The notes beneath the pieces are model-generated. The model was not told where the DNA came from. It saw only the letters and a program-made list of their open reading frames with translations, and searched no databases. DNA of 64,000 bases, from positions 1 through 64,000 of IMG/VR virus record IMGVR_UViG_3300038549_000009; one strand, written 5' to 3'. This document shows, piece by piece, positions 1 to 64,000 of this stretch (within the stretch, counting starts at the first letter, position 1; each line of letters starts with the position of its first letter). The translations under genes and the position numbers were made by a program. The DNA comes from a virus.

Positions 1-2
1 TT

Positions 3-98
3 GCAGCGGCGGCCGGCTTTGCTGGCGCGATATATTCCCCCAACGATTTAACAATGGCGGACCTGTGGCTGACGAGATTGACATCGCACAAGAGCTGA
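3..98 (+). CDS. C-terminal fragment of a left-truncated gene, possibly VRR-NUC nuclease
   Basis: Frame 3 is open from the left edge and ends at TGA 96-98, giving a 31-residue tail that contains GGFAG-like AGFAGAIYS and then LTMADLWL. VRR-NUC phage nucleases often end with a similar GGFAG-type segment, and the right edge of this window holds the start of such a gene. The next gene begins inside it at 65. The assignment is an inference from a short fragment and from the window-edge geometry, so confidence is low. Confidence 0.35.
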   Translation, partial: AAAAGFAGAIYSPNDLTMADLWLTRLTSHKS

Positions 99-292
99 AC
101 GAGCTGCACTACGAGCAGTCGATGCGTGCGTTCCGCTTGCGCGTCAAGGCGCCCCCGCCTAACTTCGACGGCGTGAACTGCACCGACTGCGGCGAGCCCG
201 TCGAGCCCGAGCGCTTGAAACTCGGCTTTTGGCGCTGCATCCATTGCGCCAGTCTGCTTGAGCTGCGCCGCCGGCAGGGGGTAGTCAAGTGA
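65..292 (+). CDS. DksA/TraR-like C4 zinc-finger protein
   Basis: This is a 75-residue protein with a GTG start. It has an N-terminal helical stretch (DIAQELNEL) and a C-terminal C4 finger with Cys39, Cys42, Cys58 and Cys61, followed by a short basic tail. The pattern CTDCGEPVEPERL...RCIHC is typical of small TraR/DksA-type phage proteins, which in the family bind RNA polymerase or act as accessory DNA-binding proteins; the role here is not shown. Its stop overlaps the GTG of the helicase gene (GTGA at 289-292), so the two are probably translationally coupled. The frame is also open to the window edge, so an upstream start cannot be excluded. Confidence 0.75.
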   Translation: MADEIDIAQELNELHYEQSMRAFRLRVKAPPPNFDGVNCTDCGEPVEPERLKLGFWRCIHCASLLELRRRQGVVK

Positions 293-1857
293 AGTATCTG
301 CTCGTCCCCTCCGCGCGCGCGATCCTCCTGAACCCCGCCGACCCCGACGGGGTTCTCCGTTACGTGACGACCGCGCGCCGCGTCGAGGTGGCCGGCCAGC
401 CCTACATCGCCGTGCCCCACGGCATCCGGGAGACGACGCACCTCCGCGCGCTCGGCGCGATGGTCCCCTCGCCCATCGGTTACTACTACAACTGGCCGAA
501 GGTGGCGGGGCTCCACGAGCCGTGGATACACCAGCGCGAGACCGCCGGCTTCCTAACCCTCTACCCGCGCTGCTACTGTTTAAACGACATGGGCACGGGC
601 AAGACCTATTCGGCGCTGTGGGCCGCCGACTACCTGATGACGCTCGGCCTCGTGAACAAGGTGTTCGTGTTCTCGCCGCTCTCGACGCTCGATCTCGTGT
701 GGGGGAATTCCCTGTTCGACACGTTCGGGCATCGCCGCTTCGCGATCCTGCACGGGACCGCGCAGCACCGCCGGAAGATGTTCAATCAGGACCACCACTT
801 CTACATCATCAATCACGACGGCTTCGACATCGTGATGAACGAATTCAGGGAGCGCGAAGACCTGAGCCTCGTCATCATCGACGAGCTGGCGGCCTACCGC
901 AACCACACCACCAGCCGGTTCAAAAAACTGCGCCGGCGCCTGCACCCCGACCAGATGGTGTGGGGCATGACCGGTTCGCCCATGCCGAACGCGCCGAGCG
1001 ATGTGTGGTCGCAGTGCAAGCTCGTCACCCCGCACACGGTCGACGAGACCTTCGGTGCGTTCCGCCACAAGGTCGAGTCGCAGGAGAGCGCGCACGTCTG
1101 GTTGCCGCGCAAGGAAGCAGTCGACGTGGCCTACCGCGTCATGGCCCCAGCCATCCGCTTCGCGCGCGAGGACTGCGTCGACCTGCCGGAGGTCGTCTAC
1201 TCCGATCGGCACGCGGAGATGACGGCGGACCAGAAGCGCGTCTACAAGGAAGTGGCAACCAAGCTCTACGCTGAGTGGCAGGGCGGCCAGATCACGGCGG
1301 CGAACGCCGGCGTCAAGCTGTTTAAACTCGTGCAGGTCGCGTGCGGCATCGTCTACGATAGCGAGGGCCGGGAGCAGTTCATCGGCGCGCAGCCCCGGCT
1401 CGACGTGCTGATGGAAGTGATCGAGGAGGCGGCGGGCAAGGTCATCGTGTTCTGCCCGTTCCGCTCGGTCCTCAACATGGTGGCCGACTACCTGACCAAG
1501 CAGGGGCGCACCGTCGCCGTGGTCCACGGGGACGTGTCGCCGACCAAGCGGCGCGCGGTCTTCAATGACTTCCAGAAGCAGGAGGCCCCGGACACGCTCG
1601 TCGCCGATCCGGGAACTATGGCGCACGGGTTGAATCTAAGCAAGGCGAGCGTCGTCGCGTGGTTCGGGCCCGAGGTCTCGAACGAGACCTATACCCAAGC
1701 CAACGCGCGGCCGGTGCGCGAGGGGCAGGTCCACAAGACCAACATCGTGCACATACAGGGCTCCCCAGTGGAGCGGAAGATTTACAAGAAACTGCGAGAG
1801 CGCGGGTCGTTACAGGCCGCGCTCCTCGAACTCGTCGCGGAGGCGTTTAAACTGTGA
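289..1857 (+). CDS. SNF2/DEAD-like superfamily 2 helicase
   Basis: This 522-residue protein starts with GTG overlapping the previous stop. Superfamily 2 motifs are visible: motif I GTGKT near residue 102, motif II DELA near 198 (a DEAx variant), motif III TGSPMP near 226, and motif VI-like QANARPVREGQ near 470. The spacing fits phage SNF2-type DNA helicases, which unwind or remodel DNA in replication and recombination using ATP. Such genes usually lie next to VRR-NUC nucleases, which agrees with the proposed join of the two window edges. Three copies of GTTTAAAC lie in this gene (578, 1320, 1845), one of them read in a different codon frame from the other two. Confidence 0.9.
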   Translation: MKYLLVPSARAILLNPADPDGVLRYVTTARRVEVAGQPYIAVPHGIRETTHLRALGAMVPSPIGYYYNWPKVAGLHEPWIHQRETAGFLTLYPRCYCLNDMGTGKTYSALWAADYLMTLGLVNKVFVFSPLSTLDLVWGNSLFDTFGHRRFAILHGTAQHRRKMFNQDHHFYIINHDGFDIVMNEFREREDLSLVIIDELAAYRNHTTSRFKKLRRRLHPDQMVWGMTGSPMPNAPSDVWSQCKLVTPHTVDETFGAFRHKVESQESAHVWLPRKEAVDVAYRVMAPAIRFAREDCVDLPEVVYSDRHAEMTADQKRVYKEVATKLYAEWQGGQITAANAGVKLFKLVQVACGIVYDSEGREQFIGAQPRLDVLMEVIEEAAGKVIVFCPFRSVLNMVADYLTKQGRTVAVVHGDVSPTKRRAVFNDFQKQEAPDTLVADPGTMAHGLNLSKASVVAWFGPEVSNETYTQANARPVREGQVHKTNIVHIQGSPVERKIYKKLRERGSLQAALLELVAEAFKL

Positions 1858-1876
1858 CGGGAACTCTGTCGCGGAA

Positions 1877-1905
1877 TTGACATCCAAGCATGGACCGCGT
1901 ATCAT
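1877..1905 (+). promoter_or_regulatory. sigma70-type promoter, consensus -35 and near-consensus -10
   Basis: TTGACA at 1877-1882 and TATCAT at 1900-1905 are separated by exactly 17 bp. It lies in the short gap after the helicase and 22 bp before the next start codon. It would drive the 1928-7.6 kb early/replication genes using host RNA polymerase. Confidence 0.8.
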
Positions 1906-1927
1906 TAACTTCTCACGGGGGTGAATC

Positions 1928-2359
1928 ATGAGCGAAGCCGCTCAGCAGCAATCCGCAGGACAAACGAACGACGAGCTGATCGCGATCTACGTGCAGCTCC
2001 GCGACAAGAAAGACGCCGAAGCCAAAGCGCTCGACGCGCGCCTAGCTCCGGTCAAGGAAGCGATGGCCCGCATCGAACAGGTCATTCACCAGCGCCTCCT
2101 CGAGTCCGGCACGCAGGCATTCAAGACCGCGCAGGGCACGGCGTTCCTCAAGGAACAGACCAGCGTCACCGTCAAGGACTGGGCCGGGCAGACGTTGCCG
2201 TTCATCATCCAGAACCAGCGTTGGGACTTGCTCGAATGCGGCGTCAACAAAACCGCCACGCTCGCGCATATGGAAGCCAACAAGGGCGCAGTCCCGCCCG
2301 GCGTCAACTACAGCGCGCGGATGGTCGTGCAGATACGGCGCGGGAAGGACAAGGAATGA
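1928..2359 (+). CDS. conserved hypothetical phage protein, coiled-coil N-terminus
   Basis: This is a 143-residue protein directly downstream of a strong promoter, with RBS CGGGGGTGA before ATG. Residues about 15-60 form a charged helical segment (LRDKKDAEAKALDARLAPVKEAM). The central part contains FKTAQGTAFLKEQTSVTV and the C-terminus is basic. I do not recognise a catalytic motif. Similar small early proteins accompany replication genes in other phages, sometimes compared with Gp157- or Gam-like proteins, but the similarity is too weak to name it. Confidence 0.7.
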   Translation: MSEAAQQQSAGQTNDELIAIYVQLRDKKDAEAKALDARLAPVKEAMARIEQVIHQRLLESGTQAFKTAQGTAFLKEQTSVTVKDWAGQTLPFIIQNQRWDLLECGVNKTATLAHMEANKGAVPPGVNYSARMVVQIRRGKDKE

Positions 2360-2571
2360 AGCCGGCCACGCTCGAGCTGCTACTGAAATACATCGACGAG
2401 GCCATCCGGCTCAACGGGCACTCACACCACGGAACGAGCCCGTGGGCGCATGAAGTCGACGTGCCCGCGAAGGAAATCGAAGCATTGAAACGCGAACTGC
2501 GCGATGCCATCTACAACGCGGAACGCGGAGAAGTTTACGATGGCACATACACTCACATCATAGGAGAGTAG
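2356..2571 (+). CDS. small hypothetical early protein
   Basis: This is a 71-residue acidic protein whose ATG overlaps the preceding stop codon (ATGA), a sign of translational coupling. It contains a His-rich stretch (NGHSHHGTSPWAHEVDV) and a helical segment EIEALKRELRDAIYNAE. No family is recognised. Confidence 0.6.
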   Translation: MKPATLELLLKYIDEAIRLNGHSHHGTSPWAHEVDVPAKEIEALKRELRDAIYNAERGEVYDGTYTHIIGE

Positions 2572-2575
2572 ACCA

Positions 2576-3895
2576 ATGGGGACGCAACTCACTGTCATCA
2601 ACGCGCCGCTGCCGGCGCATCTGCAAAAGCACTCCGAGCGCGCGAAGGCGGAAGCCGCGAGCGCCAAGGGTGGCATCAAGTCCGGCGGTTTCACGCGCAT
2701 CTCGATCTCCGGGGGCAAGTTCCACTTGCACAAGGATAAAAAGTCGCGGCTGATTACCGACCCGCGCGATCCGTCGCTCCCGCTCATGAAGCTCGAGGTC
2801 GTCGCGATCCGCTCGAACCCGAACCTGAGCAAGCAGTTCTACGAGGGTGACTACTCGCCGGGCGACAACAAGGAACCCGACTGCTCCTCGGAGGACGGCA
2901 TCACACCCGACGTGGCGCAGCCGAAGTCACCGACCTGCGCGAACTGCTACTTCAACAAGTGGGGCTCGAAGATCACCCCCGAAGGCAAACCCGCCAAGGC
3001 GTGCTCGGACAACAAGCGGCTTGTCATCCTGCCGCTCGCGGACCTGAACTACGAACCGCTCGGGTTCAACGTAACGCCCGGCTCGCTGAAGGCGTGGGGC
3101 GAATACGTCGAGGCGCTGGATAAGTCCGGGCGCGGCGTGTTCGGTGTCGTGACCGCGATCACGTTCGATCCGCACGTCTCGTTCCCGAAGGTGAACTTCA
3201 ACTACGTGCGCGACCTGACCGAGGCCGAGACCGACCTCGTGCTGAAGCGCGCGGACTCCCCCGAGGCCGAGAACATCGTCAACCCGAAGGCCGGGTTCCA
3301 GACAGCCCCGGCGCAGCCCGCCGTGCCGACCGAACCGGTCAAGCCACTGGCACAGAACCATGTGCCGGCGACCGAAGCGGTCACGCTCGGCGGCGCAGGG
3401 TTCGCACCCCCGGTGGCCCCGACGCCCACGGCGCCTACGGCCCCGGCCCCCATCGCACCGGCGTTCGCACCCCCGGTCGCACCGGCGCCCACGGCCCCGG
3501 CTACCCCGGTCGACCCCTACGCTGGCCATCCGGCCTACGTGAAGGTAGCCGTGGAAGCTGCCGGCGGGCTCGGGACGCCCTCGGGGGCGCAGGTCTTCGC
3601 CCAGTTGACCGCCGGCACTGGGGGGGCTCAAGTCCCCGCCAAGGGCCCCGGCCGGCCCCGTAAGGCCGCCGCTGCCCCAGCCGCTCCCGCCGCTGCCCCG
3701 GCCGCTCCCGTGGCCCCGCAGGCGCCCGCTGGCGCGTTCGGGCTCGCCCCGGAAGCTCCGGCACCGACGGCCCCCACGGCTGCCGCACCGGCGACCCCGG
3801 CGGGCGGCTTCTCGGCGGCGCCGGCGGCAGCCGTTGCCCCGGCCGGCCAGATGTCCGATCTCGGCGCTCTGCTGGACGCGGCGCTCAAGGCGTAA
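2576..3895 (+). CDS. putative DNA-binding/SSB-like phage protein with Ala-Pro-rich tail
   Basis: This 439-residue protein has a compact N-terminal domain (about residues 1-230) and a long Ala/Pro-rich linker ending in a short helix (LGALLDAALKA). The N-domain has a Cys cluster CANCYFNKWG followed by a second Cys in KACSDNKR. A folded domain plus a flexible low-complexity tail resembles phage single-stranded DNA-binding proteins, and it sits between early genes and the primase-helicase. An SSB-like role is therefore inferred from architecture and context; no diagnostic OB-fold motif is readable by eye. Confidence 0.5.
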   Translation: MGTQLTVINAPLPAHLQKHSERAKAEAASAKGGIKSGGFTRISISGGKFHLHKDKKSRLITDPRDPSLPLMKLEVVAIRSNPNLSKQFYEGDYSPGDNKEPDCSSEDGITPDVAQPKSPTCANCYFNKWGSKITPEGKPAKACSDNKRLVILPLADLNYEPLGFNVTPGSLKAWGEYVEALDKSGRGVFGVVTAITFDPHVSFPKVNFNYVRDLTEAETDLVLKRADSPEAENIVNPKAGFQTAPAQPAVPTEPVKPLAQNHVPATEAVTLGGAGFAPPVAPTPTAPTAPAPIAPAFAPPVAPAPTAPATPVDPYAGHPAYVKVAVEAAGGLGTPSGAQVFAQLTAGTGGAQVPAKGPGRPRKAAAAPAAPAAAPAAPVAPQAPAGAFGLAPEAPAPTAPTAAAPATPAGGFSAAPAAAVAPAGQMSDLGALLDAALKA

Positions 3896-3980
3896 GGTTT
3901 CGCGGGACCACGGGAGCTAGGAGCCTGTCGGTTTAAACGAGGGAATTCGCGCCCTGCCCGCTTTTTTCTTGGAGAAGAAC

Positions 3981-4271
3981 ATGCTCGAATTCGAGCGCAC
4001 CAAATTCACACGCGCGGTCAAGGAAAGCGGCCTCACTAAGACCGAGCTGAGCCTCCTGTTCGAGGTCTCGCGCCAGCAGATTTACAATCTGATCGCCGGC
4101 TCGAGCCCCCGCAGCGGGGCCGCAACGAGGCGCGCGAACATCTACTCCAGCGCGATCTGCGCACTGATCGACAAGAAAGTGCTGCCGTTCCCCGGTGCCA
4201 TCGTGGGGGCGAAGCGCTACTGGTCACTGGGGAAGCTCAAGACGAAGCTCTACGACCTAGCCCGGCCATAA
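3981..4271 (+). CDS. small helix-turn-helix DNA-binding protein
   Basis: This is a 96-residue protein; the ATG at 3981 is chosen because GGAG at 3971 gives good spacing. Residues about 12-40 (AVKESGLTKTELSLLFEVSRQQIYNLI) match a Cro/XRE-type helix-turn-helix, with SRQQIYNLI as the likely recognition helix. The tail is basic (KLKTKLYDL). It lies alone between the SSB-like gene and the primase, and a GTTTAAAC palindrome sits 43 bp upstream of the start codon, so autoregulation through that site is conceivable. It may be the phage's early transcriptional regulator; its target is not proven. Confidence 0.75.
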   Translation: MLEFERTKFTRAVKESGLTKTELSLLFEVSRQQIYNLIAGSSPRSGAATRRANIYSSAICALIDKKVLPFPGAIVGAKRYWSLGKLKTKLYDLARP

Positions 4272-4292
4272 CCTCGAGGCTCAGGGGAGGTC

Positions 4293-7187
4293 ATGGATAC
4301 TAGCTCGTTCTTGAGCAAGGTATTGCCCGACAGCGGGCTCTACTTTGTCGAGATACCGCGCGGCGAGATGAAGGGCTTCGCGCACCACCTCTGCCAGTCA
4401 ATCGCGGAGATGGTGCAGAAGGCTCAAATCTTCGACGAGGCCGGCCACACGGTCTACTTTGCGACGGCCGCCTACCGCGAGCCGTTCATCATCGTCGACG
4501 ACCCGCGCAAGACCGGTCGCAAGGCGAAGCGCTCGCGCGTGCAGGCGAACGTGCGCGCGATCCGCGCGTTCTGGCTCGACCTCGACGTGGGCAAGAGCGA
4601 GCCCGACCGGCCGGCGAAGTATCCCGATCAGGCGGCGGCGCTCCAGTCGTTCGTGGCATTCCTCAAGGAAACCCGGCTGCCGCAGCCGATGTTCGTCTCG
4701 AGCGGCTACGGCGTGCACGTCTACTGGCCGCTGACCGAGGAAGTCTCGCCGGAGAAGTGGAAGCTGACAGCCGAGCGGCTGAAGAAACTCGCTGCCGAGC
4801 GCCACCTCCTAACGGACCCGATGCGCACCGGGGACTCGGCCTCGGTGCTGCGCCCGGTAGGCACGACGAACCGCAAGGCCGGGGGCGCGCGGCCCGTGCA
4901 ACTGATCCGGGACGCCGAGCCTGTAGCGCACGCGGCATTCGACCTCGCGCTGATCGGCGCGATGGAACGGTTAGGGGTGCCAGAAGTTCTCACGACGAAC
5001 GAACGCATACGGAGACTCAATGACCAATTTCACGTTAAGCGAGAGCTGCCGCCTTCCGACCATGTCCGTGTTGCAGAGCGTTGTGCGCAGATTAAAAAGA
5101 TGCGCGACACCGGTGGTTGTATCCCGGAACCCACTTGGTATGCGGCTCTACAGGTTCTACAGCACACGATCGGCGGCCGGACGATCGCTCATGAGTGGTC
5201 TAAAGGTTACAGCGGCTACTCCGTGGCGGAAACCGATCGTAAGCTCGATCAGGCCGCAGCTTTCGGCCCGGCATCGTGCACTACGTTCGAGGGCCGCAAC
5301 CCGGAGGGCTGCCGGGGCTGTCCGTTCAAGGGACAGATTACTTCGCCAATCCAGCTCGGCGCGATTCTACCGGCTGCCCCTACAGCTCCAGCCGCTCCCG
5401 TGGTTCCAACCGGAGCTGGTGAGGGCGGCAGCGATGAACCGGATGTTCCGCCAGAGGCTCGACAACATGACGCTGGCGATCAGCCCGATCCTCCTCCACC
5501 CTTCGCCGTCGGAGGACCCGACGCCCCCGGCCTCTACATAAAGCTCGACGGCGATGTCCCGGTCAAGTTCTACGACCACACCCTTTACCCGACCAAAGTC
5601 ATCTACGACGAGTTCGTCGGCGTCGAGCAGATCGAGGTCCGGCACTGGCTGCCGAAGGAAGGCTGGTGCACGTTCCGGTTCGAGGCCGCGACAATCGCGG
5701 ACCCGAAAGCCTTCAACAAAGCGATGCGCGAGAACGGCGTGCAGCCGTATATGGACGCGCGCGTTGGCGACTTCATGAGGTATTACATGGACTCCTACAT
5801 CCGGCGCTTGAAAGAGCGCAACCGCATCCAGCGGCTATTCACCAGCTTCGGCTGGCGCGACAAGGGCAAGGCATTCGTGCTCGGGAAGAAAATCTTCACG
5901 CCCGGCGGCGAGGAGACCGCCAGCGGTTCGAGCGCGAAGATCGGCGAGAATCTGGCCACCCACGTCGGCCCGGCCGGCGAGTTCGCCAAGTGGTTCGACC
6001 TGACCAAGCTCCTGAACCGCCCCGAGTTCGCGCCGCACGCCTTCGCGTTCTGCACCGCGTTCGGTGCGCCGCTGATGGACATGATCGACTACAACGGCGT
6101 CACCATCGTGATGTATGGCAAGACCAACGGGGGCAAAAGCACGATGGCCCGGCTCGCCTCCTCCGTCTACGGGACCTCGACGTTCAACTGGATGGGCCCG
6201 AAGCCGACCGAGTTCGCGCTCTACAACAAGCTGGGCTCGCTGAACAGCCTGCCGCTCTACATCGACGAGAGCACCAACATCCACCCGGAGATGCTGTCGA
6301 TGGTCGTGTATCAGGTGGCGAACGGCACCTCGCGCGAGCGCCTGAAGCAGGACGCGACTCCACGCGAGGTCGACACATGGAAGTCGATGCTGCTGGTCTC
6401 GACCAACCACAGCGTCTACGATCAGCTCGAGCAGTGGCGCCGTGACTGCGAACCCGAGAAGGTGCGCGTGCTCCAGTATGACTTCCCGGTCCTGAAGGAA
6501 TTCGCCGAGCCCGCCGAGATCATCCGGCAGACGACGATCGACCACTACGGCCACGCCGGTGAGCCGTTCATCAAATACCTCGTGGCGAACCGCGAGCAGG
6601 TCAAGCTCGAGACGCGCAAGATGATCGAGGTGCTGGCGAAGCGCGCGAGCATCGAGGGCATGGAGCGCTTCATGGTGGCCGGCGCCGCCTGCACGCTGGT
6701 GGGCGCCTACCACGCCTACCGCCTCGGGCTGATCGCGTTCGATCCCCTGCCGCTCCTCCTCGACTGGGTGGCCGGGGCCATCGCCCAGTGCCGCCGGCGC
6801 ATCCTCGACGCCCAGCGCGGGGCGCTCGGGACGCTCGCCGAGTTCTTGGACGATACGATGTCGTGCCGGCTGGCCGTCTGCACGATCGGCAAGGATGTGC
6901 GCGCGGTGAAGCTCCCCGTCGGCTCGCTCACGCAGCGCGTCGACACCGACAAGAAAAAGCTCTGGATATCCCGGCAGGCGTTCCGCGCCTACTGCAACAA
7001 GCAGCGCGCGAACCCCGACGACGTGGTTGCCGAGCTGGTGGCCAAGGGTTACGCGAGCGGCGCGGACGTGCGCCGGATGCTCGGGGCCGGCGTGCCCGGC
7101 TACGAGGGCGCGCAGGTCCGGTGTCTCGAGATCGACCTGTCGGCGCCGGAACTTTCGCGCTTTGCCGAGGTCTCTGGTGGAGAGTAG
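4293..7187 (+). CDS. primase-helicase fusion (AEP-like primase plus DUF927/P-loop helicase)
   Basis: This 964-residue protein has an N-terminal primase-like region with FWLDLDVG near residue 93 and SSGYGVHVYW near 135, which match the acidic and GxH-type motifs of archaeo-eukaryotic-type primases. A Cys cluster (CTTFEG..GCRGC near residue 329) is followed by a Pro-rich linker. The C-terminal half holds Walker A GKTNGGKST near residue 610 and Walker B-like LPLYIDES, typical of DUF927-type phage helicases. It would prime and unwind DNA at the fork together with the family A polymerase at 55.5 kb. RBS GGGGAGGTC precedes the ATG. Confidence 0.85.
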   Translation: MDTSSFLSKVLPDSGLYFVEIPRGEMKGFAHHLCQSIAEMVQKAQIFDEAGHTVYFATAAYREPFIIVDDPRKTGRKAKRSRVQANVRAIRAFWLDLDVGKSEPDRPAKYPDQAAALQSFVAFLKETRLPQPMFVSSGYGVHVYWPLTEEVSPEKWKLTAERLKKLAAERHLLTDPMRTGDSASVLRPVGTTNRKAGGARPVQLIRDAEPVAHAAFDLALIGAMERLGVPEVLTTNERIRRLNDQFHVKRELPPSDHVRVAERCAQIKKMRDTGGCIPEPTWYAALQVLQHTIGGRTIAHEWSKGYSGYSVAETDRKLDQAAAFGPASCTTFEGRNPEGCRGCPFKGQITSPIQLGAILPAAPTAPAAPVVPTGAGEGGSDEPDVPPEARQHDAGDQPDPPPPFAVGGPDAPGLYIKLDGDVPVKFYDHTLYPTKVIYDEFVGVEQIEVRHWLPKEGWCTFRFEAATIADPKAFNKAMRENGVQPYMDARVGDFMRYYMDSYIRRLKERNRIQRLFTSFGWRDKGKAFVLGKKIFTPGGEETASGSSAKIGENLATHVGPAGEFAKWFDLTKLLNRPEFAPHAFAFCTAFGAPLMDMIDYNGVTIVMYGKTNGGKSTMARLASSVYGTSTFNWMGPKPTEFALYNKLGSLNSLPLYIDESTNIHPEMLSMVVYQVANGTSRERLKQDATPREVDTWKSMLLVSTNHSVYDQLEQWRRDCEPEKVRVLQYDFPVLKEFAEPAEIIRQTTIDHYGHAGEPFIKYLVANREQVKLETRKMIEVLAKRASIEGMERFMVAGAACTLVGAYHAYRLGLIAFDPLPLLLDWVAGAIAQCRRRILDAQRGALGTLAEFLDDTMSCRLAVCTIGKDVRAVKLPVGSLTQRVDTDKKKLWISRQAFRAYCNKQRANPDDVVAELVAKGYASGADVRRMLGAGVPGYEGAQVRCLEIDLSAPELSRFAEVSGGE

Positions 7188-7210
7188 AATGGCAATTTTG
7201 GAGCTACAGC

Positions 7211-7429
7211 ATGAAACGCGGAACGATCATCATGACGGTAACAGTCTATTGGTGGCTGGTGCCGGCAGCGATGACGTGCGTTGCGTTGATGGCCGTGGCG
7301 AACGGGGTAAGGGATTACCTCAACGGTGACTACCTATGGAGGGACGCTGATGGACACGCTACTGAAGGCGACGGTGAGGGAATTTTTCGGGATGCTGACG
7401 AGCAAGCGGGCGACGGTGAGCTACGCTGA
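7211..7429 (+). CDS. small predicted membrane protein
   Basis: This is a 72-residue protein with GGAG at 7200 and ATG at 7211. One transmembrane segment is visible (WWLVPAAMTCVALMAVANGV), followed by an acidic Gly/Asp-rich tail. It overlaps the next gene by 80 bp in another frame, so the tail may simply be read-through of a shared region. An alternative ATG at 7189 in a different frame looks less protein-like. Function unknown. Confidence 0.5.
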   Translation: MKRGTIIMTVTVYWWLVPAAMTCVALMAVANGVRDYLNGDYLWRDADGHATEGDGEGIFRDADEQAGDGELR

Positions 7430-7622
7430 CAAGCGCGACGCGGGCCGCATCAGCGCGGTGCTCACGCTCATGAGCGAGCTGGCCAACGAGATGCCGGTCG
7501 TGCCGCTGATATCACTGCCGGCCGAACGAGCAGGCGCGAAGGCCGCGAAGGAAGACCCGGCGCAAGCGAAGACCGGAGACGAGAGCGCAAGACCGTCCGA
7601 CGAACTACCCGGTCAAGCCTGA
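7350..7622 (+). CDS. hypothetical early protein
   Basis: This is a 90-residue protein; the ATG at 7350 is preceded by GGAGGG at 7338-7343. The first half is helical (TLLKATVREFFGMLTSKRATVSY) and the last 30 residues are polar and Ala/Lys/Glu-rich, probably disordered. No family is recognised. Confidence 0.65.
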   Translation: MDTLLKATVREFFGMLTSKRATVSYADKRDAGRISAVLTLMSELANEMPVVPLISLPAERAGAKAAKEDPAQAKTGDESARPSDELPGQA

Positions 7623-7623
7623 C

Positions 7624-7812
7624 ATGGACTCCGGCGTTTGGCTGTTAGTCGTGCTGGTCGTCCCCCTCAACGGGGACGGCCTTATCATGGGCGGGAGCCA
7701 ACCCCACCCGAACGAAGACGCCTGCCGCGCCGCGAAGGCTGAAGCCCTGAAGTTCGACCCGGCGTGGCGCCGCGCGCAGCATTACGTCATGGCGCGTTGC
7801 ACACCGAAATGA
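7624..7812 (+). CDS. small secreted or membrane protein
   Basis: This is a 62-residue protein starting directly after the previous stop. It has a hydrophobic N-terminus (VWLLVVLVVPL) that could be a signal peptide and a C-terminal part with two Cys residues (DACRAAK and ARCTPK) that may pair in the periplasm. A similar layout recurs in the gene at 53760-53930. Function unknown. Confidence 0.6.
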   Translation: MDSGVWLLVVLVVPLNGDGLIMGGSQPHPNEDACRAAKAEALKFDPAWRRAQHYVMARCTPK

Positions 7813-8003
7813 CTGCAAAGGTCTACAAGTTCCCGCTCTGCTACCGGCGCCGGATGATCTACCAGCCGGCGCGCCTGCGCTGGTATTGCAAGACGTGCGG
7901 CAAGCTCATGCCGCATCGGGAGGAATTCACTCCGCCGCCCCCGGCGTTTTCGGACGCGCAATATAGCGCGACGATCGCCATGACGGACACTCCGATCTGG
8001 TAG
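7809..8003 (+). CDS. small hypothetical protein with a CxxC motif
   Basis: This is a 64-residue protein whose ATG overlaps the preceding stop (ATGA). It is basic at the N-terminus and has one CKTCGKLMPH motif that could be half of a zinc site. Its stop codon overlaps the 3' end of the opposite-strand tRNA by a few bases. It is the last plus-strand gene before the convergence point. Confidence 0.55.
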   Translation: MTAKVYKFPLCYRRRMIYQPARLRWYCKTCGKLMPHREEFTPPPPAFSDAQYSATIAMTDTPIW

Positions 8004-8072
8004 CGGGGGCAGGGATCGAACCTGCGACCGTCGGCGTATGAAGCCGCTGCTCTGCCTCTGAGCTACCCCGCG
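7998..8072 (-). tRNA. tRNA with CAU anticodon (Ile2 or Met)
   Basis: On the minus strand a 75-nt cloverleaf is readable: D arm GCTC/GAGC, anticodon stem GCGGC/GCCGA with loop TTCATAC (anticodon CAT), T arm GCAGG-TTCGATC-CCTGC, acceptor pairing from 2-71 to 7-66, discriminator A73 and an encoded CCA. The C11-G24 pair is of elongator type. Positions 1 and 72 are C and U and do not pair, and 27-43 is G-A. A CAU anticodon serves either methionine or, after lysidine modification, the AUA isoleucine codon; the sequence does not decide. It lies just beyond the last late gene and could be processed from the late transcript. Confidence 0.85.
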
Positions 8073-8121
8073 CTAGAAAAAGAACCGGAACCTGTGACCG
8101 GGGGGAGGGGGAGGGCAGGCT

Positions 8122-8148
8122 CCGGTGTCAGCTTTTGACCGACACCGG
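8122..8148. terminator. possible bidirectional terminator hairpin
   Basis: CCGGTGTC (8122-8129) and GACACCGG (8141-8148) form a perfect 8-bp stem with an 11-nt loop. It lies between convergent gene sets and just after the late operon. Neither strand has a clean T-run, so termination is inferred mainly from position. Confidence 0.45.
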
Positions 8149-8155
8149 CATTATA

Positions 8156-9022
8156 TCACGGGATAGCGCCGACCGCCGAAAGGTAGGCGCTCAGGATTGA
8201 GTAAAGCGCTGCCGCTTCCGTGCTCGTCAGGGAACCGCCGATAGAACACGCACCGATCCGGGGCTCGCGACTGACCCATGTGAACCCGGCGAAGCTCGCG
8301 CCGATGGAAAAGTTGGAACTGACCAGCGCGGTGCTCGTTCCAGTGTCGGTATCGGACTCAACTCCGTCCCGGTAGAACTGCGCCGCTGTTGCCCCCGAGC
8401 GATTGGCTAGATACATCCCGCGCACTACTGAAGATGTCGCAGAGTCCATCTGGCCGCTGCCGTTGATCCACCCGAATCCTTGAGAGCCAGCCAACACCGA
8501 CTTCGGCGTGATTCTGCCGACGGTATCGCCTCCCGGAAACTCGTTGAAGTTCCGCGCGTCGAACCCGCCTGCGCCTTGGCCGTCGCCTTCACTGGTCGCA
8601 AAGATGGAGGTGTGGCCGCTGTTCTGCGTCATCACAGGCACGGTATTGAAGTCCGGTCCCAGCAAGTAGCTCGCGTTGGCGTTGATCTGGCCGTTGCCGG
8701 TGAAGCCGCCATCGGCCGTGAATGCCATGCTGTTGATTCTCGTAAGCAGCCCGAACGACGGGTCTTTCCAGTTCAGCCGCCCCGCCTGTTCGTCGTGTGC
8801 CGCGTGCACGTAGAGCACGCCCTGCTTGGTCCAGAGGCCGGCAGCCATCAAATCGCTGATGGTGTCATTTATCAGCGTCTTGCGCGCCTCGCTCGGTTCG
8901 ACCGTCATGGCCGCGAACAGCGCTTCCGACTCGGGCAGGAAGCCGACAGCGCCCCCGGCCGTCGACTGAACGGCAGCAATGACAGCGAGCGTGCGACTCA
9001 GACGTGCACGGCGATCGGACAC
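8156..9022 (-). CDS. virion or receptor-binding-like structural protein
   Basis: This 288-residue protein starts with GTG after a strong RBS (AGGAGGG). It is rich in Gly, Ser and Thr with beta-prone segments, and ends with SLTSTEAAALYSILSAYLSAVG. Endings of the type LT..E.AALY.....YL..IG are common in LamG/concanavalin-like phage tail and fibre proteins. An N-terminal hydrophobic stretch (LAVIAAVQSTAGGAVGFL) is present. As the last gene of the late operon it may be a tail accessory or host-binding protein; the call rests on composition and context. Confidence 0.45.
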   Translation of the reverse strand: MSDRRARLSRTLAVIAAVQSTAGGAVGFLPESEALFAAMTVEPSEARKTLINDTISDLMAAGLWTKQGVLYVHAAHDEQAGRLNWKDPSFGLLTRINSMAFTADGGFTGNGQINANASYLLGPDFNTVPVMTQNSGHTSIFATSEGDGQGAGGFDARNFNEFPGGDTVGRITPKSVLAGSQGFGWINGSGQMDSATSSVVRGMYLANRSGATAAQFYRDGVESDTDTGTSTALVSSNFSIGASFAGFTWVSREPRIGACSIGGSLTSTEAAALYSILSAYLSAVGAIP

Positions 9023-9031
9023 GGAACCCTC

Positions 9032-9178
9032 CTAGTAGCCGGGGCGCCGCTTGCGCGGCTTGCGCGGCTTCGCGCCGCGAGCGGGATGATGGGGGTAGGG
9101 CATGGCGCGCTTCAGTGCTGGCGCGGCGTGTCCCGCAGTGCGCGGCGGGATGTCGCTATACTGGTTGAACGTGGCCAC
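9032..9178 (-). CDS. 48-residue basic protein resembling the capsid N-terminus
   Basis: The gene starts with GTG at 9178 directly after the upstream stop and ends with TAG. Its first 18 residues, VATFNQYSDIPPRTAGHA, closely match the start of the major capsid protein, MATYNEYGDITPRTAAHA, encoded 24 kb away. The rest is unrelated and strongly basic (KPRKPRKRRP). The tail motif GAKPRKP is shared with the neighbouring 55-residue protein. It may be a capsid-related accessory peptide or a relic of gene duplication. The GTG start is supported mainly by the similarity, since the RBS (GGGG) is weak. Confidence 0.55.
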   Translation of the reverse strand: MATFNQYSDIPPRTAGHAAPALKRAMPYPHHPARGAKPRKPRKRRPGY

Positions 9179-9179
9179 A

Positions 9180-9347
9180 TCAGTGCCCCATCGGCTTGCG
9201 GGGCTTCGCGCCGTAGGCACGACCGCCGTGTTTGCGGTAGGTGCTGAGCGCGATTGCAATGGCCTGATCTTGCGGCTTGCCAGCGTGCATCTCTTTCGAG
9301 ATGTTCGCGCCGATGTCCTTTTTCTTTCCTGATTTGATAAGCGGCAT
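9180..9347 (-). CDS. small conserved basic phage protein
   Basis: This is a 55-residue protein with RBS GAGGGGAT before ATG at 9347. The sequence MPLIKSGKKKDIGANISKE followed by GKPQDQAIAIALS is a widespread small phage protein pattern (MPL..S.S......N...EM..GKP.KQA.AIA). Its function is unknown in the families where it occurs. It ends in GAKPRKPMGH, like its downstream neighbour. Confidence 0.75.
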   Translation of the reverse strand: MPLIKSGKKKDIGANISKEMHAGKPQDQAIAIALSTYRKHGGRAYGAKPRKPMGH

Positions 9348-9349
9348 GG

Positions 9350-9748
9350 TTATCCCCTCGCGATGGCGCGTGCTGACACGGTAGCGGAATCCGCCGCTGC
9401 GGAAGCCTGAATGCGGATCGAGTAGAACGGGAGCACGTTCAGCAGGAGCCACCCGCTCGCGCCGGCGCCGAGGATCGTCAGGTCCCCGCTCGCGTCGACC
9501 ACGATGCCGGCGGGCGTTGTATAGTCCGCAGCTACCGACAGGATCGTCTGGTAGGTGTCATCCGGCGTCATGCGCGCCTGCACCACGAACTGATCGAACG
9601 CCTGAGTGACCGGGCGCACCGCCACGCCCATGAACGCGGCGTCGTCGACGTTGATCTCGAGGATCGTCGTGAGTGAAGCGGCCGGCACTACCACGCCCGT
9701 CGCGTCGACGATTACCTTGCCCGGTGTTACGCTTTGAGTCTGTGCCAT
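9350..9748 (-). CDS. hypothetical virion-associated protein
   Basis: This is a 132-residue protein, mildly acidic and beta-prone, with no signal peptide or Cys. Repeated short hydrophobic strands (VIVDATGVVVP, ILEINVDD, LTILGAGASGWLLLNVLPF) suggest a small beta-sandwich. It sits among late genes, so a structural role such as head decoration or tail accessory is plausible. Family not recognised. Confidence 0.6.
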   Translation of the reverse strand: MAQTQSVTPGKVIVDATGVVVPAASLTTILEINVDDAAFMGVAVRPVTQAFDQFVVQARMTPDDTYQTILSVAADYTTPAGIVVDASGDLTILGAGASGWLLLNVLPFYSIRIQASAAADSATVSARAIARG

Positions 9749-9763
9749 CGGTTTTCTCCTAAA

Positions 9764-10225
9764 TTAAACGCCGCCGCCCGTGAGGCCGCGAATCATGTCG
9801 TGCAATTTCTGTTGCTGCTTGATGATGTCTTCCTGAGTCGGAGCCGCCGGAGCCGGCGCTGGTGCTGGCGCGGGTGCCGGAGCCGGCGCCACCGGTGCGG
9901 GGGCGGGGGCGGGGGTGGGTGTCCCGTATGGCAACGGAGCCGGGACAATTTCACGACGCCCCTGAATGAAATCCAGCAAGCCGGGTTGTTGCGCAGGAGG
10001 AACACCGAAATTGGGCCCGCGCCGATCGAGCGCACTGCCGAACAGGAGGTTCAAAAAGGTATCGAACATGCCTGTGCCGGGCAGCTCCGTCGGAGGCTTG
10101 GCCCCGCCTACCGGGGTCGCCGGGGTCGCCGGCGTCACCGCCGCCGCAGCTTGCGGGCGCGCGCCCATGCTCGCTCGACTCTCGATCGGGAGCAGGTCGT
10201 TGTAGAGGGGATCGGTGGAGGCCAT
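9764..10225 (-). CDS. Pro/Ala-rich late protein
   Basis: ATG at 10225 is taken as the start, giving 153 residues; a TTG three codons upstream is possible. The middle carries a Pro-Ala repeat tract (PAPAPAPVAPAPAP), and the C-terminus is helical (EDIIKQQQKLHDMIRGL). TATAAT on the minus strand lies only 8 bp upstream, so if a promoter is active there the mRNA would be nearly leaderless. Function unknown; the tract resembles those in the scaffold and internal virion proteins of the same genome. Confidence 0.55.
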   Translation of the reverse strand: MASTDPLYNDLLPIESRASMGARPQAAAAVTPATPATPVGGAKPPTELPGTGMFDTFLNLLFGSALDRRGPNFGVPPAQQPGLLDFIQGRREIVPAPLPYGTPTPAPAPAPVAPAPAPAPAPAPAPAAPTQEDIIKQQQKLHDMIRGLTGGGV

Positions 10226-10233
10226 GAGGGTCA

Positions 10234-10262
10234 ATTATACGCCCGAGGGGGACCCTTAGCTA
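10234..10262 (-). promoter_or_regulatory. possible promoter, TAGCT-N18-TATAAT
   Basis: On the minus strand TATAAT occupies 10234-10239, and TAGCT at 10258-10262 lies 18 bp upstream. The same two elements with the same spacing occur at 43426-43454. The -35 does not match sigma70 well, and the site is very close to the start codon. Confidence 0.35.
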
Positions 10263-10834
10263 GTCTTGCCTATCGTCGGGCCGGAGTTCTTGTTCCGGAC
10301 GCCGAACCACCAGACGACGCAGGTCGTGGTCAGATAGATGATATTGCCGACAACCATCTTCCAGACCTCGAGCGCAGCGGCCGTGTCGAGGTCTTCGGCG
10401 TTCAGCACGGTCTTCGCCTGCCACCACACGAACGTCGTCAGGGCGCAAAGGTAGACGGTGAGAAGCGGCCGGATGCAGCCCCGGAACGCATCGAGCAGGA
10501 CCAGCACCCACGCCTGCCCACGCGAGGGCTTCACGCCGTCGGAGTAGCGCTCGGGCTCGAGTTTGTAGCTCGCGGCGAACGCCTCGGCGTCAGCCACGGC
10601 TTCCTTGCCGGCCGCCTCAACTTCCGCGACCTTCGTCTTCGCAGCCCACTCCTGCTTCATGATCTCCGCGTCGACCCGACGCATTTCGACGGCGTTCTTG
10701 TGGCGATCTCTCTCGATTTCGATATCGAGCTGCTTGTTCTTGTAGTCCGCGAAGCGCTGCGCGATCATGCCGATCAGGCCGGTCGCGCCGCCCGAGAAGA
10801 TGTTGCCGAAAACCAGTCCGAGTAGTTCAAGCAT
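10256..10834 (-). CDS. putative holin (3TM holin-like)
   Basis: The ATG at 10834 (RBS GGAG) gives 192 residues. The N-terminus is hydrophobic (LLGLVFGNIFSGGATGLIGMIA), followed by a charged helix of about 60 residues (DIEIERDRHKNAVEMRRVDAEIMKQ) and two C-terminal membrane segments (RPLLTVYLCALTTFVWW and VVGNIIYLTTTCVVWWFG). This layout matches the GTA-type 3TM holin family. Holins time lysis by opening the inner membrane. It overlaps the DUF5675-like gene by 8 bp, consistent with a lysis cassette. Confidence 0.65.
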   Translation of the reverse strand: MLELLGLVFGNIFSGGATGLIGMIAQRFADYKNKQLDIEIERDRHKNAVEMRRVDAEIMKQEWAAKTKVAEVEAAGKEAVADAEAFAASYKLEPERYSDGVKPSRGQAWVLVLLDAFRGCIRPLLTVYLCALTTFVWWQAKTVLNAEDLDTAAALEVWKMVVGNIIYLTTTCVVWWFGVRNKNSGPTIGKTS

Positions 10835-11252
10835 TGACGATCTCCAAATTGAAAGGTTGACATCCCATTGTCGTTTCAAACCGCCGCACCGCCGGCGCCG
10901 ACAGCAGTAGCGCCTTCTGTCCTTCGATCCATCCCAGCCGCTCGCCCAGTGCGATGCAGCCCTGCAACTGTGACCGGTAGCCCTTGGCGCTATCGCCCAT
11001 CAGGTTCGCCGAGTGCGCCCGGATGCCCACTCTCGGGTCCGTGCCAAGCAGCAGATACATCATTCGTTTAAACGTCCTGCTCCACGTCCACACCACCGGG
11101 TAGGTCCCGAGCGGTATGCACGAGAGCCCCGTCGCGTTGTCCCGCCACGGCTGCTCGCCGGTGAACAGGACCAAGCCGGTCGGCACGATGATCCGGCCGA
11201 ACGTGCCCTGATCCCCGGTCTCGTGCCGCTCGAGCCTGACGAGCGGCAGCAC
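10827..11252 (-). CDS. DUF5675-like protein, lysis cassette
   Basis: This is a 141-residue protein. The pattern LVRLERHETGDQGTFG, FTGEQPWRDN, CIPLGTYPV and, later, GIRAHSANLMGDS..QLQGCIALG follows the DUF5675 family found in phage lysis regions, where short peptidoglycan-active proteins are suspected. The catalytic mechanism of the family is not established. It lies directly upstream of the holin-like gene in the late operon. It is the first candidate for muralytic activity; the second is the SleB-type protein at 52962. Confidence 0.7.
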   Translation of the reverse strand: MLPLVRLERHETGDQGTFGRIIVPTGLVLFTGEQPWRDNATGLSCIPLGTYPVVWTWSRTFKRMMYLLLGTDPRVGIRAHSANLMGDSAKGYRSQLQGCIALGERLGWIEGQKALLLSAPAVRRFETTMGCQPFNLEIVNA

Positions 11253-11443
11253 TATCCCCTCGACACAGGCTTGAGGGCTACCTTGCCGCCGGCAGTAGTC
11301 AACCCGCCGTTACACAGCTTCTCAGTCGTGAATGCGAGGTCGAGCGCGTGCGCGGCGACGCGCTGTGTCGCCTCGCGCATCTCCATGCGCTCCAGCTCCC
11401 GCTTCGGGCTGAGAAACTTGAGGACCTTCACACACATCTTCAT
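11252..11443 (-). CDS. small hypothetical late protein
   Basis: This is a 63-residue basic protein in the lysis-gene cluster, overlapping neighbours at both ends by 1-4 bp. A helical central segment (RELERMEMREATQRVAAHALDLA) is the only visible feature. No signal peptide is obvious. Confidence 0.55.
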   Translation of the reverse strand: MKMCVKVLKFLSPKRELERMEMREATQRVAAHALDLAFTTEKLCNGGLTTAGGKVALKPVSRG

Positions 11444-11667
11444 AGGTGCACCCTTCCGGACAGCGCGACCAGCGCGAGCTTCACCTGATCGAGCGCGTCC
11501 TTCACTGCGGTCAACATGGCGAGCGCTTCCTTGCGGTCGACGCGGTTCTCACTGCGCTCGGTCCAGAACAGAAACATCGTCGCGGCGTTCGTCGCGAGCA
11601 GCACGGCCACCGCGATGTTCTCGGGCTTGCCGAGGATGTCGAACAGAAACTTGAAAAGCGTCTCCAT
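11440..11667 (-). CDS. small membrane protein in the lysis cluster
   Basis: This is a 75-residue protein with one N-terminal membrane segment (IAVAVLLATNAATMFLFW) and a charged helical C-terminus (ENRVDRKEALAMLTAVKDALDQVKLAL). A single TM plus a soluble helix fits an inner-membrane spanin or a holin/antiholin. No adjacent outer-membrane lipoprotein is seen, so neither role is confirmed. Confidence 0.6.
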   Translation of the reverse strand: METLFKFLFDILGKPENIAVAVLLATNAATMFLFWTERSENRVDRKEALAMLTAVKDALDQVKLALVALSGRVHL

Positions 11668-11675
11668 GATCCACC

Positions 11676-11891
11676 TCAGTCGTGTATCGCGTTGGTCGAG
11701 TCGGCACGGGTCTTCCGCTTGAGCGCCCGGAACACGTTGAGCGCCGGATAGCGGAGCAGGCCGAACGTGAAAATCGTCGTGAACAGCACGACCGCCGCCG
11801 ACACCGTCGTGAGGAGGGCAACCTCAATCGGACCCGGATGCGTCTCCGCCGAGACCGGGACCGACGACACGGGATTTTCAGAAGGCAGCAT
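11676..11891 (-). CDS. small single-TM late protein
   Basis: This is a 71-residue protein with a polar Pro-rich N-terminus, one membrane segment (VALLTTVSAAVVLFTTIFTFGLL) and a basic cytoplasmic-type tail (RALKRKTRAD). It is the first gene after the tail fibre and probably belongs to the lysis group as a holin or antiholin candidate. Confidence 0.6.
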   Translation of the reverse strand: MLPSENPVSSVPVSAETHPGPIEVALLTTVSAAVVLFTTIFTFGLLRYPALNVFRALKRKTRADSTNAIHD

Positions 11892-11897
11892 GATCGC

Positions 11898-14477
11898 TTA
11901 CTCGGCGTGCAGTATGACGCTCGAATTGCCGGGGGCCGTGCCCGCGTCGTATTCCACCGCGAGCGCGTCGCCGGCCACTACCGCCACGGTGCCGGTCGCT
12001 ACGCTGCCGGTCGCGCCGCTGAGCGTGATCGTCTGCGCCACGGTGCCGTTCTTCACGATCTTGAAGACCGTGGTCCCGTCACCAGTGGCGGTGCTCCACG
12101 ACATATACTTGACGGTCCCCGCCTTCGGAACATACATCTGCGAGTTGTTGCCGATCGTCTGCGGAGTGGCAGTGTTCGTCGCGATCTCGCGGAAGTGGAG
12201 GCCCGCATCGCCGCCGGCGAAAGTAGCGCCGCCCATGAACACGGCGAACGGGCTGGGGGAGGCCGTTCCGAACGGGCCCACAGTCACACCGTTGATGCGA
12301 GCGAACATGCCCGCCGTTGTCGTCCACACGTCGCCGTCTGTCGGAGTCGTCGGCGCGGAGCCGTGTGGAACTCGCACGCTCGACTTCGCGGTCGTGGCCG
12401 CCGGCGTCGCGAGCGAGGTCGACGAGGACACGGCCTGACCGTCCACACCCACCTTGCCACGAATGGCGGTGTCACCGCTATCGAGCACGAGGATGTTGTC
12501 GGCGCTGTTCGCGTTATTGCGCAGCGAGATCGAGGTTGCACCCGGAATAATCTGCGAAGCCGCCGCATTAAACTTGAGCGTGTTTGCCAGCACTACTCCG
12601 GATTGAAGGTTGATGGTGCCGGTTCCCTTCGCCTCTATCGACAGCGTGATGTTCGCATCGCTGCCGTTGGCGATAATGTCAACATCATTGCCCGTCGCAC
12701 CACCCGCAAGCGTTATGTAGTTGACCGCGCTCGCTACATGCGCGATCTGCACTTGCTGTCCGCCGCTCGTCGCGAGCGACAGACTGGTAGCGCCGCCGGT
12801 AGATACGGTGGGCGTCACAACACTTGTCCCGAAGTAGCCCGTGCGCGGGCGATCAGCGCCAGCCGCGCCGATGTCGTGCGTGTTGTCTGCCGAGAACTCT
12901 ATGCTGCCGGTGAAGGCGCGGGTCCCGTCTGCCAGCGTGTATTGCGGATGATCGTCGTCGCCCAGCCCGGTGAGCGCACCGTGGTCGTGGGTGTGCCCGA
13001 GCGGCGAATAAAGCGCATCGCCCTCCGCCTGCGTGAGGTAGCCGGGATGCGGGTCCGCAGCGTTCTCGTGATCGAAGGCCCAGTTGCTCGAGATCGGGTC
13101 CGTCGTCGCGCCGTTGACGGGCACGTCGTCGACCTCGGTGTGGAGCACGTATTGCGGGTGGTCGTCATCGCCGAGGCCGGTGAGCGCGCCGTGGTCGATG
13201 CTGGATACTGCCACCCATGAAAGTAGGCCGGCGCCGTCGCTTTGTAGAAACCCTGCCGCGTCTGCGGCCGGGAGCGTGTATGTGATATCGCCTCCGGGCT
13301 GGTCTTGCACCCTGAATTTAGTGAAGCTACTACCTCCCGTGCGATCGGCGAACACAATGCCCGAGCGCACCATCAGGAGTTCTTTCGTGGAAGGATCGAC
13401 ACGAATTATGCCAAAACCTCCCAGCGAAGTTCCAGTGGTCAACATGAACGCGCCGGTATCGTCGTTGTTCACTCCGACCGACCAATCGGCCTGCCCTCTA
13501 TAGACCGTCCGCGCCTCGTTGCTATTGACTCCGGACGGAACTTTCAGAACGTGCTCGGCGTGCGCTGTGCCGCCGCCCGTGTTCTCTGTGAGAAGCGTCA
13601 GCGCACCGGATACGGATGCTTGGATAGTCGTGTCGCCCGTGATCGTGCGCGTGCCATCGGCAAGGAAATACTGAACGTGGTCGTCGTCGGCGAGGCCGGT
13701 CAGCGCGCCGTGATCCGTCACGGCTTCAGCCACGATCTCTTGCAGCGCAGCCTGCACGTCGGTCGCACCGATCGACCCGAACGGCACTACGGAGATCGCA
13801 CTCGCGTCGTGCGCATCGGTGGCATCCGCGATGTGCGCAGCAGCGATAGGCTCCGTGATGGGGGCGTAGAACCCATCGCCCTCTGCCTGCGTCAGGAAAA
13901 GTGCGTCGCCTTCCGCCGGCGTGAGATATTGTGGATGCGGATCGAGCGCGGCTTCGTGCGCGGACACAGCCGCCGCAGCAGCGCCGAGCGGATCAAAAGC
14001 GGCGGCACCCTCAGCGGCGGTCAAATACTGCGGGTGTGGGTCGACGGCATTCTCGTGATCGAACGCCCAGTTGCTCGAGATCGGGTCGGTCGTGGCGCCG
14101 TTGACCGGCACATCGTCGACCTCGGTATGGAGCACATACTGCGGATGGTCGTCATCGGCCAAATCCTCGTGCATGATGCGCGACGGGGCGTTGCACCAGA
14201 TGATCTTGGTGCCGGCAGCCCAGTTGACGGCCATGTTGGAGTTGCTGGACAGGATGATCTCGTCGCGGGTGAGCGTGTTGGTGCCGGAGTCATACGTGCC
14301 ACGCCCGACCTCGAAGTCGGATACCGAGTCTTCGACGGCGTAGTAGACGGACGCCCCGTGGAGCGATGGGCTTACGCTGCCGAACGCGATGAAGCGCGGC
14401 AGCGGGCCGACGAGGGCGTAGGCTCCCGTGCCAGTGGTAGTGGTCGTTTCTTTGACGCGGTCTACAATCTTTGCCAT
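11898..14477 (-). CDS. tail fibre protein
   Basis: This 859-residue protein contains multiple HGALTGLxDDDHxQY motifs and DPHPQYLT repeats, which are characteristic of phage tail-fibre shafts. The C-terminal 250 residues are a Gly/Thr/Ser-rich beta region likely to carry receptor contact. Two 108-bp segments encoding TEVDDVPVNGATTDP are near copies (see the repeat entry). It reads downstream of the 119-residue protein and upstream of the lysis genes. The N-terminus (MAKIVDRVKETTTTTG) probably attaches to the baseplate or tail. Confidence 0.85.
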   Translation of the reverse strand: MAKIVDRVKETTTTTGTGAYALVGPLPRFIAFGSVSPSLHGASVYYAVEDSVSDFEVGRGTYDSGTNTLTRDEIILSSNSNMAVNWAAGTKIIWCNAPSRIMHEDLADDDHPQYVLHTEVDDVPVNGATTDPISSNWAFDHENAVDPHPQYLTAAEGAAAFDPLGAAAAAVSAHEAALDPHPQYLTPAEGDALFLTQAEGDGFYAPITEPIAAAHIADATDAHDASAISVVPFGSIGATDVQAALQEIVAEAVTDHGALTGLADDDHVQYFLADGTRTITGDTTIQASVSGALTLLTENTGGGTAHAEHVLKVPSGVNSNEARTVYRGQADWSVGVNNDDTGAFMLTTGTSLGGFGIIRVDPSTKELLMVRSGIVFADRTGGSSFTKFRVQDQPGGDITYTLPAADAAGFLQSDGAGLLSWVAVSSIDHGALTGLGDDDHPQYVLHTEVDDVPVNGATTDPISSNWAFDHENAADPHPGYLTQAEGDALYSPLGHTHDHGALTGLGDDDHPQYTLADGTRAFTGSIEFSADNTHDIGAAGADRPRTGYFGTSVVTPTVSTGGATSLSLATSGGQQVQIAHVASAVNYITLAGGATGNDVDIIANGSDANITLSIEAKGTGTINLQSGVVLANTLKFNAAASQIIPGATSISLRNNANSADNILVLDSGDTAIRGKVGVDGQAVSSSTSLATPAATTAKSSVRVPHGSAPTTPTDGDVWTTTAGMFARINGVTVGPFGTASPSPFAVFMGGATFAGGDAGLHFREIATNTATPQTIGNNSQMYVPKAGTVKYMSWSTATGDGTTVFKIVKNGTVAQTITLSGATGSVATGTVAVVAGDALAVEYDAGTAPGNSSVILHAE
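13063..13170. repeat. 108-bp direct repeat in the tail fibre gene, copy 1
   Basis: This segment matches 14050-14157 at an offset of 987 bp (329 codons), with about nine substitutions. It encodes the fibre module with HENA, VPVNG and DDDHPQY. Substitutions are mostly at third codon positions, consistent with module duplication under selection. Confidence 0.85.
14050..14157. repeat. 108-bp direct repeat in the tail fibre gene, copy 2
   Basis: This is the partner of 13063-13170, in the same orientation and frame. It lies in the N-terminal part of the fibre, whereas copy 1 lies in the middle. Confidence 0.85.
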
Positions 14478-14486
14478 CGGTGCACC

Positions 14487-14846
14487 TTATGTAAAGACGA
14501 TGTCCCACGCGAACTGGATCGCTTCGCCAGCCACGAGTGGAACCGGGGTGAAGTCGGACTTCACGAGAAGACTGCCGGCTGACAGGTCATCGAAAATGCC
14601 CGCATTGGTAACCGTGCGCGGGGCCGTCGCAACGATCAGGCCGGTCAGACGCAGCGTGTCGTTGGTCGTGGTGGTCGTCAGGTTAAGCTCGGAGCACAGG
14701 CTGCGCGCTTCCGGGCCCTCCGTGAACAGCGCCGTGTCGGTGACGAGCGTCGTGCCGGCGCCCGTGCCCCAGCCTACAAAGAGGCTCAGCAGCGCCAGCG
14801 CGTCGGCGATGATTTCTTTTCCGGTATTGACTAGGAGCGTAGCCAT
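14487..14846 (-). CDS. tail-associated hypothetical protein
   Basis: This is a 119-residue protein starting MATLLVNTGKEIIADAL. Proteins with this type of N-terminus and a Thr-rich middle (LTTTTTNDTLRLTG) occur next to fibre genes in several phages as small tail proteins. No catalytic residues are visible. It overlaps the end of the 54-residue gene upstream. Confidence 0.6.
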   Translation of the reverse strand: MATLLVNTGKEIIADALALLSLFVGWGTGAGTTLVTDTALFTEGPEARSLCSELNLTTTTTNDTLRLTGLIVATAPRTVTNAGIFDDLSAGSLLVKSDFTPVPLVAGEAIQFAWDIVFT

Positions 14847-14995
14847 TTGCCTATACTCCAGAGTATTCGTTTAAACACATTTCTGCTCCCGTATGCGATC
14901 GTGCCGAGGTCGCGCTTCACGGTGCCGTCGGCGTTGAGCACCACGGCGCGCAGCCGCGCCTCTTTCACCCCGCGCCCGAGGACGGTGAACTGCAT
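14831..14995 (-). CDS. 54-residue basic protein
   Basis: ATG at 14995-14993 overlaps the TGA of the upstream gene (TGATG), with GAGGG upstream as RBS. The reading frame ends at TAG 14833-14831, inside the start of the next gene. The protein begins MQFTVLGRGVKEARLRAVVL and ends with FKRILWSIGKWLRS, an amphipathic basic helix. It carries the GTTTAAAC site at 14869. It fills the only gap in this part of the operon, which supports its being real. Confidence 0.6.
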   Translation of the reverse strand: MQFTVLGRGVKEARLRAVVLNADGTVKRDLGTIAYGSRNVFKRILWSIGKWLRS

Positions 14996-15282
14996 CACGC
15001 GTCCCTCACGAACAGGTTAGCTTCCATCGACAGGACGTTGTTGTCGCTGGTGCCCACGACCACCGTGAACTTGTATTGCGTATCGGCGGTCCCTCCTGCG
15101 ACGCGGACCTGCACGCGCTTCCCGGCGAATGCCTGCTCCGAGAGCGTCAGCCCGATCGGCAGCGCGCCAAGCGCTAGAAGCGTCGTGATCTCCTCGTCCT
15201 CCGCCATGTCCGGCGTGAAGTCAAACGTGTAGACCCGGCTCTCAACCGGCTGTTTCTCAAGATAGGGGAGGTCGTAGCTCAT
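14995..15282 (-). CDS. small virion-associated hypothetical protein
   Basis: This is a 95-residue acidic protein, beta-prone in its second half (RVQVRVAGGTADTQYKFTVVVGTSD), resembling small immunoglobulin-like tail or neck proteins. It sits between the giant virion protein and the fibre-associated genes. Family not identified. Confidence 0.6.
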   Translation of the reverse strand: MSYDLPYLEKQPVESRVYTFDFTPDMAEDEEITTLLALGALPIGLTLSEQAFAGKRVQVRVAGGTADTQYKFTVVVGTSDNNVLSMEANLFVRDA

Positions 15283-15304
15283 AGCACCATTTTACCATGT
15301 TGGA

Positions 15305-18300
15305 CTAGGTTGGCCCCAGTAGCTCGTCTCGGGCGCCCGAGCGCAGCGCGCGCGGGAGCAGGAGCAGCGTGCGCTGGTTGAGCGGGAGCCCGGCGAGCGC
15401 GATGGAGCGGCGGATGCTGCGGGCGTCGAGCATGAGCGGCGTGTCGGGGTATTGCTCGTTCCAGCCCTGCGCGGCGGCGAATGCGTCCTTCACGTCCTGA
15501 TCCTTTCCGTCGCGGATGCCGCGCACGATGTTGTCGTATATCTGCTGCCGGACCTGATTGTAGAACGCCACGTCCTGCTTCACGATCCGGTCGTGCGCGT
15601 ATATCTCCGCCATCGCGGCGCTCGAGAACCCGAGCGACTGCCAGAACGACTCCATGTGGCCCACGTCAGTGATCTTCCGGCCGGCCGGATCGGTGGCGAC
15701 TCCGGTCGTCCAGTAGTTGTAACCCTTGACCATGTTGCGCGCCGCAACCGGCAGCGCCTCGTTGGCCGCGCGGTTGTATTCGCCCTGCGTGAGGCTCCGC
15801 CCGCCCTTCAGCGCACCCTCGACCATCGCGCCCACCGGGCCTAGCACGTCAGACAGCACGCGATCATAGGTCGCATCCGCCGCGCCAAGCCGGGTGCCGG
15901 GGATGATGTCGCCGAGGCCCACGCGGGAGGAGAACTGCATCCCTGTTAGGGTGTTGACCGCGCCAGTCATGAGGAGCCCGGACAGGTCTGATCCCACAAC
16001 AGACTCGCTCGCATCCTTCAGCGCGTTGCGCATCGCGCGGCGCGTGTTGAACGGGCTGCCAAAGAGCCGCTGCGAGATCACGTCGATGATGTCGAGTATA
16101 TTCGACATGAACGGCAGGCCCTCGGTGCCGGCGGCCAGCCACAGGCTCAGCAGCGCGAAGCTCGCCGCACGCGGGCTCTGCTTGTAGAGGCCCGTAATCA
16201 TCTCGACCATGTAAATCGGGAAGCTCTTGAACACGAACAGGAGCGAGCCCAAATCAGAGTGGGCGAGACCGGGGCGGTTCGCCTCGTCGTAGCGGAACTG
16301 GGTTTTGTAAACCACGTCCTTCGCAAACTCATAGACCGTTGGCGTCGGGAGCTTGCCTGCCTTCGCGAGTTCTTGCCCCGTCTTATAGGCCGCGATGAAC
16401 GTGGCGAGCCGGTTGAGGTGCTCGCCGGCACGGAAGGGCGCCATCCAGACCTTGATCGCGTTCTGCACGCGCTTGGACCGCGAGTAGATGCTGCCGCGTG
16501 CCATGCCCATGATCTGAAATAGCTCCGTGTCGAGAATCGTCCCGTCGCGAGCGGCCATGATAAGCGCGTCGCGCAGCCCCGGCACGGAGTCGACATCAGG
16601 GATCGAGTTACCCTGCTTATCCTCCAGCTTCGGTAGCGAGGTGAGAGTATTGTAATTCGATGCCGCAGTTTTCAACCCGCCGAACGTGCGCGCGTAGGCT
16701 TGTCCGATCCCTGCATACTGTGACAGGTAGGGCACCGTGCCGAGCGGTAGCTGCGAGAGCTGCACGCCCATCGCGGCGAACGATCCGCCGAGGAAGTGGA
16801 GCGAGGCGAGCGAGCGGAGCTTCGAGGACCAGTTCGACTTGTCGTGCGCGGGGTTCATGACATAGCTCACGCGCTGCTCCGCGAGGCTGCGGTAGTGCCC
16901 GGCCAGCGGTCCATCGCCGTTCCACTCGTTGCGCGCCCGATCGGTCTCGAACGTCGGGCGCCCGTTGGCGTCCTGCCCCACGCGAACCTTGTAGCCCTGT
17001 AGCGCGTCTGCCAGCGCGGCACTGAATTCGGTGTGCGCCACCTTGTTCGAGATGCCGACCGCGAACTCCGCCAGAATGCGCTCGCCGTCGGTGCTGAAGC
17101 CCGGCACGTTTAAACGACGGAAGATGCGGTTCCGGCGGGTCGAGTCGGCCTCGATGGTGAACTTGGCCAGCCGCTCTTTCTCGGTCTGCGTGAGCTTGAT
17201 CCCGAGCCGATTTGCCGTGTCAAGGAAGTCGAGATAGCTGATCCCGCCGTCGTATTCCACCTTGTCCCGCGTGTTCCACTCGAAGGTGATCTCGGGGAAC
17301 TTCGGTCCGACCGCCTTCTGCAAATGGTCGAGTGCGTCCTGCGCCTGCTTCTGCGTCTGGAACTGCGTGTAGAACACTGTCACCGGGCCCTGCTCGGTCT
17401 TGATGTAGCCGTGCGTCACGAAGTCCCCGTAACGCCGCTCGGGGATGTATCCCGTGCGCACCAGCTCCTCGATCTGCGCGCGCCGGGTCGCCTCCCACGT
17501 TTTGTAGGCGGCGGAGTCGGCGCCGAGCGCCTGCCGGTAGACGGTCTGATCGGCGGTGAATTCCTCGCGCAGCATCTTGTTGACCATCTCACCGGCCTGA
17601 TCGAACATGCGCCGCTGGCGCTCAGTCAGCAGCGCGCGGAGCCGGTTATACTCCGGCGTCCCGACGGCGTGGTTCCCGACGGTGCGCTGCATGAGCGCGT
17701 TGCTGACGGCATCGCGGTCTGCTGTGGTCGTCGTCAGCGGCAGCCACTCGCTCAAGTTCTTCTCGACCGAGTCCGCGATCAGGCGCTTTTTGCGATCGCT
17801 GTGCGCGAACAACACGTTCGACACGTTCGCCACGCCCTTGCTGCGCTCCGAAATCTTGAGGAGCGACATCAGGTTCTTCTCCACCCAGCGCATCGTCGAT
17901 CCGGTGGACGAATCGCCGGCGTGCTTGAATATCTGATCCCACGTCTGCTTCGGGGCGCCTGCTTCATCCACGGCGGCGCTCACGCGATGGAGCATCTGCG
18001 TGTGCTGCGCGCTGCCCTTCGTGTATTGGTCGTCCATGTTCTCGAGCGCGGCCTTCGAGTAATACAGCTCGAAGCCATCGGAGTCCAGCATCGTCATTCC
18101 GTCCTGCGGCAGCGGCAACGTGGCATCGAGCGCGGCGCGCGAGAACATCGTGCCTTGGTTCTGTGTCACGCGCAGGTCGTCGATCGCGTTCTTGAAGTTG
18201 TAACCCGCCTTGCGGAAATTCTCGGGGCCGACCGGGGCCTTCAGCGCGATGTCGATCCAGTTGCGCACGAACGCCTGCTCGCGGTCGGGGCGCAGCTCGA

Positions 18301-21300
18301 GCCTCGACTTCCCGCGCGAGACTACCTCGCCGAACAGGTCGATCGTTTCCTTGTCCTTGTTCACGACGCGGCGGAAGTAGCCCCGCTCGAGCCCCATCTT
18401 TTTCGCTTCCTTGCGGGTCGCGTCCATGCGCGCCTTGATCGCCACCCACACGGCGGCCTGCACCTGATGGATCGGCCAGCCGAGCCGGTTCGCGAGCATC
18501 CGCGTCTCGCCCTCGACGAACGAGTATTGCGTCTGCGAAATCTTCCCGTCCTTGTCGCCGTAGCCGAAGGCGTGCGCCATCCACATATCAATCGTCCCGC
18601 CCTGCGTGTGCGCGCCGTAGTTGAGCTTGTCGATCTCGATCATGAGGTTGACGAACAGGTTGTTCCGCTTCCGCCCGCCGACGATCTCGCCTTTCTTGTT
18701 CATCCGGTCGAGCCCAGTCATCACCATCGAGGCGCTGCGCGACATTTCCTCCGGGAATACTCCGGCCCTGATCGGCTGCCCTTCCTTGAACTGGTGCCAC
18801 GCGGTCCACGCGTGCTTGAAGTTGAGCGGCACCGTCGTGCGCGGCGAGAAGATGGACAGGAGCTTGGCGAACTTCGTCGCCTCCGCCTGATTGCCGCCGA
18901 ACAGATCGAGGATCGCGCGGCTGGACTCGTCGTGCCAATAGCGCCCGTAGGGTTCGCCTTCCAACGCAAGCGACGAGACGCGCCTGCGCAAGCTGCGTAG
19001 GTCTGTGCCCGACTTCAGCCAGTCGGGGCCGCCCGGATACGTCACGCTCGACGCGCTCAGTAGGTCCTCGGTGCCGGCCTTGTTCACCGTGTCGATGCCG
19101 CTCTTGGCGTAGTAGCCGGCGTCGATCGCGGTGAAGATGTCCTCGTAGGTCTGGAAGCCTTGACCGTTGAAGTAGTTGATGACCTTCGTGAGGATGGCCC
19201 TGATCTTCTGCCACACGCGCTCGATCGGCCCGGTCGCGGTGAGGTGCCCGTTCCGCCAGAACTGGAACGCGTAGGCGTGAGCCTCCCGCTGGCTGCCGGA
19301 CGCTTCCTCTGCGAGGTTCGTGCCGTTCTCCGCGTCGTAGCGCTTCAGCACCTCGATCAGCTTGTTGAACTGCTCCGAGCCCGGCTGGAACGCGCGATTG
19401 ATGACAATCTGCTCCGAGCCAGAGAGCGCGTTCAGCTCGAGATAGTGGAAGCCCTCGTGCGCGGCGGCAGACAGAATATCCTGCGCGTTGTAAGCGAGCC
19501 CGATGACGTTCTTGCCACCGGTCGCGAGCGCCTGTCCGAAGTAGCCAGCGGCGCCGTCCATGACTTGCAGCCGGACCTCGAGATTCCCCGGCGTGCCGAG
19601 GATCGTGTTGAGGTAGGCGAGCGCCGCCTTCCCGCGCGCGGTGTAGAGCGCCTGCACCATCTGGTGCGCGTCGCGACTAACTTGGTTCGGCTCTCGCAAG
19701 ATGGCATCGCGCATCATCACCGGCAGGAGGTCCGCCTTCTGCGGGGCGAACTTGCGCTCCGGCCGGGCGAGCCCTTCGTTCTGCTTGCCGAAGAAGAACC
19801 ACGCGTTGAACCCGGTCGTCTCGGTCAGGAGCGCGGCCTTCGCCTTATCGGAGAACATCTGCGCGTGCGCGCGAGCCGCATTGATCTCCCCGCTCGCGCC
19901 GAACTCGAAGCCAGTGCGAGCGTGCCCGAACAGATCGTGGATCGCGCGGAACTTGATGATCGTTTCCTTCGGAATGAACGGGTGGTCCGTGAACTGATTG
20001 AACACGGCCAGATGCCGATTCTCGAACACGTCGCGGCGCATCGCGGCCGAGTCGGGATAGTGTGTCGGGTTGTCCGTCTCCTCGATCGTGACCAGCGTCT
20101 TCGCGACCTCATACTGTGCGTTGATCTCGCGCACGTATGCCTCGTAAGCGGTGCTCACTTCGGGATTGGTGCTGCGCGCCTCCAGCAGATCGTAGGCTTC
20201 GGCGAGCGCGCGGCCCAGCGTGGGATCGAACTTGATGTAGGGGATCACCGCGATCGGCGGCAGCCCCACGCTGCGGTTGTATTCCTGCGCGGCGTCGAAG
20301 ATCGGGTGCGAGACCGGTATCTCGAGCCCAGTCCGCAGGTCCGTGATCGCGATCTGCCCAGTGGCGCGCGCAAGCTGGAGCGCCTGCACCAGAGTGTGCA
20401 CCACGGTGCCCACGCTCAACACCGACTCGCCATCGTTGCGGTCGAACCAAGTGTGCAGCACGTTAGAAGGGTTCGAGAGCGAGGTTCCGTTCAGCGCCAC
20501 GAATGACTTGATATCCTCCGGCGAGACGATGCCGTCCTTCAAGTCCCGGCGCGGGATCAGCGGGAGCCCGACAACGTAGCCAGTCGTGCCGCGCAGGTCT
20601 TGCCCGGTGACGAGGTTTGTCGTCGACCACTTCGTCGCCTTATGTGCGTCGAGCGCGGCGGCCGAATTCTGCTGCAACGTCTCCGTGGTGGGCGCCGGTG
20701 CCACGCGGGTCCGGACGAATATCCGGAGCTGCCCCCTCGGATACAATACCGCCTCGTAACCGTCGGCCACGAGTCCCTTCTGGAAAAACGCAGCCGCGAT
20801 GCTGATATCCGGGCCGTAGCGATACTTGATCTCCTCCATCGCCTTGAGAAAGCGCGGGTCCGTGAGGAGATACGAAACCCTGTAGACTTTCGACGCGTCG
20901 AGCGTGCCGACATACTTCTGCCCCGCCTGAACCTCCGGCTCGCGGTAGTCTGTGCCTTCCACGACGGCGGAAGTGTAGAAGCTACCGAACTCGGTGTTCA
21001 CCGCTTGGTCGCGGCCCTTGACGCCACGGCCCATCATCTTCGGGTCGAGTTCAGACAATCCGGGCCTACCCCAGTGATTGAACGTGATGGTGTGACTCGG
21101 GGTGAGCGCGTCCTTCGAGAACAGCATCCGGTTCGGCCCGAGCTGCCGCTTGATCGCATCAGCCAGTTCGGGGACGAAACGCTTGTCTGCCAGCAGCTCC
21201 CGACGCTGATCCTCCGGCAAACGCTTCACATACGCGAGCGCGGCGTTGCGCGCTTCCGCGCTCGTGACCGGCTGGCCCGATGAAGTCAACTGCTCGAGGA

Positions 21301-23110
21301 CTGCGTCGATCGCTGCCGTGCGCGGACTCACCCGCGCAGACAGGAGCGACACATCACGCGGGTCTGATGCGATGGTGTTTACCACGTCGCTGACCGTGGA
21401 CGCGATGTAGTCGAGGACCGTCTGCTGATCGACCTGCGGCATTGTCCCCTTGAGGGCCGCCGCTGCCTCCTGCGTCAACAACTGCTGGTTGATGGCGGTG
21501 TCAGCATTGGGCATTTGAGAACGCGCAACCGCTTCCCGCATGATCGTCTTCAGCCGACCGGACAGCGCCTTGCCGCGTCCGGTGCGCGCCAGATTCGGGT
21601 TCGACAGGACGAGCGCTTCGACGTGCTTGTCGGCCTCGGCAACCTTCTCGTTGCGAATGTCCTCTATTGTGATCGGCGTGATCGGCTTCACGCGCTCGCG
21701 CGGCGCTTCGGTCACCACCTCCAGCGGGCGCGGCTGGAGCGCGGGCGCGGCTTTCGCCTGTTCGGTCGTCAACAGCAGGCCGGCCTTGCGCCGGATCGCG
21801 GCTATCTCGCCGAAGTTCTCGTTCCGGATCGCCGTTAGGATGTCGGCCTCCGGGATGTTCGCGCGTGCCAGCGCCTCGAACTCGTAGGGCGAGAAGACCG
21901 GCACGGCCGGGTTCTGCGGGATGACGCGCCCTTCGGCATCCAACTCGACGGGGGCCGCATACGTCCGGGCCTTGGCCACCGGGGGGACCCCCTCCCCGAT
22001 CCTGCGCTCGGGCGCGGGCGGGGGAGCGGGCGGAAGCGGGGCCCGTCCATAAATTGACAGGAACGTCCCCTCCTGCACTGGTTCCTCCTCGGGCCTGACG
22101 GTATAGGCGCCGGGCTTTCCCGGAAACGCCACGGGAGGCAGCGTGGGGCGCTCCGTGAGGGGCTGGAAGGGCACCTCGACGCCGGGGGCAGCCTCCGGGC
22201 CTCCGGGAGGTGCCGGGGGCGCTGGCGGGGCTGCTGGAGGCGCCGGCTGGGCCGGGGCTGCGGCTTGAGCCGGTGCCTCCGGGGCCGTGCGCGGCCGGAA
22301 GGCGGCGGCACCACCCAGCGCGCCGAAGGTCGGGATCGCGCCGAGGGTAGTTGTAATCATGGTGTCCCGGAGCTGCTTCGTCTCCGGGATGTTGCCGGTA
22401 GCGAACATGCCCTTCACGGCGTCTTGCGCGGACTCCGTGGCGCCTTCAACCAGCGGGGAACCGATCAGCGCAGCCGCCAGCCGGAACGGCAGCGGCCCGA
22501 CTTTCTTGCCGAGCAGTAACGCGGCCGGGATCAGCAGGGAGGCGAAGTCAAGCGCGCCCGAGATTGCGCCGCCGGCGATCGCCCGCGATTCGGCGTTCGT
22601 CGCGCCGGCCTCTCGGGCCATCTGATACGTCTCACCGATCTCGTTCGTGAAGCTCGTAGCCGCCGCGCCGCCTACCATGCCGGGGAGGAACCGGCCCCCG
22701 ACGAGCTTCGAGGCCGTGCCGAGAATCGTGCCGGTGCCGAGAGACGCGGCCAAGCTGGCAAGCAGGTTGCCGGAGCTGTAGCCGGTGATGTCGATGAATT
22801 TCTTGGGGTCTTGTAGCGCCTCGTCGACCGAGAACGGCTGCGGGAACTGGCGCTGTTCGACCTCAGCCTTCTCCCGCACACCGGCGCCGAAGCCGCCGAG
22901 AGCCGGAGCGCCCGCCCGTGCTGCGGCCAGTTCGAGCGCGCTACCGGCGGCAGCAGTCAAGCCAGTGCGGCCTGCGCCGAAGCCAGATGCGATTACGCCG
23001 GGTTGTGGGGCCGGACCGGGGCTGAGCACGAAACCGGGCGGCGCGTAGACCGACTCGGTATCAGTTGTTGGCTCGCCAGCTTCGGGCGGGACCAGAAGTT
23101 CATCTGCCAT
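15305..23110 (-). CDS. giant polyvalent internal virion protein, 2601 residues
   Basis: The ATG overlaps the upstream stop. The first 450 residues hold Gly/Ala-rich membrane-like segments and a Pro-rich region. Around residues 660-805 an ADP-ribosyltransferase-like or large-polyvalent domain is suggested by HWGRPGLSELDPKMMGRGVKG. Residues near 1060 carry FRAIHDLFGHA, and a zincin-like HEGFH motif lies near 1218. A conserved helical module with FSPRT follows near 1422, and a long alpha-helical C-terminal region ends the protein. Such proteins are packaged and injected with the DNA and carry several enzymatic domains. No virion RNA polymerase motifs were found. Confidence 0.8.
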   Translation of the reverse strand: MADELLVPPEAGEPTTDTESVYAPPGFVLSPGPAPQPGVIASGFGAGRTGLTAAAGSALELAAARAGAPALGGFGAGVREKAEVEQRQFPQPFSVDEALQDPKKFIDITGYSSGNLLASLAASLGTGTILGTASKLVGGRFLPGMVGGAAATSFTNEIGETYQMAREAGATNAESRAIAGGAISGALDFASLLIPAALLLGKKVGPLPFRLAAALIGSPLVEGATESAQDAVKGMFATGNIPETKQLRDTMITTTLGAIPTFGALGGAAAFRPRTAPEAPAQAAAPAQPAPPAAPPAPPAPPGGPEAAPGVEVPFQPLTERPTLPPVAFPGKPGAYTVRPEEEPVQEGTFLSIYGRAPLPPAPPPAPERRIGEGVPPVAKARTYAAPVELDAEGRVIPQNPAVPVFSPYEFEALARANIPEADILTAIRNENFGEIAAIRRKAGLLLTTEQAKAAPALQPRPLEVVTEAPRERVKPITPITIEDIRNEKVAEADKHVEALVLSNPNLARTGRGKALSGRLKTIMREAVARSQMPNADTAINQQLLTQEAAAALKGTMPQVDQQTVLDYIASTVSDVVNTIASDPRDVSLLSARVSPRTAAIDAVLEQLTSSGQPVTSAEARNAALAYVKRLPEDQRRELLADKRFVPELADAIKRQLGPNRMLFSKDALTPSHTITFNHWGRPGLSELDPKMMGRGVKGRDQAVNTEFGSFYTSAVVEGTDYREPEVQAGQKYVGTLDASKVYRVSYLLTDPRFLKAMEEIKYRYGPDISIAAAFFQKGLVADGYEAVLYPRGQLRIFVRTRVAPAPTTETLQQNSAAALDAHKATKWSTTNLVTGQDLRGTTGYVVGLPLIPRRDLKDGIVSPEDIKSFVALNGTSLSNPSNVLHTWFDRNDGESVLSVGTVVHTLVQALQLARATGQIAITDLRTGLEIPVSHPIFDAAQEYNRSVGLPPIAVIPYIKFDPTLGRALAEAYDLLEARSTNPEVSTAYEAYVREINAQYEVAKTLVTIEETDNPTHYPDSAAMRRDVFENRHLAVFNQFTDHPFIPKETIIKFRAIHDLFGHARTGFEFGASGEINAARAHAQMFSDKAKAALLTETTGFNAWFFFGKQNEGLARPERKFAPQKADLLPVMMRDAILREPNQVSRDAHQMVQALYTARGKAALAYLNTILGTPGNLEVRLQVMDGAAGYFGQALATGGKNVIGLAYNAQDILSAAAHEGFHYLELNALSGSEQIVINRAFQPGSEQFNKLIEVLKRYDAENGTNLAEEASGSQREAHAYAFQFWRNGHLTATGPIERVWQKIRAILTKVINYFNGQGFQTYEDIFTAIDAGYYAKSGIDTVNKAGTEDLLSASSVTYPGGPDWLKSGTDLRSLRRRVSSLALEGEPYGRYWHDESSRAILDLFGGNQAEATKFAKLLSIFSPRTTVPLNFKHAWTAWHQFKEGQPIRAGVFPEEMSRSASMVMTGLDRMNKKGEIVGGRKRNNLFVNLMIEIDKLNYGAHTQGGTIDMWMAHAFGYGDKDGKISQTQYSFVEGETRMLANRLGWPIHQVQAAVWVAIKARMDATRKEAKKMGLERGYFRRVVNKDKETIDLFGEVVSRGKSRLELRPDREQAFVRNWIDIALKAPVGPENFRKAGYNFKNAIDDLRVTQNQGTMFSRAALDATLPLPQDGMTMLDSDGFELYYSKAALENMDDQYTKGSAQHTQMLHRVSAAVDEAGAPKQTWDQIFKHAGDSSTGSTMRWVEKNLMSLLKISERSKGVANVSNVLFAHSDRKKRLIADSVEKNLSEWLPLTTTTADRDAVSNALMQRTVGNHAVGTPEYNRLRALLTERQRRMFDQAGEMVNKMLREEFTADQTVYRQALGADSAAYKTWEATRRAQIEELVRTGYIPERRYGDFVTHGYIKTEQGPVTVFYTQFQTQKQAQDALDHLQKAVGPKFPEITFEWNTRDKVEYDGGISYLDFLDTANRLGIKLTQTEKERLAKFTIEADSTRRNRIFRRLNVPGFSTDGERILAEFAVGISNKVAHTEFSAALADALQGYKVRVGQDANGRPTFETDRARNEWNGDGPLAGHYRSLAEQRVSYVMNPAHDKSNWSSKLRSLASLHFLGGSFAAMGVQLSQLPLGTVPYLSQYAGIGQAYARTFGGLKTAASNYNTLTSLPKLEDKQGNSIPDVDSVPGLRDALIMAARDGTILDTELFQIMGMARGSIYSRSKRVQNAIKVWMAPFRAGEHLNRLATFIAAYKTGQELAKAGKLPTPTVYEFAKDVVYKTQFRYDEANRPGLAHSDLGSLLFVFKSFPIYMVEMITGLYKQSPRAASFALLSLWLAAGTEGLPFMSNILDIIDVISQRLFGSPFNTRRAMRNALKDASESVVGSDLSGLLMTGAVNTLTGMQFSSRVGLGDIIPGTRLGAADATYDRVLSDVLGPVGAMVEGALKGGRSLTQGEYNRAANEALPVAARNMVKGYNYWTTGVATDPAGRKITDVGHMESFWQSLGFSSAAMAEIYAHDRIVKQDVAFYNQVRQQIYDNIVRGIRDGKDQDVKDAFAAAQGWNEQYPDTPLMLDARSIRRSIALAGLPLNQRTLLLLPRALRSGARDELLGPT

Positions 23111-24549
23111 TATTTCGTCGTCAGCGGTTGCAGCTTGAGGTCCTTGTCAACTCTGTATTGCAGCCCCGTGTTGGGGTCTGTGTAAACCTGCCCCGGCGTC
23201 ATCGGCTGCCGAACGGGAAGCTGCCGCGCTTCGCCGCCCCGCACCTGAATGACTTCCGAAGGCTGTCCGGGAATGATCGACGGAGTGACCGCCGTCGTCG
23301 GGCGCTCGGGTGTGCCACCACCAAGCAGGACCGCCGCGCTTGTCGCGTCGATTTTCTTGCTCTTGAGTAGCGAATCAATGAGCGCATTCCGGCGAGTGAT
23401 CGCGGTCGTCTCCGCCGCCGCCTTTGCAGCAGCCGGGGCGCCCTTGAGCAGTTCTGTGAGAGCCTTCGCTTGAGCCGCCTTGGTCCCTTCACCGGCGATG
23501 ATCGTCGCTTGCAGGTTTGCGAGGTTCGTCTCGGCGGCCCGACGAGCGACGCGGGTTCGCGCGGTGAGAACAGCCTGCTGCGCATCGAACAGTTTCTCCG
23601 CCGTATCCACCTGTTGTAGCTGCTCTGGTGTGGTGGCGATGGCGCGGGCAGTCCCGAACTCGCGGTCCCGTAGAGCCGCCGACAGCGCTTGAGCCTTCTC
23701 CGTCGCAGTCACACCGGGGACTGTGCTGACTGTCCCACGAGAAGTTTCGGGTGTGATCTCACGCATAGTGCCGCCGCGCTCGATCGCGTCGATCATGTCC
23801 TGCCGGACGTTCGTGTAGCTGGTGCTGCCGTCCGGATTGGTGATCGCCACGACGGGCTCCGGTTGTGGTGCGGGCGCGGGCGTCGGCACAGCCGCCGGAG
23901 CAGCCGCCGGAGCGGTAGGAGCCGGGGCACGCGACGGAGGCGTTGCGGACGGGCGGGCGCCAAACGCGAACGGAGAGCCCTCGAACGCGCTCACATTCAT
24001 GCGTTCCGCAGCCTCGATGGTCGACTGTGGAAGACCGCCAAGAAACTCAGGAGCATTCCTCGCATACAGCTCCGCGAGACCGCGCCCGATAAATTCGAGC
24101 GGATTGGACGCGATCAGAGACACAGTCTCGGGATTGCGCTCGCCCGCTAGAGCCGCACCGACTGCGGCGCCGCCTCCAACAGCAAGGGGGGCCAGAGCGG
24201 CGGACCCGGCACCGGCGCGCACTACCGCGCCAGTAGCGCCGGGAACCGACCGCGCGCGAGTCAACGCATCGAGAAAGCTCCGGGAAGCAGCCGCCGCACC
24301 GGGAGCAGCCGGAGCTGCACCGGCGGCAGCGCGGGCAGCAGCAAGACCGGGACCGGGGCGGTAGAACTGCGACCCGCGAAAGTTCACGCCGCTCGGAGCG
24401 CCGGGGCCGGCAGCGGAAAGGCCGGGCGTAGCGCCTGCGGCCGGGGCCGCGCCGGGGGCAGCCGGAGTCGCGCCGAGGCGGTTAAGCGGATCGCCGCCCG
24501 GCTGGAGCAGCGGCTCGAGAGAGCTGAGGAGATACGGGTCAAGGGCCAT
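23110..24549 (-). CDS. internal virion protein, Ala/Pro-rich
   Basis: This is a 479-residue protein with an N-terminal Ala/Pro/Gly-rich half and a helical Ala/Glu-rich C-terminal half (ARRAAETNLANLQATIIAGEGTKAAQAKAL). It directly precedes and overlaps the giant protein, as ejection proteins do in P22- and T7-like phages. It probably forms part of the internal core or ejection apparatus. The role is inferred from context. Confidence 0.6.
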   Translation of the reverse strand: MALDPYLLSSLEPLLQPGGDPLNRLGATPAAPGAAPAAGATPGLSAAGPGAPSGVNFRGSQFYRPGPGLAAARAAAGAAPAAPGAAAASRSFLDALTRARSVPGATGAVVRAGAGSAALAPLAVGGGAAVGAALAGERNPETVSLIASNPLEFIGRGLAELYARNAPEFLGGLPQSTIEAAERMNVSAFEGSPFAFGARPSATPPSRAPAPTAPAAAPAAVPTPAPAPQPEPVVAITNPDGSTSYTNVRQDMIDAIERGGTMREITPETSRGTVSTVPGVTATEKAQALSAALRDREFGTARAIATTPEQLQQVDTAEKLFDAQQAVLTARTRVARRAAETNLANLQATIIAGEGTKAAQAKALTELLKGAPAAAKAAAETTAITRRNALIDSLLKSKKIDATSAAVLLGGGTPERPTTAVTPSIIPGQPSEVIQVRGGEARQLPVRQPMTPGQVYTDPNTGLQYRVDKDLKLQPLTTK

Positions 24550-24558
24550 GTGTGCGCC

Positions 24559-25536
24559 TTACTGTTGAGTGTTGTTGCTGAGCTGCGCGAGCGAGTTCTG
24601 CGCAGCGGTTGCGGCCGACGCGATCGACGCGATCGCCGCTGCCGACTTGATCGCGGCATCCACGCGCGCCTTCGTGTTCTCGTTCGTGAGCGAGACGAAG
24701 TTCTTCTGCTGGTCGAGGAACGCGATCCCGTTGTGCTTGCCCCAGTCGAGCAGCAGCGCCTCGCCGGCGATCAGCGCCCGGTAGTAATCCGAGGACGAGT
24801 CGTAGAGCTTGAGCCGCGCCTGACTGATGGCGGTGCCGTAGTCCACGGACTCTTTGACGATCCCGAGCCAAGCGCGGAGGTAGTTGACCGTCGCGTCGAT
24901 GGCGCCGAGCCGCAGCCGGATGCCCTGCTCCACGGCGAAGCGGATGTTCGCGATCTCGATCTCGACCTGCTTGATCGCGACCTCGCGAGAGTGCGTCGAG
25001 ACCTTCTGGCTCAGCGCGTCCTGTATGCGCGCCGTCGCGTTAAACAGCGCACCGGAGGGCAGCGAGAATCCGCGCCCAGCGAATTGTTCGACGACCTCGT
25101 CCGTCTGCCGCTGCGCGTCAAGCGCCTCGCGGGCGCGCGAGCGCTCCCATATCTGGTCCTCGACGGCCGCCGGGATGCCGGTGCCACCGTTCAGGATCGT
25201 GTTGCATATCCAGTTGTCGATCGTGTTCGGCAGGCAGTCGTCGATCTCGGGGAAGAACCGCTCGACCAGCGCCGTCAGGCGCGCATCGAACTCGGGCCCG
25301 AGCTGATCGAACAGCTCGTTGAAGTTCGACTTGAACTCCACGCTGGCGTCACCGCTGGGCGGGATCGGCGGCGCTGATACGTTGGGCTCGGCCGGCTGAG
25401 GTGGATCGCTGAGGGTCGTGACGACGAGCCCGGCGACCTGCGCCTGCTCGGCCAGATCGACCGCCGCATCGCCGTAAGTCTGCGCGAACTCGCGGGCCTC
25501 GGCTATGATTTCTTCGATGGTAGATTCTGCGCTCAC
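24559..25536 (-). CDS. helical internal virion protein
   Basis: This is a 325-residue GTG-start protein, predominantly alpha-helical, with Ala-rich C-terminal heptads (VDAAIKSAAAIASIASAATAA). It lies in the ejection-protein block between tail proteins and the giant polyvalent protein. The helical composition suits an internal core or ejection protein. No enzymatic motif is visible. Confidence 0.6.
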   Translation of the reverse strand: MSAESTIEEIIAEAREFAQTYGDAAVDLAEQAQVAGLVVTTLSDPPQPAEPNVSAPPIPPSGDASVEFKSNFNELFDQLGPEFDARLTALVERFFPEIDDCLPNTIDNWICNTILNGGTGIPAAVEDQIWERSRAREALDAQRQTDEVVEQFAGRGFSLPSGALFNATARIQDALSQKVSTHSREVAIKQVEIEIANIRFAVEQGIRLRLGAIDATVNYLRAWLGIVKESVDYGTAISQARLKLYDSSSDYYRALIAGEALLLDWGKHNGIAFLDQQKNFVSLTNENTKARVDAAIKSAAAIASIASAATAAQNSLAQLSNNTQQ

Positions 25537-26363
25537 GGCACTCTCCGTCCCAGCACGATCGGGAAAAACTCAATCTGGTCAAGCTCGAAGTCCGCCCCGT
25601 CGACGCCGATCAGGTCGTAACCCCAATACCGCGATTTTACACCCCGGCCGAGGGTTTCGCCAGCGCCGGCCAGAGACTCGGCCCGCTTCCGGAACAGATA
25701 CACCCGCTGCGCGCCGCCGTCGGTGAGGACGCGGATGTAGATCGCGCCGGCGTTTCGGATGCCCATGTAGACCCGTGGGACGCGCTTGAAGAACGCGGTC
25801 CCGTTGTCGGTCTGCGGCAGCGCCATGAACCACTCGATCTCCTCGCCCGCGTCCGAGTCCCCGTCGAGCTGGTAGATGCCGTCCTCCCGCGCGCCGTAGT
25901 AACGCGAGCCGATCCTACACATCGAGTTGAAGTTGAAGTGGTCGTATTGCCCGTGCGCAAACGTGTCTGCGTTAGCCACCCAGCAAGTGAACTCCTCGCC
26001 GCCGATGAACAGGACGATCGTGAATGCGAGCCCGTCGGAAATCGTCGCGGCGAAAGCCGCAGAACCGACCAAGTCCTCCGCGACCGTCGCGCCGTCCGCC
26101 ACTGTCTCGGTGACCTGTTTAAACGCGTCGGCCGACTTGCTGAACTCCGTCGCCTCCACCTCGACAATAGCGAAAATGAGCGAGTCCTGTAGCGACTCGT
26201 CGAACGTGAGATCATCCAGTGCTTCGGCCGGGTAAGCCGCGCCGCCCTCGAGGATGTCGTCGAAGGTCATGTCATCGACGAGCGTATCCGTAGAGATCAC
26301 GTTGGCGGGGACTGACTCGTTGCCCGAAAACTGATCGTTGACAGCTACAGGAAATACGGCCAT
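25533..26363 (-). CDS. structural protein, tail/internal block
   Basis: This is a 276-residue protein with an acidic N-terminal half and a C-terminal beta region (IEWFMALPQTDNG, RVYMGIRNAGAIYIRVLTDGG). The C-terminal pattern resembles domains of tail knob proteins that read out positions of a measured surface, but it is not assigned. It overlaps both neighbours by 1-4 bp, indicating a tightly packed structural operon. Confidence 0.6.
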   Translation of the reverse strand: MAVFPVAVNDQFSGNESVPANVISTDTLVDDMTFDDILEGGAAYPAEALDDLTFDESLQDSLIFAIVEVEATEFSKSADAFKQVTETVADGATVAEDLVGSAAFAATISDGLAFTIVLFIGGEEFTCWVANADTFAHGQYDHFNFNSMCRIGSRYYGAREDGIYQLDGDSDAGEEIEWFMALPQTDNGTAFFKRVPRVYMGIRNAGAIYIRVLTDGGAQRVYLFRKRAESLAGAGETLGRGVKSRYWGYDLIGVDGADFELDQIEFFPIVLGRRVP

Positions 26364-28705
26364 TAGGCTTTCCCCACAAAGGCAATGAACTGGGTGGCGC
26401 CCGCGTCAAACCCACCGACGGTGACTGCGGTCGCATCTATCTGGTAAACCGCGTTACTGAACTGGTTCGGCGGCTCCAGCGTTGAATCATCATAATACAG
26501 ATTGCCGTGCTGGGCAAACACTGGCGAGGCGACCTCGACGATGGCGGCGGGCGGGCTCGCGAGAAAGCCGAACACGAAAACGGTCAGCGGCGTCGACGGC
26601 ATGAATCCACCCTGCACGGCCTCCGACGGGACTACCATAGCGGCGGAGACGGGCCCGACGTTTAGGAGGGCTGCCGCGTGGGGGCTGAAATGCGTCGCTG
26701 CATTTGAAAACGGGACGAATAGATTCTGCGACTGCAAAAACCCGTCATCAGCCGAAGACCACGGGCCATTGTAATTGCACGAAAGGTAACCGGCCGGGAA
26801 AATTCCGGAGGCCGCATCGGCAACCTTTGATCGGGTCTCTTTGAGGGCGGCATAACTTTGGGTGGCGCCGCCGCCGGATATCGGCTCCGAGAAATCCGTG
26901 CCGCTCTGGAATGTGTTATTCCTATAAACGTGCAGCAGCGCCTCGCGCTCATTCAAAAATTGAACGATGGTAGTGCGGGCACTGAAAAGCTCTGTCCCAG
27001 TGAACCCCGTATTGTAGACGATCGCGGCAGTCTCGAAGCGATGCTCGACCACCGGGCAGATCGTCACGAGGACGGGGTCAAACGGAGGTGTAGGCCGGGG
27101 CACCGTGTAGAAGCAGCTTGGGTCGAGCGAGTAGAGCGTCGGGCCCTCGGTGAACGCCCCGATATTGAACACCCCGGCGCCATTGTCGTATATGCCGTCA
27201 ACGGCCGCCTCTTGAACCGTGGTCTTGCGCGTGACGGTCTTTGAGCTGCGCTCGAATACGGTAGATATTTTAGGCGACGTGAACCCGGCCGTCACGCGCG
27301 TGAATGCCCCGGTATCCTCGAAAGTCCCGCCGTATTCCAAGTGGCCATCCGGCGTTACGGAGAACCCGCTGGCACCGACTGAAAGCGCGGGATTGACTGG
27401 GTCGGGTAGAAGGTAGCTATTGATCCCTTGGCATGAAAACTCGGCTTCCCCAAAGAACTGCCTGCACATGGACGGCGTCCCGAGAAACGAGACACGAAAA
27501 TTCTGGTTGCACGGACCCAATGTAACCGGCAGGTTGGAGCGCGTGAGTATCCAGCGGGTGACGATCTCGTCCTCGCCTTCGTAGTAGACATGGACTGGAG
27601 CATTCTGGCTGGCGAACGGCATACTGTTGATCTGCGCGGCCGTCAGAAAGCTGCTGTTGACCCAGTTGTTGCTGCCCGTCGGCGCCCATACCGCACTGAA
27701 CTCCGGGAATGTGGCGACCTGTTGCAAATCGAGAGTGGTCAACTGTGCAACCGGATTGTCGTTGATGTCGAGCGAAAACGAGAACTTGAAGCGAGAGCAC
27801 AGATAATGCGCCGGAAGCGGCGTTGAAGACTCGGAGACGACCACGTTCTGTGCACTCACCCCGGATGCGCTGAATGCCCAACCGCAGTCGGCATACCACG
27901 GGGAGCCGGACGCATAGGCAGTGCTCACGTCGCCCGACGACATGAGCTGAAGCACGCGCGGCTTGCCCACCGAGAACGCCCAGCTAAGAGAGAGCGTCGT
28001 CTTGAACCCCTCGAGGCTGGGCTGCTCCGCGATCTCGTCAGCGGTGGGAGTGTAGCGCGTGATAGACCACGAATCGCAGCACTTACCGGTGTTCTCGATC
28101 GGCGCCGCGAACACGCCGCTCTGCGATATCTCTATCACCCAGTAGCGGGGCGTCAGGACCGCCGGGTTGCCCACCGGCACGTCGAGCCTGAGAATGCCAT
28201 GCGTCTTCGCGAACGTGTAGCTGAACGGGGCGTCCTTGCCGGCGGCGTGATAACACCCGACGGCGAGGCGCATCAGCCCGGAGAATCGGCTGGCGCTGAG
28301 GCGCGAGGACGCCGCAACGCGAAGCTGCGCCGGGACCTTGTAGCCTTTGGTGCGATCGGCGGGATCGGGCTCGGGGCGCGGCTGCCCGTCGATCGGGTTG
28401 ATGCGCTCGACGACGCCGTCATTGTAAGCCGCGTCGTAATTCGGTCCGGTCCGAGTGAGGAGGAACCCGCGCTTGTCCGTGCACTCGGCTCCGCCGATGA
28501 CGGTGACGTAATGCTGGTCACCGTGAATGCGCGACTCGGTCGTATAGTCCTGCCCTACCTGATACCGCGTTAGATGTGGCACCTCGTAGGGCGGCGACTC
28601 GCGATACTCGTCCTCCAGCTTAGACACGCCAAGCGGGAGGTGCGCTCCCGCTACGTCCGGCTGTCCAAGCAGTTTTATGTGCTTAGGGGTCCGGGGATCA
28701 CGCAT
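26363..28705 (-). CDS. large tail/virion structural protein
   Basis: This 780-residue protein is beta-rich, with many Thr/Ser/Phe/Tyr strands and scattered Cys residues, and no signal peptide. It is the largest tail-region gene after the giant protein and the fibre. Its position between the beta-propeller/connector genes and the internal virion proteins suits a tail needle, hub or knob component. Family not recognised. Confidence 0.6.
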   Translation of the reverse strand: MRDPRTPKHIKLLGQPDVAGAHLPLGVSKLEDEYRESPPYEVPHLTRYQVGQDYTTESRIHGDQHYVTVIGGAECTDKRGFLLTRTGPNYDAAYNDGVVERINPIDGQPRPEPDPADRTKGYKVPAQLRVAASSRLSASRFSGLMRLAVGCYHAAGKDAPFSYTFAKTHGILRLDVPVGNPAVLTPRYWVIEISQSGVFAAPIENTGKCCDSWSITRYTPTADEIAEQPSLEGFKTTLSLSWAFSVGKPRVLQLMSSGDVSTAYASGSPWYADCGWAFSASGVSAQNVVVSESSTPLPAHYLCSRFKFSFSLDINDNPVAQLTTLDLQQVATFPEFSAVWAPTGSNNWVNSSFLTAAQINSMPFASQNAPVHVYYEGEDEIVTRWILTRSNLPVTLGPCNQNFRVSFLGTPSMCRQFFGEAEFSCQGINSYLLPDPVNPALSVGASGFSVTPDGHLEYGGTFEDTGAFTRVTAGFTSPKISTVFERSSKTVTRKTTVQEAAVDGIYDNGAGVFNIGAFTEGPTLYSLDPSCFYTVPRPTPPFDPVLVTICPVVEHRFETAAIVYNTGFTGTELFSARTTIVQFLNEREALLHVYRNNTFQSGTDFSEPISGGGATQSYAALKETRSKVADAASGIFPAGYLSCNYNGPWSSADDGFLQSQNLFVPFSNAATHFSPHAAALLNVGPVSAAMVVPSEAVQGGFMPSTPLTVFVFGFLASPPAAIVEVASPVFAQHGNLYYDDSTLEPPNQFSNAVYQIDATAVTVGGFDAGATQFIAFVGKA

Positions 28706-29273
28706 CCGCCGCTGTCAGCGTGTAGGTAATCAGGATGTCGTCGTTGTTCTGAACCGCGCGCGAAGACGCGAATCGGCTCGCGGCGAACAACGTGCCGGTG
28801 ACGCCACCCTTGACGTTGGACGACACGAGGAATGCGCCGAAGATGGTCTTCGTGGCGGTGCAATCGAACTGCGACGCTGCCGGGTTCGTCATCGACTGCG
28901 CAGCCGCCGCACCTTCCACCCACTCGACGCGGTTGGCCTGCGAGTAGGTCGTGTTCTCGGTCGAGTTCGCGGCGATATTGGCAGCCGTGTCGCCCGCGAC
29001 CGGCGTGTAGTTGCCCTCGAACAGCCCGATATACCAAGTCGTGATCTGCGCGGTGGCATGGAACTCGACGTTGAGGATGTGGTTCAGCCCCTCGTTCACC
29101 ACGATGTTCTCGTCGTATTGCCACGGTTGCACGAGGCGCCCGCCCCGGCGAACAGCGGAGCCCCAAAGGCCCTTGACGAACACCTTCGACTTGGGCAGGT
29201 AGAGCCCGCTCGCGCCGGCGCGCTCGAAGCGACCGGTCCGAAGTTCCTTGATAAGCGCTGGATGCAGATTCAT
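28698..29273 (-). CDS. conserved tail-region protein
   Basis: This is a 191-residue protein with RBS AGGAG before ATG. The sequence ENIVVNEGLNHILNVEFHATAQITTWYIGLFEGNYTP followed by late segments TIFGAFLVSS and LFAASRFASSRAV is a recurrent small phage tail-protein pattern. In such phages it is annotated as a structural protein of unknown position. The quoted pattern is split here over two motifs around residues 55-90 and 145-170. Confidence 0.65.
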   Translation of the reverse strand: MNLHPALIKELRTGRFERAGASGLYLPKSKVFVKGLWGSAVRRGGRLVQPWQYDENIVVNEGLNHILNVEFHATAQITTWYIGLFEGNYTPVAGDTAANIAANSTENTTYSQANRVEWVEGAAAAQSMTNPAASQFDCTATKTIFGAFLVSSNVKGGVTGTLFAASRFASSRAVQNNDDILITYTLTAADA

Positions 29274-29282
29274 TCGTCTCTC

Positions 29283-30602
29283 CTAAGCAGTAACGGGTGT
29301 GCGGCGCCGGACCTCAGCCTCCGCGAAATCGCGGGAAACCAAACCTGAACTCGACTGGCGCCGCATCGTTCCGATGACCTGACGGATGCCGTCGGTCTCG
29401 CGATACATCGCGGCACCTTCACCATACATTCCGAGCATTATACGCTCTTTGTCCCCAAGTTGAACAGACCCGCCGGCCGCGCCTTTGACGAACCCGCGCT
29501 CCGAGAACCAGCCTACGACGGCGCCCGTGTCAGCCGCCCGGCGCCCGCTCGCCTGCTCGGTCTTCGGGAACGTGATGCCGGTGCCCTTGATCGCCCCGTA
29601 GGGCAGCACGATCCGGGGCGTGAACTGATCCGGGCCCGCACCGGCGTAGAAGTAGGTCCGCTCGGTGGTGGCGATGAACAGCCCGTCCACCACGGCCTTG
29701 ATGACGGCGACATCGTGGTTGAACAGGAGGAAGTTCCGCTGCGGGTTGTGCAGGCCGTAGCGCAGCGCCTCGGTGAACCACACGACGCGCCCGGACACGC
29801 CGTAGACGCGGCCGTTGTAGTGCTCCAGCAGCTCCACCGGCACCATACGGTCGAGGTGGAGCGTGTTCAACTGCTTGCCCGGCGTCGTGCTGGCCGAGAT
29901 GTCGAACTGCGTGTTCCCGGAGGCGGGCAGGTCCACATGCTTGTAGAGCAATTCGCCGTTGACTGGCGACACGTAGAGCCGTAGCGCCGCGAGCGTCGGA
30001 TACGCCGCCGTGATCGCCGGGAACCCCGTGACGCGGATCGCGCCGGTGGAGGCGAGCGTGATCGAGACCGGGTCGACAGCGCCCGACTCCTCGCCGGAGT
30101 TGTCCACGAACGTCCAGCTCACGCGATAGATGCCCGCCGGCATCGAGCCGGCGATGGCAGTGAGCACGGGCACCGTGGCCGGGCGCTCGGGCGCCCACTC
30201 CTCGCGCTCGTCGTCAGGCGTGATCTTGCCATTCTGCACGCCGTTCGAGAAGTAGGTCGTGCCATTCACCTCGACGAACGACACCGGGCGGAAGATCATG
30301 AGATCGGGATTGCCCACGTCTGCGGTCGACAGGTTGCCGTCGACGGAGGCATGGATGCGCTTCAACTGTGCGCCGTCCACGTAGAACGCGTTCGTGCGGT
30401 CGCGCGCCCACAAGCTGTGCGTCTGCGAGGCCGGCGTGCTGATGACCTGCGTGTAGCCCTTGCGCCGGGAGACGAGCCCGTTGCGGTCGATGTCGATGTT
30501 GACCGCGTTCAGCAGCTCGTCGAGCCCGAGCGTGCGGTCGACGTTGTTGACGCCTTTGACGAACGGGCCGTATTTGGCCGTGGACTGAGACTCAGCAGCC
30601 AT
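29283..30602 (-). CDS. beta-propeller tail/stabilisation protein (P22 gp10-like)
   Basis: This is a 439-residue protein with the signature start FVKGVNNVDRTLGLDELLNAVN near residue 13, then VSRRKGY, typical of beta-propeller proteins that cap the portal-adaptor complex, such as the P22 gp10 type. Repeated blades with Trp/Tyr/Phe follow. It overlaps the adaptor gene by 11 bp, the usual neighbour. It probably stabilises packaged DNA and builds the short tail. Confidence 0.7.
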   Translation of the reverse strand: MAAESQSTAKYGPFVKGVNNVDRTLGLDELLNAVNIDIDRNGLVSRRKGYTQVISTPASQTHSLWARDRTNAFYVDGAQLKRIHASVDGNLSTADVGNPDLMIFRPVSFVEVNGTTYFSNGVQNGKITPDDEREEWAPERPATVPVLTAIAGSMPAGIYRVSWTFVDNSGEESGAVDPVSITLASTGAIRVTGFPAITAAYPTLAALRLYVSPVNGELLYKHVDLPASGNTQFDISASTTPGKQLNTLHLDRMVPVELLEHYNGRVYGVSGRVVWFTEALRYGLHNPQRNFLLFNHDVAVIKAVVDGLFIATTERTYFYAGAGPDQFTPRIVLPYGAIKGTGITFPKTEQASGRRAADTGAVVGWFSERGFVKGAAGGSVQLGDKERIMLGMYGEGAAMYRETDGIRQVIGTMRRQSSSGLVSRDFAEAEVRRRTPVTA

Positions 30603-31347
30603 CGTCGCCAGCCCATGCGCCGAGCCGGAACGCTGGGGTCGGCGAGTTGATGCGCTTCACGGCGTTCTGCGCCCGGCGAATCGAATTGTCAAAATCGTCC
30701 AACATGCTACGGCCGATACGGCGCGCCTCGCCCTGCGCCTCTCCGGTATCGTTGTTCGCCGTGTTCTTCAGCAACCAGCCGGTGACGTAGTCGCATAGGT
30801 CGATGTGATACTGCTCGGGAATCTCCGGCGAGCTGTCGGTCGACAGCGTTAGAGGGTTGAGCGGCAGCCGCGCCACGCGCAGCAGCACGGTAGGCGCCAG
30901 CGCGATCGTTGCTGCGTCGGGCTTGCGCCAGAATGTAATTTTGCTCGTCGCTGTGTCGGTCGCGAAAAGCTGCGGCCGACCGGCGTGCATTTGCAGCGGC
31001 GAGTTGGTATCCCAGTGATCCAGCTCCGGCGGCGTGGGCCCGTAAATCTGGTTCCACGACCGGCGTCGAAGCGGGCGATCGGTGTCGCTGAGCCGCGCCG
31101 ACAATACGCCAAGCACGGACGCGTGCAACGCGTAATCGGCTTGGCCGGCGACGAGCGCGATCTGGACGACCGCCGCCGTAGCATCGTCAGTGATCGTCCA
31201 CGTCTCGCGCGCCCAAATGCGCTGAGCGGCTATGAGCCGGCGCAGAATCCGCTCTTGAGACCAGAGCTTGTCGGGGTCACCCGTGACAAGCGAGGATTGG
31301 TCATCAAGAGCAGCACGGCATTCTGCGATCAGCTCACTTGTTTTCAT
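30592..31347 (-). CDS. head-tail adaptor protein
   Basis: This 251-residue protein begins with helices (TSELIAECRAALDDQ, DKLWSQERILRRLIAAQRIWARET) and ends with helices containing YHIDLCDYVTGWLL and EAQGEARRIG, a layout shared by P22 gp4 and N4-like adaptor proteins that join the portal to the tail. A beta domain lies in between. It lies between the capsid block and the propeller gene, as expected for an adaptor. Confidence 0.7.
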   Translation of the reverse strand: MKTSELIAECRAALDDQSSLVTGDPDKLWSQERILRRLIAAQRIWARETWTITDDATAAVVQIALVAGQADYALHASVLGVLSARLSDTDRPLRRRSWNQIYGPTPPELDHWDTNSPLQMHAGRPQLFATDTATSKITFWRKPDAATIALAPTVLLRVARLPLNPLTLSTDSSPEIPEQYHIDLCDYVTGWLLKNTANNDTGEAQGEARRIGRSMLDDFDNSIRRAQNAVKRINSPTPAFRLGAWAGDDGC

Positions 31348-31348
31348 C

Positions 31349-31807
31349 TCAGCTCGGCCGAACCTCGGCCTGATAGTCCAGCGCCGGCAGCAGCCGGGTG
31401 CCGTTTTCGTCCACTGCGAGCCCGAGCTTGCGGAACGGGAACCGCAGCGAAGTGATGAAATCCACGCCGCCCACTGTGGACGGGCGGGGCTTCACCACGC
31501 CTTCGATCGCGTTGTCGAGGATGTGCACTACTTCCACCGGCACATCAACCTCGTGGCCACGCTTGATGTAGTAGCCGCGACCGTTGCAGCCGACGAACAC
31601 CGGGTCGATCTCCGAGGAACTGCGCTTCTCCTCGATGAAAATGCGCAGCCGCTTCTGCGACGACGCTCTGGAGATGTTGCTCTCCAGTTCTTCCCGATCC
31701 GCCTTTTCCTTCTCCAGCTCGGCGATCCGCGCCAGTGCTGCCTTGAGCGCTTCGCTCTGATCCGCGCCGCCGAATGCTACCGTTTCCCCACCAGTCACTT
31801 CGTCCAT
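31349..31807 (-). CDS. hypothetical structural protein with coiled coil
   Basis: This is a 152-residue protein with RBS GGAGGG. A coiled-coil segment (ALARIAELEKEKADREELES) lies near residues 27-50, and a C-terminal beta part contains RFPFRKLGLAVDENG. The gene is in the capsid-to-connector block; a role in assembly is inferred from context only. Confidence 0.55.
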   Translation of the reverse strand: MDEVTGGETVAFGGADQSEALKAALARIAELEKEKADREELESNISRASSQKRLRIFIEEKRSSSEIDPVFVGCNGRGYYIKRGHEVDVPVEVVHILDNAIEGVVKPRPSTVGGVDFITSLRFPFRKLGLAVDENGTRLLPALDYQAEVRPS

Positions 31808-31822
31808 CGTTCCCTCCGTTGG

Positions 31823-32068
31823 TTAATCGTCTTCCTCCACTGCTTCCTTGAACGCCTTGGAATACTCCCCTTCAGCGCTCTTGGACTTCAGTTCGTCGAC
31901 CAAGTTCCCCACGGTTGCGAGGAGCTTCGCCTTGTCGTCGAACGCATACTTCATGGGCGCGGTGTAGGCAACCGGCCCGCCGGGCTTGCTCTCTTTCTCG
32001 GGCGGGCTGAACTCGAGTTCCCACCCGTTCGCGATCTTCTCGATCCTGATGCAGCCGTTGTAGGCCAT
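31823..32068 (-). CDS. small acidic structural-region protein
   Basis: The ATG at 32068 is preceded by AGGAGG, giving 81 residues. The protein is charged, with GWELEFSPPEKESKPGG and an acidic end (EAVEEDD). No family recognised. Confidence 0.6.
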   Translation of the reverse strand: MAYNGCIRIEKIANGWELEFSPPEKESKPGGPVAYTAPMKYAFDDKAKLLATVGNLVDELKSKSAEGEYSKAFKEAVEEDD

Positions 32069-32150
32069 GTCGCCTCCTGTCAAAATGGCGGCCGGTTCCG
32101 GCAAGATAGCCGGCCGCCGGCCGCGTGGTTCTCAGTGGGTCGGGCAGCGC

Positions 32151-32483
32151 TTAGTCGTGCGCTTCCCACACCACATCGTCGTCATCGGTCTCGAGGCCGG
32201 CGACGGAGACATCGACCGTGAAGCCGTTGCCTTCGTCGTTCAGCGCGACACCGCAGTCCTCGTAAGTCCGGGTGCCGGCGGCAACGGTCTTCAGTTGCGA
32301 GCTTGCCGGCGATTCCGCGAACCACTCGGCGCTGACGCGGTCGGTGAGGTTCGTGACCTTGATCCTGCGCGGCGAGAAGCCGAGCACGATCTCGAAGTCG
32401 GCGGCAACGCGGGTTCCCGTGCGGGAGCCGCTGGACGAGTTCTTCACTCCGCCGTCGGTGAAATGGGTGGTAGCCAGTGCCAT
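32151..32483 (-). CDS. small virion protein next to the capsid gene
   Basis: This is a 110-residue protein starting MALATTHFTDGGVKNSSSG, with beta segments such as FEIVLGFSPRRIKVTNLTD and an acidic end. The position directly after the major capsid gene, separated by a hairpin, suits a head-decoration or capsid-stabilising protein. The assignment is contextual. Confidence 0.55.
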   Translation of the reverse strand: MALATTHFTDGGVKNSSSGSRTGTRVAADFEIVLGFSPRRIKVTNLTDRVSAEWFAESPASSQLKTVAAGTRTYEDCGVALNDEGNGFTVDVSVAGLETDDDDVVWEAHD

Positions 32484-32514
32484 GATCGTTTCTCCTGTGA
32501 GTGTGCGTCGGGCA

Positions 32515-32531
32515 GGCCGGGGTCACCGGCC
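32515..32531 (-). terminator. hairpin after the capsid gene, possible attenuator
   Basis: GGCCGG (32515-32520) and CCGGCC (32526-32531) form a 6-bp stem with a 5-nt loop, 17-33 bp after the capsid stop codon. There is no T-run, so it may reduce downstream expression or protect the capsid mRNA 3' end. Confidence 0.35.
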
Positions 32532-32547
32532 CGCCGTCACGCTATGG

Positions 32548-33534
32548 TTAGTTCGTCGCTGCGACTTCCAGCCGGACCATGAACGCGTCGTTCAGGATCA
32601 CGGCGTTTTGCATGACCTTCCAGCCCGCCGTCCCGCGCTGGGCGAGCGGGTCGCCTGCAACGGGCTTCGGGTTGACGATCATGATCGTCGCGGCAGACTT
32701 GCCCTTCAGCGGAACGATGCCGTAGGCGTCCTTTGCGAGGATCAGCACCGGATACACGTCGGCGAGGCCGCCGCCGGAGGTCACCATCGCGCCCGCTGCG
32801 CCACCGGCGCTGGCAAAGGCGGTGAAGATGGTGGACCGGAGGTAGCGCACGTCTTCGACGGAGCCGATCTCATTCGCCCACGGAGTCGTGGTCCCGTATT
32901 GCTTGGTCGGGATGAAACCCGGAATGTTCCGGATATCGTTTTCCACGTCGACGTGACAGATCGCGATGTAGGCTGCCTCGACCGGCTCGGTCCGGAAGTC
33001 CGGGGTGGACTTGACCACGCTGGTGAAAGGCGACGCGTTCTGGCGCTTGAGCGCGCGGGTGCCCTTGCGCTGGAGCGCGAGGGTGATCGGGGTGTTGACA
33101 TCGGAGCGCATGGTGCCGTTGGCGTAGAACACGTTCGTGCCCGCCTTGATGACGTTCCAGCGCACGGTCTCGAGCGTTTGCGCGGCTTGTTCGCCGAGCA
33201 GACCCGAGGTTTCCATGAGGTAGGGGTCCTCGTGGGTGTCCAGAATCACGTCGGTGAACTCGACGTAATCGCCGAACTGCTCAAGGGTGACCGGCACGTC
33301 GGTGACGGTGACCTTTTTGCCCGTGGGCGTGACGCCTTCGACGAGCGGCGTGGTGGCGAGAGCCAGCGCGTTGTAACGCCGGAAGATCGCGACCTTCGTG
33401 CTCTTGGTCGGCAGTTGGTAGACCTGCCCAAACTTCTCGATCACGAGATGGGGCAGACCGCGCCGGAGCAACTTCGTGACTGCGTGCGCGGCGGTGCGGG
33501 GCGTGATGTCCCCGTATTCGTTGTAGGTGGCCAT
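32548..33534 (-). CDS. major capsid protein (N4-gp56-like)
   Basis: This is a 328-residue protein with the start MATYNEYGDITPRTAAHA, then LVIEKFGQVYQLP, RRYNALALATTPLVEGVTP and DVILDTHEDPYL, a pattern characteristic of the N4-gp56 family of HK97-fold capsid proteins. The RBS AAAGAGGAACC is upstream. It follows the scaffold-like gene as expected. Its N-terminal peptide is echoed by the 48-residue protein at 9032-9178. Confidence 0.9.
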   Translation of the reverse strand: MATYNEYGDITPRTAAHAVTKLLRRGLPHLVIEKFGQVYQLPTKSTKVAIFRRYNALALATTPLVEGVTPTGKKVTVTDVPVTLEQFGDYVEFTDVILDTHEDPYLMETSGLLGEQAAQTLETVRWNVIKAGTNVFYANGTMRSDVNTPITLALQRKGTRALKRQNASPFTSVVKSTPDFRTEPVEAAYIAICHVDVENDIRNIPGFIPTKQYGTTTPWANEIGSVEDVRYLRSTIFTAFASAGGAAGAMVTSGGGLADVYPVLILAKDAYGIVPLKGKSAATIMIVNPKPVAGDPLAQRGTAGWKVMQNAVILNDAFMVRLEVAATN

Positions 33535-33562
33535 GATGGGTTCCTCTTTCCTCGGTTAAAAG

Positions 33563-33757
33563 TTACAGCGTGAGTTGCTGGGTCGCGAGCGCACCGGTCG
33601 AAGCGTAGTCCGTGTCGGTGACGCCTGCATCAGCATCCAGCTTCGTCTGGAGAGCGACGAGCTTCGTGCGCAGGTCGGTGATGTCGGCGTAGGCCGCGCG
33701 AAGCAATTCCTTCGTCTCGAGGTCCGCGATCGACACCGAAATCTTCTCGATTGCCAT
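33563..33757 (-). CDS. small coiled-coil protein between scaffold and capsid
   Basis: This 64-residue protein has RBS AGGGAG. Most of it forms an amphipathic helix (ADLETKELLRAAYADITDLRTKLVALQTKL), ending in a short polar tail. Its position suggests a capsid assembly or decoration role; function unknown. Confidence 0.6.
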   Translation of the reverse strand: MAIEKISVSIADLETKELLRAAYADITDLRTKLVALQTKLDADAGVTDTDYASTGALATQQLTL

Positions 33758-33774
33758 GTTACGCTCCCTTCAAA

Positions 33775-34833
33775 TCAATCATCGTTTGCGAGGGCTTCCG
33801 CAAAGCCGCTGTCGAAGTCGTTGGGGTCCTTGGAACCAGAGGGTGAGACTTTCGTCGCCTTGGTCCTGACGGGCTCCAGCGCTGCAACACGACTTGGGTC
33901 GGCTGCCGGTTCAGCGGGCTTGCCAGTCGGCTTGCCTGCTGCTGGTGCTGTCCCGCCCTGCGACTCTGGCGATGGCGAGGAACTTCCTGTTGCGCTCTTG
34001 TAGCGACCGACTAGGTCGATCACATCTTGAGCTGAGCCTGTATCATACGCCTGTTTCAGCGCAGGCTGCAAGTAGGCGGGTTGAGTGTCGATCCATGCCG
34101 GAACTTTCTCGATGACGACATCGTAGTCCGGAATGGCCCCACGCAACGTGGCCATGTGCGAATTATACGAGACTTCGTAGTCCCGTTCAAGTAGCGGATT
34201 GACCTGCTGGTTGACGTGCCCGAGGACGTTAGCCAGCGCGGTTATCAGCTTGTTCTGCGCCTCGTGGTTGACGCGGCGCTGGTAATAATCGAGCACCTTG
34301 GCGACCTCGGGATAGTTCTCTTTGACGGCCGCCAAGATCGTCTTGTCCTCCTCCGTCTCGACGAACTCGGGGAGCTTGAACTCCTCGGGCGCGGGAGCCG
34401 CCGGCTCGGCCGCAGGCGCCGGGGCAGCGGCAGCGGGCGCAGCGGCAGCGGGCGCCGGGGCAGCGGCAGCGGGCGCAGCGGGCGCAGCGGGCGCAGCGGG
34501 CGCAGCGGGCGCAGCGGCAGCGGGTGCCGGGGCAGCCGCAGGCGCAGCAGCCGGGGCAGCCGCAGGAGCGGGCGCAGCGGCGGCAGCGGCGGCAGCATCC
34601 GAAGCCGCAGCATCATCCGCCGCATCCTTGTCAGCGGCGGCAGCGGGTGTAACCGGCGCGGGAGCGGGCGCGGGCTTTTGGTCACCCTTCTCGTCCTCGA
34701 CATCCAGCCCGGCGAGCGCCTTCGTCCACTCGTCGTCGAACTCAGCCTCCGGAGTTACCGGAGCAGCGGGTGCCGCAGCCGGAGCCGCAGCGGGTGCCGG
34801 CGCAGCAGCCGGCGTGGTGATCTCGGTCGTCAT
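33775..34833 (-). CDS. putative scaffolding protein with Ala/Pro-rich tract
   Basis: This 352-residue protein lies between portal and capsid. A long Ala/Pro tract (about residues 60-150) comes from short DNA repeats related to GGCGCAGCG. Helical, charged C-terminal regions follow (EETKLPEFVETEEDKTILAAVKENYP-type segments, then YDTGSAQDVIDLVGRYK). N- and C-termini are acidic, and the portal-scaffold-capsid order matches many phages. Scaffold is therefore inferred from position, acidity and helix content. Confidence 0.65.
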   Translation of the reverse strand: MTTEITTPAAAPAPAAAPAAAPAAPVTPEAEFDDEWTKALAGLDVEDEKGDQKPAPAPAPVTPAAAADKDAADDAAASDAAAAAAAAPAPAAAPAAAPAAAPAPAAAAPAAPAAPAAPAAPAAAAPAPAAAAPAAAAPAPAAEPAAPAPEEFKLPEFVETEEDKTILAAVKENYPEVAKVLDYYQRRVNHEAQNKLITALANVLGHVNQQVNPLLERDYEVSYNSHMATLRGAIPDYDVVIEKVPAWIDTQPAYLQPALKQAYDTGSAQDVIDLVGRYKSATGSSSPSPESQGGTAPAAGKPTGKPAEPAADPSRVAALEPVRTKATKVSPSGSKDPNDFDSGFAEALANDD

Positions 34834-35081
34834 TATCTTCCCCCTTCGATGTTAGCCACCGGTGTCGGTGTCTTGATCCACGTCTCGAGCCGATCCAGCG
34901 AGGCCCAACCCCCTTGCGGGCGCCCTATGTCAGCGGCCGCGAATGTGCGCAGCTCTTTGTCGCACTCCGACTTGAACAACGCGATTGCTTCAAGAACGGC
35001 TTGCAGCTCCGCCGTTCCCCGATACTGATGCAGTCTTGCCCTCAGCGCCGCCTGCTGCGCCTTGATTGTCCCCGGTTCCAT
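34833..35081 (-). CDS. 82-residue protein starting inside the portal gene
   Basis: The ATG at 35081 has RBS TGGAGG 6-7 bases upstream and lies 92 bp inside the 3' end of the portal gene, in a different frame. The stop TAA overlaps the scaffold ATG. The sequence is helical (KAQQAALRARLHQYRGTAELQAVLEAI). The strong RBS and the tight junction support a real gene that may assist portal or head assembly. Confidence 0.65.
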   Translation of the reverse strand: MEPGTIKAQQAALRARLHQYRGTAELQAVLEAIALFKSECDKELRTFAAADIGRPQGGWASLDRLETWIKTPTPVANIEGGR

Positions 35082-37038
35082 TCAATGCCTCCAGTAGTGT
35101 GTTGAGCACGTCCACGGTTGCGGACGCCGTGTTTTTGTTCGCCTGCGAGATGTTCTTCACCGCCTCCGACAGCGTCTTGCGGATCGTCGCCTGTGCGGTC
35201 TGCGTCGCAAGTTGCTGCGCTTGCTGTTGCGCCCGCTCGCGCGCCGCGCGCTTCTGCACGACGACGGCTTCGTCCTCGAGCAAATCTTCAGCGAGATCGC
35301 GCACCTTCAGCCGCTCCTCGACGAGGCGCCGTTCCTTGATGTGGTCCATCTGGCTCTCATTGAGCGTCACGCTCAACTGATCCAGTTGCAGCGACCGAAC
35401 TTCCTTGGCGATCAGCGAGGTCGAGCCGCGCGCGATCACCATGAAGTCGCCCTTGATCTCGGGCTTCGCGCGGAACTCCATGTTCCAGTCGTAGAGCGCG
35501 GTGATGGCGCTCGTCGTGAACCGGTCAAAGTTACGCACCACATCGCGGATCGGGAGCGCGGCGGCGCCCATAATCATCGACGCGCCACCCTGCGTGCGCA
35601 GCGCTTCGCTGCCACCTTTGGTCGGATCGCCCAGCGCGGGCGGCGGCAGCGCCGTCTCGAGGTCCATGAACTCCATGAATGTCTTGAGGACGTTCAGTAG
35701 TTCGGGTATGTGCGAGTTGACCGTCACGTCCTGCACCGCGCGATTGCCGGCGTTGGTCGGACTGCCCTTGCGGCCTTCCTTGATGTAGACCTTGAACGCG
35801 TGCGGGTCCCACGGTTGGCCCTCCATCAGGAGGTCCAAGTCCAGCTCGATCATCGGGCCGGACACGGCGCTGGCGTTGTCGAGCAACATCCGCGCCGCTT
35901 CGCAGATCGCCATTTGCGAATCGCGAATGATCTCCGGCAAACCGGAGCCGACCGTGTTGATATCGTCCTCGGTGTAGACGAACGTGTGGAACGGCGAAGT
36001 GGACTTGCGCGCCTCGGGTAGCCGCACCGCCTTAATGATGACATCCCCAATCATGGCGACTTGCGCAGTGAACAGCTTGTCCAGCTCACTCGCAGGAACC
36101 GCCTCGCCGCTGGCGGTTAACTGCGCTCCGGTCACGCGGCCATAGCCCTCGACGTATTCGTATTTGTTCGTGGTGATGTCGGCGACGTTCTCGCGGTTAG
36201 ACTTTTTGGAGCGCAGGTCTTTCTCCCAGTCCTCCTCCATGTAGTTGCCGGTCGGATATTTCTTGAGCACCTCGTCGACCATCTCCGACATGAAATCCGG
36301 CCGGTCACGCAGCTCCGCGACAGACGCGCGCGACATCGGATTGCGCTCGAACTCCCAGTCGTATTGTTCCTTGCACTTGGCCGAGAGATCGGGATAGTAG
36401 TTCCAGACCGGGACGAACTCGAACATGGGCTTCAGCCGCGTGCTCGTCTCCGCCACGTAGGCGCCGTTGATATTCTTGAGCCACGTCCGCACCGTTTCTT
36501 TCAGGTGATACGGGCCCTTCATGACGCCCAAGCCGAAGATCACGCCGCTGAAGACAACCTTGCGCGCGAGCGTGATGTATTCCATCTCGTCCAGCTCGTC
36601 CGCGATCTCCGTGCTCATTTTCTCCGCGCGCTCCTGCGCGATCAGCCGGACCTGCCGCTCGATCTCGTTATTCGTGGGAGTGTTGGGGACGACGGCCTTC
36701 TCCGTCGCGAGCTTGATCGCGGCGGCCGTATCTTCCTCGGAGAGATTGGGCACCTTGGTCGCCTCGACCGCCCAGTTCTTTTCGGACTGGGGGAACATCA
36801 TCTCCATGATGCGGGCGACCGTGCCGATCGCCTTAACCCGCGTAGCCCGTGGATACGCGCGCGAGCCATCCTTGCGGAATTTCTTCTCGACCTCGGGATC
36901 GTAGTGCCCCTTGGTCTGCCGCAGATTCCGGAGCCACTGCTGCTCGACTTCGTAACGGTTTTTCTTGTAGGTGGCGAACGTCTGACGGAGGTTTACCCCC
37001 ATCGAGTCCAGCAGCCTGCGGTCGGTAATCGTCGCCAT
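34990..37038 (-). CDS. portal protein
   Basis: This 682-residue protein has RBS GAGGAG and ATG at 37038. It is long, charged and helix-rich, with features typical of N4-like portals: an N-terminal region RQTKGHYDPEVEKKFR, IARGSTSLIAKEVRSLQLDQL near residue 545, and a C-terminal Gln/Ala-rich helix (RERAQQQAQQLATQTAQ). It lies directly downstream of the large terminase. It would form the DNA channel vertex. The final 30 residues are Gly/Ala-rich and overlap the next gene. Confidence 0.85.
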   Translation of the reverse strand: MATITDRRLLDSMGVNLRQTFATYKKNRYEVEQQWLRNLRQTKGHYDPEVEKKFRKDGSRAYPRATRVKAIGTVARIMEMMFPQSEKNWAVEATKVPNLSEEDTAAAIKLATEKAVVPNTPTNNEIERQVRLIAQERAEKMSTEIADELDEMEYITLARKVVFSGVIFGLGVMKGPYHLKETVRTWLKNINGAYVAETSTRLKPMFEFVPVWNYYPDLSAKCKEQYDWEFERNPMSRASVAELRDRPDFMSEMVDEVLKKYPTGNYMEEDWEKDLRSKKSNRENVADITTNKYEYVEGYGRVTGAQLTASGEAVPASELDKLFTAQVAMIGDVIIKAVRLPEARKSTSPFHTFVYTEDDINTVGSGLPEIIRDSQMAICEAARMLLDNASAVSGPMIELDLDLLMEGQPWDPHAFKVYIKEGRKGSPTNAGNRAVQDVTVNSHIPELLNVLKTFMEFMDLETALPPPALGDPTKGGSEALRTQGGASMIMGAAALPIRDVVRNFDRFTTSAITALYDWNMEFRAKPEIKGDFMVIARGSTSLIAKEVRSLQLDQLSVTLNESQMDHIKERRLVEERLKVRDLAEDLLEDEAVVVQKRAARERAQQQAQQLATQTAQATIRKTLSEAVKNISQANKNTASATVDVLNTLLEALNGTGDNQGAAGGAEGKTASVSGNGGAASRS

Positions 37039-37039
37039 C

Positions 37040-38461
37040 TCAGCTCCTCACATTGTAGCCGGGGTTACCCGCGAGCTGCGCCAAGACGCGGCGGCGGTAG
37101 TCCGCATCGTCGGCGGTCGTCACACCGGTGCGGAAGTGCATGTTCGCATACTCGTCCGCCTCGCAAACGTGGGAGAAGATGTTCTTCTCTGGCTTGTCCC
37201 GGTGTGCGTTTTGCAGACGTAGTTTCTCGTAATGATACCCCCCGGAGAGCCCCCGGATCAAGTATCGGCAGCTTGGGTCGATCAGGCACCCGTCGTGCCG
37301 AGTGAGGAAGAACTCGGTCGCCTCGCGCCGCACCTTCGCGTCGTTGGTGTAGGCGAGGCGCACCGCGCGCCGGCTGATCTTCAGCCCCTTCACCAGTATG
37401 TCCACGCAGTTCTGCTCGGTCGTCTGCGAACCGTAGCCCCCGCTCGGGTCGCCCGTAATGAAGATCGGGAGCCCCCGGAACTTCAGGTTGAGGAGCGGCC
37501 GGAGCTTGCGGTCGATGAAGGTCTCGAGCGCCATCGTCTCGTTCTCAAGCGTGATCGCCTCGGCGAACGTGAGGCTCCGCCCGCGCACGTCCTCCTGCTT
37601 GATGACTGCCGCAGGCGTCCTCCCGAAGTCCATCCCGACGACGATCGGGCGGGCCGGGTCCACGATCAGCGGTGATCTTGCGACGTGGCGCGGCTCGTCG
37701 AACTCGGGCTGCACTGGCTTGCCCGCGATCGAGCGGCCGGGGAGCCCGTGGATATACATCCGGATGAAGTTCTCGCTCTTGCCCTTCATCATCGTGACGT
37801 AGTAGTCGCGCCCGCCCTTCAGGTTCTCCAGATTCTCCGCGTCCTTCGAGAGCCCGCTCGGCTGCTTGAACACCGCCCAACCGTTGTCCTGCACCGGCTC
37901 GTTCGTGTCCGGGTCCAATCCTTCGGCGAGCTGGAAACAGTAGGTGTCCTCGATCGGCGGGTTGGTGTCGCCCCACATCCCGTCCCATGCGCCGGGCATG
38001 TCATACCAGCGGCCGAGCCGCCCGTCGATACCGTCGACGATCTCGCGCTCCATCTCGCGCTGCTCGTTCAGCCATGCGAAGTTGATCTCGAGCGAGAGCA
38101 GGTTCTTCACGTCATCGGGATTGTCGAGCGCGCGGAACATGATCTCGCCCCGGATGTCGCCGATCTTCACGTAGTAAACCTTCTCGGTCGCGCGATACTC
38201 GCCGATCGAGCCGTTAGGGAACCAGTAGAAGAACGTCTTCATTGTCGTGTCGCGGAGCTGCGGGGTCGTGTTCCGCGTGATGATCGCGCGGCCATGCCGG
38301 AATCCGTCGGTCCAGTGCGGACGCTCCGCGAGCCGGCGCACGACCTCCACCGAACAGCCGGATGACTTGCCCGAGCCGAACGGCCCGGTTAGGAGGCGGC
38401 GCCGCGCGTTCGATTGCATGAAGCGCTCGATCGTGCGCGGCGGCTTGTAGGCGAGTTCCAT
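37040..38461 (-). CDS. terminase large subunit
   Basis: The ATG at 38461 overlaps the previous stop (TGATG), giving 473 residues; a TTG one codon upstream is possible. Walker A is GPFGSGKSS at residues 26-34, with a Walker B-like NFAWLNEQRE near 150. Nuclease-domain signatures GMDFGRTPAA and ITGDPSGGYGSQT follow in the C-terminal half. The enzyme packages DNA into proheads through the portal and cuts concatemers. The gene follows small terminase-like genes and precedes the portal. Confidence 0.9.
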   Translation of the reverse strand: MELAYKPPRTIERFMQSNARRRLLTGPFGSGKSSGCSVEVVRRLAERPHWTDGFRHGRAIITRNTTPQLRDTTMKTFFYWFPNGSIGEYRATEKVYYVKIGDIRGEIMFRALDNPDDVKNLLSLEINFAWLNEQREMEREIVDGIDGRLGRWYDMPGAWDGMWGDTNPPIEDTYCFQLAEGLDPDTNEPVQDNGWAVFKQPSGLSKDAENLENLKGGRDYYVTMMKGKSENFIRMYIHGLPGRSIAGKPVQPEFDEPRHVARSPLIVDPARPIVVGMDFGRTPAAVIKQEDVRGRSLTFAEAITLENETMALETFIDRKLRPLLNLKFRGLPIFITGDPSGGYGSQTTEQNCVDILVKGLKISRRAVRLAYTNDAKVRREATEFFLTRHDGCLIDPSCRYLIRGLSGGYHYEKLRLQNAHRDKPEKNIFSHVCEADEYANMHFRTGVTTADDADYRRRVLAQLAGNPGYNVRS

Positions 38462-38721
38462 CAATCGTCCAGCGTGTCCGGGAAGATGTAGCGCCCGTGC
38501 GCGTTGGCGTGCGCGTCGCGCCGGCCGTTCCAGTATTCAGTCGCGCGCGTTGCCTGCACGGACTGCGCCAAAGCCTTGTTCATCCACTCGGCCACGATCT
38601 GCCCAACTGCCGGGCCCATGCGGCCCCAGCGGAAGACGGCCGTGGCGAGCGTGCCGCGCGGGAGCTTGAAGCTAACGCGGACTTGCAGCCAGCCGTCGCG
38701 GTGTTCAAACGAGAGGTTCAT
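38461..38721 (-). CDS. hypothetical protein upstream of terminase
   Basis: The ATG at 38721 with RBS GGAGGG gives 86 residues. The sequence NLSFEHRDGWLQVRVSFKLPRG suggests a small beta domain, followed by a helix EWMNKALAQSVQ. No family recognised; coupled to the terminase gene by TGATG. Confidence 0.6.
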   Translation of the reverse strand: MNLSFEHRDGWLQVRVSFKLPRGTLATAVFRWGRMGPAVGQIVAEWMNKALAQSVQATRATEYWNGRRDAHANAHGRYIFPDTLDD

Positions 38722-38914
38722 GTTCCCTCCGCACTCCACGCCGCCCGTCCTCGAAGCCGTCGTGATACGCCTGCCGGCGCACCCGCTTCAACTCGTGTCG
38801 AAAGAAATGGTTAATCCGAGCCATCGCCTCGTCCGCGATGATCTCGTCCGCCTCGCGCTTCAAGAACCGATCGAGGTGCCACTCGTAAATAGCGTTCAGC
38901 ATCCACTGGATCAT
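38705..38914 (-). CDS. small helical protein near terminase
   Basis: This is a 69-residue, highly charged helical protein (FLKREADEIIADEAMARINHFFRHELKRVRRQAY) overlapping both neighbours. Its charged helix could bind nucleic acid or another packaging protein; this is not shown. Confidence 0.6.
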   Translation of the reverse strand: MIQWMLNAIYEWHLDRFLKREADEIIADEAMARINHFFRHELKRVRRQAYHDGFEDGRRGVRREHEPLV

Positions 38915-39480
38915 GTGCCCTCTCCCTTCACCGGTGTCACGTCGATCGCCGGGCGCTCCTCGCCCACGACGATAGTCGGTCGGCCGGCACCGGGGTCGCT
39001 GAAGATGATCTTCAGCGAGAACCCCGAGCCGCCTCCCGAGCCTGCCCCCCCTTCCCCATCTTTTCCGGGATCAAGTCCCGCTACGCGCGAGTGCCACTTG
39101 ATCGAATCCATTCTCACCGCCGGCGCTACGTCCGGGTCGGTCGCGAGCATGAACGCGTGCTCGAGCAGTTCTTCCGCTTGGAGCTTCGCCTTCGTCTTGA
39201 AGCTCAGGCCCTCGCTCACGATCACCGCGCGGTATCCCTTCACGAGCTTCGTGAAAGTGTCGTTCTGCAACAGCTTGGCACCCTGCTCCGGGGTGAGGCC
39301 GTAGTGCTCGAGGGTTTCCTCGGGCGTCTCGATCTGCATGGCCAGATCGAAAGGCAGCCGCGCCGGCCAGCCGTTGCGCTTGGCGATCGCCGCGAGCTGC
39401 ACCTTCTCGGAATCCGCCCGGCCGGGGGCCTCCCCGCCCGCCGCCCGCATGAACCCGTCGAATGGTGACTCGGTCGCCAT
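38911..39480 (-). CDS. putative terminase small subunit / packaging protein
   Basis: This is a 189-residue protein. The region AIAKRNGWPARLPFDLAMQIETPEETLEHYGLTPEQGAKLL, split over residues 30-75, reads as a helix-rich DNA-binding domain of the kind found in N4-like packaging small subunits, followed by helices with LQAEELLEHAFML and a Gly-rich linker (GGAGSGGGSG) before a beta tail. It lies two genes upstream of the large terminase. The assignment is by pattern and context. Confidence 0.65.
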   Translation of the reverse strand: MATESPFDGFMRAAGGEAPGRADSEKVQLAAIAKRNGWPARLPFDLAMQIETPEETLEHYGLTPEQGAKLLQNDTFTKLVKGYRAVIVSEGLSFKTKAKLQAEELLEHAFMLATDPDVAPAVRMDSIKWHSRVAGLDPGKDGEGGAGSGGGSGFSLKIIFSDPGAGRPTIVVGEERPAIDVTPVKGEGT

Positions 39481-39520
39481 CAGTGCATCCTACGGGGTTC
39501 TGCCGCGCCTGTCAAGTATT

Positions 39521-40237
39521 TCACTGCGTCAATTCCTTGACGGTATCGAGGAAGCCCTGCACCGCGCTGATCGGCACGGCGTAGCCCACGTTGTTAAATT
39601 CTTGACGCTCGATCATGATCGCCCGGTTGAGCCCGACGAGCACCCACCGTCCCTGCTGGTAGCCGAATAGGCCCCCACCGCTGTTCCCGGTGGACAGCCA
39701 TGCGGTGTGCTGAATGAATGCCCCGCCTTGGCTCTGGACCAGCCCCATCGTCAACCACTGCTGCCGGATCGCCCGGACGCGCGGGAACCCAACCGCGACC
39801 ACGGGTTCGTCCTGCACCGGGTCGTAACCCAGCGGGGCACATGGACATTTCAGCGCGGGCGAGTGCACGAGCGCCAAGTCGAACCCCGGCCCGGTAGCGG
39901 CGACGGTCAGGGGAAACGTCCCCTCCCCGGTAACCACCTCGAGTGTCGTGGCATTCTCCGCCAGCTCTGCCCGGCTGACTGCATGGTAGACCGTCACGGC
40001 GTAGCCGGGGCGGATCACCACGATCGAAGCGCTGGCGACGAAGACGCCGCTGGCCGCGCGCTGGAACATCGGGAGCACGTAGCCCCGCGTGACGCTGAAC
40101 TCGGCAGCCTGCGCCGGCCGGGGCCAGAATATCCACGCTGCGAACGCGGCTACCGCTATCCACGTCAGGATGGTGGCCGCAGCCGCGATCGTCGCAGCTA
40201 TGATGCTGAATCGGCTCGACTTGTCGTTGGTGTCCAT
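39521..40237 (-). CDS. membrane-anchored trypsin-like serine protease
   Basis: This is a 238-residue protein with a transmembrane segment at about residues 12-37, so the catalytic domain would be outside the cytoplasm if the N-terminus is inside. The triad is readable: His85 in TVYHAV, Asp120 in GFDLALV, and Ser186 in STGNSGGGLFG. The layout is that of HtrA/trypsin-like proteases without a visible PDZ domain. It is the first gene of the late operon, with RBS GGGAGG. It might act on host envelope or exported proteins; a prohead-maturation role is less likely given the membrane anchor. Confidence 0.75.
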   Translation of the reverse strand: MDTNDKSSRFSIIAATIAAAATILTWIAVAAFAAWIFWPRPAQAAEFSVTRGYVLPMFQRAASGVFVASASIVVIRPGYAVTVYHAVSRAELAENATTLEVVTGEGTFPLTVAATGPGFDLALVHSPALKCPCAPLGYDPVQDEPVVAVGFPRVRAIRQQWLTMGLVQSQGGAFIQHTAWLSTGNSGGGLFGYQQGRWVLVGLNRAIMIERQEFNNVGYAVPISAVQGFLDTVKELTQ

Positions 40238-40307
40238 GAAGCCTCCCGGTTTACGGTAAGTGGGTCCTGCCGTAGTGAGACTACGATGTCGGGCTCGAGT
40301 TCAATCG

Positions 40308-40339
40308 AACGTCGGCACTTGCGCGTAACTGCCGACGTT
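40308..40339 (+). terminator. perfect 10-bp hairpin followed by a short T run
   Basis: AACGTCGGCA (40308-40317) and TGCCGACGTT (40330-40339) form a 10-bp stem with a 12-nt loop, followed by TTAT on the plus strand. It could terminate plus-strand transcription or serve as an operator in front of the late operon. Confidence 0.45.
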
Positions 40340-40349
40340 TTATGCCGGC

Positions 40350-40367
40350 GGCAGGCTACATCCTGCC
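40350..40367. repeat. inverted repeat GGCAGG-N6-CCTGCC, copy 1
   Basis: An 18-bp dyad with spacer CTACAT. A second copy lies 33 bp to the right (start to start), close to three helical turns, so the two could form a paired operator for a dimeric regulator. Confidence 0.6.
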
Positions 40368-40382
40368 TCTAACCTCTTGACC

Positions 40383-40400
40383 GGCAGGGTATATCCTGCC
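40383..40400. repeat. inverted repeat GGCAGG-N6-CCTGCC, copy 2
   Basis: An 18-bp dyad with spacer GTATAT, matching copy 1 in both arms. The pair lies about 110-165 bp upstream of the first late gene. Confidence 0.6.
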
Positions 40401-40544
40401 CCGGCCGTATGCAGAACCGCGCTCGAGCTGTCGAGTTTCGTGTATGCGCGGGGGCTCGAATCACGACACATAAGCCGCCGGATGTGTCGCGAATGCTAGG
40501 CGTTAAAGGGTATAGCGCCCAAGACGTTAGGGGGTGTAACGAAC

Positions 40545-40577
40545 TTGACACATTCTAAAAATGGCCTGTGCTATACG
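40545..40577 (+). promoter_or_regulatory. promoter-like site with extended -10
   Basis: TTGACA (40545-40550) and TGCTATACG (40569-40577) are present, but the spacer to TATACG is 21 bp, longer than usual. The extended TGn element may compensate. It would drive the accessory genes from the control region. Confidence 0.4.
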
Positions 40578-41231
40578 AGGGAGGGAACTGCTGGAATACC
40601 GCGCGCGCGTTCCCCCCAGCGCCGCCCCCTAACCGCCCGAAAGAATTCTTTTTTCTAGGCCGCGACCGCACGCCGCGCGACCGCATAACGCCGGGGGGTT
40701 AGGCGGCCCGGCAGCGGGGGGCGCGTCAAGCCCGCGTGCCCGATAGTCTTGATTCTAAAGGATAAACGGGCTAACAGCGCTCACGTTCCGGGCTCGAACG
40801 CGCGACAGCAGAACGGGAAAACTGTTAGGATTCAATGATCTTAGAGGATTAACTTCAGGAATGCCGTGAGGTCCGGCCCTCGTGGACACAAGTCCGGGCC
40901 GAGCTTGATCTCATGCCATCAAGGGCTTAGCGCAGCGCTCTTGTCAACTATCCATAAATCGCTGATTTTAGAAGTGATAATTACGCGCGAGGGGCCGATT
41001 CTGATCGGTTAACGTGTTAGCACCCCGCTATACGTGAGCGGTCATACCTCCTAACTGCTAGGCGTGCTTCTAGGTTGTCCGAAAACCATACATATCGCGC
41101 TGATTTAACAGGATCATTTTCCCGCGAGCTTGTCACCGCGCGGGCCCGTCCTCCGATGTCACTTTAACTATGTGCTCTAAGATCACTGAATTTAAACGCC
41201 TAACGGTTTCGCGAGTGTCGCGAGCTTGACG

Positions 41232-41466
41232 CCGGGCCCGCTCGAGTGCGTGCACCGGTCCCGCTCGAGCGCTCGAGCCGGCCGCCGCGAGCCGGCAGGG
41301 CGTGCTAGAGGCGGGCGAGCCCAGTGCACCGGGACGCCGGCGGGCCGCGCGCTTGCGCCGTCCCCGCGCCACCTCGAGCGCGTGCCGGGGCGACTGCCGG
41401 ACGCCGGCGCCGGGCCCGCGACTCGAGCGCGCCTCGAGCCCGCACGGGGGGCAAGCGCCGGGCCCG
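41232..41466. repeat. G+C-rich iteron-like cluster of CCGGGCCCG and CTCGAG
   Basis: CCGGGCCCG occurs at 41232, 41410 and 41458, and CTCGAG at 41241, 41264, 41272, 41373, 41422 and 41433. The first two CCGGGCCCG copies are followed within a few bases by CTCGAG, so a composite unit appears to repeat imperfectly. The density is much higher than in neighbouring coding DNA. An origin or binding-site array is possible. Confidence 0.6.
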
Positions 41467-41556
41467 GCCGGGGGCGTGCTGGCATGATTCTTGTCCGACG
41501 AACGGCGGGGCCCGGAGCGTGTAAACGCTTGACGCCGGGGCCGGCGAGGCGGAGAA

Positions 41557-41612
41557 TCGCGCACAGCGCGACGGGGGGCCCGGAGCGCATCAACCTAGAG
41601 GAGCATGACATC
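41557..41612 (+). promoter_or_regulatory. hairpin leader A before the SprT-like gene
   Basis: TCGCGC-ACA-GCGCGA (41557-41571) forms a hairpin, followed by GGGGCCCGGAGCG and the RBS block AACCTAGAGGAGCA before ATG 41613. The same order of hairpin, G-rich box and RBS block recurs at 43464 and 44428. A second GGGGCCCGGAGCG copy lies at 41507. Confidence 0.6.
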
Positions 41613-42194
41613 ATGACAACCAAGCAGCAATACGAGACGCGCGAGGAATGGCTGCAAGCGTGCGTGGACCTTTTCCGGCCGGCATTCAAAGCGGCCGGGG
41701 AGCCGCTGCGCGAAACCATTCGCGCCTCGTGCGCATTCCCGCGCCGCTCGCGCGGTAAGGCCATCGGGCAACACTGGCCGGTCAACTACAGCACCGACAA
41801 GCACGACGAGATATTCATCTCGCCCGTGCTCGACGAGCCGCTGCGGGTGGCCGACGTGCTGGCGCACGAGTTGTGCCACACCCATCACTCGAACCATAAG
41901 GCGCGCACATTCGGCAAGCTCGCCCGCGCGCTCGAGCTTGAGGGCAAGCTCACGGCGACCATCGGCGGGGAGAAATTTAAACAGCGCTTTGGAGCCGCCA
42001 TCGCGAAGCTAGGGCCCTATCCGCACGGCGCGATGACCGAGCGCTCGCGGCCGACGGGCGGGCAGTCCACGCGCCTGCTCAAGTGCGAGTGCAAGGGGTG
42101 CGGCTACCTCGCACGCGTCACGCGTAAATGGATCGACGAGGCCGGCGCGCCCATCTGCCCGGCGTGCGAATCGTCGCTGGAGGTGGCCGGCTAG
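41613..42194 (+). CDS. SprT-like zinc metalloprotease domain protein
   Basis: The ATG at 41613 follows the AGAGGAGC RBS of a conserved leader and gives 193 residues. The zincin motif HELCHTHHSNH lies near residues 85-95, followed by a helix (RTFGKLARALELEGKLTATIGGE), as in SprT/Spartan-type proteins. A C-terminal zinc ribbon has CECKGCG and, later, CPAC. Cellular relatives cleave DNA-protein crosslinks or act with RNA polymerase. In this phage it heads the accessory operon; its substrate is unknown. An upstream extension of the frame without an RBS was not accepted. Confidence 0.8.
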   Translation: MTTKQQYETREEWLQACVDLFRPAFKAAGEPLRETIRASCAFPRRSRGKAIGQHWPVNYSTDKHDEIFISPVLDEPLRVADVLAHELCHTHHSNHKARTFGKLARALELEGKLTATIGGEKFKQRFGAAIAKLGPYPHGAMTERSRPTGGQSTRLLKCECKGCGYLARVTRKWIDEAGAPICPACESSLEVAG

Positions 42195-42199
42195 TCCGA

Positions 42200-42260
42200 C
42201 CTCGTGCGGCTCCTCCGGGGGCCGCACCGGGGCGCACTAACGCGCCTAACTGGAGGCATC
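42200..42260 (+). promoter_or_regulatory. hairpin leader B
   Basis: GTGCGGC (42204-42210) and GCCGCAC (42221-42227) form a 7-bp stem followed by CGGGGCGC and the RBS CTGGAGGCATC. The preceding text CGACCTCGTGCGGCT is shared with leader D. Confidence 0.55.
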
Positions 42261-42569
42261 ATGCAAATTGTGTTCATTGAATCCGACGCCGGCGGCTTCC
42301 GGCTAGACGCGGACGGGCGCACCGTCGTCGAGCGCGTCATCAAGCGCGTGCAAGGGCTAGGCGCCCCGCTGCCGTGCGGGATGTTCGCGCGCTATACCGT
42401 GACGCGCTTCGAGTCCGGCCGCGAGCTTGTCGAGGGCGTGCTGCAAGCGCGCCGCGCCGGCGGCCGGCGCTACTTCTCCGACCTGAGCGAGACCGCCGCA
42501 CAGCGCCGGCTGCTCAGGTGGTCCGCGCGCATCCTGCGCGAGCGGGCCGGGGAGGTGGCGCATGATTAA
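42261..42569 (+). CDS. hypothetical accessory protein
   Basis: This is a 102-residue protein following leader B (RBS TGGAGGC). It has a beta start (MQIVFIESDAGGFRLDADG) and an arginine-rich helical end. No family recognised; it overlaps the next gene by 8 bp. Confidence 0.6.
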   Translation: MQIVFIESDAGGFRLDADGRTVVERVIKRVQGLGAPLPCGMFARYTVTRFESGRELVEGVLQARRAGGRRYFSDLSETAAQRRLLRWSARILRERAGEVAHD

Positions 42570-42834
42570 CTTCCGCGAAAAATCACTGGCCGAGCTTGCC
42601 TACATCATTGAGGATGCGAGTGAGGCCGCGCTTGCAATGCGCGGGCACGATGACCGGGCCGAGGCTAAATACCTCGACCAAGTCAACGACGCCAGCACCG
42701 AGCTTGCGCGCCGGCAGCGGGGCCGGGGCCGCCTGTATGGCCGCCGGCACGACGACGAGCGCACCGACCAGTTGAGCCCGGCCCCGGTAGTTTGGCCGCG
42801 CACGCCGGTCAAACGCGAGGGAGGGCAATCATGA
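42562..42834 (+). CDS. hypothetical accessory protein
   Basis: This is a 90-residue protein with a helical N-terminus (NFREKSLAELAYIIEDASEAALAM) and a basic Gly/Arg region (RQRGRGRLYGRRH). The N-terminal part resembles small phage regulators in general shape only. Confidence 0.55.
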   Translation: MINFREKSLAELAYIIEDASEAALAMRGHDDRAEAKYLDQVNDASTELARRQRGRGRLYGRRHDDERTDQLSPAPVVWPRTPVKREGGQS

Positions 42835-43082
42835 GCACCGCACTTGCACAAGCGTATAGAGCCCGCGCCCGTCACATCGTCGAGCGCGATTGTCACGTCA
42901 CGGCTACCGTGCGCGCGGCCGTCTACCACGTCATCACGCGCCTCGCCGACAAGCGCGCGCAATACTGGCGCATGGCCCGCGACGAGCGCCGGGCCCTTTG
43001 GCTAGGCGCGCGTGACGGCGTGCGGGGTAACCTCTGGCTGTATCGCGAGGCTACACGTAGCCGAGGAGGGACGGGCTCATGA
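42831..43082 (+). CDS. basic helical accessory protein
   Basis: This is an 83-residue protein starting at ATG 42831 (GGAGGG RBS), rich in Arg and Ala (AYRARARHIVERDCHV, DKRAQYWRMARDERRALW). It could bind nucleic acid. It overlaps both neighbours by 4 bp (ATGA). Confidence 0.55.
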   Translation: MSTALAQAYRARARHIVERDCHVTATVRAAVYHVITRLADKRAQYWRMARDERRALWLGARDGVRGNLWLYREATRSRGGTGS

Positions 43083-43453
43083 CGACATTTAAACGCCTAA
43101 CCCCGCCACAGCGCGAGCTTGCCGCCGTGCTGCGCGCGCGGGGCGTAGTCATCCTGACGCCTGAGAACGCGCGCCCGTTGCACGCGTTGAAGCGCCGGGG
43201 GCTCGCCCGCTTCGGGCTCGACGTGCACGGCCGGCGGGTGGCATTCCTGCGCCTGACGGCCGCACAGAAGCGCGCCAATGCCCGCGAGGACCGCGCGACC
43301 ATTGCGGCCCTTGCCGCGTATGACGCGCTGCCGCTGGAGGGCGGCGGACTGCCGGCCGGCAAGGGCCGGGGGCGCAAGCTCACGCACGGCGAGGACGGCC
43401 GGCGAGTGTGGCCAGAATTCTATGGTAGCTTTTCCCCGGAAGGGGGCGTATAA
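43079..43453 (+). CDS. basic accessory protein, possible winged-helix
   Basis: This is a 124-residue protein containing FKRLTPPQRELAAVLRARGVVIL and a beta-like turn (RRGLARFGLDVHGRRVAFLRL). The combination of helices followed by two strands is compatible with a winged-helix fold, but this is only a shape judgement. An ATTTAAAC site lies at its third codon. Confidence 0.5.
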   Translation: MTTFKRLTPPQRELAAVLRARGVVILTPENARPLHALKRRGLARFGLDVHGRRVAFLRLTAAQKRANAREDRATIAALAAYDALPLEGGGLPAGKGRGRKLTHGEDGRRVWPEFYGSFSPEGGV

Positions 43454-43454
43454 T
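43426..43454 (+). promoter_or_regulatory. promoter, TAGCT-N18-TATAAT
   Basis: TATAAT at 43449-43454 lies 18 bp after TAGCT. Transcription would begin close to 43461, so the mRNA would start at or just before the hairpin of leader C. The -35 is poor. Confidence 0.5.
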
Positions 43455-43463
43455 CGCGACTCC

Positions 43464-43531
43464 CTGCGCCTGCGCGAGCGGGTGCAGTGGGGCGCAATTC
43501 CGCGCCACACAACCTAGAGGAGCACTGGACC
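43464..43531 (+). promoter_or_regulatory. hairpin leader C
   Basis: CTGCGCC (43464-43470) pairs with GGTGCAG (43481-43487), with one G-U. It is followed by TGGGGCGC and CACACAACCTAGAGGAGCA before ATG 43532. A TATAAT lies 10 bp before the hairpin. Confidence 0.55.
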
Positions 43532-43699
43532 ATGAGAACCGAAGCACAACGCGAAGCCGCACGCCGCGCGGTAGTCCGCGCGAATCTGCGCCTCGCGAAA
43601 GAACTGCTGGACGCGCTCAAGCGCAACCAGTCCGACCGCTGGACGCTACGGCGGCGCGTGCGCGCGCTGTTGCGGCGCGTGGAAAGGGAGGGCGTCTAA
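43532..43699 (+). CDS. small Arg-rich protein
   Basis: This is a 55-residue protein of helical, highly basic composition (REAARRAVVRANLRLAKELLDALKRNQ), starting after leader C. It probably binds RNA or DNA, judging only by charge. Confidence 0.55.
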   Translation: MRTEAQREAARRAVVRANLRLAKELLDALKRNQSDRWTLRRRVRALLRRVEREGV

Positions 43700-43700
43700 C

Positions 43701-43997
43701 ATGGCACGCTATACCGCACGCATCAGGCAATATGAAATCGAGGACACCGACGAGCTTTATCGTCTGGAGCTTTCGACCTATAACAGCGAGGACGGCGCGC
43801 AAATCGAACTGACCGCCGACTACTTCGGGCCCGGCGGGCTGGACACCGCGCGCACCGTTGCGGCCGCGTGGGAAACGGGCGGCCAGTTTGTGCGCCTCAT
43901 TCTCGCGTGCGTCCCGCTGCACGAGTTTTCCGGGCGCTTCGAGCCCCGATTCATTGGGGACGTGCCCGTCTACATCCGGAAGGGGGTGCAATCATGA
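43701..43997 (+). CDS. hypothetical accessory protein
   Basis: This is a 98-residue protein with beta-prone segments (ARIRQYEIEDTDELYRLEL, GAQIELTADYFG) and a C-terminal segment RFIGDVPVYIRKG. No family recognised. It overlaps the following ATG. Confidence 0.55.
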   Translation: MARYTARIRQYEIEDTDELYRLELSTYNSEDGAQIELTADYFGPGGLDTARTVAAAWETGGQFVRLILACVPLHEFSGRFEPRFIGDVPVYIRKGVQS

Positions 43998-44422
43998 GGG
44001 GCGGACTCGAATCAGCGGCGCGCTGGAACGCGCATTTTGCGCGCGAGGCCGACCGCAACCGCGAGGCGACCATCCGGGCGCTGCGCACCCTAACGGCCGA
44101 GATACAGGCACGCTTCGCGCCCGAGCAGGCGCGTGAGGACGGCTTCTGGAGCGTCTGGTATGAATGGCACAAGACCGTGGAGGCCGTGCGCGTGCCGATG
44201 GGCAACCTCTACTATTACGCGCAAGGCGGCGGCTACGGGCCGAGCGCTGTATTCGAGGAATTTAAACGCATCGTCGAGCGCCGGCCCATCCCTGAGCCGC
44301 GCCCGGAGCCGGCCACGCGCGGCACGCATACCAAGCTCACCGGCAAGCTGGCGCGCGACTTCCGCGCTGAGCTTGCGGGCCCGGCACCCGAGCAGGGAGC
44401 GCTAGACTTGCGGAAGGACTAG
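43994..44422 (+). CDS. hypothetical accessory protein
   Basis: This is a 142-residue protein with a helical, charged N-terminal half (ARWNAHFAREADRNREATIRALRTLTAEIQ), an aromatic middle (FWSVWYEWHKTV) and a Pro/Arg-rich end. The ATTTAAAC site at 44260 is read as Phe-Lys. Function unknown. Confidence 0.6.
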   Translation: MRGGLESAARWNAHFAREADRNREATIRALRTLTAEIQARFAPEQAREDGFWSVWYEWHKTVEAVRVPMGNLYYYAQGGGYGPSAVFEEFKRIVERRPIPEPRPEPATRGTHTKLTGKLARDFRAELAGPAPEQGALDLRKD

Positions 44423-44427
44423 CCCGA

Positions 44428-44497
44428 CCTCGTGCGGCTGGAGGGCCGCACCGGGGCGCGCTATTCGGCACGCCATAACCTAGAGGAGCACGACACC
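44428..44497 (+). promoter_or_regulatory. hairpin leader D
   Basis: GTGCGGC (44432-44438) and GCCGCAC (44445-44451) form a 7-bp stem with a 6-nt loop, followed by CGGGGCGC and the block AACCTAGAGGAGCA before ATG 44498. It begins with CGACCTCGTGCGGCT, shared with leader B. Confidence 0.55.
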
Positions 44498-44911
44498 ATG
44501 ACAACGCAAGCAGTAAGGCACGACCCGCGCCGCGAAAGCGTGCAGCGCTTCGAGCAAGCCGAGCAGCACCGCGAAGGGCTGCGCTTCACGGGAGCACAGC
44601 GCGACGACAAGGTGCGCATCACGCGCTACCGCGACGGCGTCGTCGTCGAGATCATCGAGAAGCGCATCAAGGTCGACGAGCGCGTGCGCAAGGGGCGCAA
44701 GCGCCGCAAGACTATCGCCAATTTCCCGAGCAAGACCGCGAGGACGCGCGCCAAGCTCGCGCGGGAGCGGCGCAAAGCGGAAGCCGCCGCCGTGCTGGAC
44801 GCGGCCGAGCGGGCCGGGCTGGAGAACGCGCGCGAGCCGTTCGACATCGAGACCGCTTACGGCGTGGACGTGGACGGGCCCGCGCCGTTTAACTTCAACC
44901 TAGTCCGCTAG
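44498..44911 (+). CDS. basic DNA- or RNA-binding-like protein
   Basis: This is a 137-residue protein after leader D. The middle is strongly basic (KGRKRRKTIANFPSKTARTRAKLARERRK), and the C-terminus is acidic (FDIETAYGVDVDG). It may bind nucleic acid by charge; no fold recognised. Confidence 0.55.
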   Translation: MTTQAVRHDPRRESVQRFEQAEQHREGLRFTGAQRDDKVRITRYRDGVVVEIIEKRIKVDERVRKGRKRRKTIANFPSKTARTRAKLARERRKAEAAAVLDAAERAGLENAREPFDIETAYGVDVDGPAPFNFNLVR

Positions 44912-44919
44912 GGGGGCAC

Positions 44920-45078
44920 ATGAGCACGCTTCTATTGCTGCTATTCTTAGGGGCCGGGGCTCAGGCCGCCTCGCTCGTCTACAGCGAGCGGCCGGGCGAC
45001 ATCTCCAGCAACATCGCGCTGCTGGCGCTGTGGGCATACTTCATTACGCGCGAGATCATCGAGCGGGGGGTGTCATGA
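44920..45078 (+). CDS. small membrane peptide
   Basis: This is a 52-residue protein with RBS GGGGGG and ATG at 44920. The N-terminus LLLLLFLGAGAQAASL looks like a signal peptide or membrane segment, and a second hydrophobic stretch (IALLALWAYFI) follows. The stop overlaps the next ATG. Confidence 0.5.
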   Translation: MSTLLLLLFLGAGAQAASLVYSERPGDISSNIALLALWAYFITREIIERGVS

Positions 45079-45410
45079 GCCCACAATACGCCTCGCCGCG
45101 CGTGGGGCAGTCCTGCGCGTGGGGCAAGATTCAGACGGCCGAGGAGATCGCGCCCGGTATCGTGCGCATCACGACGGCCGGGCACGGGGGCTATTGGCTG
45201 AGCCCGGAGCGCCGGGCCGACATGCCGCTCCAGTATCGAGTCATCCGCACGTTCGCCGGCGGCCCGTGGTATGAGGAGGACTGTGACTGGAGCCTCGTCG
45301 TGCTATCGTTCCCGGAGCACTTCGACGCAAAGACGCGCCAAGCGGCGGCCGACACTGTCGAGTGGCTGGACGCTAACAGCGAGCGGTTTATCGGGAGGGC
45401 CAAGGCATGA
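45075..45410 (+). CDS. hypothetical accessory protein
   Basis: This is a 111-residue protein, ATG coupled to the previous stop. It includes GHGGYWLSPERRADMP and YEEDCDWSLVVLSFPEHF, giving a compact mixed fold. Sequences of this kind recur in phage accessory regions without known function. Confidence 0.6.
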   Translation: MSPQYASPRVGQSCAWGKIQTAEEIAPGIVRITTAGHGGYWLSPERRADMPLQYRVIRTFAGGPWYEEDCDWSLVVLSFPEHFDAKTRQAAADTVEWLDANSERFIGRAKA

Positions 45411-45619
45411 GCACCGCACATAAGCACGTCCCGGACGTGCGCATCGTGAACCACGGGAGCGTCGTGCTGCTGCATTTAAACACGCCGCCAGCGCGCGACT
45501 GGGCGCTCAACAATATCGACCCGGACGCGCCCCGCTTCGGCCGGGCCGTCGTCGTCGAGCCGCGCTACGTGGCGGCCATCGCCGACGGCATGAGCGCCGA
45601 CGGGCTGGAGGTGCGCTAA
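45407..45619 (+). CDS. hypothetical accessory protein
   Basis: This is a 70-residue protein coupled to both neighbours (ATGA, TAATG). It contains VRIVNHGSVVLLHLNTP, with the ATTTAAAC site read as Leu-Asn. Confidence 0.5.
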   Translation: MSTAHKHVPDVRIVNHGSVVLLHLNTPPARDWALNNIDPDAPRFGRAVVVEPRYVAAIADGMSADGLEVR

Positions 45620-45819
45620 TGAGAACGCCGACACCATTCGACGGGCCGGGAGTCCTCCGGCCACTGGACCCACTGGCGCGCGCTATCGAGGCCGCCAGTG
45701 TCGAGGACGTAGCGCTCCTGATTGTCGCACTGGCGCGCGAGGCCCGCGCGCAAGCGGACTATCCGGCGCGATTGGCCGAGCTTGAGGCGCGGGCCAGCGC
45801 CGCGCGGGGGGTAGCATGA
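45619..45819 (+). CDS. hypothetical helical protein
   Basis: This is a 66-residue Ala/Leu-rich helical protein (EDVALLIVALAREARAQADYPARLAELEARASAARG). Coupled start and stop overlaps indicate one transcript. Function unknown. Confidence 0.5.
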   Translation: MRTPTPFDGPGVLRPLDPLARAIEAASVEDVALLIVALAREARAQADYPARLAELEARASAARGVA

Positions 45820-46016
45820 AGATCATCGAGCAAATCGGCGACTACTCCGTGCGCGACGAACGCGACCCGGCACAGAGCACGCCGTTCTATTCTTACGGGG
45901 CGGTTACGTTGTGGGGCCCGGACGTGAACGGGCGCATCTGCCGGATGGGCAACTACCGCAACGACACGGGCCGCGCGCTCCAAGTCCTGCGGATGCTGGC
46001 CGGGGCACCATCATGA
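45816..46016 (+). CDS. hypothetical accessory protein
   Basis: This is a 66-residue protein with a beta start (MKIIEQIGDYSVRDERD) and GAVTLWGPDVNGRICRMG. It overlaps the next ATG. Confidence 0.5.
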   Translation: MKIIEQIGDYSVRDERDPAQSTPFYSYGAVTLWGPDVNGRICRMGNYRNDTGRALQVLRMLAGAPS

Positions 46017-46189
46017 GGCCCGAGGACAAACTGCTGCGGGCCCTGTTCCATCCGGACCGGGACGCGCCGAGCGCGCGCTGCCCGGACTGCGGGATACCGA
46101 CTGTGCCGGACCACGAGGGGTTGACCTACGAGGAACGGCTTTGTGAATCGTGCTACTTGCGCTGGAGCGAGGAGGACCATGACCGCTAG
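46013..46189 (+). CDS. small C4 zinc-finger protein
   Basis: This is a 58-residue protein with CPDCGIPTVP and CESCYLRW, a four-cysteine site likely to bind zinc. Zinc-finger peptides of this size often bind nucleic acid or polymerase. The target is unknown. Confidence 0.6.
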   Translation: MRPEDKLLRALFHPDRDAPSARCPDCGIPTVPDHEGLTYEERLCESCYLRWSEEDHDR

Positions 46190-46358
46190 ACTATCGAAGC
46201 ATGAGCAGCACCGGCTGGCGCGCGGGGTATCGACGCCGTGCGCCGCATGGCATGGGACGTTCGGAGGCCGCTGTTTAAATTGCGGCTACACGCCGGGCCG
46301 CATCGTCGAGGATGTCATCAAGGCGCGCCAAGCTGAGCGCGCGGAGGGAATAAAGTGA
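46179..46358 (+). CDS. small Cys-containing protein
   Basis: This is a 59-residue protein with CAAWHGTFGGRCLNCGY, giving three Cys and a His in a short span, possibly one zinc site. It ends in a basic helix (DVIKARQAERAEG). The GTTTAAAT site is read as Leu-Asn. Confidence 0.5.
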   Translation: MTARLSKHEQHRLARGVSTPCAAWHGTFGGRCLNCGYTPGRIVEDVIKARQAERAEGIK

Positions 46359-46708
46359 AACCGAGACCGACCACATGGGAAGCCCTGCGCCGCCTCGAGG
46401 CGCGCTGGATATCCGATAGCACGGCGCGCCGTATGGCGTTCCGGCTGCTGCGCGAGTCAACGCGTGACGCGGGCCGGGAATATGCCGAGGCCGTCTATCG
46501 GCTGGAGGTGCGCATTGTCGAGCGCGAGACGGCACGCAAGCGCGCGCTGCTGCGCCTGAAAATGAAGCTCACCCAACAGGCCGAGGTCGAGCGCGAGGCC
46601 ATCCTGCGCCTCGAGGCGCGGTTCAGGCGCGAGACCGAGCGCGTCTGGACTGCCATCTTGCGCCTGAAGCGCGATTATCTACAGCGCACGGGCCGGGAGG
46701 CGTGGTAA
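46355..46708 (+). CDS. basic coiled-coil protein
   Basis: This is a 117-residue GTG-start protein that is almost wholly a charged helix (VERETARKRALLRLKMKLTQQAEVEREAILRLEARFRRE is its centre, residues about 50-90). Heptad spacing is visible. It may be a nucleic-acid-binding or scaffolding peptide. Neighbouring starts and stops overlap. Confidence 0.6.
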   Translation: MKPRPTTWEALRRLEARWISDSTARRMAFRLLRESTRDAGREYAEAVYRLEVRIVERETARKRALLRLKMKLTQQAEVEREAILRLEARFRRETERVWTAILRLKRDYLQRTGREAW

Positions 46709-46878
46709 TGAATTACCACGAGACGCGAGACGCTGCGCTCCCTGAGCAGCAACGGCTTAACGCCCTAACGGGCAAGCCGCACGTCATCCGGCGCGTCGAG
46801 CACGGCGAGCGGGCCGGCTGGTATTACGTCGAGCCGTTTAAATCCGCTCCGAAAAATGTCTTTACTCCCATCATCTGA
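46708..46878 (+). CDS. hypothetical accessory protein
   Basis: This is a 56-residue protein starting at TAATG. It includes ALTGKPHVIRRVEHGERAGW and YYVEPFKSAPKN; the GTTTAAAT site encodes Phe-Lys. It ends just before a promoter. Confidence 0.5.
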   Translation: MNYHETRDAALPEQQRLNALTGKPHVIRRVEHGERAGWYYVEPFKSAPKNVFTPII

Positions 46879-46889
46879 GCGCGTATAAT
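46861..46889 (+). promoter_or_regulatory. sigma70-type promoter TTTACT-N17-TATAAT
   Basis: TTTACT (46861-46866) and consensus TATAAT (46884-46889) are 17 bp apart, just before the 108-residue gene. Its -35 overlaps the end of the preceding gene. Confidence 0.65.
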
Positions 46890-46914
46890 TCGCGCGGACT
46901 ACTGGAGGCACACC

Positions 46915-47241
46915 ATGACTCAGCGCTTTGTGATCGGCTTCGGCTGCGAATATGACCGGGACGGCAACCCGCTTTATCTCTCGCACCGGGACGTTGCGCG
47001 CCTGATCGAGAAAATCGCTGCGCACATACGCGTGCCGGGCTACTCGCTCCGCTTCGGGCCGGGCGCATGGGAGACTGACGCCGGCACGCGCATCGTCGAG
47101 GACGGCGGCACCGTGGAATACATCGGGCCCGAGCACGACTACACGCTCCTGCGCGCCTTCGCCAGCGGCATCCGCGAGGAACTTCGGCAGGTCTGCGTTG
47201 TCTTTTATGCTCAGCCCGTGGTCTTTTTCGAGTATGTTTGA
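46915..47241 (+). CDS. accessory protein, paralogue 1
   Basis: This is a 108-residue protein with its own promoter and RBS CTGGAGGC. The shared pattern GYSLRFGPGAW and GTVEYIG aligns with PYSLKFEPRAW and GEVEFIG in the 107-residue protein at 47923, and both start with a beta strand (FVIGFG/YIVRFG). The two are clear paralogues of unknown function, each with its own upstream RBS of the CTGGAGGCA type. Confidence 0.7.
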   Translation: MTQRFVIGFGCEYDRDGNPLYLSHRDVARLIEKIAAHIRVPGYSLRFGPGAWETDAGTRIVEDGGTVEYIGPEHDYTLLRAFASGIREELRQVCVVFYAQPVVFFEYV

Positions 47242-47365
47242 GCCCGTCCGCCTTCTGATTCTGGCCGGGCTCCTGCTATTCCTCACAGGGGCCCGGCTGT
47301 TTGTGTTTGCACTGAGGGAATCGCGCGAGCGCCCGGAAGACTCGCGCATAGACTGGGAGATTTAA
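47234..47365 (+). CDS. 43-residue membrane peptide
   Basis: It starts with ATG overlapping the previous gene by 8 bp. A single membrane segment (LLILAGLLLFLTGARLFVFAL) is followed by a charged tail. The stop codon TAA is part of the ATTTAAAC site at 47360. Confidence 0.5.
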   Translation: MFEPVRLLILAGLLLFLTGARLFVFALRESRERPEDSRIDWEI

Positions 47366-47368
47366 ACG

Positions 47369-47845
47369 ATGAAGCGAATCATGCCTTACGTGTTTTCCCT
47401 CGTGCTCCTGTTTGCGGCCGGACTGGCGCAAGCTGGCGGCGGCGCGGGTTTCTATCAGCACTTCAACGGCACCATCAAATTTTTCCCGCAAGGGAATAAC
47501 GGGCAAGCGTGGACGTTCTTGGGCGAGTCCGGTGGCGGTGGCGGTGGCGGTGGCGGTGGCGGTGGCGGTGGCGGTGGCGGTGGCGGTGGCGGTGGCGGAA
47601 GCAAAGCCTCCGGCGGCAGCCAAGGCAACGGCAGCCATGCCAGCAAGGGCACGCGGATACTGCGCGCGGCTATCAAGGGCGCGATTGCAGCCGTGGCGAT
47701 TTACGTGGTCTACTGCATCGTCACCGAGGACACGAGCGTCCCCGAGGACCAGCGGACTTGCAAGCGCCAGCCCGAGCCGGAGCCGATTGCTCTACAGCCC
47801 GTGCTGAACACCACGAACGTGTTCTCGCGCGACTGGAGTAAGTAA
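47369..47845 (+). CDS. secreted/membrane protein with a 23-glycine tract
   Basis: This is a 158-residue protein with a signal peptide (residues about 1-22, SLVLLFAAGLAQA), a short domain, then a run of 23 glycines (residues about 55-77) encoded by eleven GGTGGC units plus GGA. A second hydrophobic segment (AAIKGAIAAVAIYVVYCIV) near residues 98-116 may span the membrane. The Gly run is a flexible linker that could change length by replication slippage without a frameshift. Function unknown. Confidence 0.65.
   Translation: MKRIMPYVFSLVLLFAAGLAQAGGGAGFYQHFNGTIKFFPQGNNGQAWTFLGESGGGGGGGGGGGGGGGGGGGGGGGSKASGGSQGNGSHASKGTRILRAAIKGAIAAVAIYVVYCIVTEDTSVPEDQRTCKRQPEPEPIALQPVLNTTNVFSRDWSK
47531..47596 (+). 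repeat. (GGTGGC)11 hexanucleotide microsatellite
   Basis: Eleven perfect tandem GGTGGC units, 66 bp, within the preceding gene. Gain or loss of whole units keeps the frame and changes the glycine linker by two residues per unit. Confidence 0.85.
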
Positions 47846-47864
47846 GCAAGGACGTTGCCTGAAC

Positions 47865-47891
47865 GCGGCCGGTAAGGCCCGGCCGCTTTTT
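47865..47891 (+). terminator. Rho-independent terminator
   Basis: GCGGCCGG (47865-47872) and CCGGCCGC (47879-47886) form an 8-bp stem with a 6-nt loop, directly followed by TTTTT. It ends the transcript with the Gly-repeat gene. Confidence 0.85.
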
Positions 47892-47922
47892 GAGAACGCC
47901 CTAACACCCTAACTGGAGGCAC

Positions 47923-48246
47923 ATGCAGAAACTATACATTGTCAGATTTGGATTTTCGCGCGGACCGGCCGGCGAAGCGACCGGCATATCGCAAGGCGAC
48001 GCGGCGAAGGCGGTCGAGCGCGTAGCGCGCCTGACCGGGCTCCCGCCTTACTCGCTCAAGTTCGAGCCGCGCGCGTGGTTCAACAACGAGGGCGCGGCCC
48101 ACGTCGAGCACGCCGGCGAGGTGGAATTCATAGGCGGCAGCATCGAGACCGAGGCCCGGCGCTTCGCGACCGCGCTCCGTATGCAGTTGAAGCAGGAAGC
48201 GGTCACGATGCAGGTCCAGCCAGTCGAGTCGTTCAACTTTGTCTAG
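47923..48246 (+). CDS. accessory protein, paralogue 2
   Basis: This is a 107-residue protein with RBS CTGGAGGCA. Its central PYSLKFEPRAW and GEVEFIG correspond to GYSLRFGPGAW and GTVEYIG in the 46915 gene, with similar spacing to the C-terminus (QPVESFNFV / QPVVFFEYV). It follows the terminator and probably restarts from its own promoter, which is not clearly visible. Confidence 0.7.
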   Translation: MQKLYIVRFGFSRGPAGEATGISQGDAAKAVERVARLTGLPPYSLKFEPRAWFNNEGAAHVEHAGEVEFIGGSIETEARRFATALRMQLKQEAVTMQVQPVESFNFV

Positions 48247-48256
48247 GAGCGTTTAA

Positions 48257-48646
48257 ATGAGCTACACGACCACCATGCGCAAGGACCGGGACGGTTGGCG
48301 CGCCGAGACGCGCATCACTCTCCCGGACGTGCAAGCGCACGCACTAACGCACCGGCCCGAGGAGAAGGGCGAGACGGTGCTCAGCCTCACGACATCCAAG
48401 CGGACGCGCGGCCTGTCCACGTTCGCGAGCGTAGCGTTCCACGCTGAGAACGGCTTCACGACGCACGCGATGGGGATGGGGACCGGACTGGGCGACTACG
48501 GGCGCACGATTCTGCAATCCGGGGACCGCTGCACCGAGAAGGCCATCGCCCGCCTGCACGCCGAGGCGCTGAACCTCGTGCCGACGGTGCTCGAGGCAGT
48601 GCGCGCGCACTACGCCGCGCAGAAAAAGGAACGCGCCCATGTTTGA
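48257..48646 (+). CDS. hypothetical accessory protein
   Basis: This is a 129-residue protein whose start codon lies in the GTTTAAAT site region (TTTAAATGAG). RBS TAGGAGCG precedes it. It has beta-like segments and a helical end (ALNLVPTVLEAVRAHYAAQKK). No family recognised. Confidence 0.6.
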   Translation: MSYTTTMRKDRDGWRAETRITLPDVQAHALTHRPEEKGETVLSLTTSKRTRGLSTFASVAFHAENGFTTHAMGMGTGLGDYGRTILQSGDRCTEKAIARLHAEALNLVPTVLEAVRAHYAAQKKERAHV

Positions 48647-48833
48647 GACCATGAGCAGCACCGTCAAGCAAGACACGACGCTGAGATTCACGAGCAAGCT
48701 GGAGCGTGACCGGAAGGCGCGCGAGCTTCGGAAGCAGGGCTACACCGTGGAATGCAAGACGTGGGATTTTACGGACCTCGCGCGTGCCATTAGCTACGAG
48801 CTAACGGCCACGCGCACGATCAGGCGCGTTTAA
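48639..48833 (+). CDS. small basic hypothetical protein
   Basis: This is a 64-residue protein starting inside the previous gene's end. It contains LRFTSKLERDRKARELRKQGYTVECKTW around residues 15-43, a helical, charged region. It ends on the TAA of the GTTTAAAT site at 48828. Confidence 0.5.
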   Translation: MFETMSSTVKQDTTLRFTSKLERDRKARELRKQGYTVECKTWDFTDLARAISYELTATRTIRRV

Positions 48834-48840
48834 ATCCATC

Positions 48841-49020
48841 GTGGCAACCATCCACCTGAGCGACATCATCCGACGGGCCGGGGCGCTGGCGTGCGACGCG
48901 CGCACGAACGCCGACGGCTCGCACCATCTCCGGCTGCGCTTCGCTGGCGGCCGGACCGAGGACTCGACCACGGCGCCGGACGTGCGCCTCATTCTTCCAC
49001 ATCAGGAGGTAACATCGTGA
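48841..49020 (+). CDS. hypothetical accessory protein
   Basis: A GTG start at 48841 gives 59 residues. It reads as a small mixed fold (SDIIRRAGALACDARTNADGS). Its 3' end contains the AGGAGG that serves as RBS for the next gene, whose GTG overlaps its TGA. Confidence 0.5.
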   Translation: MATIHLSDIIRRAGALACDARTNADGSHHLRLRFAGGRTEDSTTAPDVRLILPHQEVTS

Positions 49021-49652
49021 CGACTCTGGAAAAGGAAATGCTGCTAGACAAGATCGCCAGCCTACTAGGCGGCCGGATTGTCAAGGACCGAACGGACTGC
49101 GGCGGCGTCTTCGCCGACGTGGAGCTTGCCGACGGGGTGCGCTTTCACATGCACGCCGACGGCTACGGTAACGAGGAGCGTATCACGTTCAGCGGGGACT
49201 GGCCGAGCTACACCAAGCCCGACGGGACCACGACCATCGTCATCCCGCGCGACGTGTGGATCGACAACCGGCAACTGGAATCCCCGAGCATCAGCGTGAG
49301 CTACACGCGCCCGGTCGAGCAGATCGTGAAGGACGTGCAGCGCCGGTTCCTGCCGGGCTACGCGCCCATCTGGCGCGCGGTCAAGCAGCGCGCCGAGGAC
49401 CAGACGGCTTTTTACCGTAGGCAGCGCGAGACGGCCGAGCGCGTGGCGAGTCGCACTGGAGGCAAGGCGCGCGCCGGGTTCACTGAGGTGGACTATGGCT
49501 ATGAGTTCGGCACGGCCAAGCTGCGCGGGGGCTACGGCGCGGAGCCGTTCGAGTTCGAGGTCACGCTCCGGGAAGTGAGCGAGGCCGACCTGCTGGACAT
49601 CATCGACTTGCTGCGCGCGCGGTGGAGGAAACGTGTCAAAGTCGCGGCATAA
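49017..49652 (+). CDS. hypothetical accessory protein
   Basis: The GTG at 49017 with AGGAGG upstream gives 211 residues. It is acidic in the first half, with aromatic strands (GVFADVELADGVRFHMHADGYG), and more basic at the C-terminus. One of the longest genes in the accessory zone; no family recognised. Confidence 0.6.
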   Translation: MTTLEKEMLLDKIASLLGGRIVKDRTDCGGVFADVELADGVRFHMHADGYGNEERITFSGDWPSYTKPDGTTTIVIPRDVWIDNRQLESPSISVSYTRPVEQIVKDVQRRFLPGYAPIWRAVKQRAEDQTAFYRRQRETAERVASRTGGKARAGFTEVDYGYEFGTAKLRGGYGAEPFEFEVTLREVSEADLLDIIDLLRARWRKRVKVAA

Positions 49653-49863
49653 CGACAAGGATGTCATCATCCCGCCGGTCCTGCTGAAGCTCGACCGGCT
49701 GGACACCGAGGCCCTGCGCGAGCTACTGCACATGGTGCCGGGAGTGAATCACTGGGCGCTCGACCGGGCTACCGACGCAGCCATGCGCGAGGCGTTTAAA
49801 TCCTACTGGCGGACGGGGAAGCTGACCGAGGCCAACATCTTCAACTTCAGGGGGGGCAAGTGA
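49633..49863 (+). CDS. small hypothetical protein
   Basis: This is a 76-residue GTG-start protein with a helical body (LKLDRLDTEALRELLHMVP) and an AFKSYW segment containing the GTTTAAAT site. It overlaps the previous gene by 20 bp. Confidence 0.55.
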   Translation: MSKSRHNDKDVIIPPVLLKLDRLDTEALRELLHMVPGVNHWALDRATDAAMREAFKSYWRTGKLTEANIFNFRGGK

Positions 49864-50042
49864 GCATACTGGACGAGATAAAATTCGCCGACGCGGGCAC
49901 GGTGAGCCGCGCGCAACTGGAGCAGATCGCCGTCTGGATCGACAACATCGAGAAGCTGGACGCCGAGAACGGCTACACCGAGGCCAAAGAACTTTGGGCC
50001 CTGCTGTTCGACATCCGCAAAGTCGCGAGGGGGCAAGCATGA
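49860..50042 (+). CDS. small helical accessory protein
   Basis: This is a 60-residue GTG-start protein, helical (SRAQLEQIAVWIDNIEKLDAENG, residues about 16-38), coupled at both ends. Confidence 0.5.
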   Translation: MSILDEIKFADAGTVSRAQLEQIAVWIDNIEKLDAENGYTEAKELWALLFDIRKVARGQA

Positions 50043-50269
50043 TCGGCATATTTCACCGGTTCTTCCGCTCGCTCGTCGAGATCGAGCCGAGCGTCTCGCG
50101 CCGCCGGATTATGGGCTTCTCCGCCGGCCAACTTCGCGCGCTGCTGAGCGTCGCTCGCGTCTATCCGCCCGGACTATGGAGCGCAAGCGCCGACGCGCTG
50201 CGCAGTGTAGTGCTCCGCGCCTACGAGCAGGGGCAAATCTCCGACGAGCAAGTGGAGGACATCAAGTGA
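50039..50269 (+). CDS. small hypothetical protein
   Basis: This is a 76-residue protein, ATG at 50039, with a helical C-terminus (YEQGQISDEQVEDI). No motif recognised. Confidence 0.5.
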   Translation: MIGIFHRFFRSLVEIEPSVSRRRIMGFSAGQLRALLSVARVYPPGLWSASADALRSVVLRAYEQGQISDEQVEDIK

Positions 50270-50379
50270 AAGAGTCCGAGTTCGAGGAGTTCACGCGGCG
50301 GGTCTACGTCCGGGGAACGCGGGTCCTCGCCGCCATCTTCGCCGTCTTTTTACTGTGGGTCCTAACCGGGCCCCGATAA
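50266..50379 (+). CDS. 37-residue single-TM peptide
   Basis: A GTG at 50266 starts a short peptide with one membrane segment (VLAAIFAVFLLWVLTG). Small membrane peptides recur in this zone at 44920, 47234, 50634 and 50721. Confidence 0.45.
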   Translation: MKESEFEEFTRRVYVRGTRVLAAIFAVFLLWVLTGPR

Positions 50380-50394
50380 CCGAGGAGCATACGC

Positions 50395-50643
50395 ATGGCA
50401 AAGAGACTCATTCTTACAGTGCCTACGAAATTGACGCTTACGGAACTGGACATTCGCGAGGTATCCATCATCCTCGCCGCTCTGCGGCACTGGCAGAATA
50501 GCCCGCGCCGCTCGAGCGACGTGGAGGCTATCGCCGACAACGGCGGCGATGTCTGCCGGCTGGACGACGGGGAGATCGACGCGCTCTGCGAGAAGATTAA
50601 CACCCGCGACATCTACGTCGTGACGGAGGAATCGTGCGGGTGA
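50395..50643 (+). CDS. hypothetical accessory protein
   Basis: This is an 82-residue protein with RBS CGAGGAGC. The start AKRLILTVPTKLTLTELDIR and an EEIDALCEKIN-like helix are seen. No family recognised. Confidence 0.55.
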   Translation: MAKRLILTVPTKLTLTELDIREVSIILAALRHWQNSPRRSSDVEAIADNGGDVCRLDDGEIDALCEKINTRDIYVVTEESCG

Positions 50644-50708
50644 GCATCATCAACATCATCATCCTGCTGGTGATCGGCACGCTGCTGGTCATGCCGGGGT
50701 GCATTTAA
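50634..50708 (+). CDS. 24-residue membrane peptide with lipobox-like end
   Basis: A GTG at 50634 (or 50640) is preceded by GGAGG at 50625-50629. The peptide (IINIIILLVIGTLLVMPGC) is entirely hydrophobic and ends with CI; the stop TAA lies inside the ATTTAAAC site at 50703. It is very short, so it may be a leader peptide rather than a protein. Confidence 0.4.
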   Translation: MRVSIINIIILLVIGTLLVMPGCI

Positions 50709-50720
50709 ACGGAGGGTTTC

Positions 50721-50909
50721 ATGCAGGCTATCTACCTGATTATTTTTTGCGCCGTGCTGGCGATGACCGGGCTCGCCATCGGAGACCGGCTCGACCAGCA
50801 AGAACGCGTAGCACTGACGGCGCCGACCGAGCGCCAACAAGCGCTGATCTGCTGGCATGAATTCCAGTCCGGACGGCGGTCCACCACGGCAGACTGCCCG
50901 GCGCTATGA
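50721..50909 (+). CDS. small membrane/secreted protein
   Basis: This is a 62-residue protein with an N-terminal hydrophobic segment (AIYLIIFCAVLAMTGLAIG) and a soluble tail with two Cys (ICWHE, DCPAL). RBS GGAGGG lies at 50711. It could be periplasmic. Confidence 0.5.
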   Translation: MQAIYLIIFCAVLAMTGLAIGDRLDQQERVALTAPTERQQALICWHEFQSGRRSTTADCPAL

Positions 50910-51175
50910 GCACCGAATACAAATACAAAAAGCTGAACGGCGACTGGCTGGAATGCGACTCTTGCTCGTCCCTCGCTCCGCTCGCGACATTCGAGCAGCG
51001 GGATCATCGCACCGGCCAGAACGAAACGCGCCATTTGTGCGAGGTGTGCGCGAGCAGCTACATCGCCAATGCGGTGCAGTATCCGAGCCAGTATGAGAAC
51101 GTGGCCCTCTATCAGGCCCTCGGGCGCTGCACGAACATAATCCTCGATGCCGTCACGAAGCGGAGGCCGAAATGA
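50906..51175 (+). CDS. C4 zinc-finger accessory protein
   Basis: This is an 89-residue protein with CDSCSSLAPL and CEVCASSYI, a four-Cys site. The second half is helical with ALGRCTNIILDAV. Coupled to neighbours by ATGA. Confidence 0.6.
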   Translation: MSTEYKYKKLNGDWLECDSCSSLAPLATFEQRDHRTGQNETRHLCEVCASSYIANAVQYPSQYENVALYQALGRCTNIILDAVTKRRPK

Positions 51176-51387
51176 GTAATGCCGCACCCACGCCCGAGCC
51201 CCGCCGGGGCACATGGGCCGACTTTGTCGAGCACGCTGGCGGCGGCGCAACCTACATCATCTACGTGGACGGCGTCGAGCACACGCGCGGCTACCGGACT
51301 AGCTACGCCGACGCGCGAAAGGATGCGCGCGAGGACTTGCAGATCGCCCGGATGTTCTGCGGCCGGGCCGGGAAACGGGAGGACTGA
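51172..51387 (+). CDS. hypothetical accessory protein
   Basis: This is a 71-residue protein with YIIYVDGVEHTRGYRTSYADA, a compact beta-alpha sequence. No family recognised. Confidence 0.5.
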   Translation: MSNAAPTPEPRRGTWADFVEHAGGGATYIIYVDGVEHTRGYRTSYADARKDAREDLQIARMFCGRAGKRED

Positions 51388-51647
51388 TGGCCATCTTCAC
51401 GCGTGTCGAATTCCTCGGCGCTGTGGCTGGCGTGCTTTACGAGATTCATCGCGCGCAGTCCAGCTCCGGGGAATTATACGGTTACCGGCTCGTGCGACGA
51501 TATCTCAAGTGGCCGGATCGCGAGGCCCAAGTTACCGGACTACACAAGAGCGCTCGCGACGCGCGCCGCACTGGCGTTGCTATCATCGAGGAATTGCGAG
51601 CCGCCATCAATGAAGGACGTGTGAACCGTGAACGCTACCCCTCCTAA
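51387..51647 (+). CDS. hypothetical accessory protein
   Basis: This is an 86-residue protein with TRVEFLGAVAGVLYEIHRAQ and a basic helical end (SARDARRTGVAIIEELRAAI). It overlaps the next GTG start by 20 bp. Confidence 0.5.
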   Translation: MAIFTRVEFLGAVAGVLYEIHRAQSSSGELYGYRLVRRYLKWPDREAQVTGLHKSARDARRTGVAIIEELRAAINEGRVNRERYPS

Positions 51648-51858
51648 ACCCCCGGTGACCGTGCGCCGGCAGGACTGCACGTTCATCGGCGGGGCCCGCG
51701 AGCGTGCAACTTTGTGCGCCGCGCTGAGTCTATACCAGACTCACCTCGAAGCCGGCATCCTGCCGCAAGACGCGGCCGACATCGCCGCCTCGTGCGACGG
51801 CCGGCCTCCGCTCGACAGTGACGAGATCGCAGTGCTACTACAGGAGATATCGGAATGA
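51628..51858 (+). CDS. hypothetical accessory protein
   Basis: This is a 76-residue GTG-start protein with DCTFIGGARERATLCAALS and an acidic C-terminus (DSDEIAVLLQEISE). Overlapping with the next ATG. Confidence 0.5.
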   Translation: MNATPPKPPVTVRRQDCTFIGGARERATLCAALSLYQTHLEAGILPQDAADIAASCDGRPPLDSDEIAVLLQEISE

Positions 51859-52244
51859 ATGACAAGCTCGCCAAGGCGATGCGCAAGATGTCGAAGTATC
51901 GGCCGGGCCCGCAACCGAAGCCCGAGTTCCCCGGCGTCCATCATCTGCTGGAGGTCCCGCTCTACGCTACACACACCCGGACTATCCGCGAGATGGGCCC
52001 GAGGGGAAAGATCATCGCGCGCAAGGTTGAGAAGATACTCTACGGAGCCGACGGGAAAACACCGCTCTCGCCGTTGTGGCACCAAGTCAAGGACAAGGAC
52101 GGCAACGAGCGCGTGGTCCACAAGACCGAGGTCGTGCCGATCCTGAAACCCATCCGGCTGCTGCCGGGCTCGCCGAAGGCGAACTACCGCCGGTTGAAGC
52201 GCGCATTTAAACAACACGAGGCCGCCCGTGGCATATCCGCCTAA
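51855..52244 (+). CDS. basic accessory protein
   Basis: This is a 129-residue protein, Lys/Arg/Pro-rich, with the repeated motif YRPGPQPKPEFPG and a terminal FKQHEAARG. The ATTTAAAC site encodes Phe-Lys. No family recognised. Confidence 0.55.
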   Translation: MNDKLAKAMRKMSKYRPGPQPKPEFPGVHHLLEVPLYATHTRTIREMGPRGKIIARKVEKILYGADGKTPLSPLWHQVKDKDGNERVVHKTEVVPILKPIRLLPGSPKANYRRLKRAFKQHEAARGISA

Positions 52245-52470
52245 GCTGCACAAAGCCGTGGCGCAGAGCATGGCCGAACAAGCGTTGGCTGAGCTAGATG
52301 CTGCGCTCGACCGCGTCGGGCTCGCGCGCGGCGCGGGGCCGCACCCGCATTCGATGACGGTCTACAAAACGCGCAACTGCACGGGTAACCTCGGCGTGAC
52401 AACCGACATCGCTCTTGGCAGGCTGATTCAAACTCTGAAACGGGAGGCCCGTCGTGCCGCTAACTCCTGA
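52228..52470 (+). CDS. small helical accessory protein
   Basis: This is an 80-residue GTG-start protein with a helix (AVAQSMAEQALAELDAALDR) and TVYKTRNCTGNLGVTTDI. Coupled to neighbours. Confidence 0.5.
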   Translation: MAYPPKLHKAVAQSMAEQALAELDAALDRVGLARGAGPHPHSMTVYKTRNCTGNLGVTTDIALGRLIQTLKREARRAANS

Positions 52471-52660
52471 GCAGCAAGCCGCGCGTCTGCGGAAGATCGT
52501 CGAGGTGGGCATGGCATACCTCCACGCCGGCGACGTGCACAACAAGCAGTTTGGGCTGGAGGTCATGCTGACACTCCTGACCGACAGCCGCGACGTGCCG
52601 ACGTTTCGCCGGCGGTTTCGCGGGCCGGACAATCACTGGGAGGATGGGAGGTCACTGTGA
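52454..52660 (+). CDS. small accessory protein
   Basis: This is a 68-residue GTG-start protein, helical (EQQAARLRKIVEVGMAYLHAGDV), overlapping the previous gene by 17 bp. Confidence 0.5.
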   Translation: MPLTPEQQAARLRKIVEVGMAYLHAGDVHNKQFGLEVMLTLLTDSRDVPTFRRRFRGPDNHWEDGRSL

Positions 52661-52965
52661 AACTGAGACTGAGCAAGATACTGCGGGAAGCCGCGCGGCT
52701 GGTGGAAGGTGACGAGCACGCCCACTCATGCACCGCCGTCAGCAGTGTCGTCTACCGAGCCTTGGGGGGGCGGGCTAAGAGGGTCGATTGGATTGGCCGC
52801 TGTGTATTTGGCCCGGAACGCATTGCCTACCAAGAGCTGTTGCTGGGACCTGACGGCCGGTTTCACATACACGACTTCGGCTTCTTGTATAACTCCGACG
52901 CGCATAACCTCCGGGTCCTCGCGCTCTGCATGGCGGCGACACTCGCCGAGGACGCGGGACTATGA
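52657..52965 (+). CDS. hypothetical accessory protein
   Basis: This is a 102-residue GTG-start protein with CTAVSSVVYRALGG and HIHDFGFLYN. Cys and His residues are present but not in a clear metal-site order. It precedes the wall hydrolase. Confidence 0.5.
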   Translation: MKLRLSKILREAARLVEGDEHAHSCTAVSSVVYRALGGRAKRVDWIGRCVFGPERIAYQELLLGPDGRFHIHDFGFLYNSDAHNLRVLALCMAATLAEDAGL

Positions 52966-53363
52966 TGCTCGAATCGTGGGTGCTGTGCATGGCCGTCATG
53001 CTCTATCACGAGGGCGCGAAGACCGAGCCTGTGATCGGGTCGATGGCGCTCGCGCAGGCCACGCTCAACCGGGCGAAGCGCGACCCGACGCGAGTGTGCG
53101 ACGTGGTGCGCGCGAAGGGGCAATACTCCTCGCTGACGAAGCCCGGCCCAGTGGTCGACGGCGTGGCGTGGAAGCAGGCGCAACAGATCGCGTGGCTCTC
53201 GTTTCACACATCGGACTTCACCGGCGGCGCCGACCATTTCCACGCGCTCGTGTGCCCGCCGGACCGGCCGCAGGAATGCAAGCCCTACTGGCGGCTGGAC
53301 ATGGACGTAGCGGGACAGTGGGGCAATCACATCTTTTACAAACCGAAAGGGAAACGCAAATGA
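52962..53363 (+). CDS. SleB-type cell wall hydrolase
   Basis: This is a 133-residue protein; the segment LCMAVMLYHEGAKTEP near residues 7-22 has the catalytic Glu of the SleB/hydrolase_2 family, and ALAQATLNRA and the later VCDVV..KGQYS follow the family pattern. These enzymes cut peptidoglycan. It has no obvious signal peptide, so release by a holin is assumed. A small lipoprotein follows at once. It is far from the holin-like gene, so the lysis functions are split over two strands. Confidence 0.8.
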   Translation: MMLESWVLCMAVMLYHEGAKTEPVIGSMALAQATLNRAKRDPTRVCDVVRAKGQYSSLTKPGPVVDGVAWKQAQQIAWLSFHTSDFTGGADHFHALVCPPDRPQECKPYWRLDMDVAGQWGNHIFYKPKGKRK

Positions 53364-53536
53364 AGACCATCATGATCGCAGTTGCAGCGGCCCTATTGGC
53401 AGGGTGCGTCAGCTACGCCAAAGTCGAGAAGGTCGACACCGCCGGCGAGAAATGTCGCGCCGTGGTGCGCGGGTATTTCTTCAGCTTCAACAACCCGGCC
53501 GCGCTGGAGGAATGCCGCCCGGACGAGGACCGCTAA
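53360..53536 (+). CDS. small lipoprotein (outer-membrane type)
   Basis: This is a 58-residue protein with a signal peptide ending in the lipobox LLAGC near residue 16. The mature part is short (about 43 residues). It directly follows the wall hydrolase, as o-spanins often do, but no i-spanin partner is adjacent, so an outer-membrane spanin subunit is only a candidate. Confidence 0.65.
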   Translation: MKTIMIAVAAALLAGCVSYAKVEKVDTAGEKCRAVVRGYFFSFNNPAALEECRPDEDR

Positions 53537-53537
53537 A

Positions 53538-53747
53538 GTGTCCCGCGCTTCGCCGACACCGCATCGCGGGCCCGGCTGGTATTTCGGCTACATCCCGCTT
53601 TCGGATTGGGGGACGGGCCTGCGGCTTAGCTGGAAGGGCTGGGGCTACTGGCTGTTCTATCATAACTCGTTCTATCACGCGCGCGGCCTGCGCTGCACCT
53701 ACACGCGCATCTGCGGCGTCGAGATCGAGCACATCTACCCTTACTAG
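53538..53747 (+). CDS. aromatic-rich hypothetical protein
   Basis: A GTG at 53538 gives 69 residues. The sequence is unusually rich in Trp and Tyr (GWYFGYIPLSDWGTGLRLSW, GWGYWLFYHNSFYHARG). It could be a membrane-surface or carbohydrate-binding peptide. Function unknown. Confidence 0.5.
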   Translation: MSRASPTPHRGPGWYFGYIPLSDWGTGLRLSWKGWGYWLFYHNSFYHARGLRCTYTRICGVEIEHIYPY

Positions 53748-53759
53748 GAGACCGCTACC

Positions 53760-53930
53760 ATGTATACCCTGATCTTCATTGGCTATCTCGGCGTGCACGC
53801 CGCGTCCGGCATCGTCGTCACGGCAACATTCGAGACGTTCGAGCAGTGCGAACGGGCTGCGACTCGGCTGCAACAGACCGTGCGCAGCACCCTTTTGGCC
53901 GACTGCTTGCCTAGCAAGGTAGCCCGCTAA
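53760..53930 (+). CDS. small secreted-type protein
   Basis: This is a 56-residue protein with an N-terminal hydrophobic part (YTLIFIGYLGVHAASGIVV) and CERAATRL and DCLPSK in the second half. Its layout (short signal, then two Cys) resembles the gene at 7624. Confidence 0.5.
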   Translation: MYTLIFIGYLGVHAASGIVVTATFETFEQCERAATRLQQTVRSTLLADCLPSKVAR

Positions 53931-54130
53931 TGAGCCAGATGCCCGAGGAACCGAGACGCTACACCTTCGGTGGGGTCATGCGCGGTGTCTCTGACATGGT
54001 GCTGGCGGCGGATTACGACCGCCTCCGCGCCCACGCACAGCGCCTCCAAGATCGCGTCGAGGGGCTGGAGGCATTTAAACGCAGCGTCGACGAGGCGCTG
54101 AACTCGGGCGACGGGAGCTATCGGCCATGA
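53930..54130 (+). CDS. small hypothetical protein
   Basis: This is a 66-residue protein with a coiled-coil helix (RLRAHAQRLQDRVEGLEAFKRSVDEAL). The ATTTAAAC site encodes Phe-Lys. Its stop overlaps the DUF1643 gene start. Confidence 0.5.
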   Translation: MSQMPEEPRRYTFGGVMRGVSDMVLAADYDRLRAHAQRLQDRVEGLEAFKRSVDEALNSGDGSYRP

Positions 54131-54699
54131 GGGATTGTCCTCAGCACGGCACGGACCCTATGGGCTGCGCGGACGATTGTCCGGCACGGAGATATGTCCG
54201 CTATGGCGCTGAGCTTTCCGATTGCGGCCAGTATCGCTACCTGCTGTGGCGCGTGTGGGACGAGCGCACCCGGCCGCTCGTGTGGATCATGCTGAACCCC
54301 AGCACGGCGGACGCACTGCGCGACGACGCGACCATCCGAGTCTGCGCCGGCCGGGCCAAGCGGCTCGGCTACGGGGGCATCGCCGTGGCCAACCTGTTCG
54401 CGCTGCGCTCGACCGATCCGCAAGCGCTCTACACGCATCCGTCTCCCCTGAGTGAGCCCGGCCAGCCGGGGCGCAACGTCAGAACCATCACGCGCCTTGC
54501 CTCGCCTCCTAACGCGACCATCGTCTGCGCGTGGGGCACGCATGGCACGCGGACTACGTGCGGTCCGAAGATGGTAGAGTGGCTGCGGCACCTCGGGGTG
54601 CGCCCGATGGCGCTCAAGATCAACGCCGACGGCAGCCCCGCGCACCCGCTGCGCATCCCCTACTCGCAACCACTGATCGAACTGGAGGCGCCGAAGTGA
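54127..54699 (+). CDS. DUF1643 family protein
   Basis: This is a 190-residue protein with RYLLWRVWDERTRPLVWIMLNPSTADAL, DDATIRVC, YGGIAVANLFALRSTDP and CAWGTHG, spread over residues about 35-145, which matches DUF1643. The molecular function of the family is unknown; it is common in phages and plasmids. It lies just upstream of the DNA polymerase block. Confidence 0.8.
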   Translation: MRDCPQHGTDPMGCADDCPARRYVRYGAELSDCGQYRYLLWRVWDERTRPLVWIMLNPSTADALRDDATIRVCAGRAKRLGYGGIAVANLFALRSTDPQALYTHPSPLSEPGQPGRNVRTITRLASPPNATIVCAWGTHGTRTTCGPKMVEWLRHLGVRPMALKINADGSPAHPLRIPYSQPLIELEAPK

Positions 54700-54878
54700 A
54701 GCTCGAACACCGCCGCGACGAGTTCATGCTGGAGCTTATCTCGCTGCACGCCGAAGCGCAGCGCCTTGGGCTCCGGGCTACTGCAAAGACACTGGGTATC
54801 GCCGCGCTCAGTTCCGTGGAAGAAATAACAGCGCTTACGGAAAAAACAGCGCGTGCCAAGCGAAAGAAAAAGGCGTAG
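54696..54878 (+). CDS. basic helical protein
   Basis: This is a 60-residue GTG-start protein with a helical body and a KKRKKKA-type tail (ARAKRKKKA). It overlaps the DUF1643 stop. Could bind DNA by charge. Confidence 0.5.
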   Translation: MKLEHRRDEFMLELISLHAEAQRLGLRATAKTLGIAALSSVEEITALTEKTARAKRKKKA

Positions 54879-54879
54879 A

Positions 54880-55167
54880 ATGCTGTCGGTGGACATCGCG
54901 AACCCATTGGCCCCGCCGCCGGATTGGCTCGACCGCTACGAGTTTCGGTCGATGGATGCCATTCGCAGGGAGGGACTGACAAAGGTGCTGCTGCCGGCGT
55001 TCAACGCCAGCGCCATCACCGACCTGAATCAGTATCGCGTGTTCTTTCAGGAAGTTGTCGAGTTCGGCCCCGGCGCTATCTCGCGGTTGCCCGCAGCAAA
55101 GTATAAGCTCCTCGTGTATTTGGCAGAGCTGGGCCACATTCACCACGGCTACGCCGTTCATCACTAG
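54880..55167 (+). CDS. hypothetical accessory protein
   Basis: This is a 95-residue protein beginning at ATG 54880, next to the previous stop. It contains NPLAPPPDWLDRYEFRSMDAI. Compact and neutral; no family recognised. Confidence 0.55.
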   Translation: MLSVDIANPLAPPPDWLDRYEFRSMDAIRREGLTKVLLPAFNASAITDLNQYRVFFQEVVEFGPGAISRLPAAKYKLLVYLAELGHIHHGYAVHH

Positions 55168-55176
55168 GAGGTCACC

Positions 55177-55527
55177 ATGAAGCGCTACACCCTGCCGCAG
55201 CTATTCGCCGCCCTCACGCTCGTCGCCATGTCCGCCTTCGCGCAGGCTCCCGCGCCGAAGCTCTACGCGCGCGCCGAGATGCCGCTCGCCGAAGTCAAGC
55301 TCTATCAGGAGACGTGCTCCGTCGGCGTCTTGATCGCTCGTATCGAGCCGGACTACCGCCCGCTGTGGAAGAACGGCGAAGCGCTCATGACCGATGGCAG
55401 CGGCGTCGATAAGCTCTGCTGGTTCGGCCTGCCCGTGTCGGAGTTCGGTCCGGGCTATCTCGTGATATCCGAGCGCGGCGTCGAGGGCTTCATCCCGGCC
55501 GACCGATTCACCCACGAGGTCAAGTGA
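55177..55527 (+). CDS. secreted hypothetical protein
   Basis: This is a 116-residue protein with a clear signal peptide (MKRYTLPQLFAALTLVAMSA, cleavage after AFAQA). The mature part has two Cys and no known fold. RBS AGGAGG lies upstream. It may act in the periplasm. Confidence 0.6.
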   Translation: MKRYTLPQLFAALTLVAMSAFAQAPAPKLYARAEMPLAEVKLYQETCSVGVLIARIEPDYRPLWKNGEALMTDGSGVDKLCWFGLPVSEFGPGYLVISERGVEGFIPADRFTHEVK

Positions 55528-57503
55528 CACGGCTCAGTAACATCACCACAGTCGCCGGGCTGGACTTCGAGACTTACTGGGATCAGGACTACACCCTAGA
55601 CAAGCTCAGCACCGCAGACTACATCAGAGACCCCCGATTCGAGACAATCGGGGTTTCTGTTGTCCACGCTGGGCGGCGCTTCTGGCTGGAGGACCACCAG
55701 TTCCGGGAGTTCGCGCGCCGCGTGGACTGGTCTCGCGTCGGCGTCGCTGCGCATCACGCGCATTTCGACGGCGGCATCCTCGCGTTCCACTATGGCATAA
55801 TCCCCGGCCTCTACTTCGACACGCTCTCGATGTCGCGCGCGGTCTATGGGCCCTACGAGAAGCACGACCTCGACGCGCTCGCTCGCCGCGCCGGCGTCGG
55901 GCGCAAGCTCGACATACCGCCGCTCGTCAAGGGGCTGCGCCGCGCGGACATGCCGCAAGCGCTGTGGGAGGAGTATGGTGTCTACTCGCTGAACGACGCC
56001 GAGGTCATGATGGAAGCGCTCAAGGTGATGTGCGCCGGCTTCCCGCGCTCGGAGCTGGCCCTGATCGACGCGACCATCCGCATGTTCACGCAGCCGGGGT
56101 TCGTGCTCGACGACGCGCTGCTGAAGCAGGTCGAGATCGACGAGTTGGAGCGCCGGCGCGACTTGCTGGCGCAAGCTGGCGTGACCGAGAAGGACCTCGG
56201 CAGCGCCCCTAAATTCGTGGCGCTCCTCGAAGCGATGGGAGTCGAGGTCGAGATGAAGCGCGGCAAGAACGGGCCCATCCCTGCCGTCGCGAAGTCCGAC
56301 CCGTTCATGCAGGGGCTCCTCGACGGCGACGACGAGGATTTGCGCGTGCTGGCGGAGGCCCGCCTCGCGGTCAAGTCGACGCTCAACGTGACGCGGGCCC
56401 GCCGCCTCCTAACCCTCTCACGGGGGGGCGAGCCCGTGCCGGTCTACATCGCCTACTACCGGGCGCACACCGGGCGCTGGGGCGGCTCGGACGGGGTGAA
56501 CTGGCAGAACCCGGAGCGCACCAGCAAGAAAGACGCGAGGAAGGGGCGCATCCGCAAGGCGATCATGGCCCCGCCCGGCTACAAGATCGTGGTGCGCGAC
56601 TCCGCTCAGGGCGAAGCGCGCACGCTCGCATGGTTCGCGCGGCAGGAGGACCTTGTCACCGCGTTCGCGCAGGGGCGGGATGTCTACTCGGAGCGCGCGA
56701 GCATGTATTACGGGCGCACCATCAACCGCAAGCTCAACCCGGAGGACGAGATACCGGGGCTGATCGGGAAGAACACGACGCTCGGGGGCGGCTACGGCAT
56801 GGGGTTCGTGAAGTTCGCGATGGAGCTGCTGCGCGGGATGTTCGGGGGCCCACGCATCCAGTTCACCGAGGACGACATCGTGCGTTTAAATGTCGACGCG
56901 CAGGCGTTCCTCAACAACAAGTGGAAGATGAAGCGGGTGTCCGAAGCGCCGACCCGGCTCGACCGCAAGGCGATGCTGGTGCACTGTATCGTGTGCGACC
57001 ACATCATCACCCAGTATCGCGCGGCCAACGACAAGATCGTCGGGCTGTGGGAATACCTCGACGAGATCGTCATCCCCTCGATGGCGGACGGGGCAGAATT
57101 TGACATCGGGCCGGGAACTCCGGGCTCGGTTCGGGTGTCCAAGAACTCGATCATCCTGCCCAACGGGCTCGCGCTGCGCTACGACAACCTGCGCCGGTCC
57201 GGGGCGCAGTGGATATACGACACGCCGCGCGGCATCCGGCACCTCTACGGGGGAAAGACGACCGAGAACCTGATCCAAGCGCTCCACCGCATCATCGTGG
57301 CCGATCAGATGCTCCAGATCGCCGAGCGCTGGGACGTGAAGCTGATGTCGCATGACGAGGTGGCAGCACTGGTGCGGGCAGAACTGGCCGAGCGCGCGCT
57401 GGTGGAGATGGGCCAGATCATGAAGGCGTCCCCGTGGTGGGGACCGGGCCTGCCGCTCGCATCGGACGGCGGGATAGCAGTCAGATATGGAGACGCAAAA
57501 TGA
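55524..57503 (+). CDS. family A DNA polymerase
   Basis: This is a 659-residue GTG-start protein. The N-terminal 3'-5' exonuclease motif GLDFETY is near residue 13 and ends in HDLDAL. Polymerase motif A is IVVRDSAQGEARTLAW near 355, motif B KNTTLGGGYGMG near 416 and motif C MSHDEVAAL near 608. It replicates phage DNA with the primase-helicase at 4.3 kb. The ATG-like coupling with the signal-peptide gene upstream indicates one transcript. Confidence 0.9.
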   Translation: MTRLSNITTVAGLDFETYWDQDYTLDKLSTADYIRDPRFETIGVSVVHAGRRFWLEDHQFREFARRVDWSRVGVAAHHAHFDGGILAFHYGIIPGLYFDTLSMSRAVYGPYEKHDLDALARRAGVGRKLDIPPLVKGLRRADMPQALWEEYGVYSLNDAEVMMEALKVMCAGFPRSELALIDATIRMFTQPGFVLDDALLKQVEIDELERRRDLLAQAGVTEKDLGSAPKFVALLEAMGVEVEMKRGKNGPIPAVAKSDPFMQGLLDGDDEDLRVLAEARLAVKSTLNVTRARRLLTLSRGGEPVPVYIAYYRAHTGRWGGSDGVNWQNPERTSKKDARKGRIRKAIMAPPGYKIVVRDSAQGEARTLAWFARQEDLVTAFAQGRDVYSERASMYYGRTINRKLNPEDEIPGLIGKNTTLGGGYGMGFVKFAMELLRGMFGGPRIQFTEDDIVRLNVDAQAFLNNKWKMKRVSEAPTRLDRKAMLVHCIVCDHIITQYRAANDKIVGLWEYLDEIVIPSMADGAEFDIGPGTPGSVRVSKNSIILPNGLALRYDNLRRSGAQWIYDTPRGIRHLYGGKTTENLIQALHRIIVADQMLQIAERWDVKLMSHDEVAALVRAELAERALVEMGQIMKASPWWGPGLPLASDGGIAVRYGDAK

Positions 57504-57829
57504 CCATTGACTTTTACATGCTGCTTGTGGGGGCGCTGTTCCCGATCGTGCTCGTGCTCGTGCTCCTCTACATACTGTGGCACTCCACTCGGGCGGAGTT
57601 GCAGGCGCTCCACGAGCGAGTCCGCGTGCTCGAGCGCGACGCCGTGTTCAAGATGGAGCCCTATCCCGTCAACAAGGGAGACGGGGAGTTCGCCGTCAAG
57701 GACGTGCTGCGCTCGCTGATCCAGCACCTCGGCCTGAAGCTGACTTACCTGCCGGCGAAGCCCGAGCAGCTTGCCATCAGCAGGCGCGACATCACGCCGG
57801 ACCTCGTGGCGCGGGAAGTGCTCAAATGA
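57500..57829 (+). CDS. membrane-anchored coiled-coil protein
   Basis: This is a 109-residue protein with one N-terminal membrane segment (MLLVGALFPIVLVLVLLYILW) and a helix (RAELQALHERVRVLERDAVF). The layout could fit an inner-membrane spanin, but it sits in the DNA replication operon, so its role is uncertain. Confidence 0.55.
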   Translation: MTIDFYMLLVGALFPIVLVLVLLYILWHSTRAELQALHERVRVLERDAVFKMEPYPVNKGDGEFAVKDVLRSLIQHLGLKLTYLPAKPEQLAISRRDITPDLVAREVLK

Positions 57830-58434
57830 CCAAGCGCTACGACAACATCATGTTCGACTGCGAGGGGTTCTCGACGCGCCCGAACGCGCTGCTCGTGCAG
57901 ATCGCGGCCGTGCCGTTCGACTTGTCGGCCGCGCCGCTCTGTCCGCACGGCGTCGAGATGTTCGACGCATACCTCGATTGGAACAAGTGCGAACTGGAGC
58001 GCAACCTTTGCCACGTCGATCTGGCCACGGTCTACTGGTGGATGGCGCAAGGCCAGATCGCGCGCAACCGGCTGATCCTCGGCCATGCCGGCGCGCTGAA
58101 TGCCATGAAGGCAGCCGACCAGCTCATGCACTTTATCAAGCAGCACGGCACCGACGACGTGAAGGTGTGGAGCTACGGGGCCGCGTCTGACCTCGTGTGG
58201 CTCCGCCACTTCCTGCACATCGCCGGCTACCCGGAGCCGTGGAGTTACCGCAATGAGCGGTGCCTGCGCACCGTCGCCGCGACGCTGCCGCCCGCCCACC
58301 GGCCCGAGCCGAAGATCGCGCACGATGCGTTGTCCGATGCGCTCGCTCAAGTCGAGTGGCTTTGCAACATCGTCGCGCACCGTGGCCGGGACGCAGTGAA
58401 CAGCTATGTTCTCGCGCTCGGAGGTGACTCGTGA
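57826..58434 (+). CDS. 3'-5' exonuclease (DnaQ/DexA-like)
   Basis: This is a 202-residue protein starting at ATG 57826. The DEDD signature is visible: FDCEGFST near residue 9, later AASDLVWLRHFL near 120 and IAHDALSDALAQVEWL near 165. It resembles phage DexA-type exonucleases that process DNA or RNA. It overlaps the previous gene by 4 bp. Confidence 0.75.
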   Translation: MTKRYDNIMFDCEGFSTRPNALLVQIAAVPFDLSAAPLCPHGVEMFDAYLDWNKCELERNLCHVDLATVYWWMAQGQIARNRLILGHAGALNAMKAADQLMHFIKQHGTDDVKVWSYGAASDLVWLRHFLHIAGYPEPWSYRNERCLRTVAATLPPAHRPEPKIAHDALSDALAQVEWLCNIVAHRGRDAVNSYVLALGGDS

Positions 58435-58748
58435 CGCCGGACATCATCAACGGCGGCTTTGAGTTCGTCGGCGGCATCATGTTGTGGGGTAACGTCGCGC
58501 GGCTGTATCGCGACAAGCTGGTGCGTGGAGTCCACTGGACCTACATGAGTTTCTTCGCAATTTGGGGTTGGTGGAACCTCTATTTCTATCCGCACCTCGA
58601 CCAATGGTGGAGCTTTGCTGGCGGCGTGAGTCTTGTCGTGGCGAACTCCGTCTGGATTGGCCAATTGTTCTACTACAACTGGCGCGAACGCGCGGGGCAC
58701 GAGTGGTTCAAGTCCCCCGATGGCGTTGGCGGATTCTGGAGGGCATAA
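58431..58748 (+). CDS. membrane protein
   Basis: This is a 105-residue GTG-start protein with several aromatic hydrophobic segments (FVGGIMLWGNV, MSFFAIWGWWNLYFY, FAGGVSLVVANSVWIGQLF), probably two to three membrane spans. Similar small membrane proteins occur near phage polymerase genes; function unknown. Confidence 0.6.
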   Translation: MTPDIINGGFEFVGGIMLWGNVARLYRDKLVRGVHWTYMSFFAIWGWWNLYFYPHLDQWWSFAGGVSLVVANSVWIGQLFYYNWRERAGHEWFKSPDGVGGFWRA

Positions 58749-58750
58749 TC

Positions 58751-59446
58751 ATGGATCACGACGACATCTCACGCCGCGCGTTCAACGCGGAGGGCGACCT
58801 CAACCGGACCGGCGGGCGCGGGCTCGTGGTGGACCCCGGCCGCAAAGGCGAGTGGATGCAGACCTACACCGGCCGGCGGTTCTACCCGTGCGACCCCCGG
58901 CCCGAGGACGTGGACATCATCGACATCGCGCTCGCGCTCGGGAACATGAGCCGCTACCTCGGGCACTGCCGCTTCTACAGCGTCGCCGAACACTCCGTCA
59001 TGGTGTCGCATGTGGTGCCATCGGGCTTCGAGCTGGAGGGCCTGCTCCACGACGCCGAGGAGGCATACGTGCATGACTTCATCCGCCCGTGGAAGCGCGC
59101 GCTCGCGCCCGACAACGACTACTTCAAGCTCGCCTCTCACATCAATCTCGTGGTGCGCCGGGCATTCGGGCTGCCCGATCTCGAGTCCCGCCAAGTGAAG
59201 GAAGCTGACGTGGCCGTGCTCGGCTGCGAGAAGGCGGTGCTGCACCCACGCTCCGACCCGTGGCATCTGCCCTATCCCGATCCGGGGCTGAAGATACGCG
59301 GGCTCTTGCCGCCGGCGTCGTCCAAGTATTTCCTGATTCGCTACGCTGAACTCACGGGCGAAGACGTTGCCCGCCTGATCGCTCAGGTCGACGACATCAT
59401 CCGCACCGACGACATCAACCTCTACAAGCACTGGGGGATCAAATGA
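58751..59446 (+). CDS. HD-domain phosphohydrolase
   Basis: This is a 231-residue protein with RBS GGAGGG. Metal-binding motifs AEHSVMVSH near residue 80 and LLHDAEEAYVHD near 98 fit the YfbR-like HD hydrolases, which act on nucleotides. It is coupled to the dNMP kinase gene and probably supports nucleotide salvage during replication. Confidence 0.8.
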   Translation: MDHDDISRRAFNAEGDLNRTGGRGLVVDPGRKGEWMQTYTGRRFYPCDPRPEDVDIIDIALALGNMSRYLGHCRFYSVAEHSVMVSHVVPSGFELEGLLHDAEEAYVHDFIRPWKRALAPDNDYFKLASHINLVVRRAFGLPDLESRQVKEADVAVLGCEKAVLHPRSDPWHLPYPDPGLKIRGLLPPASSKYFLIRYAELTGEDVARLIAQVDDIIRTDDINLYKHWGIK

Positions 59447-60090
59447 GCGTAATCATCGGCCTGACCGGCTACGCCGGCTGCGGCAAGGACACCATCGCCG
59501 ACATCCTGCGCGACGAGTTCGGATTCACGAAGGCGTCGTTCGCTGGTCCGCTGAAGCGCGAAGTGGCAGAAGCGTTCGGGCTGACACCGGGCGACGTGAC
59601 CTTCCTCGAGGATCGCGAAACCAAGGAACGTCCGCTGCTGCGGATGGCGCTGGAGGAATGCGCAGACCCCGGCTTTATCGCCTGCCTGCTTGAGGGTGCC
59701 GGGCTCTCGGGCTCGCAGCTCCTCACCGAGCTAACGGCGCGCCGATCCTACCGCTGGGTCTTGCAGCGTTGGGGCACGGAGTATCGCCGCGCGCAGTCGC
59801 CGACCTACTGGATAGACCGGGCGGCGGAAGTCATCGCCGGTGTCGAGCGTGTCGTATTCACGGACACGCGTTTTCCCAACGAGGCCGAGTTCATACGCCG
59901 TGCCGGCGGCACGCTCTGGCACATTCACCGGCCGGAAGTGAGCGTGGTCGAGGAGCACGTCTCGAACCAGCAGCTCGCGGAAGGGGATGGAGACACGATA
60001 CTCACCAACAACGGAACCATTGACAGTCTCACTCGCGCCGTCATTCGGCACATGGAGGATAAATATGCTCTTGATCGCACTGGAAAGTAA
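59443..60090 (+). CDS. deoxynucleoside monophosphate kinase
   Basis: This is a 215-residue protein with P-loop GYAGCGKDT near residues 8-16 and FTDTRFPNEAEFI near 147, features of T4 gp1-type dNMP kinases. It converts dNMPs to dNDPs. The gene overlaps the next one by 26 bp. It belongs to the replication operon. Confidence 0.85.
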   Translation: MSVIIGLTGYAGCGKDTIADILRDEFGFTKASFAGPLKREVAEAFGLTPGDVTFLEDRETKERPLLRMALEECADPGFIACLLEGAGLSGSQLLTELTARRSYRWVLQRWGTEYRRAQSPTYWIDRAAEVIAGVERVVFTDTRFPNEAEFIRRAGGTLWHIHRPEVSVVEEHVSNQQLAEGDGDTILTNNGTIDSLTRAVIRHMEDKYALDRTGK

Positions 60091-60631
60091 CACTCAGTTG
60101 GTGGCCGAGCACGCCGCCAAATATCTGCGCGAGACCTACGGGTTCGTCACGCTCACTCGCGCGGACCTGATGGTGTCGGGCTCAGGCACGGTTGAAGGGC
60201 TCAAAGCGTTCCTCAAGGCGTTCACGCAGTCGCGCCACCGCAAGGTGGCGACACGCGAGGAAGCGCGCCAGATCGGCCGGCAGCTCCACTACAGGCCAAA
60301 CTCGAAGGGCCAGCCGACGGCCGTGCCCCTCGGGTTCGAGTATTACGAGGACCACGCCGGCATCGTGCTGGTTAACGTCGCCTTAGACGCGGTGACGCGC
60401 ACGGTCCGGGAGAACGAGGGTAGCCAGTGGGTCATCCTCGACGTGCCCGCTGCGGACGATTGGCCTCTGACTTCGCAAGGGCTGTTGACGGGGCTACGCA
60501 CCGGTGATAAGCTGGTCCTCCACGCCTCGACGCTGGAGCGTTTAAATACCGCGCTGTCGCTGGCACTGGGGGGAGAGTTCATCGTGAACACCATCGACGA
60601 CACGCCGGAGGCTGCGAATGAAGTGTCATAA
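60065..60631 (+). CDS. hypothetical protein
   Basis: The ATG at 60065 gives 188 residues. The start LLIALESNTQLVAEHAAKYL is beta-alpha like, and there are no clear kinase residues. It is flanked by nucleotide metabolism genes and may be a partner or a divergent paralogue. A GTTTAAAT site lies at 60540. Confidence 0.55.
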   Translation: MLLIALESNTQLVAEHAAKYLRETYGFVTLTRADLMVSGSGTVEGLKAFLKAFTQSRHRKVATREEARQIGRQLHYRPNSKGQPTAVPLGFEYYEDHAGIVLVNVALDAVTRTVRENEGSQWVILDVPAADDWPLTSQGLLTGLRTGDKLVLHASTLERLNTALSLALGGEFIVNTIDDTPEAANEVS

Positions 60632-62168
60632 ATGCGGCGGGACCCGCTGGGTCAAGAAAGGCACCACCGGCCGGGGGCATCAGCGCTTCCAGTGTAAGAC
60701 TTGCGGCTACCGCCCGTGGTCCACGCACATCAAGCCGGACGCCGGCATCCCGAAGGCCGCTGTGCGCGCGCTGCACAAGCGGCTCGTGTCCGCGCGCGGG
60801 GTGCAGCGCTACGTCATCACGGCCGCGCAGAACGCGACGCCTGTCAATCAGGAATTCCTCGGCGCGCTGTTCACGCTCTGCCGCGAGCGCAAGGCGCAAC
60901 TGATCGTCATCCCCTACCGTTACCACAACCCGACCTCGATGTGGGGCGTGCAGGCGAAGTCTCAGGACTGGTGGGCCTCCGAGCTGCTGCCCTATATCTA
61001 CGACCGCCGGCGAGCGCTCAACAAGAACCTGCTCCTACTCGGCGACATCATGACGCAGCCGACAGCCTCGCGCCCGCTCGAGGGTTTCGAGTCCATCTCC
61101 GGTTCCTACAGCGCCATCATCGGGCATCCGAAGCTCGAGCTGACCACGGTGCCGACGCCGCAAAACCGGCTGCCGAAAATCCTCACGACGACCGGGGCCG
61201 TGACACAGAAGAACTACATCCCCTCGAAGGCCGGCAAGAAAGGCGAGTTCCACCACACCTACGGTGCCGCCTACGTCGAGGTCAAAGGCTCGAAGTTCCA
61301 CCTACGCCAGTTGAACGCCGTCAAGGACGGCTCGTTCATCGACCTCGGCTGGGAGTATCGCTCGAACGCCGAACCCAAGTGGGTAGGCGTGTCCGGCATC
61401 GTGCTCGGCGACGAGCACGAGGAGTTTATGGACCCCGCCGTCCGGCGTGCAACCTTCGGCCCGCAGGGCATCGTCACGGTGCTGCGGCCGAAGATCATCG
61501 TGCGCCATGACGTGCACGACTTCTACTCCCGGACGCACTGGCACACCGGCGAGGCGTTCATTGATTTTGTGAAGCACCACACCGGCACCGATGATGTCGA
61601 GAAGTCGCTCCGCAAGACCGCAGCCTACATCGACGCCACGACGCCGGCGTGGGCCCGCAACGTGCTCGTCTACTCGAACCATCCCGACATGCTCGCCCGC
61701 TGGGTGAAGCGCGCTATGTGGCAGTCCGACCCGCGCAACGCCAAGTTCTTGCTCAAGACGGCGCTCGCGATGGTGGAAGGGGCATACATGAGCGAGACCG
61801 GCGCACGCACTATCGACCCGTTCGCTCACTGGATGAAGCAGTGGCTCGTGTGTCAGGACCGGACGACGTTTCTCGACCGCAACGAGAGCTTCCAGATTGA
61901 AGGCATCGAATGCGGCTACCACGGGGATTACGGGCTAAACGGCGCGCGCGGCTCGCGGCAGGGCTTCACGAAGATCGGGACGAAGGTCGTCATCGGTCAT
62001 GGCCACTCGCCCGGCATCTGCGAAGGCGCATATCAGGGCGGCACGATGGCGCGACTCGGACTCGAGTTTGTGCGCGGGCCTAGCTCGTGGCTCGCCACCG
62101 ACACACTGATCTACCCGAACGGGAAGCGCTCGCTTATCAACATCGTCGACGGGGAGTGGCGCGCATGA
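60618..62168 (+). CDS. metallophosphoesterase-like protein with N-terminal zinc ribbon (T5 A1-like)
   Basis: This 516-residue protein starts with a C4 zinc ribbon (Cys3, Cys6, Cys26, Cys29). Motifs of calcineurin-like phosphoesterases follow: VLGDEHEEFMDP near residue 272, RHDVHDF near 295, YSNHPDM near 355 and GHGHSPG near 457. T5 A1-type proteins with this fold take part in host DNA degradation and entry. Whether this protein acts on DNA is not shown. The transposase-like look of the zinc ribbon was not accepted as a transposon. Confidence 0.65.
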   Translation: MKCHKCGGTRWVKKGTTGRGHQRFQCKTCGYRPWSTHIKPDAGIPKAAVRALHKRLVSARGVQRYVITAAQNATPVNQEFLGALFTLCRERKAQLIVIPYRYHNPTSMWGVQAKSQDWWASELLPYIYDRRRALNKNLLLLGDIMTQPTASRPLEGFESISGSYSAIIGHPKLELTTVPTPQNRLPKILTTTGAVTQKNYIPSKAGKKGEFHHTYGAAYVEVKGSKFHLRQLNAVKDGSFIDLGWEYRSNAEPKWVGVSGIVLGDEHEEFMDPAVRRATFGPQGIVTVLRPKIIVRHDVHDFYSRTHWHTGEAFIDFVKHHTGTDDVEKSLRKTAAYIDATTPAWARNVLVYSNHPDMLARWVKRAMWQSDPRNAKFLLKTALAMVEGAYMSETGARTIDPFAHWMKQWLVCQDRTTFLDRNESFQIEGIECGYHGDYGLNGARGSRQGFTKIGTKVVIGHGHSPGICEGAYQGGTMARLGLEFVRGPSSWLATDTLIYPNGKRSLINIVDGEWRA

Positions 62169-62461
62169 GCGATTGTCCCGACTGCCACCGGCTGAACGCC
62201 ATCGACGAGCGACTGCGCAAGTTCGCGCCTAATGGCCATGACGAGGACGCGGTGTGGCAGCTCAAGGCCGACGCCGAATGGATGTCCAAGCAACTGCGCG
62301 GGTGGCAGCAGTGGGCCGTGCGCGTCGTCACCCTGCAAGACCACATTGACTCGCTCTTAGCGGCGGTGTATGCGCTGCCGCCGAAAGCCGTAGCCGAGCG
62401 CGCCGAGCGCGTGCGGCAGGAATACGAGGGGCTGTTCGGACAACCGAAAAGGGAGGCATGA
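62165..62461 (+). CDS. hypothetical protein
   Basis: This is a 98-residue protein with an N-terminal CPDCHRL motif and a long helix (WQLKADAEWMSKQLRGWQQWAVRV), overlapping both neighbours. No family recognised. Confidence 0.55.
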   Translation: MSDCPDCHRLNAIDERLRKFAPNGHDEDAVWQLKADAEWMSKQLRGWQQWAVRVVTLQDHIDSLLAAVYALPPKAVAERAERVRQEYEGLFGQPKREA

Positions 62462-62715
62462 TGGCAATCTCAACTGGAACTTTCGAGATGCACGAGGCGC
62501 GCCGGCAAGAATACGCGGATCGCGTGGCCGAGTATAGCGCGCTCGTGCAAAAGATCATCGACAACAGGGCGGACGCACCGACTGCTAAAACGGGCGTGTG
62601 GGCAGACGAGATGTTTCGGGAGATAGTCGTCCGCACCTTGCGAAAGATGGCCCCGCTTCAGGAGCAGGCCGAGCATCTGCGCATCATCAAGAGCGTGTTC
62701 GGTGGCAAGTCCTAG
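62458..62715 (+). CDS. hypothetical helical protein
   Basis: This is an 85-residue protein starting at ATG 62458 or 62461. Charged helices (EMHEARRQEYADRVAEYSALVQKIID, residues about 10-35) dominate. It overlaps the nuclease gene by 14 bp. Confidence 0.55.
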   Translation: MMAISTGTFEMHEARRQEYADRVAEYSALVQKIIDNRADAPTAKTGVWADEMFREIVVRTLRKMAPLQEQAEHLRIIKSVFGGKS

Positions 62716-63400
62716 AAAATTCCCGTGGTCCTACTCGCGCTACAACGCGTTCAAGAAATGCGCGAGGGAATTCTGGCACGTCACCGTCAAAAAGGACGTG
62801 CCGTTCGTGCAATCTCCGCCCATGAAGGAAGGGGAAAAGCAGCACCTCGCGTTAGAGAAACGCGTCAGCGACGGGACCGAATTACCGCCGGAGTATCGCT
62901 ACCTCGAGCCCATGTGCCGGATGATTATCTCGGCGCCGGGCCAGCCCTACACTGAAGTCCAGCTCGCGCTCGACGCAGACCTGCGGCCGTGCGGCTACAA
63001 GGACTGGGGCAAGGCGTGGGTGCGCGCCAAGCTCGACGTGCTGAAGCTGAACGGGCCCGTCGCGTGGGTGGGCGACTACAAGAGCGGCATCCCCAAGATG
63101 GACGAGCTGCAACTAAAGCTCTACGCCGTGTTCGTGTTCGCCGTCTTCCCGGAGGTCATGCGCGTTACGACGACCTACCTCTGGACGAAGACCGGCAAGG
63201 TCGACCCGGACGACTCGCGCGTTTATACGCGGTCGCAGAACCGCGAGCTGTGGGAGGCGCTGCTGGCCGAGGCCGACCACCTACAGGCCGCCGCCGACCG
63301 CAACGAGTGGCCGCCCCGGCCCGGCGACCATTGCTGTTGGTGCCTCGTGAACAAGTTCGGCAAGTGTGATTCCGCAGCTAAACCTTACAGGGGGCGATGA
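62702..63400 (+). CDS. RecB-like PD-(D/E)XK nuclease
   Basis: This is a 232-residue GTG-start protein. GEKQH, AKLDVL and GDYKSG near residues 42, 108 and 123 match the PD-(D/E)XK core, and a Cys-rich C-terminus (HCCWCLVNKFGKCDS) could hold a metal cluster as in Cas4/RecB-type nucleases. It probably processes DNA ends in recombination. Confidence 0.75.
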   Translation: MASPRKFPWSYSRYNAFKKCAREFWHVTVKKDVPFVQSPPMKEGEKQHLALEKRVSDGTELPPEYRYLEPMCRMIISAPGQPYTEVQLALDADLRPCGYKDWGKAWVRAKLDVLKLNGPVAWVGDYKSGIPKMDELQLKLYAVFVFAVFPEVMRVTTTYLWTKTGKVDPDDSRVYTRSQNRELWEALLAEADHLQAAADRNEWPPRPGDHCCWCLVNKFGKCDSAAKPYRGR

Positions 63401-63546
63401 TGGACCAGCATGAAGAACGCGTCGAGGCCGCGAAGACCGCCATCAACCGGGTGTTCGGCGACACGTCCGTGCCGCAGTCGACCACGCGCGAATCGCTCGA
63501 GGACCTGATCGAGGATATCAAGTCGATGCTGGAGACTCTGGAGTGA
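63397..63546 (+). CDS. small acidic protein
   Basis: This is a 49-residue protein starting ATGATG across the previous stop. It is a charged helix (EERVEAAKTAINRVFGD, SLEDLIEDIKSMLETLE). Function unknown. Confidence 0.5.
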   Translation: MMDQHEERVEAAKTAINRVFGDTSVPQSTTRESLEDLIEDIKSMLETLE

Positions 63547-63851
63547 GCGCCCGGCTACTCAAGCGCCTTCGCGACGTGGGCCGGCCTCGCCGCTCTCTCC
63601 CGGAGGAAGCGCCCATGCGCCGGCCGCCGTGCTTCGACACACAGCCGGAGTTCGACGCGTGGATGCACGAGTCCCGGCGCTTCGCCGCAATGGCTAACGT
63701 CAACCCGAAGAACTACTGCGTGGACTGCCTGCCCGCGTTCCAGAAGCGCATGAAAGCTGCTGGACGGTGCGCGCATCCTGATGTAGAATTCGCCGAGCAC
63801 GATGGAGGACTCTATGGCGTCCGACCGCCCATACAAAGAGCCGAAGGTTAA
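63543..63851 (+). CDS. hypothetical protein
   Basis: This is a 102-residue GTG-start protein with NYCVDCLPAFQKRMKAAGRC, three Cys that may form a zinc site with a His. It overlaps the start of the VRR-NUC gene. Confidence 0.55.
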   Translation: MSARLLKRLRDVGRPRRSLPEEAPMRRPPCFDTQPEFDAWMHESRRFAAMANVNPKNYCVDCLPAFQKRMKAAGRCAHPDVEFAEHDGGLYGVRPPIQRAEG

Positions 63852-64000
63852 GCAGCTCGTCAAAGACTGGTTCGACGCGCGCCAAGCGTTTAGCTGGGCG
63901 CCGGTCTCGAACGGCTTCGGCGTGCATGGGATACCGGATCGTGTCGGCTGCGTGCCGATCGTGGTCACACCCGAGATGGTGGGCAAGCGCATCGGCGTAT
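63814..64000 (+). CDS. VRR-NUC domain nuclease, truncated at the window edge
   Basis: GGAGG at 63804-63808 gives the ATG at 63814 ideal spacing (an ATG at 63802 lacks an RBS). The visible 62 residues contain NGFGVHGIPDRVGCVP and VTPEMVGKRIGV, the typical VRR-NUC nuclease start. The enzyme acts on DNA ends and Holliday-like structures together with the SNF2-type helicase. The gene is cut at 64000. The left edge of the window holds a candidate C-terminal piece. Confidence 0.75.
   Translation, partial: MASDRPYKEPKVKQLVKDWFDARQAFSWAPVSNGFGVHGIPDRVGCVPIVVTPEMVGKRIGV

Follow-up and report, generated by a model that had tools for sequence, protein, structure and literature searches.

The stoperators of cluster A mycobacteriophages, which are temperate, are asymmetric 13-bp sites with several variable positions that lie mainly between genes and in one orientation relative to transcription (PMC3029335, PMC6550527). 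In L5 and Bxb1 there are 20 to 34 dispersed copies per genome, a small helix-turn-helix (HTH) protein reads them, and one copy lies near the gene for this reader. Exact sites of another kind are found in tf, a virulent Pseudomonas podovirus with 14 exact TACTRTGMC nick sites and almost no single-mismatch variants, in which the R position differs between relatives and 11 of the 14 sites fall in one half of the genome; localized nicks are in all known cases on one strand (PMC3517423). The start-associated sequences of cluster K phages are lineage-specific dispersed elements as well, and so are the repeats that we describe below for the phages G003, G024, G025 and G026, which are dyads of 15–19 bp, mostly with a spacer and mostly placed just before start codons.

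The octamer RTTTAAAY, which is the subject of this work, shares some traits with each of these elements. As with stoperators, many copies (24) are dispersed over the genome, a small HTH protein is a candidate reader and one copy precedes its gene; unlike stoperators, the octamer is a strict 8–9-mer, found inside genes in 17 of 24 cases and in both orientations, in a phage without lysogeny genes, and the asymmetric 13-bp format with a single orientation and a mainly intergenic location was not seen. The original prediction of a set of operators similar in logic to stoperators is borne out as far as a dispersed set kept at the DNA level is concerned, but the comparison is loose for sites that are gapless, mostly intragenic and present in both orientations. 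The nick sites of tf, the phiKMV-like phages and T5 share with the octamers the strict consensus with almost no near-variants, the R position and the uneven distribution; the octamers differ from them in lying on both strands and in being partly palindromic. In contrast to the cluster K sequences, the octamers are mostly intragenic and are not associated with start codons.

The octamer set and its two versions

The window analysed corresponds to the first 64,000 nt of a virus record of 64,258 bp. The two ends of this record (1–171 and 64088–64258) form a direct repeat of about 170 bp and are near-identical, so the genome is probably complete, and we infer a circle or a circularly permuted molecule of about 64.09 kb. 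The few differences between the terminal repeats suggest that the assembly is of a complete genome and drew on a mixed population. No integrase family match was found in the phage, consistent with the claim that it has no visible lysogeny genes, and neither repressor nor partition families appear among the Pfam matches listed.

RTTTAAAY occurs in 24 exact copies in 64 kb, the number originally reported, against 0.43 on average and never more than 4 in dinucleotide-preserving shuffles, and TTTAAA, wherever it is found in the genome, is always part of such a site. Single-mismatch neighbours show no excess (12 observed, 15.4 expected) and, being at chance level, imply that recognition is strict. 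When the genes were shuffled among synonymous codons (300 trials), coding octamers fell to a mean of 0.39 and a maximum of 3, compared with the 17 present inside called genes, which argues for selection on the DNA. These coding octamers encode Phe-Lys (TTT AAA) or Leu-Asn (TTA AAY), contrary to the codon habit of the genome: the Phe-Lys pair is written TTCAAG 23 times, TTTAAA 12 times, TTCAAA twice and TTTAAG never, and 5 of the 16 TTA codons fall within octamers. Chance, composition and codon usage are ruled out as the source of the octamers by both kinds of shuffle and by the codon counts, and the results support a real dispersed set that is selectively kept at the DNA level.

With our gene calls, seven of the 24 octamers are not fully within a gene, where 3.6 are expected from local shifts (p = 0.03); the copy at 3931 is among them and had rightly been called one of the few intergenic copies. 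Seven octamers have a start codon no more than 50 bp away, against 5.2 expected (p = 0.24), and a link to gene boundaries or start codons was not significant. Most octamers lie away from promoters and gene starts; three of the six best promoter-like sites are within about 50 bp of one. The search for a longer motif or a promoter context within 60 bp retained only the R beside ATTTAAAC as exceeding the shuffle limit. Six base pairs are fixed at the centre of the octamer and nothing is fixed beyond about 10 bp. Among the hits of a literature search for GTTTAAAC in phages, one was in a phage genome paper, in a promoter table of phage pf16.

The sites exist in two versions, termed G-type and A-type, at the following positions:

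578..585, unstranded: G-type GTTTAAAC
1320..1327, unstranded: G-type GTTTAAAC
1845..1852, unstranded: G-type GTTTAAAC, followed after 24 bp by the -35 of the 1877 promoter
3931..3938, unstranded: G-type GTTTAAAC, in the 85-bp gap before the HTH gene, read directly from the sequence
11066..11073, unstranded: G-type GTTTAAAC
14869..14876, unstranded: G-type GTTTAAAC, not conserved in G001
17108..17115, unstranded: G-type GTTTAAAC, conserved in G001
26117..26124, unstranded: G-type GTTTAAAC, not conserved in G001
41190..41197, plus: A-type ATTTAAAC
41975..41982, plus: A-type ATTTAAAC
43087..43094, plus: A-type ATTTAAAC
44260..44267, plus: A-type ATTTAAAC
45474..45481, plus: A-type ATTTAAAC
46273..46280, minus: A-type ATTTAAAC
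46836..46843, minus: A-type ATTTAAAC, followed after 17 bp by the -35 of a 10/12 promoter (46861–46889)
47360..47367, plus: A-type ATTTAAAC
48251..48258, minus: A-type ATTTAAAC
48828..48835, minus: A-type ATTTAAAC
49794..49801, minus: A-type ATTTAAAC
50703..50710, plus: A-type ATTTAAAC
52205..52212, plus: A-type ATTTAAAC
54073..54080, plus: A-type ATTTAAAC
56884..56891, minus: A-type ATTTAAAC
60540..60547, minus: A-type ATTTAAAC

All eight G-type sites are the palindromic GTTTAAAC and lie between 578 and 26117 (0.6–26.1 kb), and all 16 A-type sites are the asymmetric ATTTAAAC or its complement, between 41190 and 60540 (41.2–60.5 kb); ATTTAAAT is absent from the genome. On the circle the G-type sites are contiguous, an arrangement with P = 3e-5 under random labels. 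The base after ATTTAAAC is R in 16 of 16 sites, which exceeds the 95% limit of the shuffles, and the orientation of ATTTAAAC is mixed (9 plus, 7 minus) within a region of plus-strand genes. Octamer density peaks in the early region with 16 sites within 20 kb (p = 0.011), and an octamer-free arc of 15 kb spans the late structural genes. The separation of the two versions by position, the constant R after ATTTAAAC and the lack of surplus near-variants go beyond the original observation.

Conservation could be followed in one close relative, G001, for the structural arm only, where one of three octamers is kept: the 17108 site persists within an 87% identical stretch, and at 14869 and 26117, where similarity is lower, the site is gone. 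Since the comparison covers this arm only and retention follows local similarity, it is uninformative as to conservation of the octamers. Searches with early-arm proteins (49017–49652) and the polymerase as queries found no close relative for a comparison of the A-type arm.

Several other features of the genome were recorded. A stretch of 1.37 kb without a called gene (40238–41612) separates the divergent late and early gene blocks and contains a promoter-like site, TTGACA/TATACG, near 40546; it is possibly the genome end or an early control region. Six CGTATAAT elements, at 43449 and 46884 on the plus strand and at 10234, 29437, 34162 and 51473 on the minus strand, look like a uniform strong -10 class of this phage. 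The start context AACCTAGAGGAGCA...ATGA recurs at three early genes (41581–41620, 43500–43539 and 44466–44505). A T5 A1-like DNA transfer protein is encoded at 60618–62168, just past the last A-type site, close to where the A-type arm gives way to the G-type arm.

The HTH gene, its upstream gap and its syntenic relatives

The surroundings of the 3931 site comprise the following features:

1877..1905, plus: sigma-70-like promoter TTGACA-17-TATCAT (11/12), likely head of the 1928–7187 gene run
2576..3895, plus: conserved gene of 439 aa, upstream of the HTH gene (synteny in six relatives)
3981..4271, plus: Cro/Xre-type HTH protein of 96 aa, conserved core gene (sub-threshold Pfam HTH_3, family profile and HMM, AlphaFold, fold matches)
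4293..7187, plus: primase/helicase-type protein of 964 aa, downstream of the HTH gene (PHROG and Pfam DUF927 matches)

The gap of 85 bp (3896–3980) extends from the stop of the 439-aa gene to the ATG of the HTH gene at 3981, and 42 bases separate GTTTAAAC (3931–3938) from this ATG, which confirms the site that had been placed here. The chance that an octamer falls in the 100 bp before the HTH gene is 0.04 under a uniform distribution and 0.08 at the local density. A sigma-70-type search found no such promoter in 3896–3980, a result that applies to this promoter type only. The best promoter of the search (11 of 12 matches) sits 2 kb upstream of the gap, at 1877–1905, and the HTH gene is probably transcribed from there. 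The gap was also considered as an intrinsic terminator and rejected, with a fold z-score of -0.28.

The Pfam HTH_3 match of the 96-aa protein (17.7 bits, E = 0.0038) is below the cut-off of 23, and it is the only helix-turn-helix family obtained for 74 small proteins among the Pfam families listed (25 of 47), a scope within which the description of this gene as the only HTH gene holds. A search with a profile of this protein's own family led to Cro/Xre proteins such as CylR2 (E = 6e-4). The AlphaFold model has a pLDDT of 86, and its VIA structure matches, HigA2, MbcA, NatR and Aca proteins, reach Z scores of 5–6.4, modest for a small helical protein; the top VIA hits are nearly all of the Xre type, and Foldseek matches have E above 0.1. 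Taken with the family profile, the predicted structure makes this very probably a Cro/Xre-type HTH protein. In its predicted structure it resembles the small regulators of that class (HigA2, the MbcA/NatR antitoxins, Aca1/Aca2, P22 C2), with a helical fold and an HTH formed by helices 2–3, but it differs in having no sequence family match above cut-off and in a C-terminal half (xLPxP and the last helix) specific to this phage family.

Single-sequence searches of IMG/VR, GTDB genomes and phage records found no relatives of the HTH protein, and relatives were reached only through synteny, starting from the helicase gene. The IMG/VR phages G021–G027 and Pseudomonas phage Rollin (OR577172) have the gene order found here, helicase, 439-aa homolog, HTH, primase. 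In the relatives examined, the 439-aa homolog is followed by a similar protein of 88–95 aa and then by the primase gene, and Rollin has at the equivalent place an HTH-like protein of 104 aa with no detectable sequence match; Rhizobium phage TM27A has no HTH protein there. The HTH gene is a conserved core gene adjoining the primase gene in the syntenic phages.

The RTTTAAAY set is absent from G021, G024–G027, Rollin, KPP25 and TM27A, and syntenic phages without it often have other dispersed inverted repeats. G024 carries 11 copies of ATTGCC-N4-GGCAAT and G025 eight copies of ATTGCC-N3-GGCAAT, with a spacer that is constant within each phage and one base apart between them, and in both phages one copy of their own repeat is found 34–36 bp ahead of the start codon (ATG) of the HTH ortholog. 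G021 has no gap at this place, the upstream gene running over the start of its HTH gene, and in G026 and Rollin a terminator-like hairpin precedes the HTH gene. The lineage-specific inverted repeat of G026 is CTAGGCTG-N3-CAGCCTAG, with ten copies counting close variants (for example at 37060–37078); it is start-associated, many copies lying directly ahead of a ribosome-binding site and its start codon. In G003, twenty copies of TCCCGGGA occur at 14977–35477, mostly inside TTGTTCCCGGGAACAA and usually leading into ACTGAGGAGAG and a start codon.

Possible readers of the octamers

Our leading, still tentative, reading (probability about 0.4) is that the set serves a DNA-binding protein that recognises dyads strictly and acts mainly on the early and middle genes. 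The 3931 octamer would then be one of 24 genome-wide sites of a sequence-specific protein with two-fold symmetry, active during infection and presumably binding as a dimer. Bound octamers might serve as dispersed roadblocks or as silencing or architectural points, and would damp transcription of early and middle genes from either direction; the A-type, with one full half-site, would be the weaker version and the G-type, with two half-sites, the stronger one. Against a DNA-binding protein, the lack of any near-match excess is more typical of an enzyme site than of a regulator's operators, most octamers are not near promoters or starts, and only one of three is conserved in G001.

The original prediction was more specific: the HTH protein binds RTTTAAAY (GTTTAAAC, ATTTAAACG) and represses its own gene at 3931, the other 23 copies being dispersed operators. 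The protein has its ATG 42 bp beyond a GTTTAAAC copy, is the sole HTH-family match among those listed for the 74 small proteins, has a predicted Cro/Xre-like fold and is the product of a conserved core gene, and the G024 and G025 repeats before its orthologs offer a parallel. However, a site this near has a chance of 0.04–0.08, the gap contains no sigma-70-like promoter and the gene is probably read from 1877, and relatives with the same protein family have no RTTTAAAY set, with no gap before the gene in G021 and a terminator-like hairpin there in G026 and Rollin. Xre-type dimers usually contact spaced half-sites across about 14–20 bp (the structure of Aca1, one of the fold matches, contains a palindromic DNA of 19 bp), which fits poorly with a gapless 8-bp core. 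Of the proposed autoregulatory operator, its position and the G024/G025 parallel stand, but the chance estimate and the lack of a sigma-70-like promoter in the gap count against it, and 3931 may be a site like any other of the 24. We therefore find it doubtful that the HTH protein represses its gene in this way; it is nonetheless the best single candidate reader, itself an unlikely one, and the odds are no worse for another protein, of phage or host, as the reader.

An enzyme would account for the strictness that a regulator accounts for less well. The octamers could be targets of a nickase or endonuclease, of phage or host origin, whose action leaves localized single-strand interruptions like those of T5, the phiKMV-like phages and the P. 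putida phage tf. Strictness, the R/Y position and the uneven density match the tf pattern, and the window encodes the T5 A1-like protein, but the known nicks are on one strand, the asymmetric sites are here on both, eight octamers are palindromic and the phage gave no HNH_3 nuclease match, so that we consider nicking improbable. Sites of the methylation or restriction type (PmeI-like GTTTAAAC, DraI-like TTTAAA core), kept by a phage-encoded modification system, would likewise explain gapless degenerate palindromes under strict recognition, which is how type II enzymes typically recognise DNA; sites of this type are normally lost from phage genomes instead of building up, a search of the phage for an N6/N4 methyltransferase gave no match, and this explanation is highly improbable. 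A host DNA-binding protein could occupy the octamers for host-driven transcription or DNA architecture, or be a host repressor that the phage soaks up. The dispersed, orientation-blind set is compatible with this, as is the finding that no second phage-encoded DNA-binding candidate matched among HU/IHF and ribbon-helix-helix families, but segregation of the two site versions by arm is not predicted, and we hold a host reader to be rather improbable.

Returning to a dyad-recognising DNA-binding protein, its fuller form would be a strict octamer code in coding DNA, with two versions by arm (GTTTAAAC and ATTTAAACR), a phage-specific dimeric reader and regional control of the genome, for which relatives may have swapped in unrelated dispersed dyads while keeping the primase-adjacent HTH gene; taken as a whole, we regard this picture as a speculative one that is unlikely to hold in every part. 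The octamers matter as dispersed exact sites that selection keeps within genes, in a phage that lacks lysogeny genes. If they mark nicks, they would be relevant to the strand interruptions of T5, phiKMV and tf, which have long lacked an explanation. Should a phage protein be their reader, control by dispersed operators would extend from temperate actinophages to a virulent podovirus-like phage.

Follow-up and report, generated by a model that had tools for sequence, protein, structure and literature searches.

The window, i.e. the whole stretch of DNA analysed, comprises 64,000 of the 64,258 bases of the virus record, which is probably complete, as its last bases repeat the window start. The late genes occupy about 39.5 to 8.2 kb and are read leftwards: terminase and portal come first, then the scaffold-position protein, the major capsid protein (MCP) and the tail genes, and small genes lie at the distal end. 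There an ORF of 48 codons (9178-9032) is found, encoding VATFNQYSDIPPRTAGHAAPALKRAMPYPHHPARGAKPRKPRKRRPGY. Its product consists of two parts: an N-terminal segment resembling the N-arm of the capsid protein and a basic tail (Table 1). The gene lies 24.4 kb from the capsid gene on the same strand, in agreement with the initial annotation, which had placed it in the late operon at a distance of 24 kb.

The TGA codon of the upstream gene and the GTG of the 48-aa ORF are 1 nt apart, and an out-of-frame ATG overlaps this upstream stop (TGATG). At the other end, the TAG codon sits within the ribosome-binding region of the next gene. The GC content by codon position (0.69/0.61/0.84) follows a pattern like that of the neighbouring genes. 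With this coding pattern and the tight operon packing, the ORF fits a translated gene. The whole protein contains 11 K/R and only 1 D/E residues (pI 11.65), which bears out the basic tail described earlier. A tRNA-Met (CAT) gene (7998-8072) is located at the end of the late operon, near the 48-aa gene. In the relative G002, a stretch similar to this tRNA gene (77% over 75 nt) is observed in reverse orientation at 63.4 kb, near the record end, in what appears to be an array of tRNA genes.

Table 1. Features of the 48-aa gene, its neighbours and the head genes compared with it.
Feature	Position	Strand	Remarks
Next operon gene, 288 aa	8156..9022	-	Stop of the 48-aa gene falls in its ribosome-binding region
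48-aa ORF, GTG start, TAG stop (48 codons)	9032..9178	-	Homology to MCP begins at the GTG
Basic tail, PHHPARGAKPRKPRKRRPGY	9035..9094	-	MCP residues 29-328 unmatched in any frame
Direct repeat of 22 nt encoding GAKPRKP, 48-aa gene copy	9056..9077	-	Differs from the other copy at 1 of 22 nt; both in the same frame
N-arm-like segment, residues 1-28, VATFNQYSDIPPRTAGHAAPALKRAMPY	9095..9178	-	12/18 aa identical to own MCP; 9/10 strongly conserved MCP positions kept
55-aa gene, PHROG_2423 (annotated as unknown function), probable tail donor	9180..9347	-	E 2.1e-14
Direct repeat of 22 nt encoding GAKPRKP, copy in the 55-aa gene tail	9192..9213	-	Repeat comparison
MCP gene, N4 gp56-like HK97 fold	32548..33534	-	PHROG_1357 E 1.7e-57; Foldseek to N4 capsid E 5.5e-18
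Capsid N-arm codons 1-29 (predicted), counterpart of the copied segment	33448..33534	-	AF2 model
Probable scaffolding protein, candidate N-arm partner	33775..34833	-	Located upstream of the MCP gene; motifs compared

Relation of the 48-aa protein to the capsid N-terminus

The claim that the 48-residue protein repeats the start of the MCP is confirmed: VATFNQYSDIPPRTAGHA against MATYNEYGDITPRTAAHA gives 12 identical residues in 18, and in the first 18 codons of the two genes 39 of 54 nucleotides are identical. The ungapped BLOSUM62 score of residues 2-18 against the MCP is 69, while the best other start codon scores 18 (2,789 start codons of ORFs with at least 30 codons in the window) and the best other six-frame position 27 (127,900 positions in the window). 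Judged by these scores, the two N-termini are homologous and do not resemble each other by chance. The homology starts at the GTG codon, with none observed upstream of it, and is longer than first noted, since it reaches residue 28 with one gap when aligned with 67 MCPs. The gap corresponds to the deletion of one residue (LKRAMPY in the 48-aa protein, LLRRGLPH in the own MCP). The LKRAMPY sequence is typical of the MCP family and is exactly present in the MCPs of several other phages.

The N-arm motif of the N4 gp56-like MCPs, YGDI(S/T)PRTA...L.R..P, is present in the 48-aa protein except for Gly8. Residues 1-28 are homologous to the N-arm of this family (Schitoviridae-type HK97 fold); unlike its members, the 48-aa protein is devoid of the HK97-fold core (E-loop, P- and A-domains), has a proline interrupting the helix, and carries a fused basic tail. 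The ORF ends after 48 codons, and no similarity to MCP residues 29-328 is found in any frame downstream, on which ground a longer capsid pseudogene is rejected. For MCP segments from residue 21 on, no second six-frame match above 40 is observed in the whole window.

The residues retained in the copy are mainly those which the family retains. Nine of the 10 strongly conserved positions (at least 90% of the 67 MCPs) are kept, versus 6 of the 17 variable ones (Fisher p 0.007, a value leaning slightly towards this result, with the gap placement taken from a prior alignment). Between the copy and the own MCP the pS value is 0.69 and pN is 0.14, i.e. the amino acids are kept and the synonymous sites differ. 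By this measure the two have diverged under protein constraint, and the low pN/pS may have accrued between capsid genes before the capture, not in the copy. In respect to the departures from the family, the invariant Gly8 is replaced by Ser, position 11 is Pro (seen in none of the 67 MCPs), and the helical part contains Pro20 together with the deletion at MCP position 19. These changes would disturb the helix or its approach, and so weaken strict mimicry.

The capsid N-arm and its candidate partner

The MCP was modeled with AlphaFold2 from 67 sequences at a pLDDT of 86.5 (the model from 13 sequences, with pLDDT 30, was unusable), and Foldseek groups the model with the capsids of phages N4, Moo19, B2, and DEV. 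Residues 1-11 are predicted to be mostly extended and residues 12-29 to form a helix, which together make the N-arm. According to this model, the copied piece coincides with one structural element of the capsid, namely the N-arm (residues 1-29). The N-arm of the N4 capsid protein extends to the quasi-2-fold of neighbouring subunits (PMC11768535). In P22, the C-terminus of the scaffold docks by charge on the N-arm helix of the coat protein (PMC9965877), and contact with an N-arm helix is described for the scaffolds of 80alpha, SaPI1, P22, and phi29 (PMC12749128).

The scaffold-position protein shows an acidic-aromatic motif at both ends: FDDEWTKALAG (34708-34740) and FDSGFAEALANDD (33778-33816). 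A motif of the F(D/A)xA(F/W)xEA type (also FDxAFxEA) is C-terminal in 48 of 58 relatives (L009, L013, L014, L134, and L154 among them) and present at both ends in 36 of 58, as counted with a simple regular expression and without a shuffled control. The doubled motif may be a doubled coat-binding element, and the acidic-aromatic ends are a plausible partner for the basic N-arm. A scaffold motif of the F[DA]xx[FW] type is absent from all 48 residues of the small protein, in which the capsid side of the interface is present instead.

Origin of the gene and its distribution

The capsid-like segment sits between the two copies of the 22-nt direct repeat, one in the tail of the 48-aa gene and the other in the tail of the adjacent 55-aa gene. 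From this in-frame repeat flanking the capsid-like piece, we infer that a capsid fragment was captured inside a duplicated tail. The tails of PHROG_2423 proteins are variable and basic; that of the 48-aa protein is likewise basic and has the repeat in common with the tail of its neighbour. The 48-aa protein itself shows no PHROG match, and the PHROG_2423 core (MPL..K..QAIAIA) is absent.

As for the capsid-like part, codons 7-18 and 23-29 of the copy agree with the own capsid gene in 39 of 57 nt, and with the capsid genes of other phages in up to 45 of 57. Residues 2-6 and His17 resemble the MCP clade of this virus, while residues 22-28 resemble other MCPs better than the own one. Of the ancestral duplication considered in the initial annotation, the descent from a capsid gene is retained, while the donor may be the own gene or that of another phage, as the DNA is no closer to the former. 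A recent duplication from the own capsid gene is rejected by the 39/54 nt identity over 18 codons, with near-saturated synonymous sites.

Homologues of the gene were sought in the relatives and none was found. The closest contig, L001, has a capsid 96% identical and covers the equivalent of about 13.8-40.7 kb of the window, ending before the gene region. No homologue of the 48-aa protein is observed in IMG/VR by exact 8-mers, in the prokaryote genomes searched, or by tblastn on named phages (one match with E 2, taken as chance), where distant homologues could be missed by exact 8-residue words or short-query tblastn. The degenerate pattern YxDIPPRTA occurs in six stretches of IMG/VR, none of which is an N-arm copy at the start of a gene. 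In all 40 related IMG/VR records (14 of them above 50 kb) the N-arm is matched once and only once, within an ORF as long as that of an MCP; of two named phages, Rollin has one match and StenR_269 none at the sensitivity used. In the 42 related records searched whole, there is at most one N-arm each and a homologue of the 48-aa protein in none; the near-complete relatives G002 and G017 are also devoid of the gene. PHROG_2423 is present in 11 of 39 related records, and no N-arm copy follows the PHROG_2423 gene in the five records where this gene was located. Three neighbouring genes used as bait for close relatives yielded one distant contig only, with no 48-aa ORF in it. A literature search for truncated capsid copies found no paper with the terms used.

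Possible role of the 48-aa protein

We tentatively favor the description of the 48-aa gene as a late-operon orphan of composite origin, with a product that would act as an N-arm-derived modulator of head assembly. The homology, the limits of the two modules and the in-frame repeat are established. The first 28 codons derive from the 5' end of an N4-type capsid gene, where the N-arm is encoded, and the tail probably from that of the neighbouring PHROG_2423 gene, which is basic as well. The N-arm segment would bind what the capsid N-arm binds, i.e. the procapsid scaffolding protein or a docking site on the neighbouring capsid subunit, while the basic tail would hold DNA or the acidic scaffold, and the protein would thereby modulate head assembly or be carried into the head. 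The initial annotation had suggested that the copied peptide competes for a capsid contact or recruits a partner. As the copied piece corresponds to the N-arm unit, competition for the N-arm contact, or recruitment through it, is plausible; on the other hand, no relative has so far been found to carry the gene, and the lack of a homologue in any collection searched counts against the assembly-modulator reading. That the separate small protein is a self-encoded N-arm mimic, occupying scaffold or capsid sites and tuning head assembly, and born by fragment capture in the tail of a neighbour, is a possibility to be held with some reserve.

Nearly as likely as the assembly modulator, and likewise doubtful, is a captured fragment of a capsid gene which is translated by chance and has no function related to the capsid, its resemblance being inherited and decaying. 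The lack of homologues in the collections, as well as in G002 and G017, is consistent with such a fragment, and so are the substitutions of Gly8 and position 11, the deletion, the proline in the helix, and the direct repeat on both sides of the fragment, as left by illegitimate recombination. This is opposed by the selective retention of the conserved capsid positions and by the open, tightly packed frame of coding composition; in addition, useless genes are seldom kept in phage late operons.

A targeting tag, by which the N-arm segment would bring a small basic DNA-binding protein into the prohead much as the T4 capsid targeting sequence does with internal proteins, is an unlikely function, albeit one that suits a short capsid-derived N-terminus leading into a strongly basic tail (pI 11.65). 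In the part of PMC3012670 used here, a conserved targeting sequence is found on diverse internal proteins of T4, with lysines contacting DNA, so a short N-terminal segment could similarly direct the small basic protein; the T4 tag is not described there as a copy of the capsid protein, and no sequence relation between the two is claimed. Furthermore, the T4 tag is common to several proteins, whereas the N-terminus of the 48-aa protein is single, with no second protein sharing it in the window. It is quite improbable that the product is one more small PHROG_2423-type protein, important for its basic tail and with an N-terminal part of no consequence: the genes are adjacent, the repeat is in frame with the PHROG_2423 tail, and variable basic C-terminal tails are the rule in this family, but its conserved core is missing. 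A chance similarity or a non-coding frame, suggested by the shortness of the ORF and the ATG at the upstream stop, is very improbable in view of the score of 69 versus 27 for the next best of the 127,900 positions, with the match in register at both starts.

For the assembly-modulator reading, CpmB of SaPI1 is the mirror-image precedent. CpmB shares the capsid-binding RIIK motif of the scaffold with the 80alpha scaffolding protein and competes through this motif (PMC5644958). Both CpmB and the 48-aa protein are small and have a short motif of an assembly interface in common with a phage head protein; competition is described for CpmB only. CpmB is encoded by a satellite and carries the scaffold motif, whereas here the own N-arm of the capsid is copied and the gene belongs to the late operon of the phage. 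The N-arm is believed to have a part in setting capsid size and scaffold release, and a phage-encoded free N-arm peptide would be a natural tool for testing this. The 48-aa gene would moreover illustrate clearly how part of a structural gene can give rise to a new small gene.

A protein of 2601 aa encoded in the late operon (15305-23110) shows one weak family match only (DUF7178) and may be an ejected internal protein. The gene at 47369-47845 contains more than 20 consecutive glycine codons, which arise from a short tandem repeat (47500-47620).
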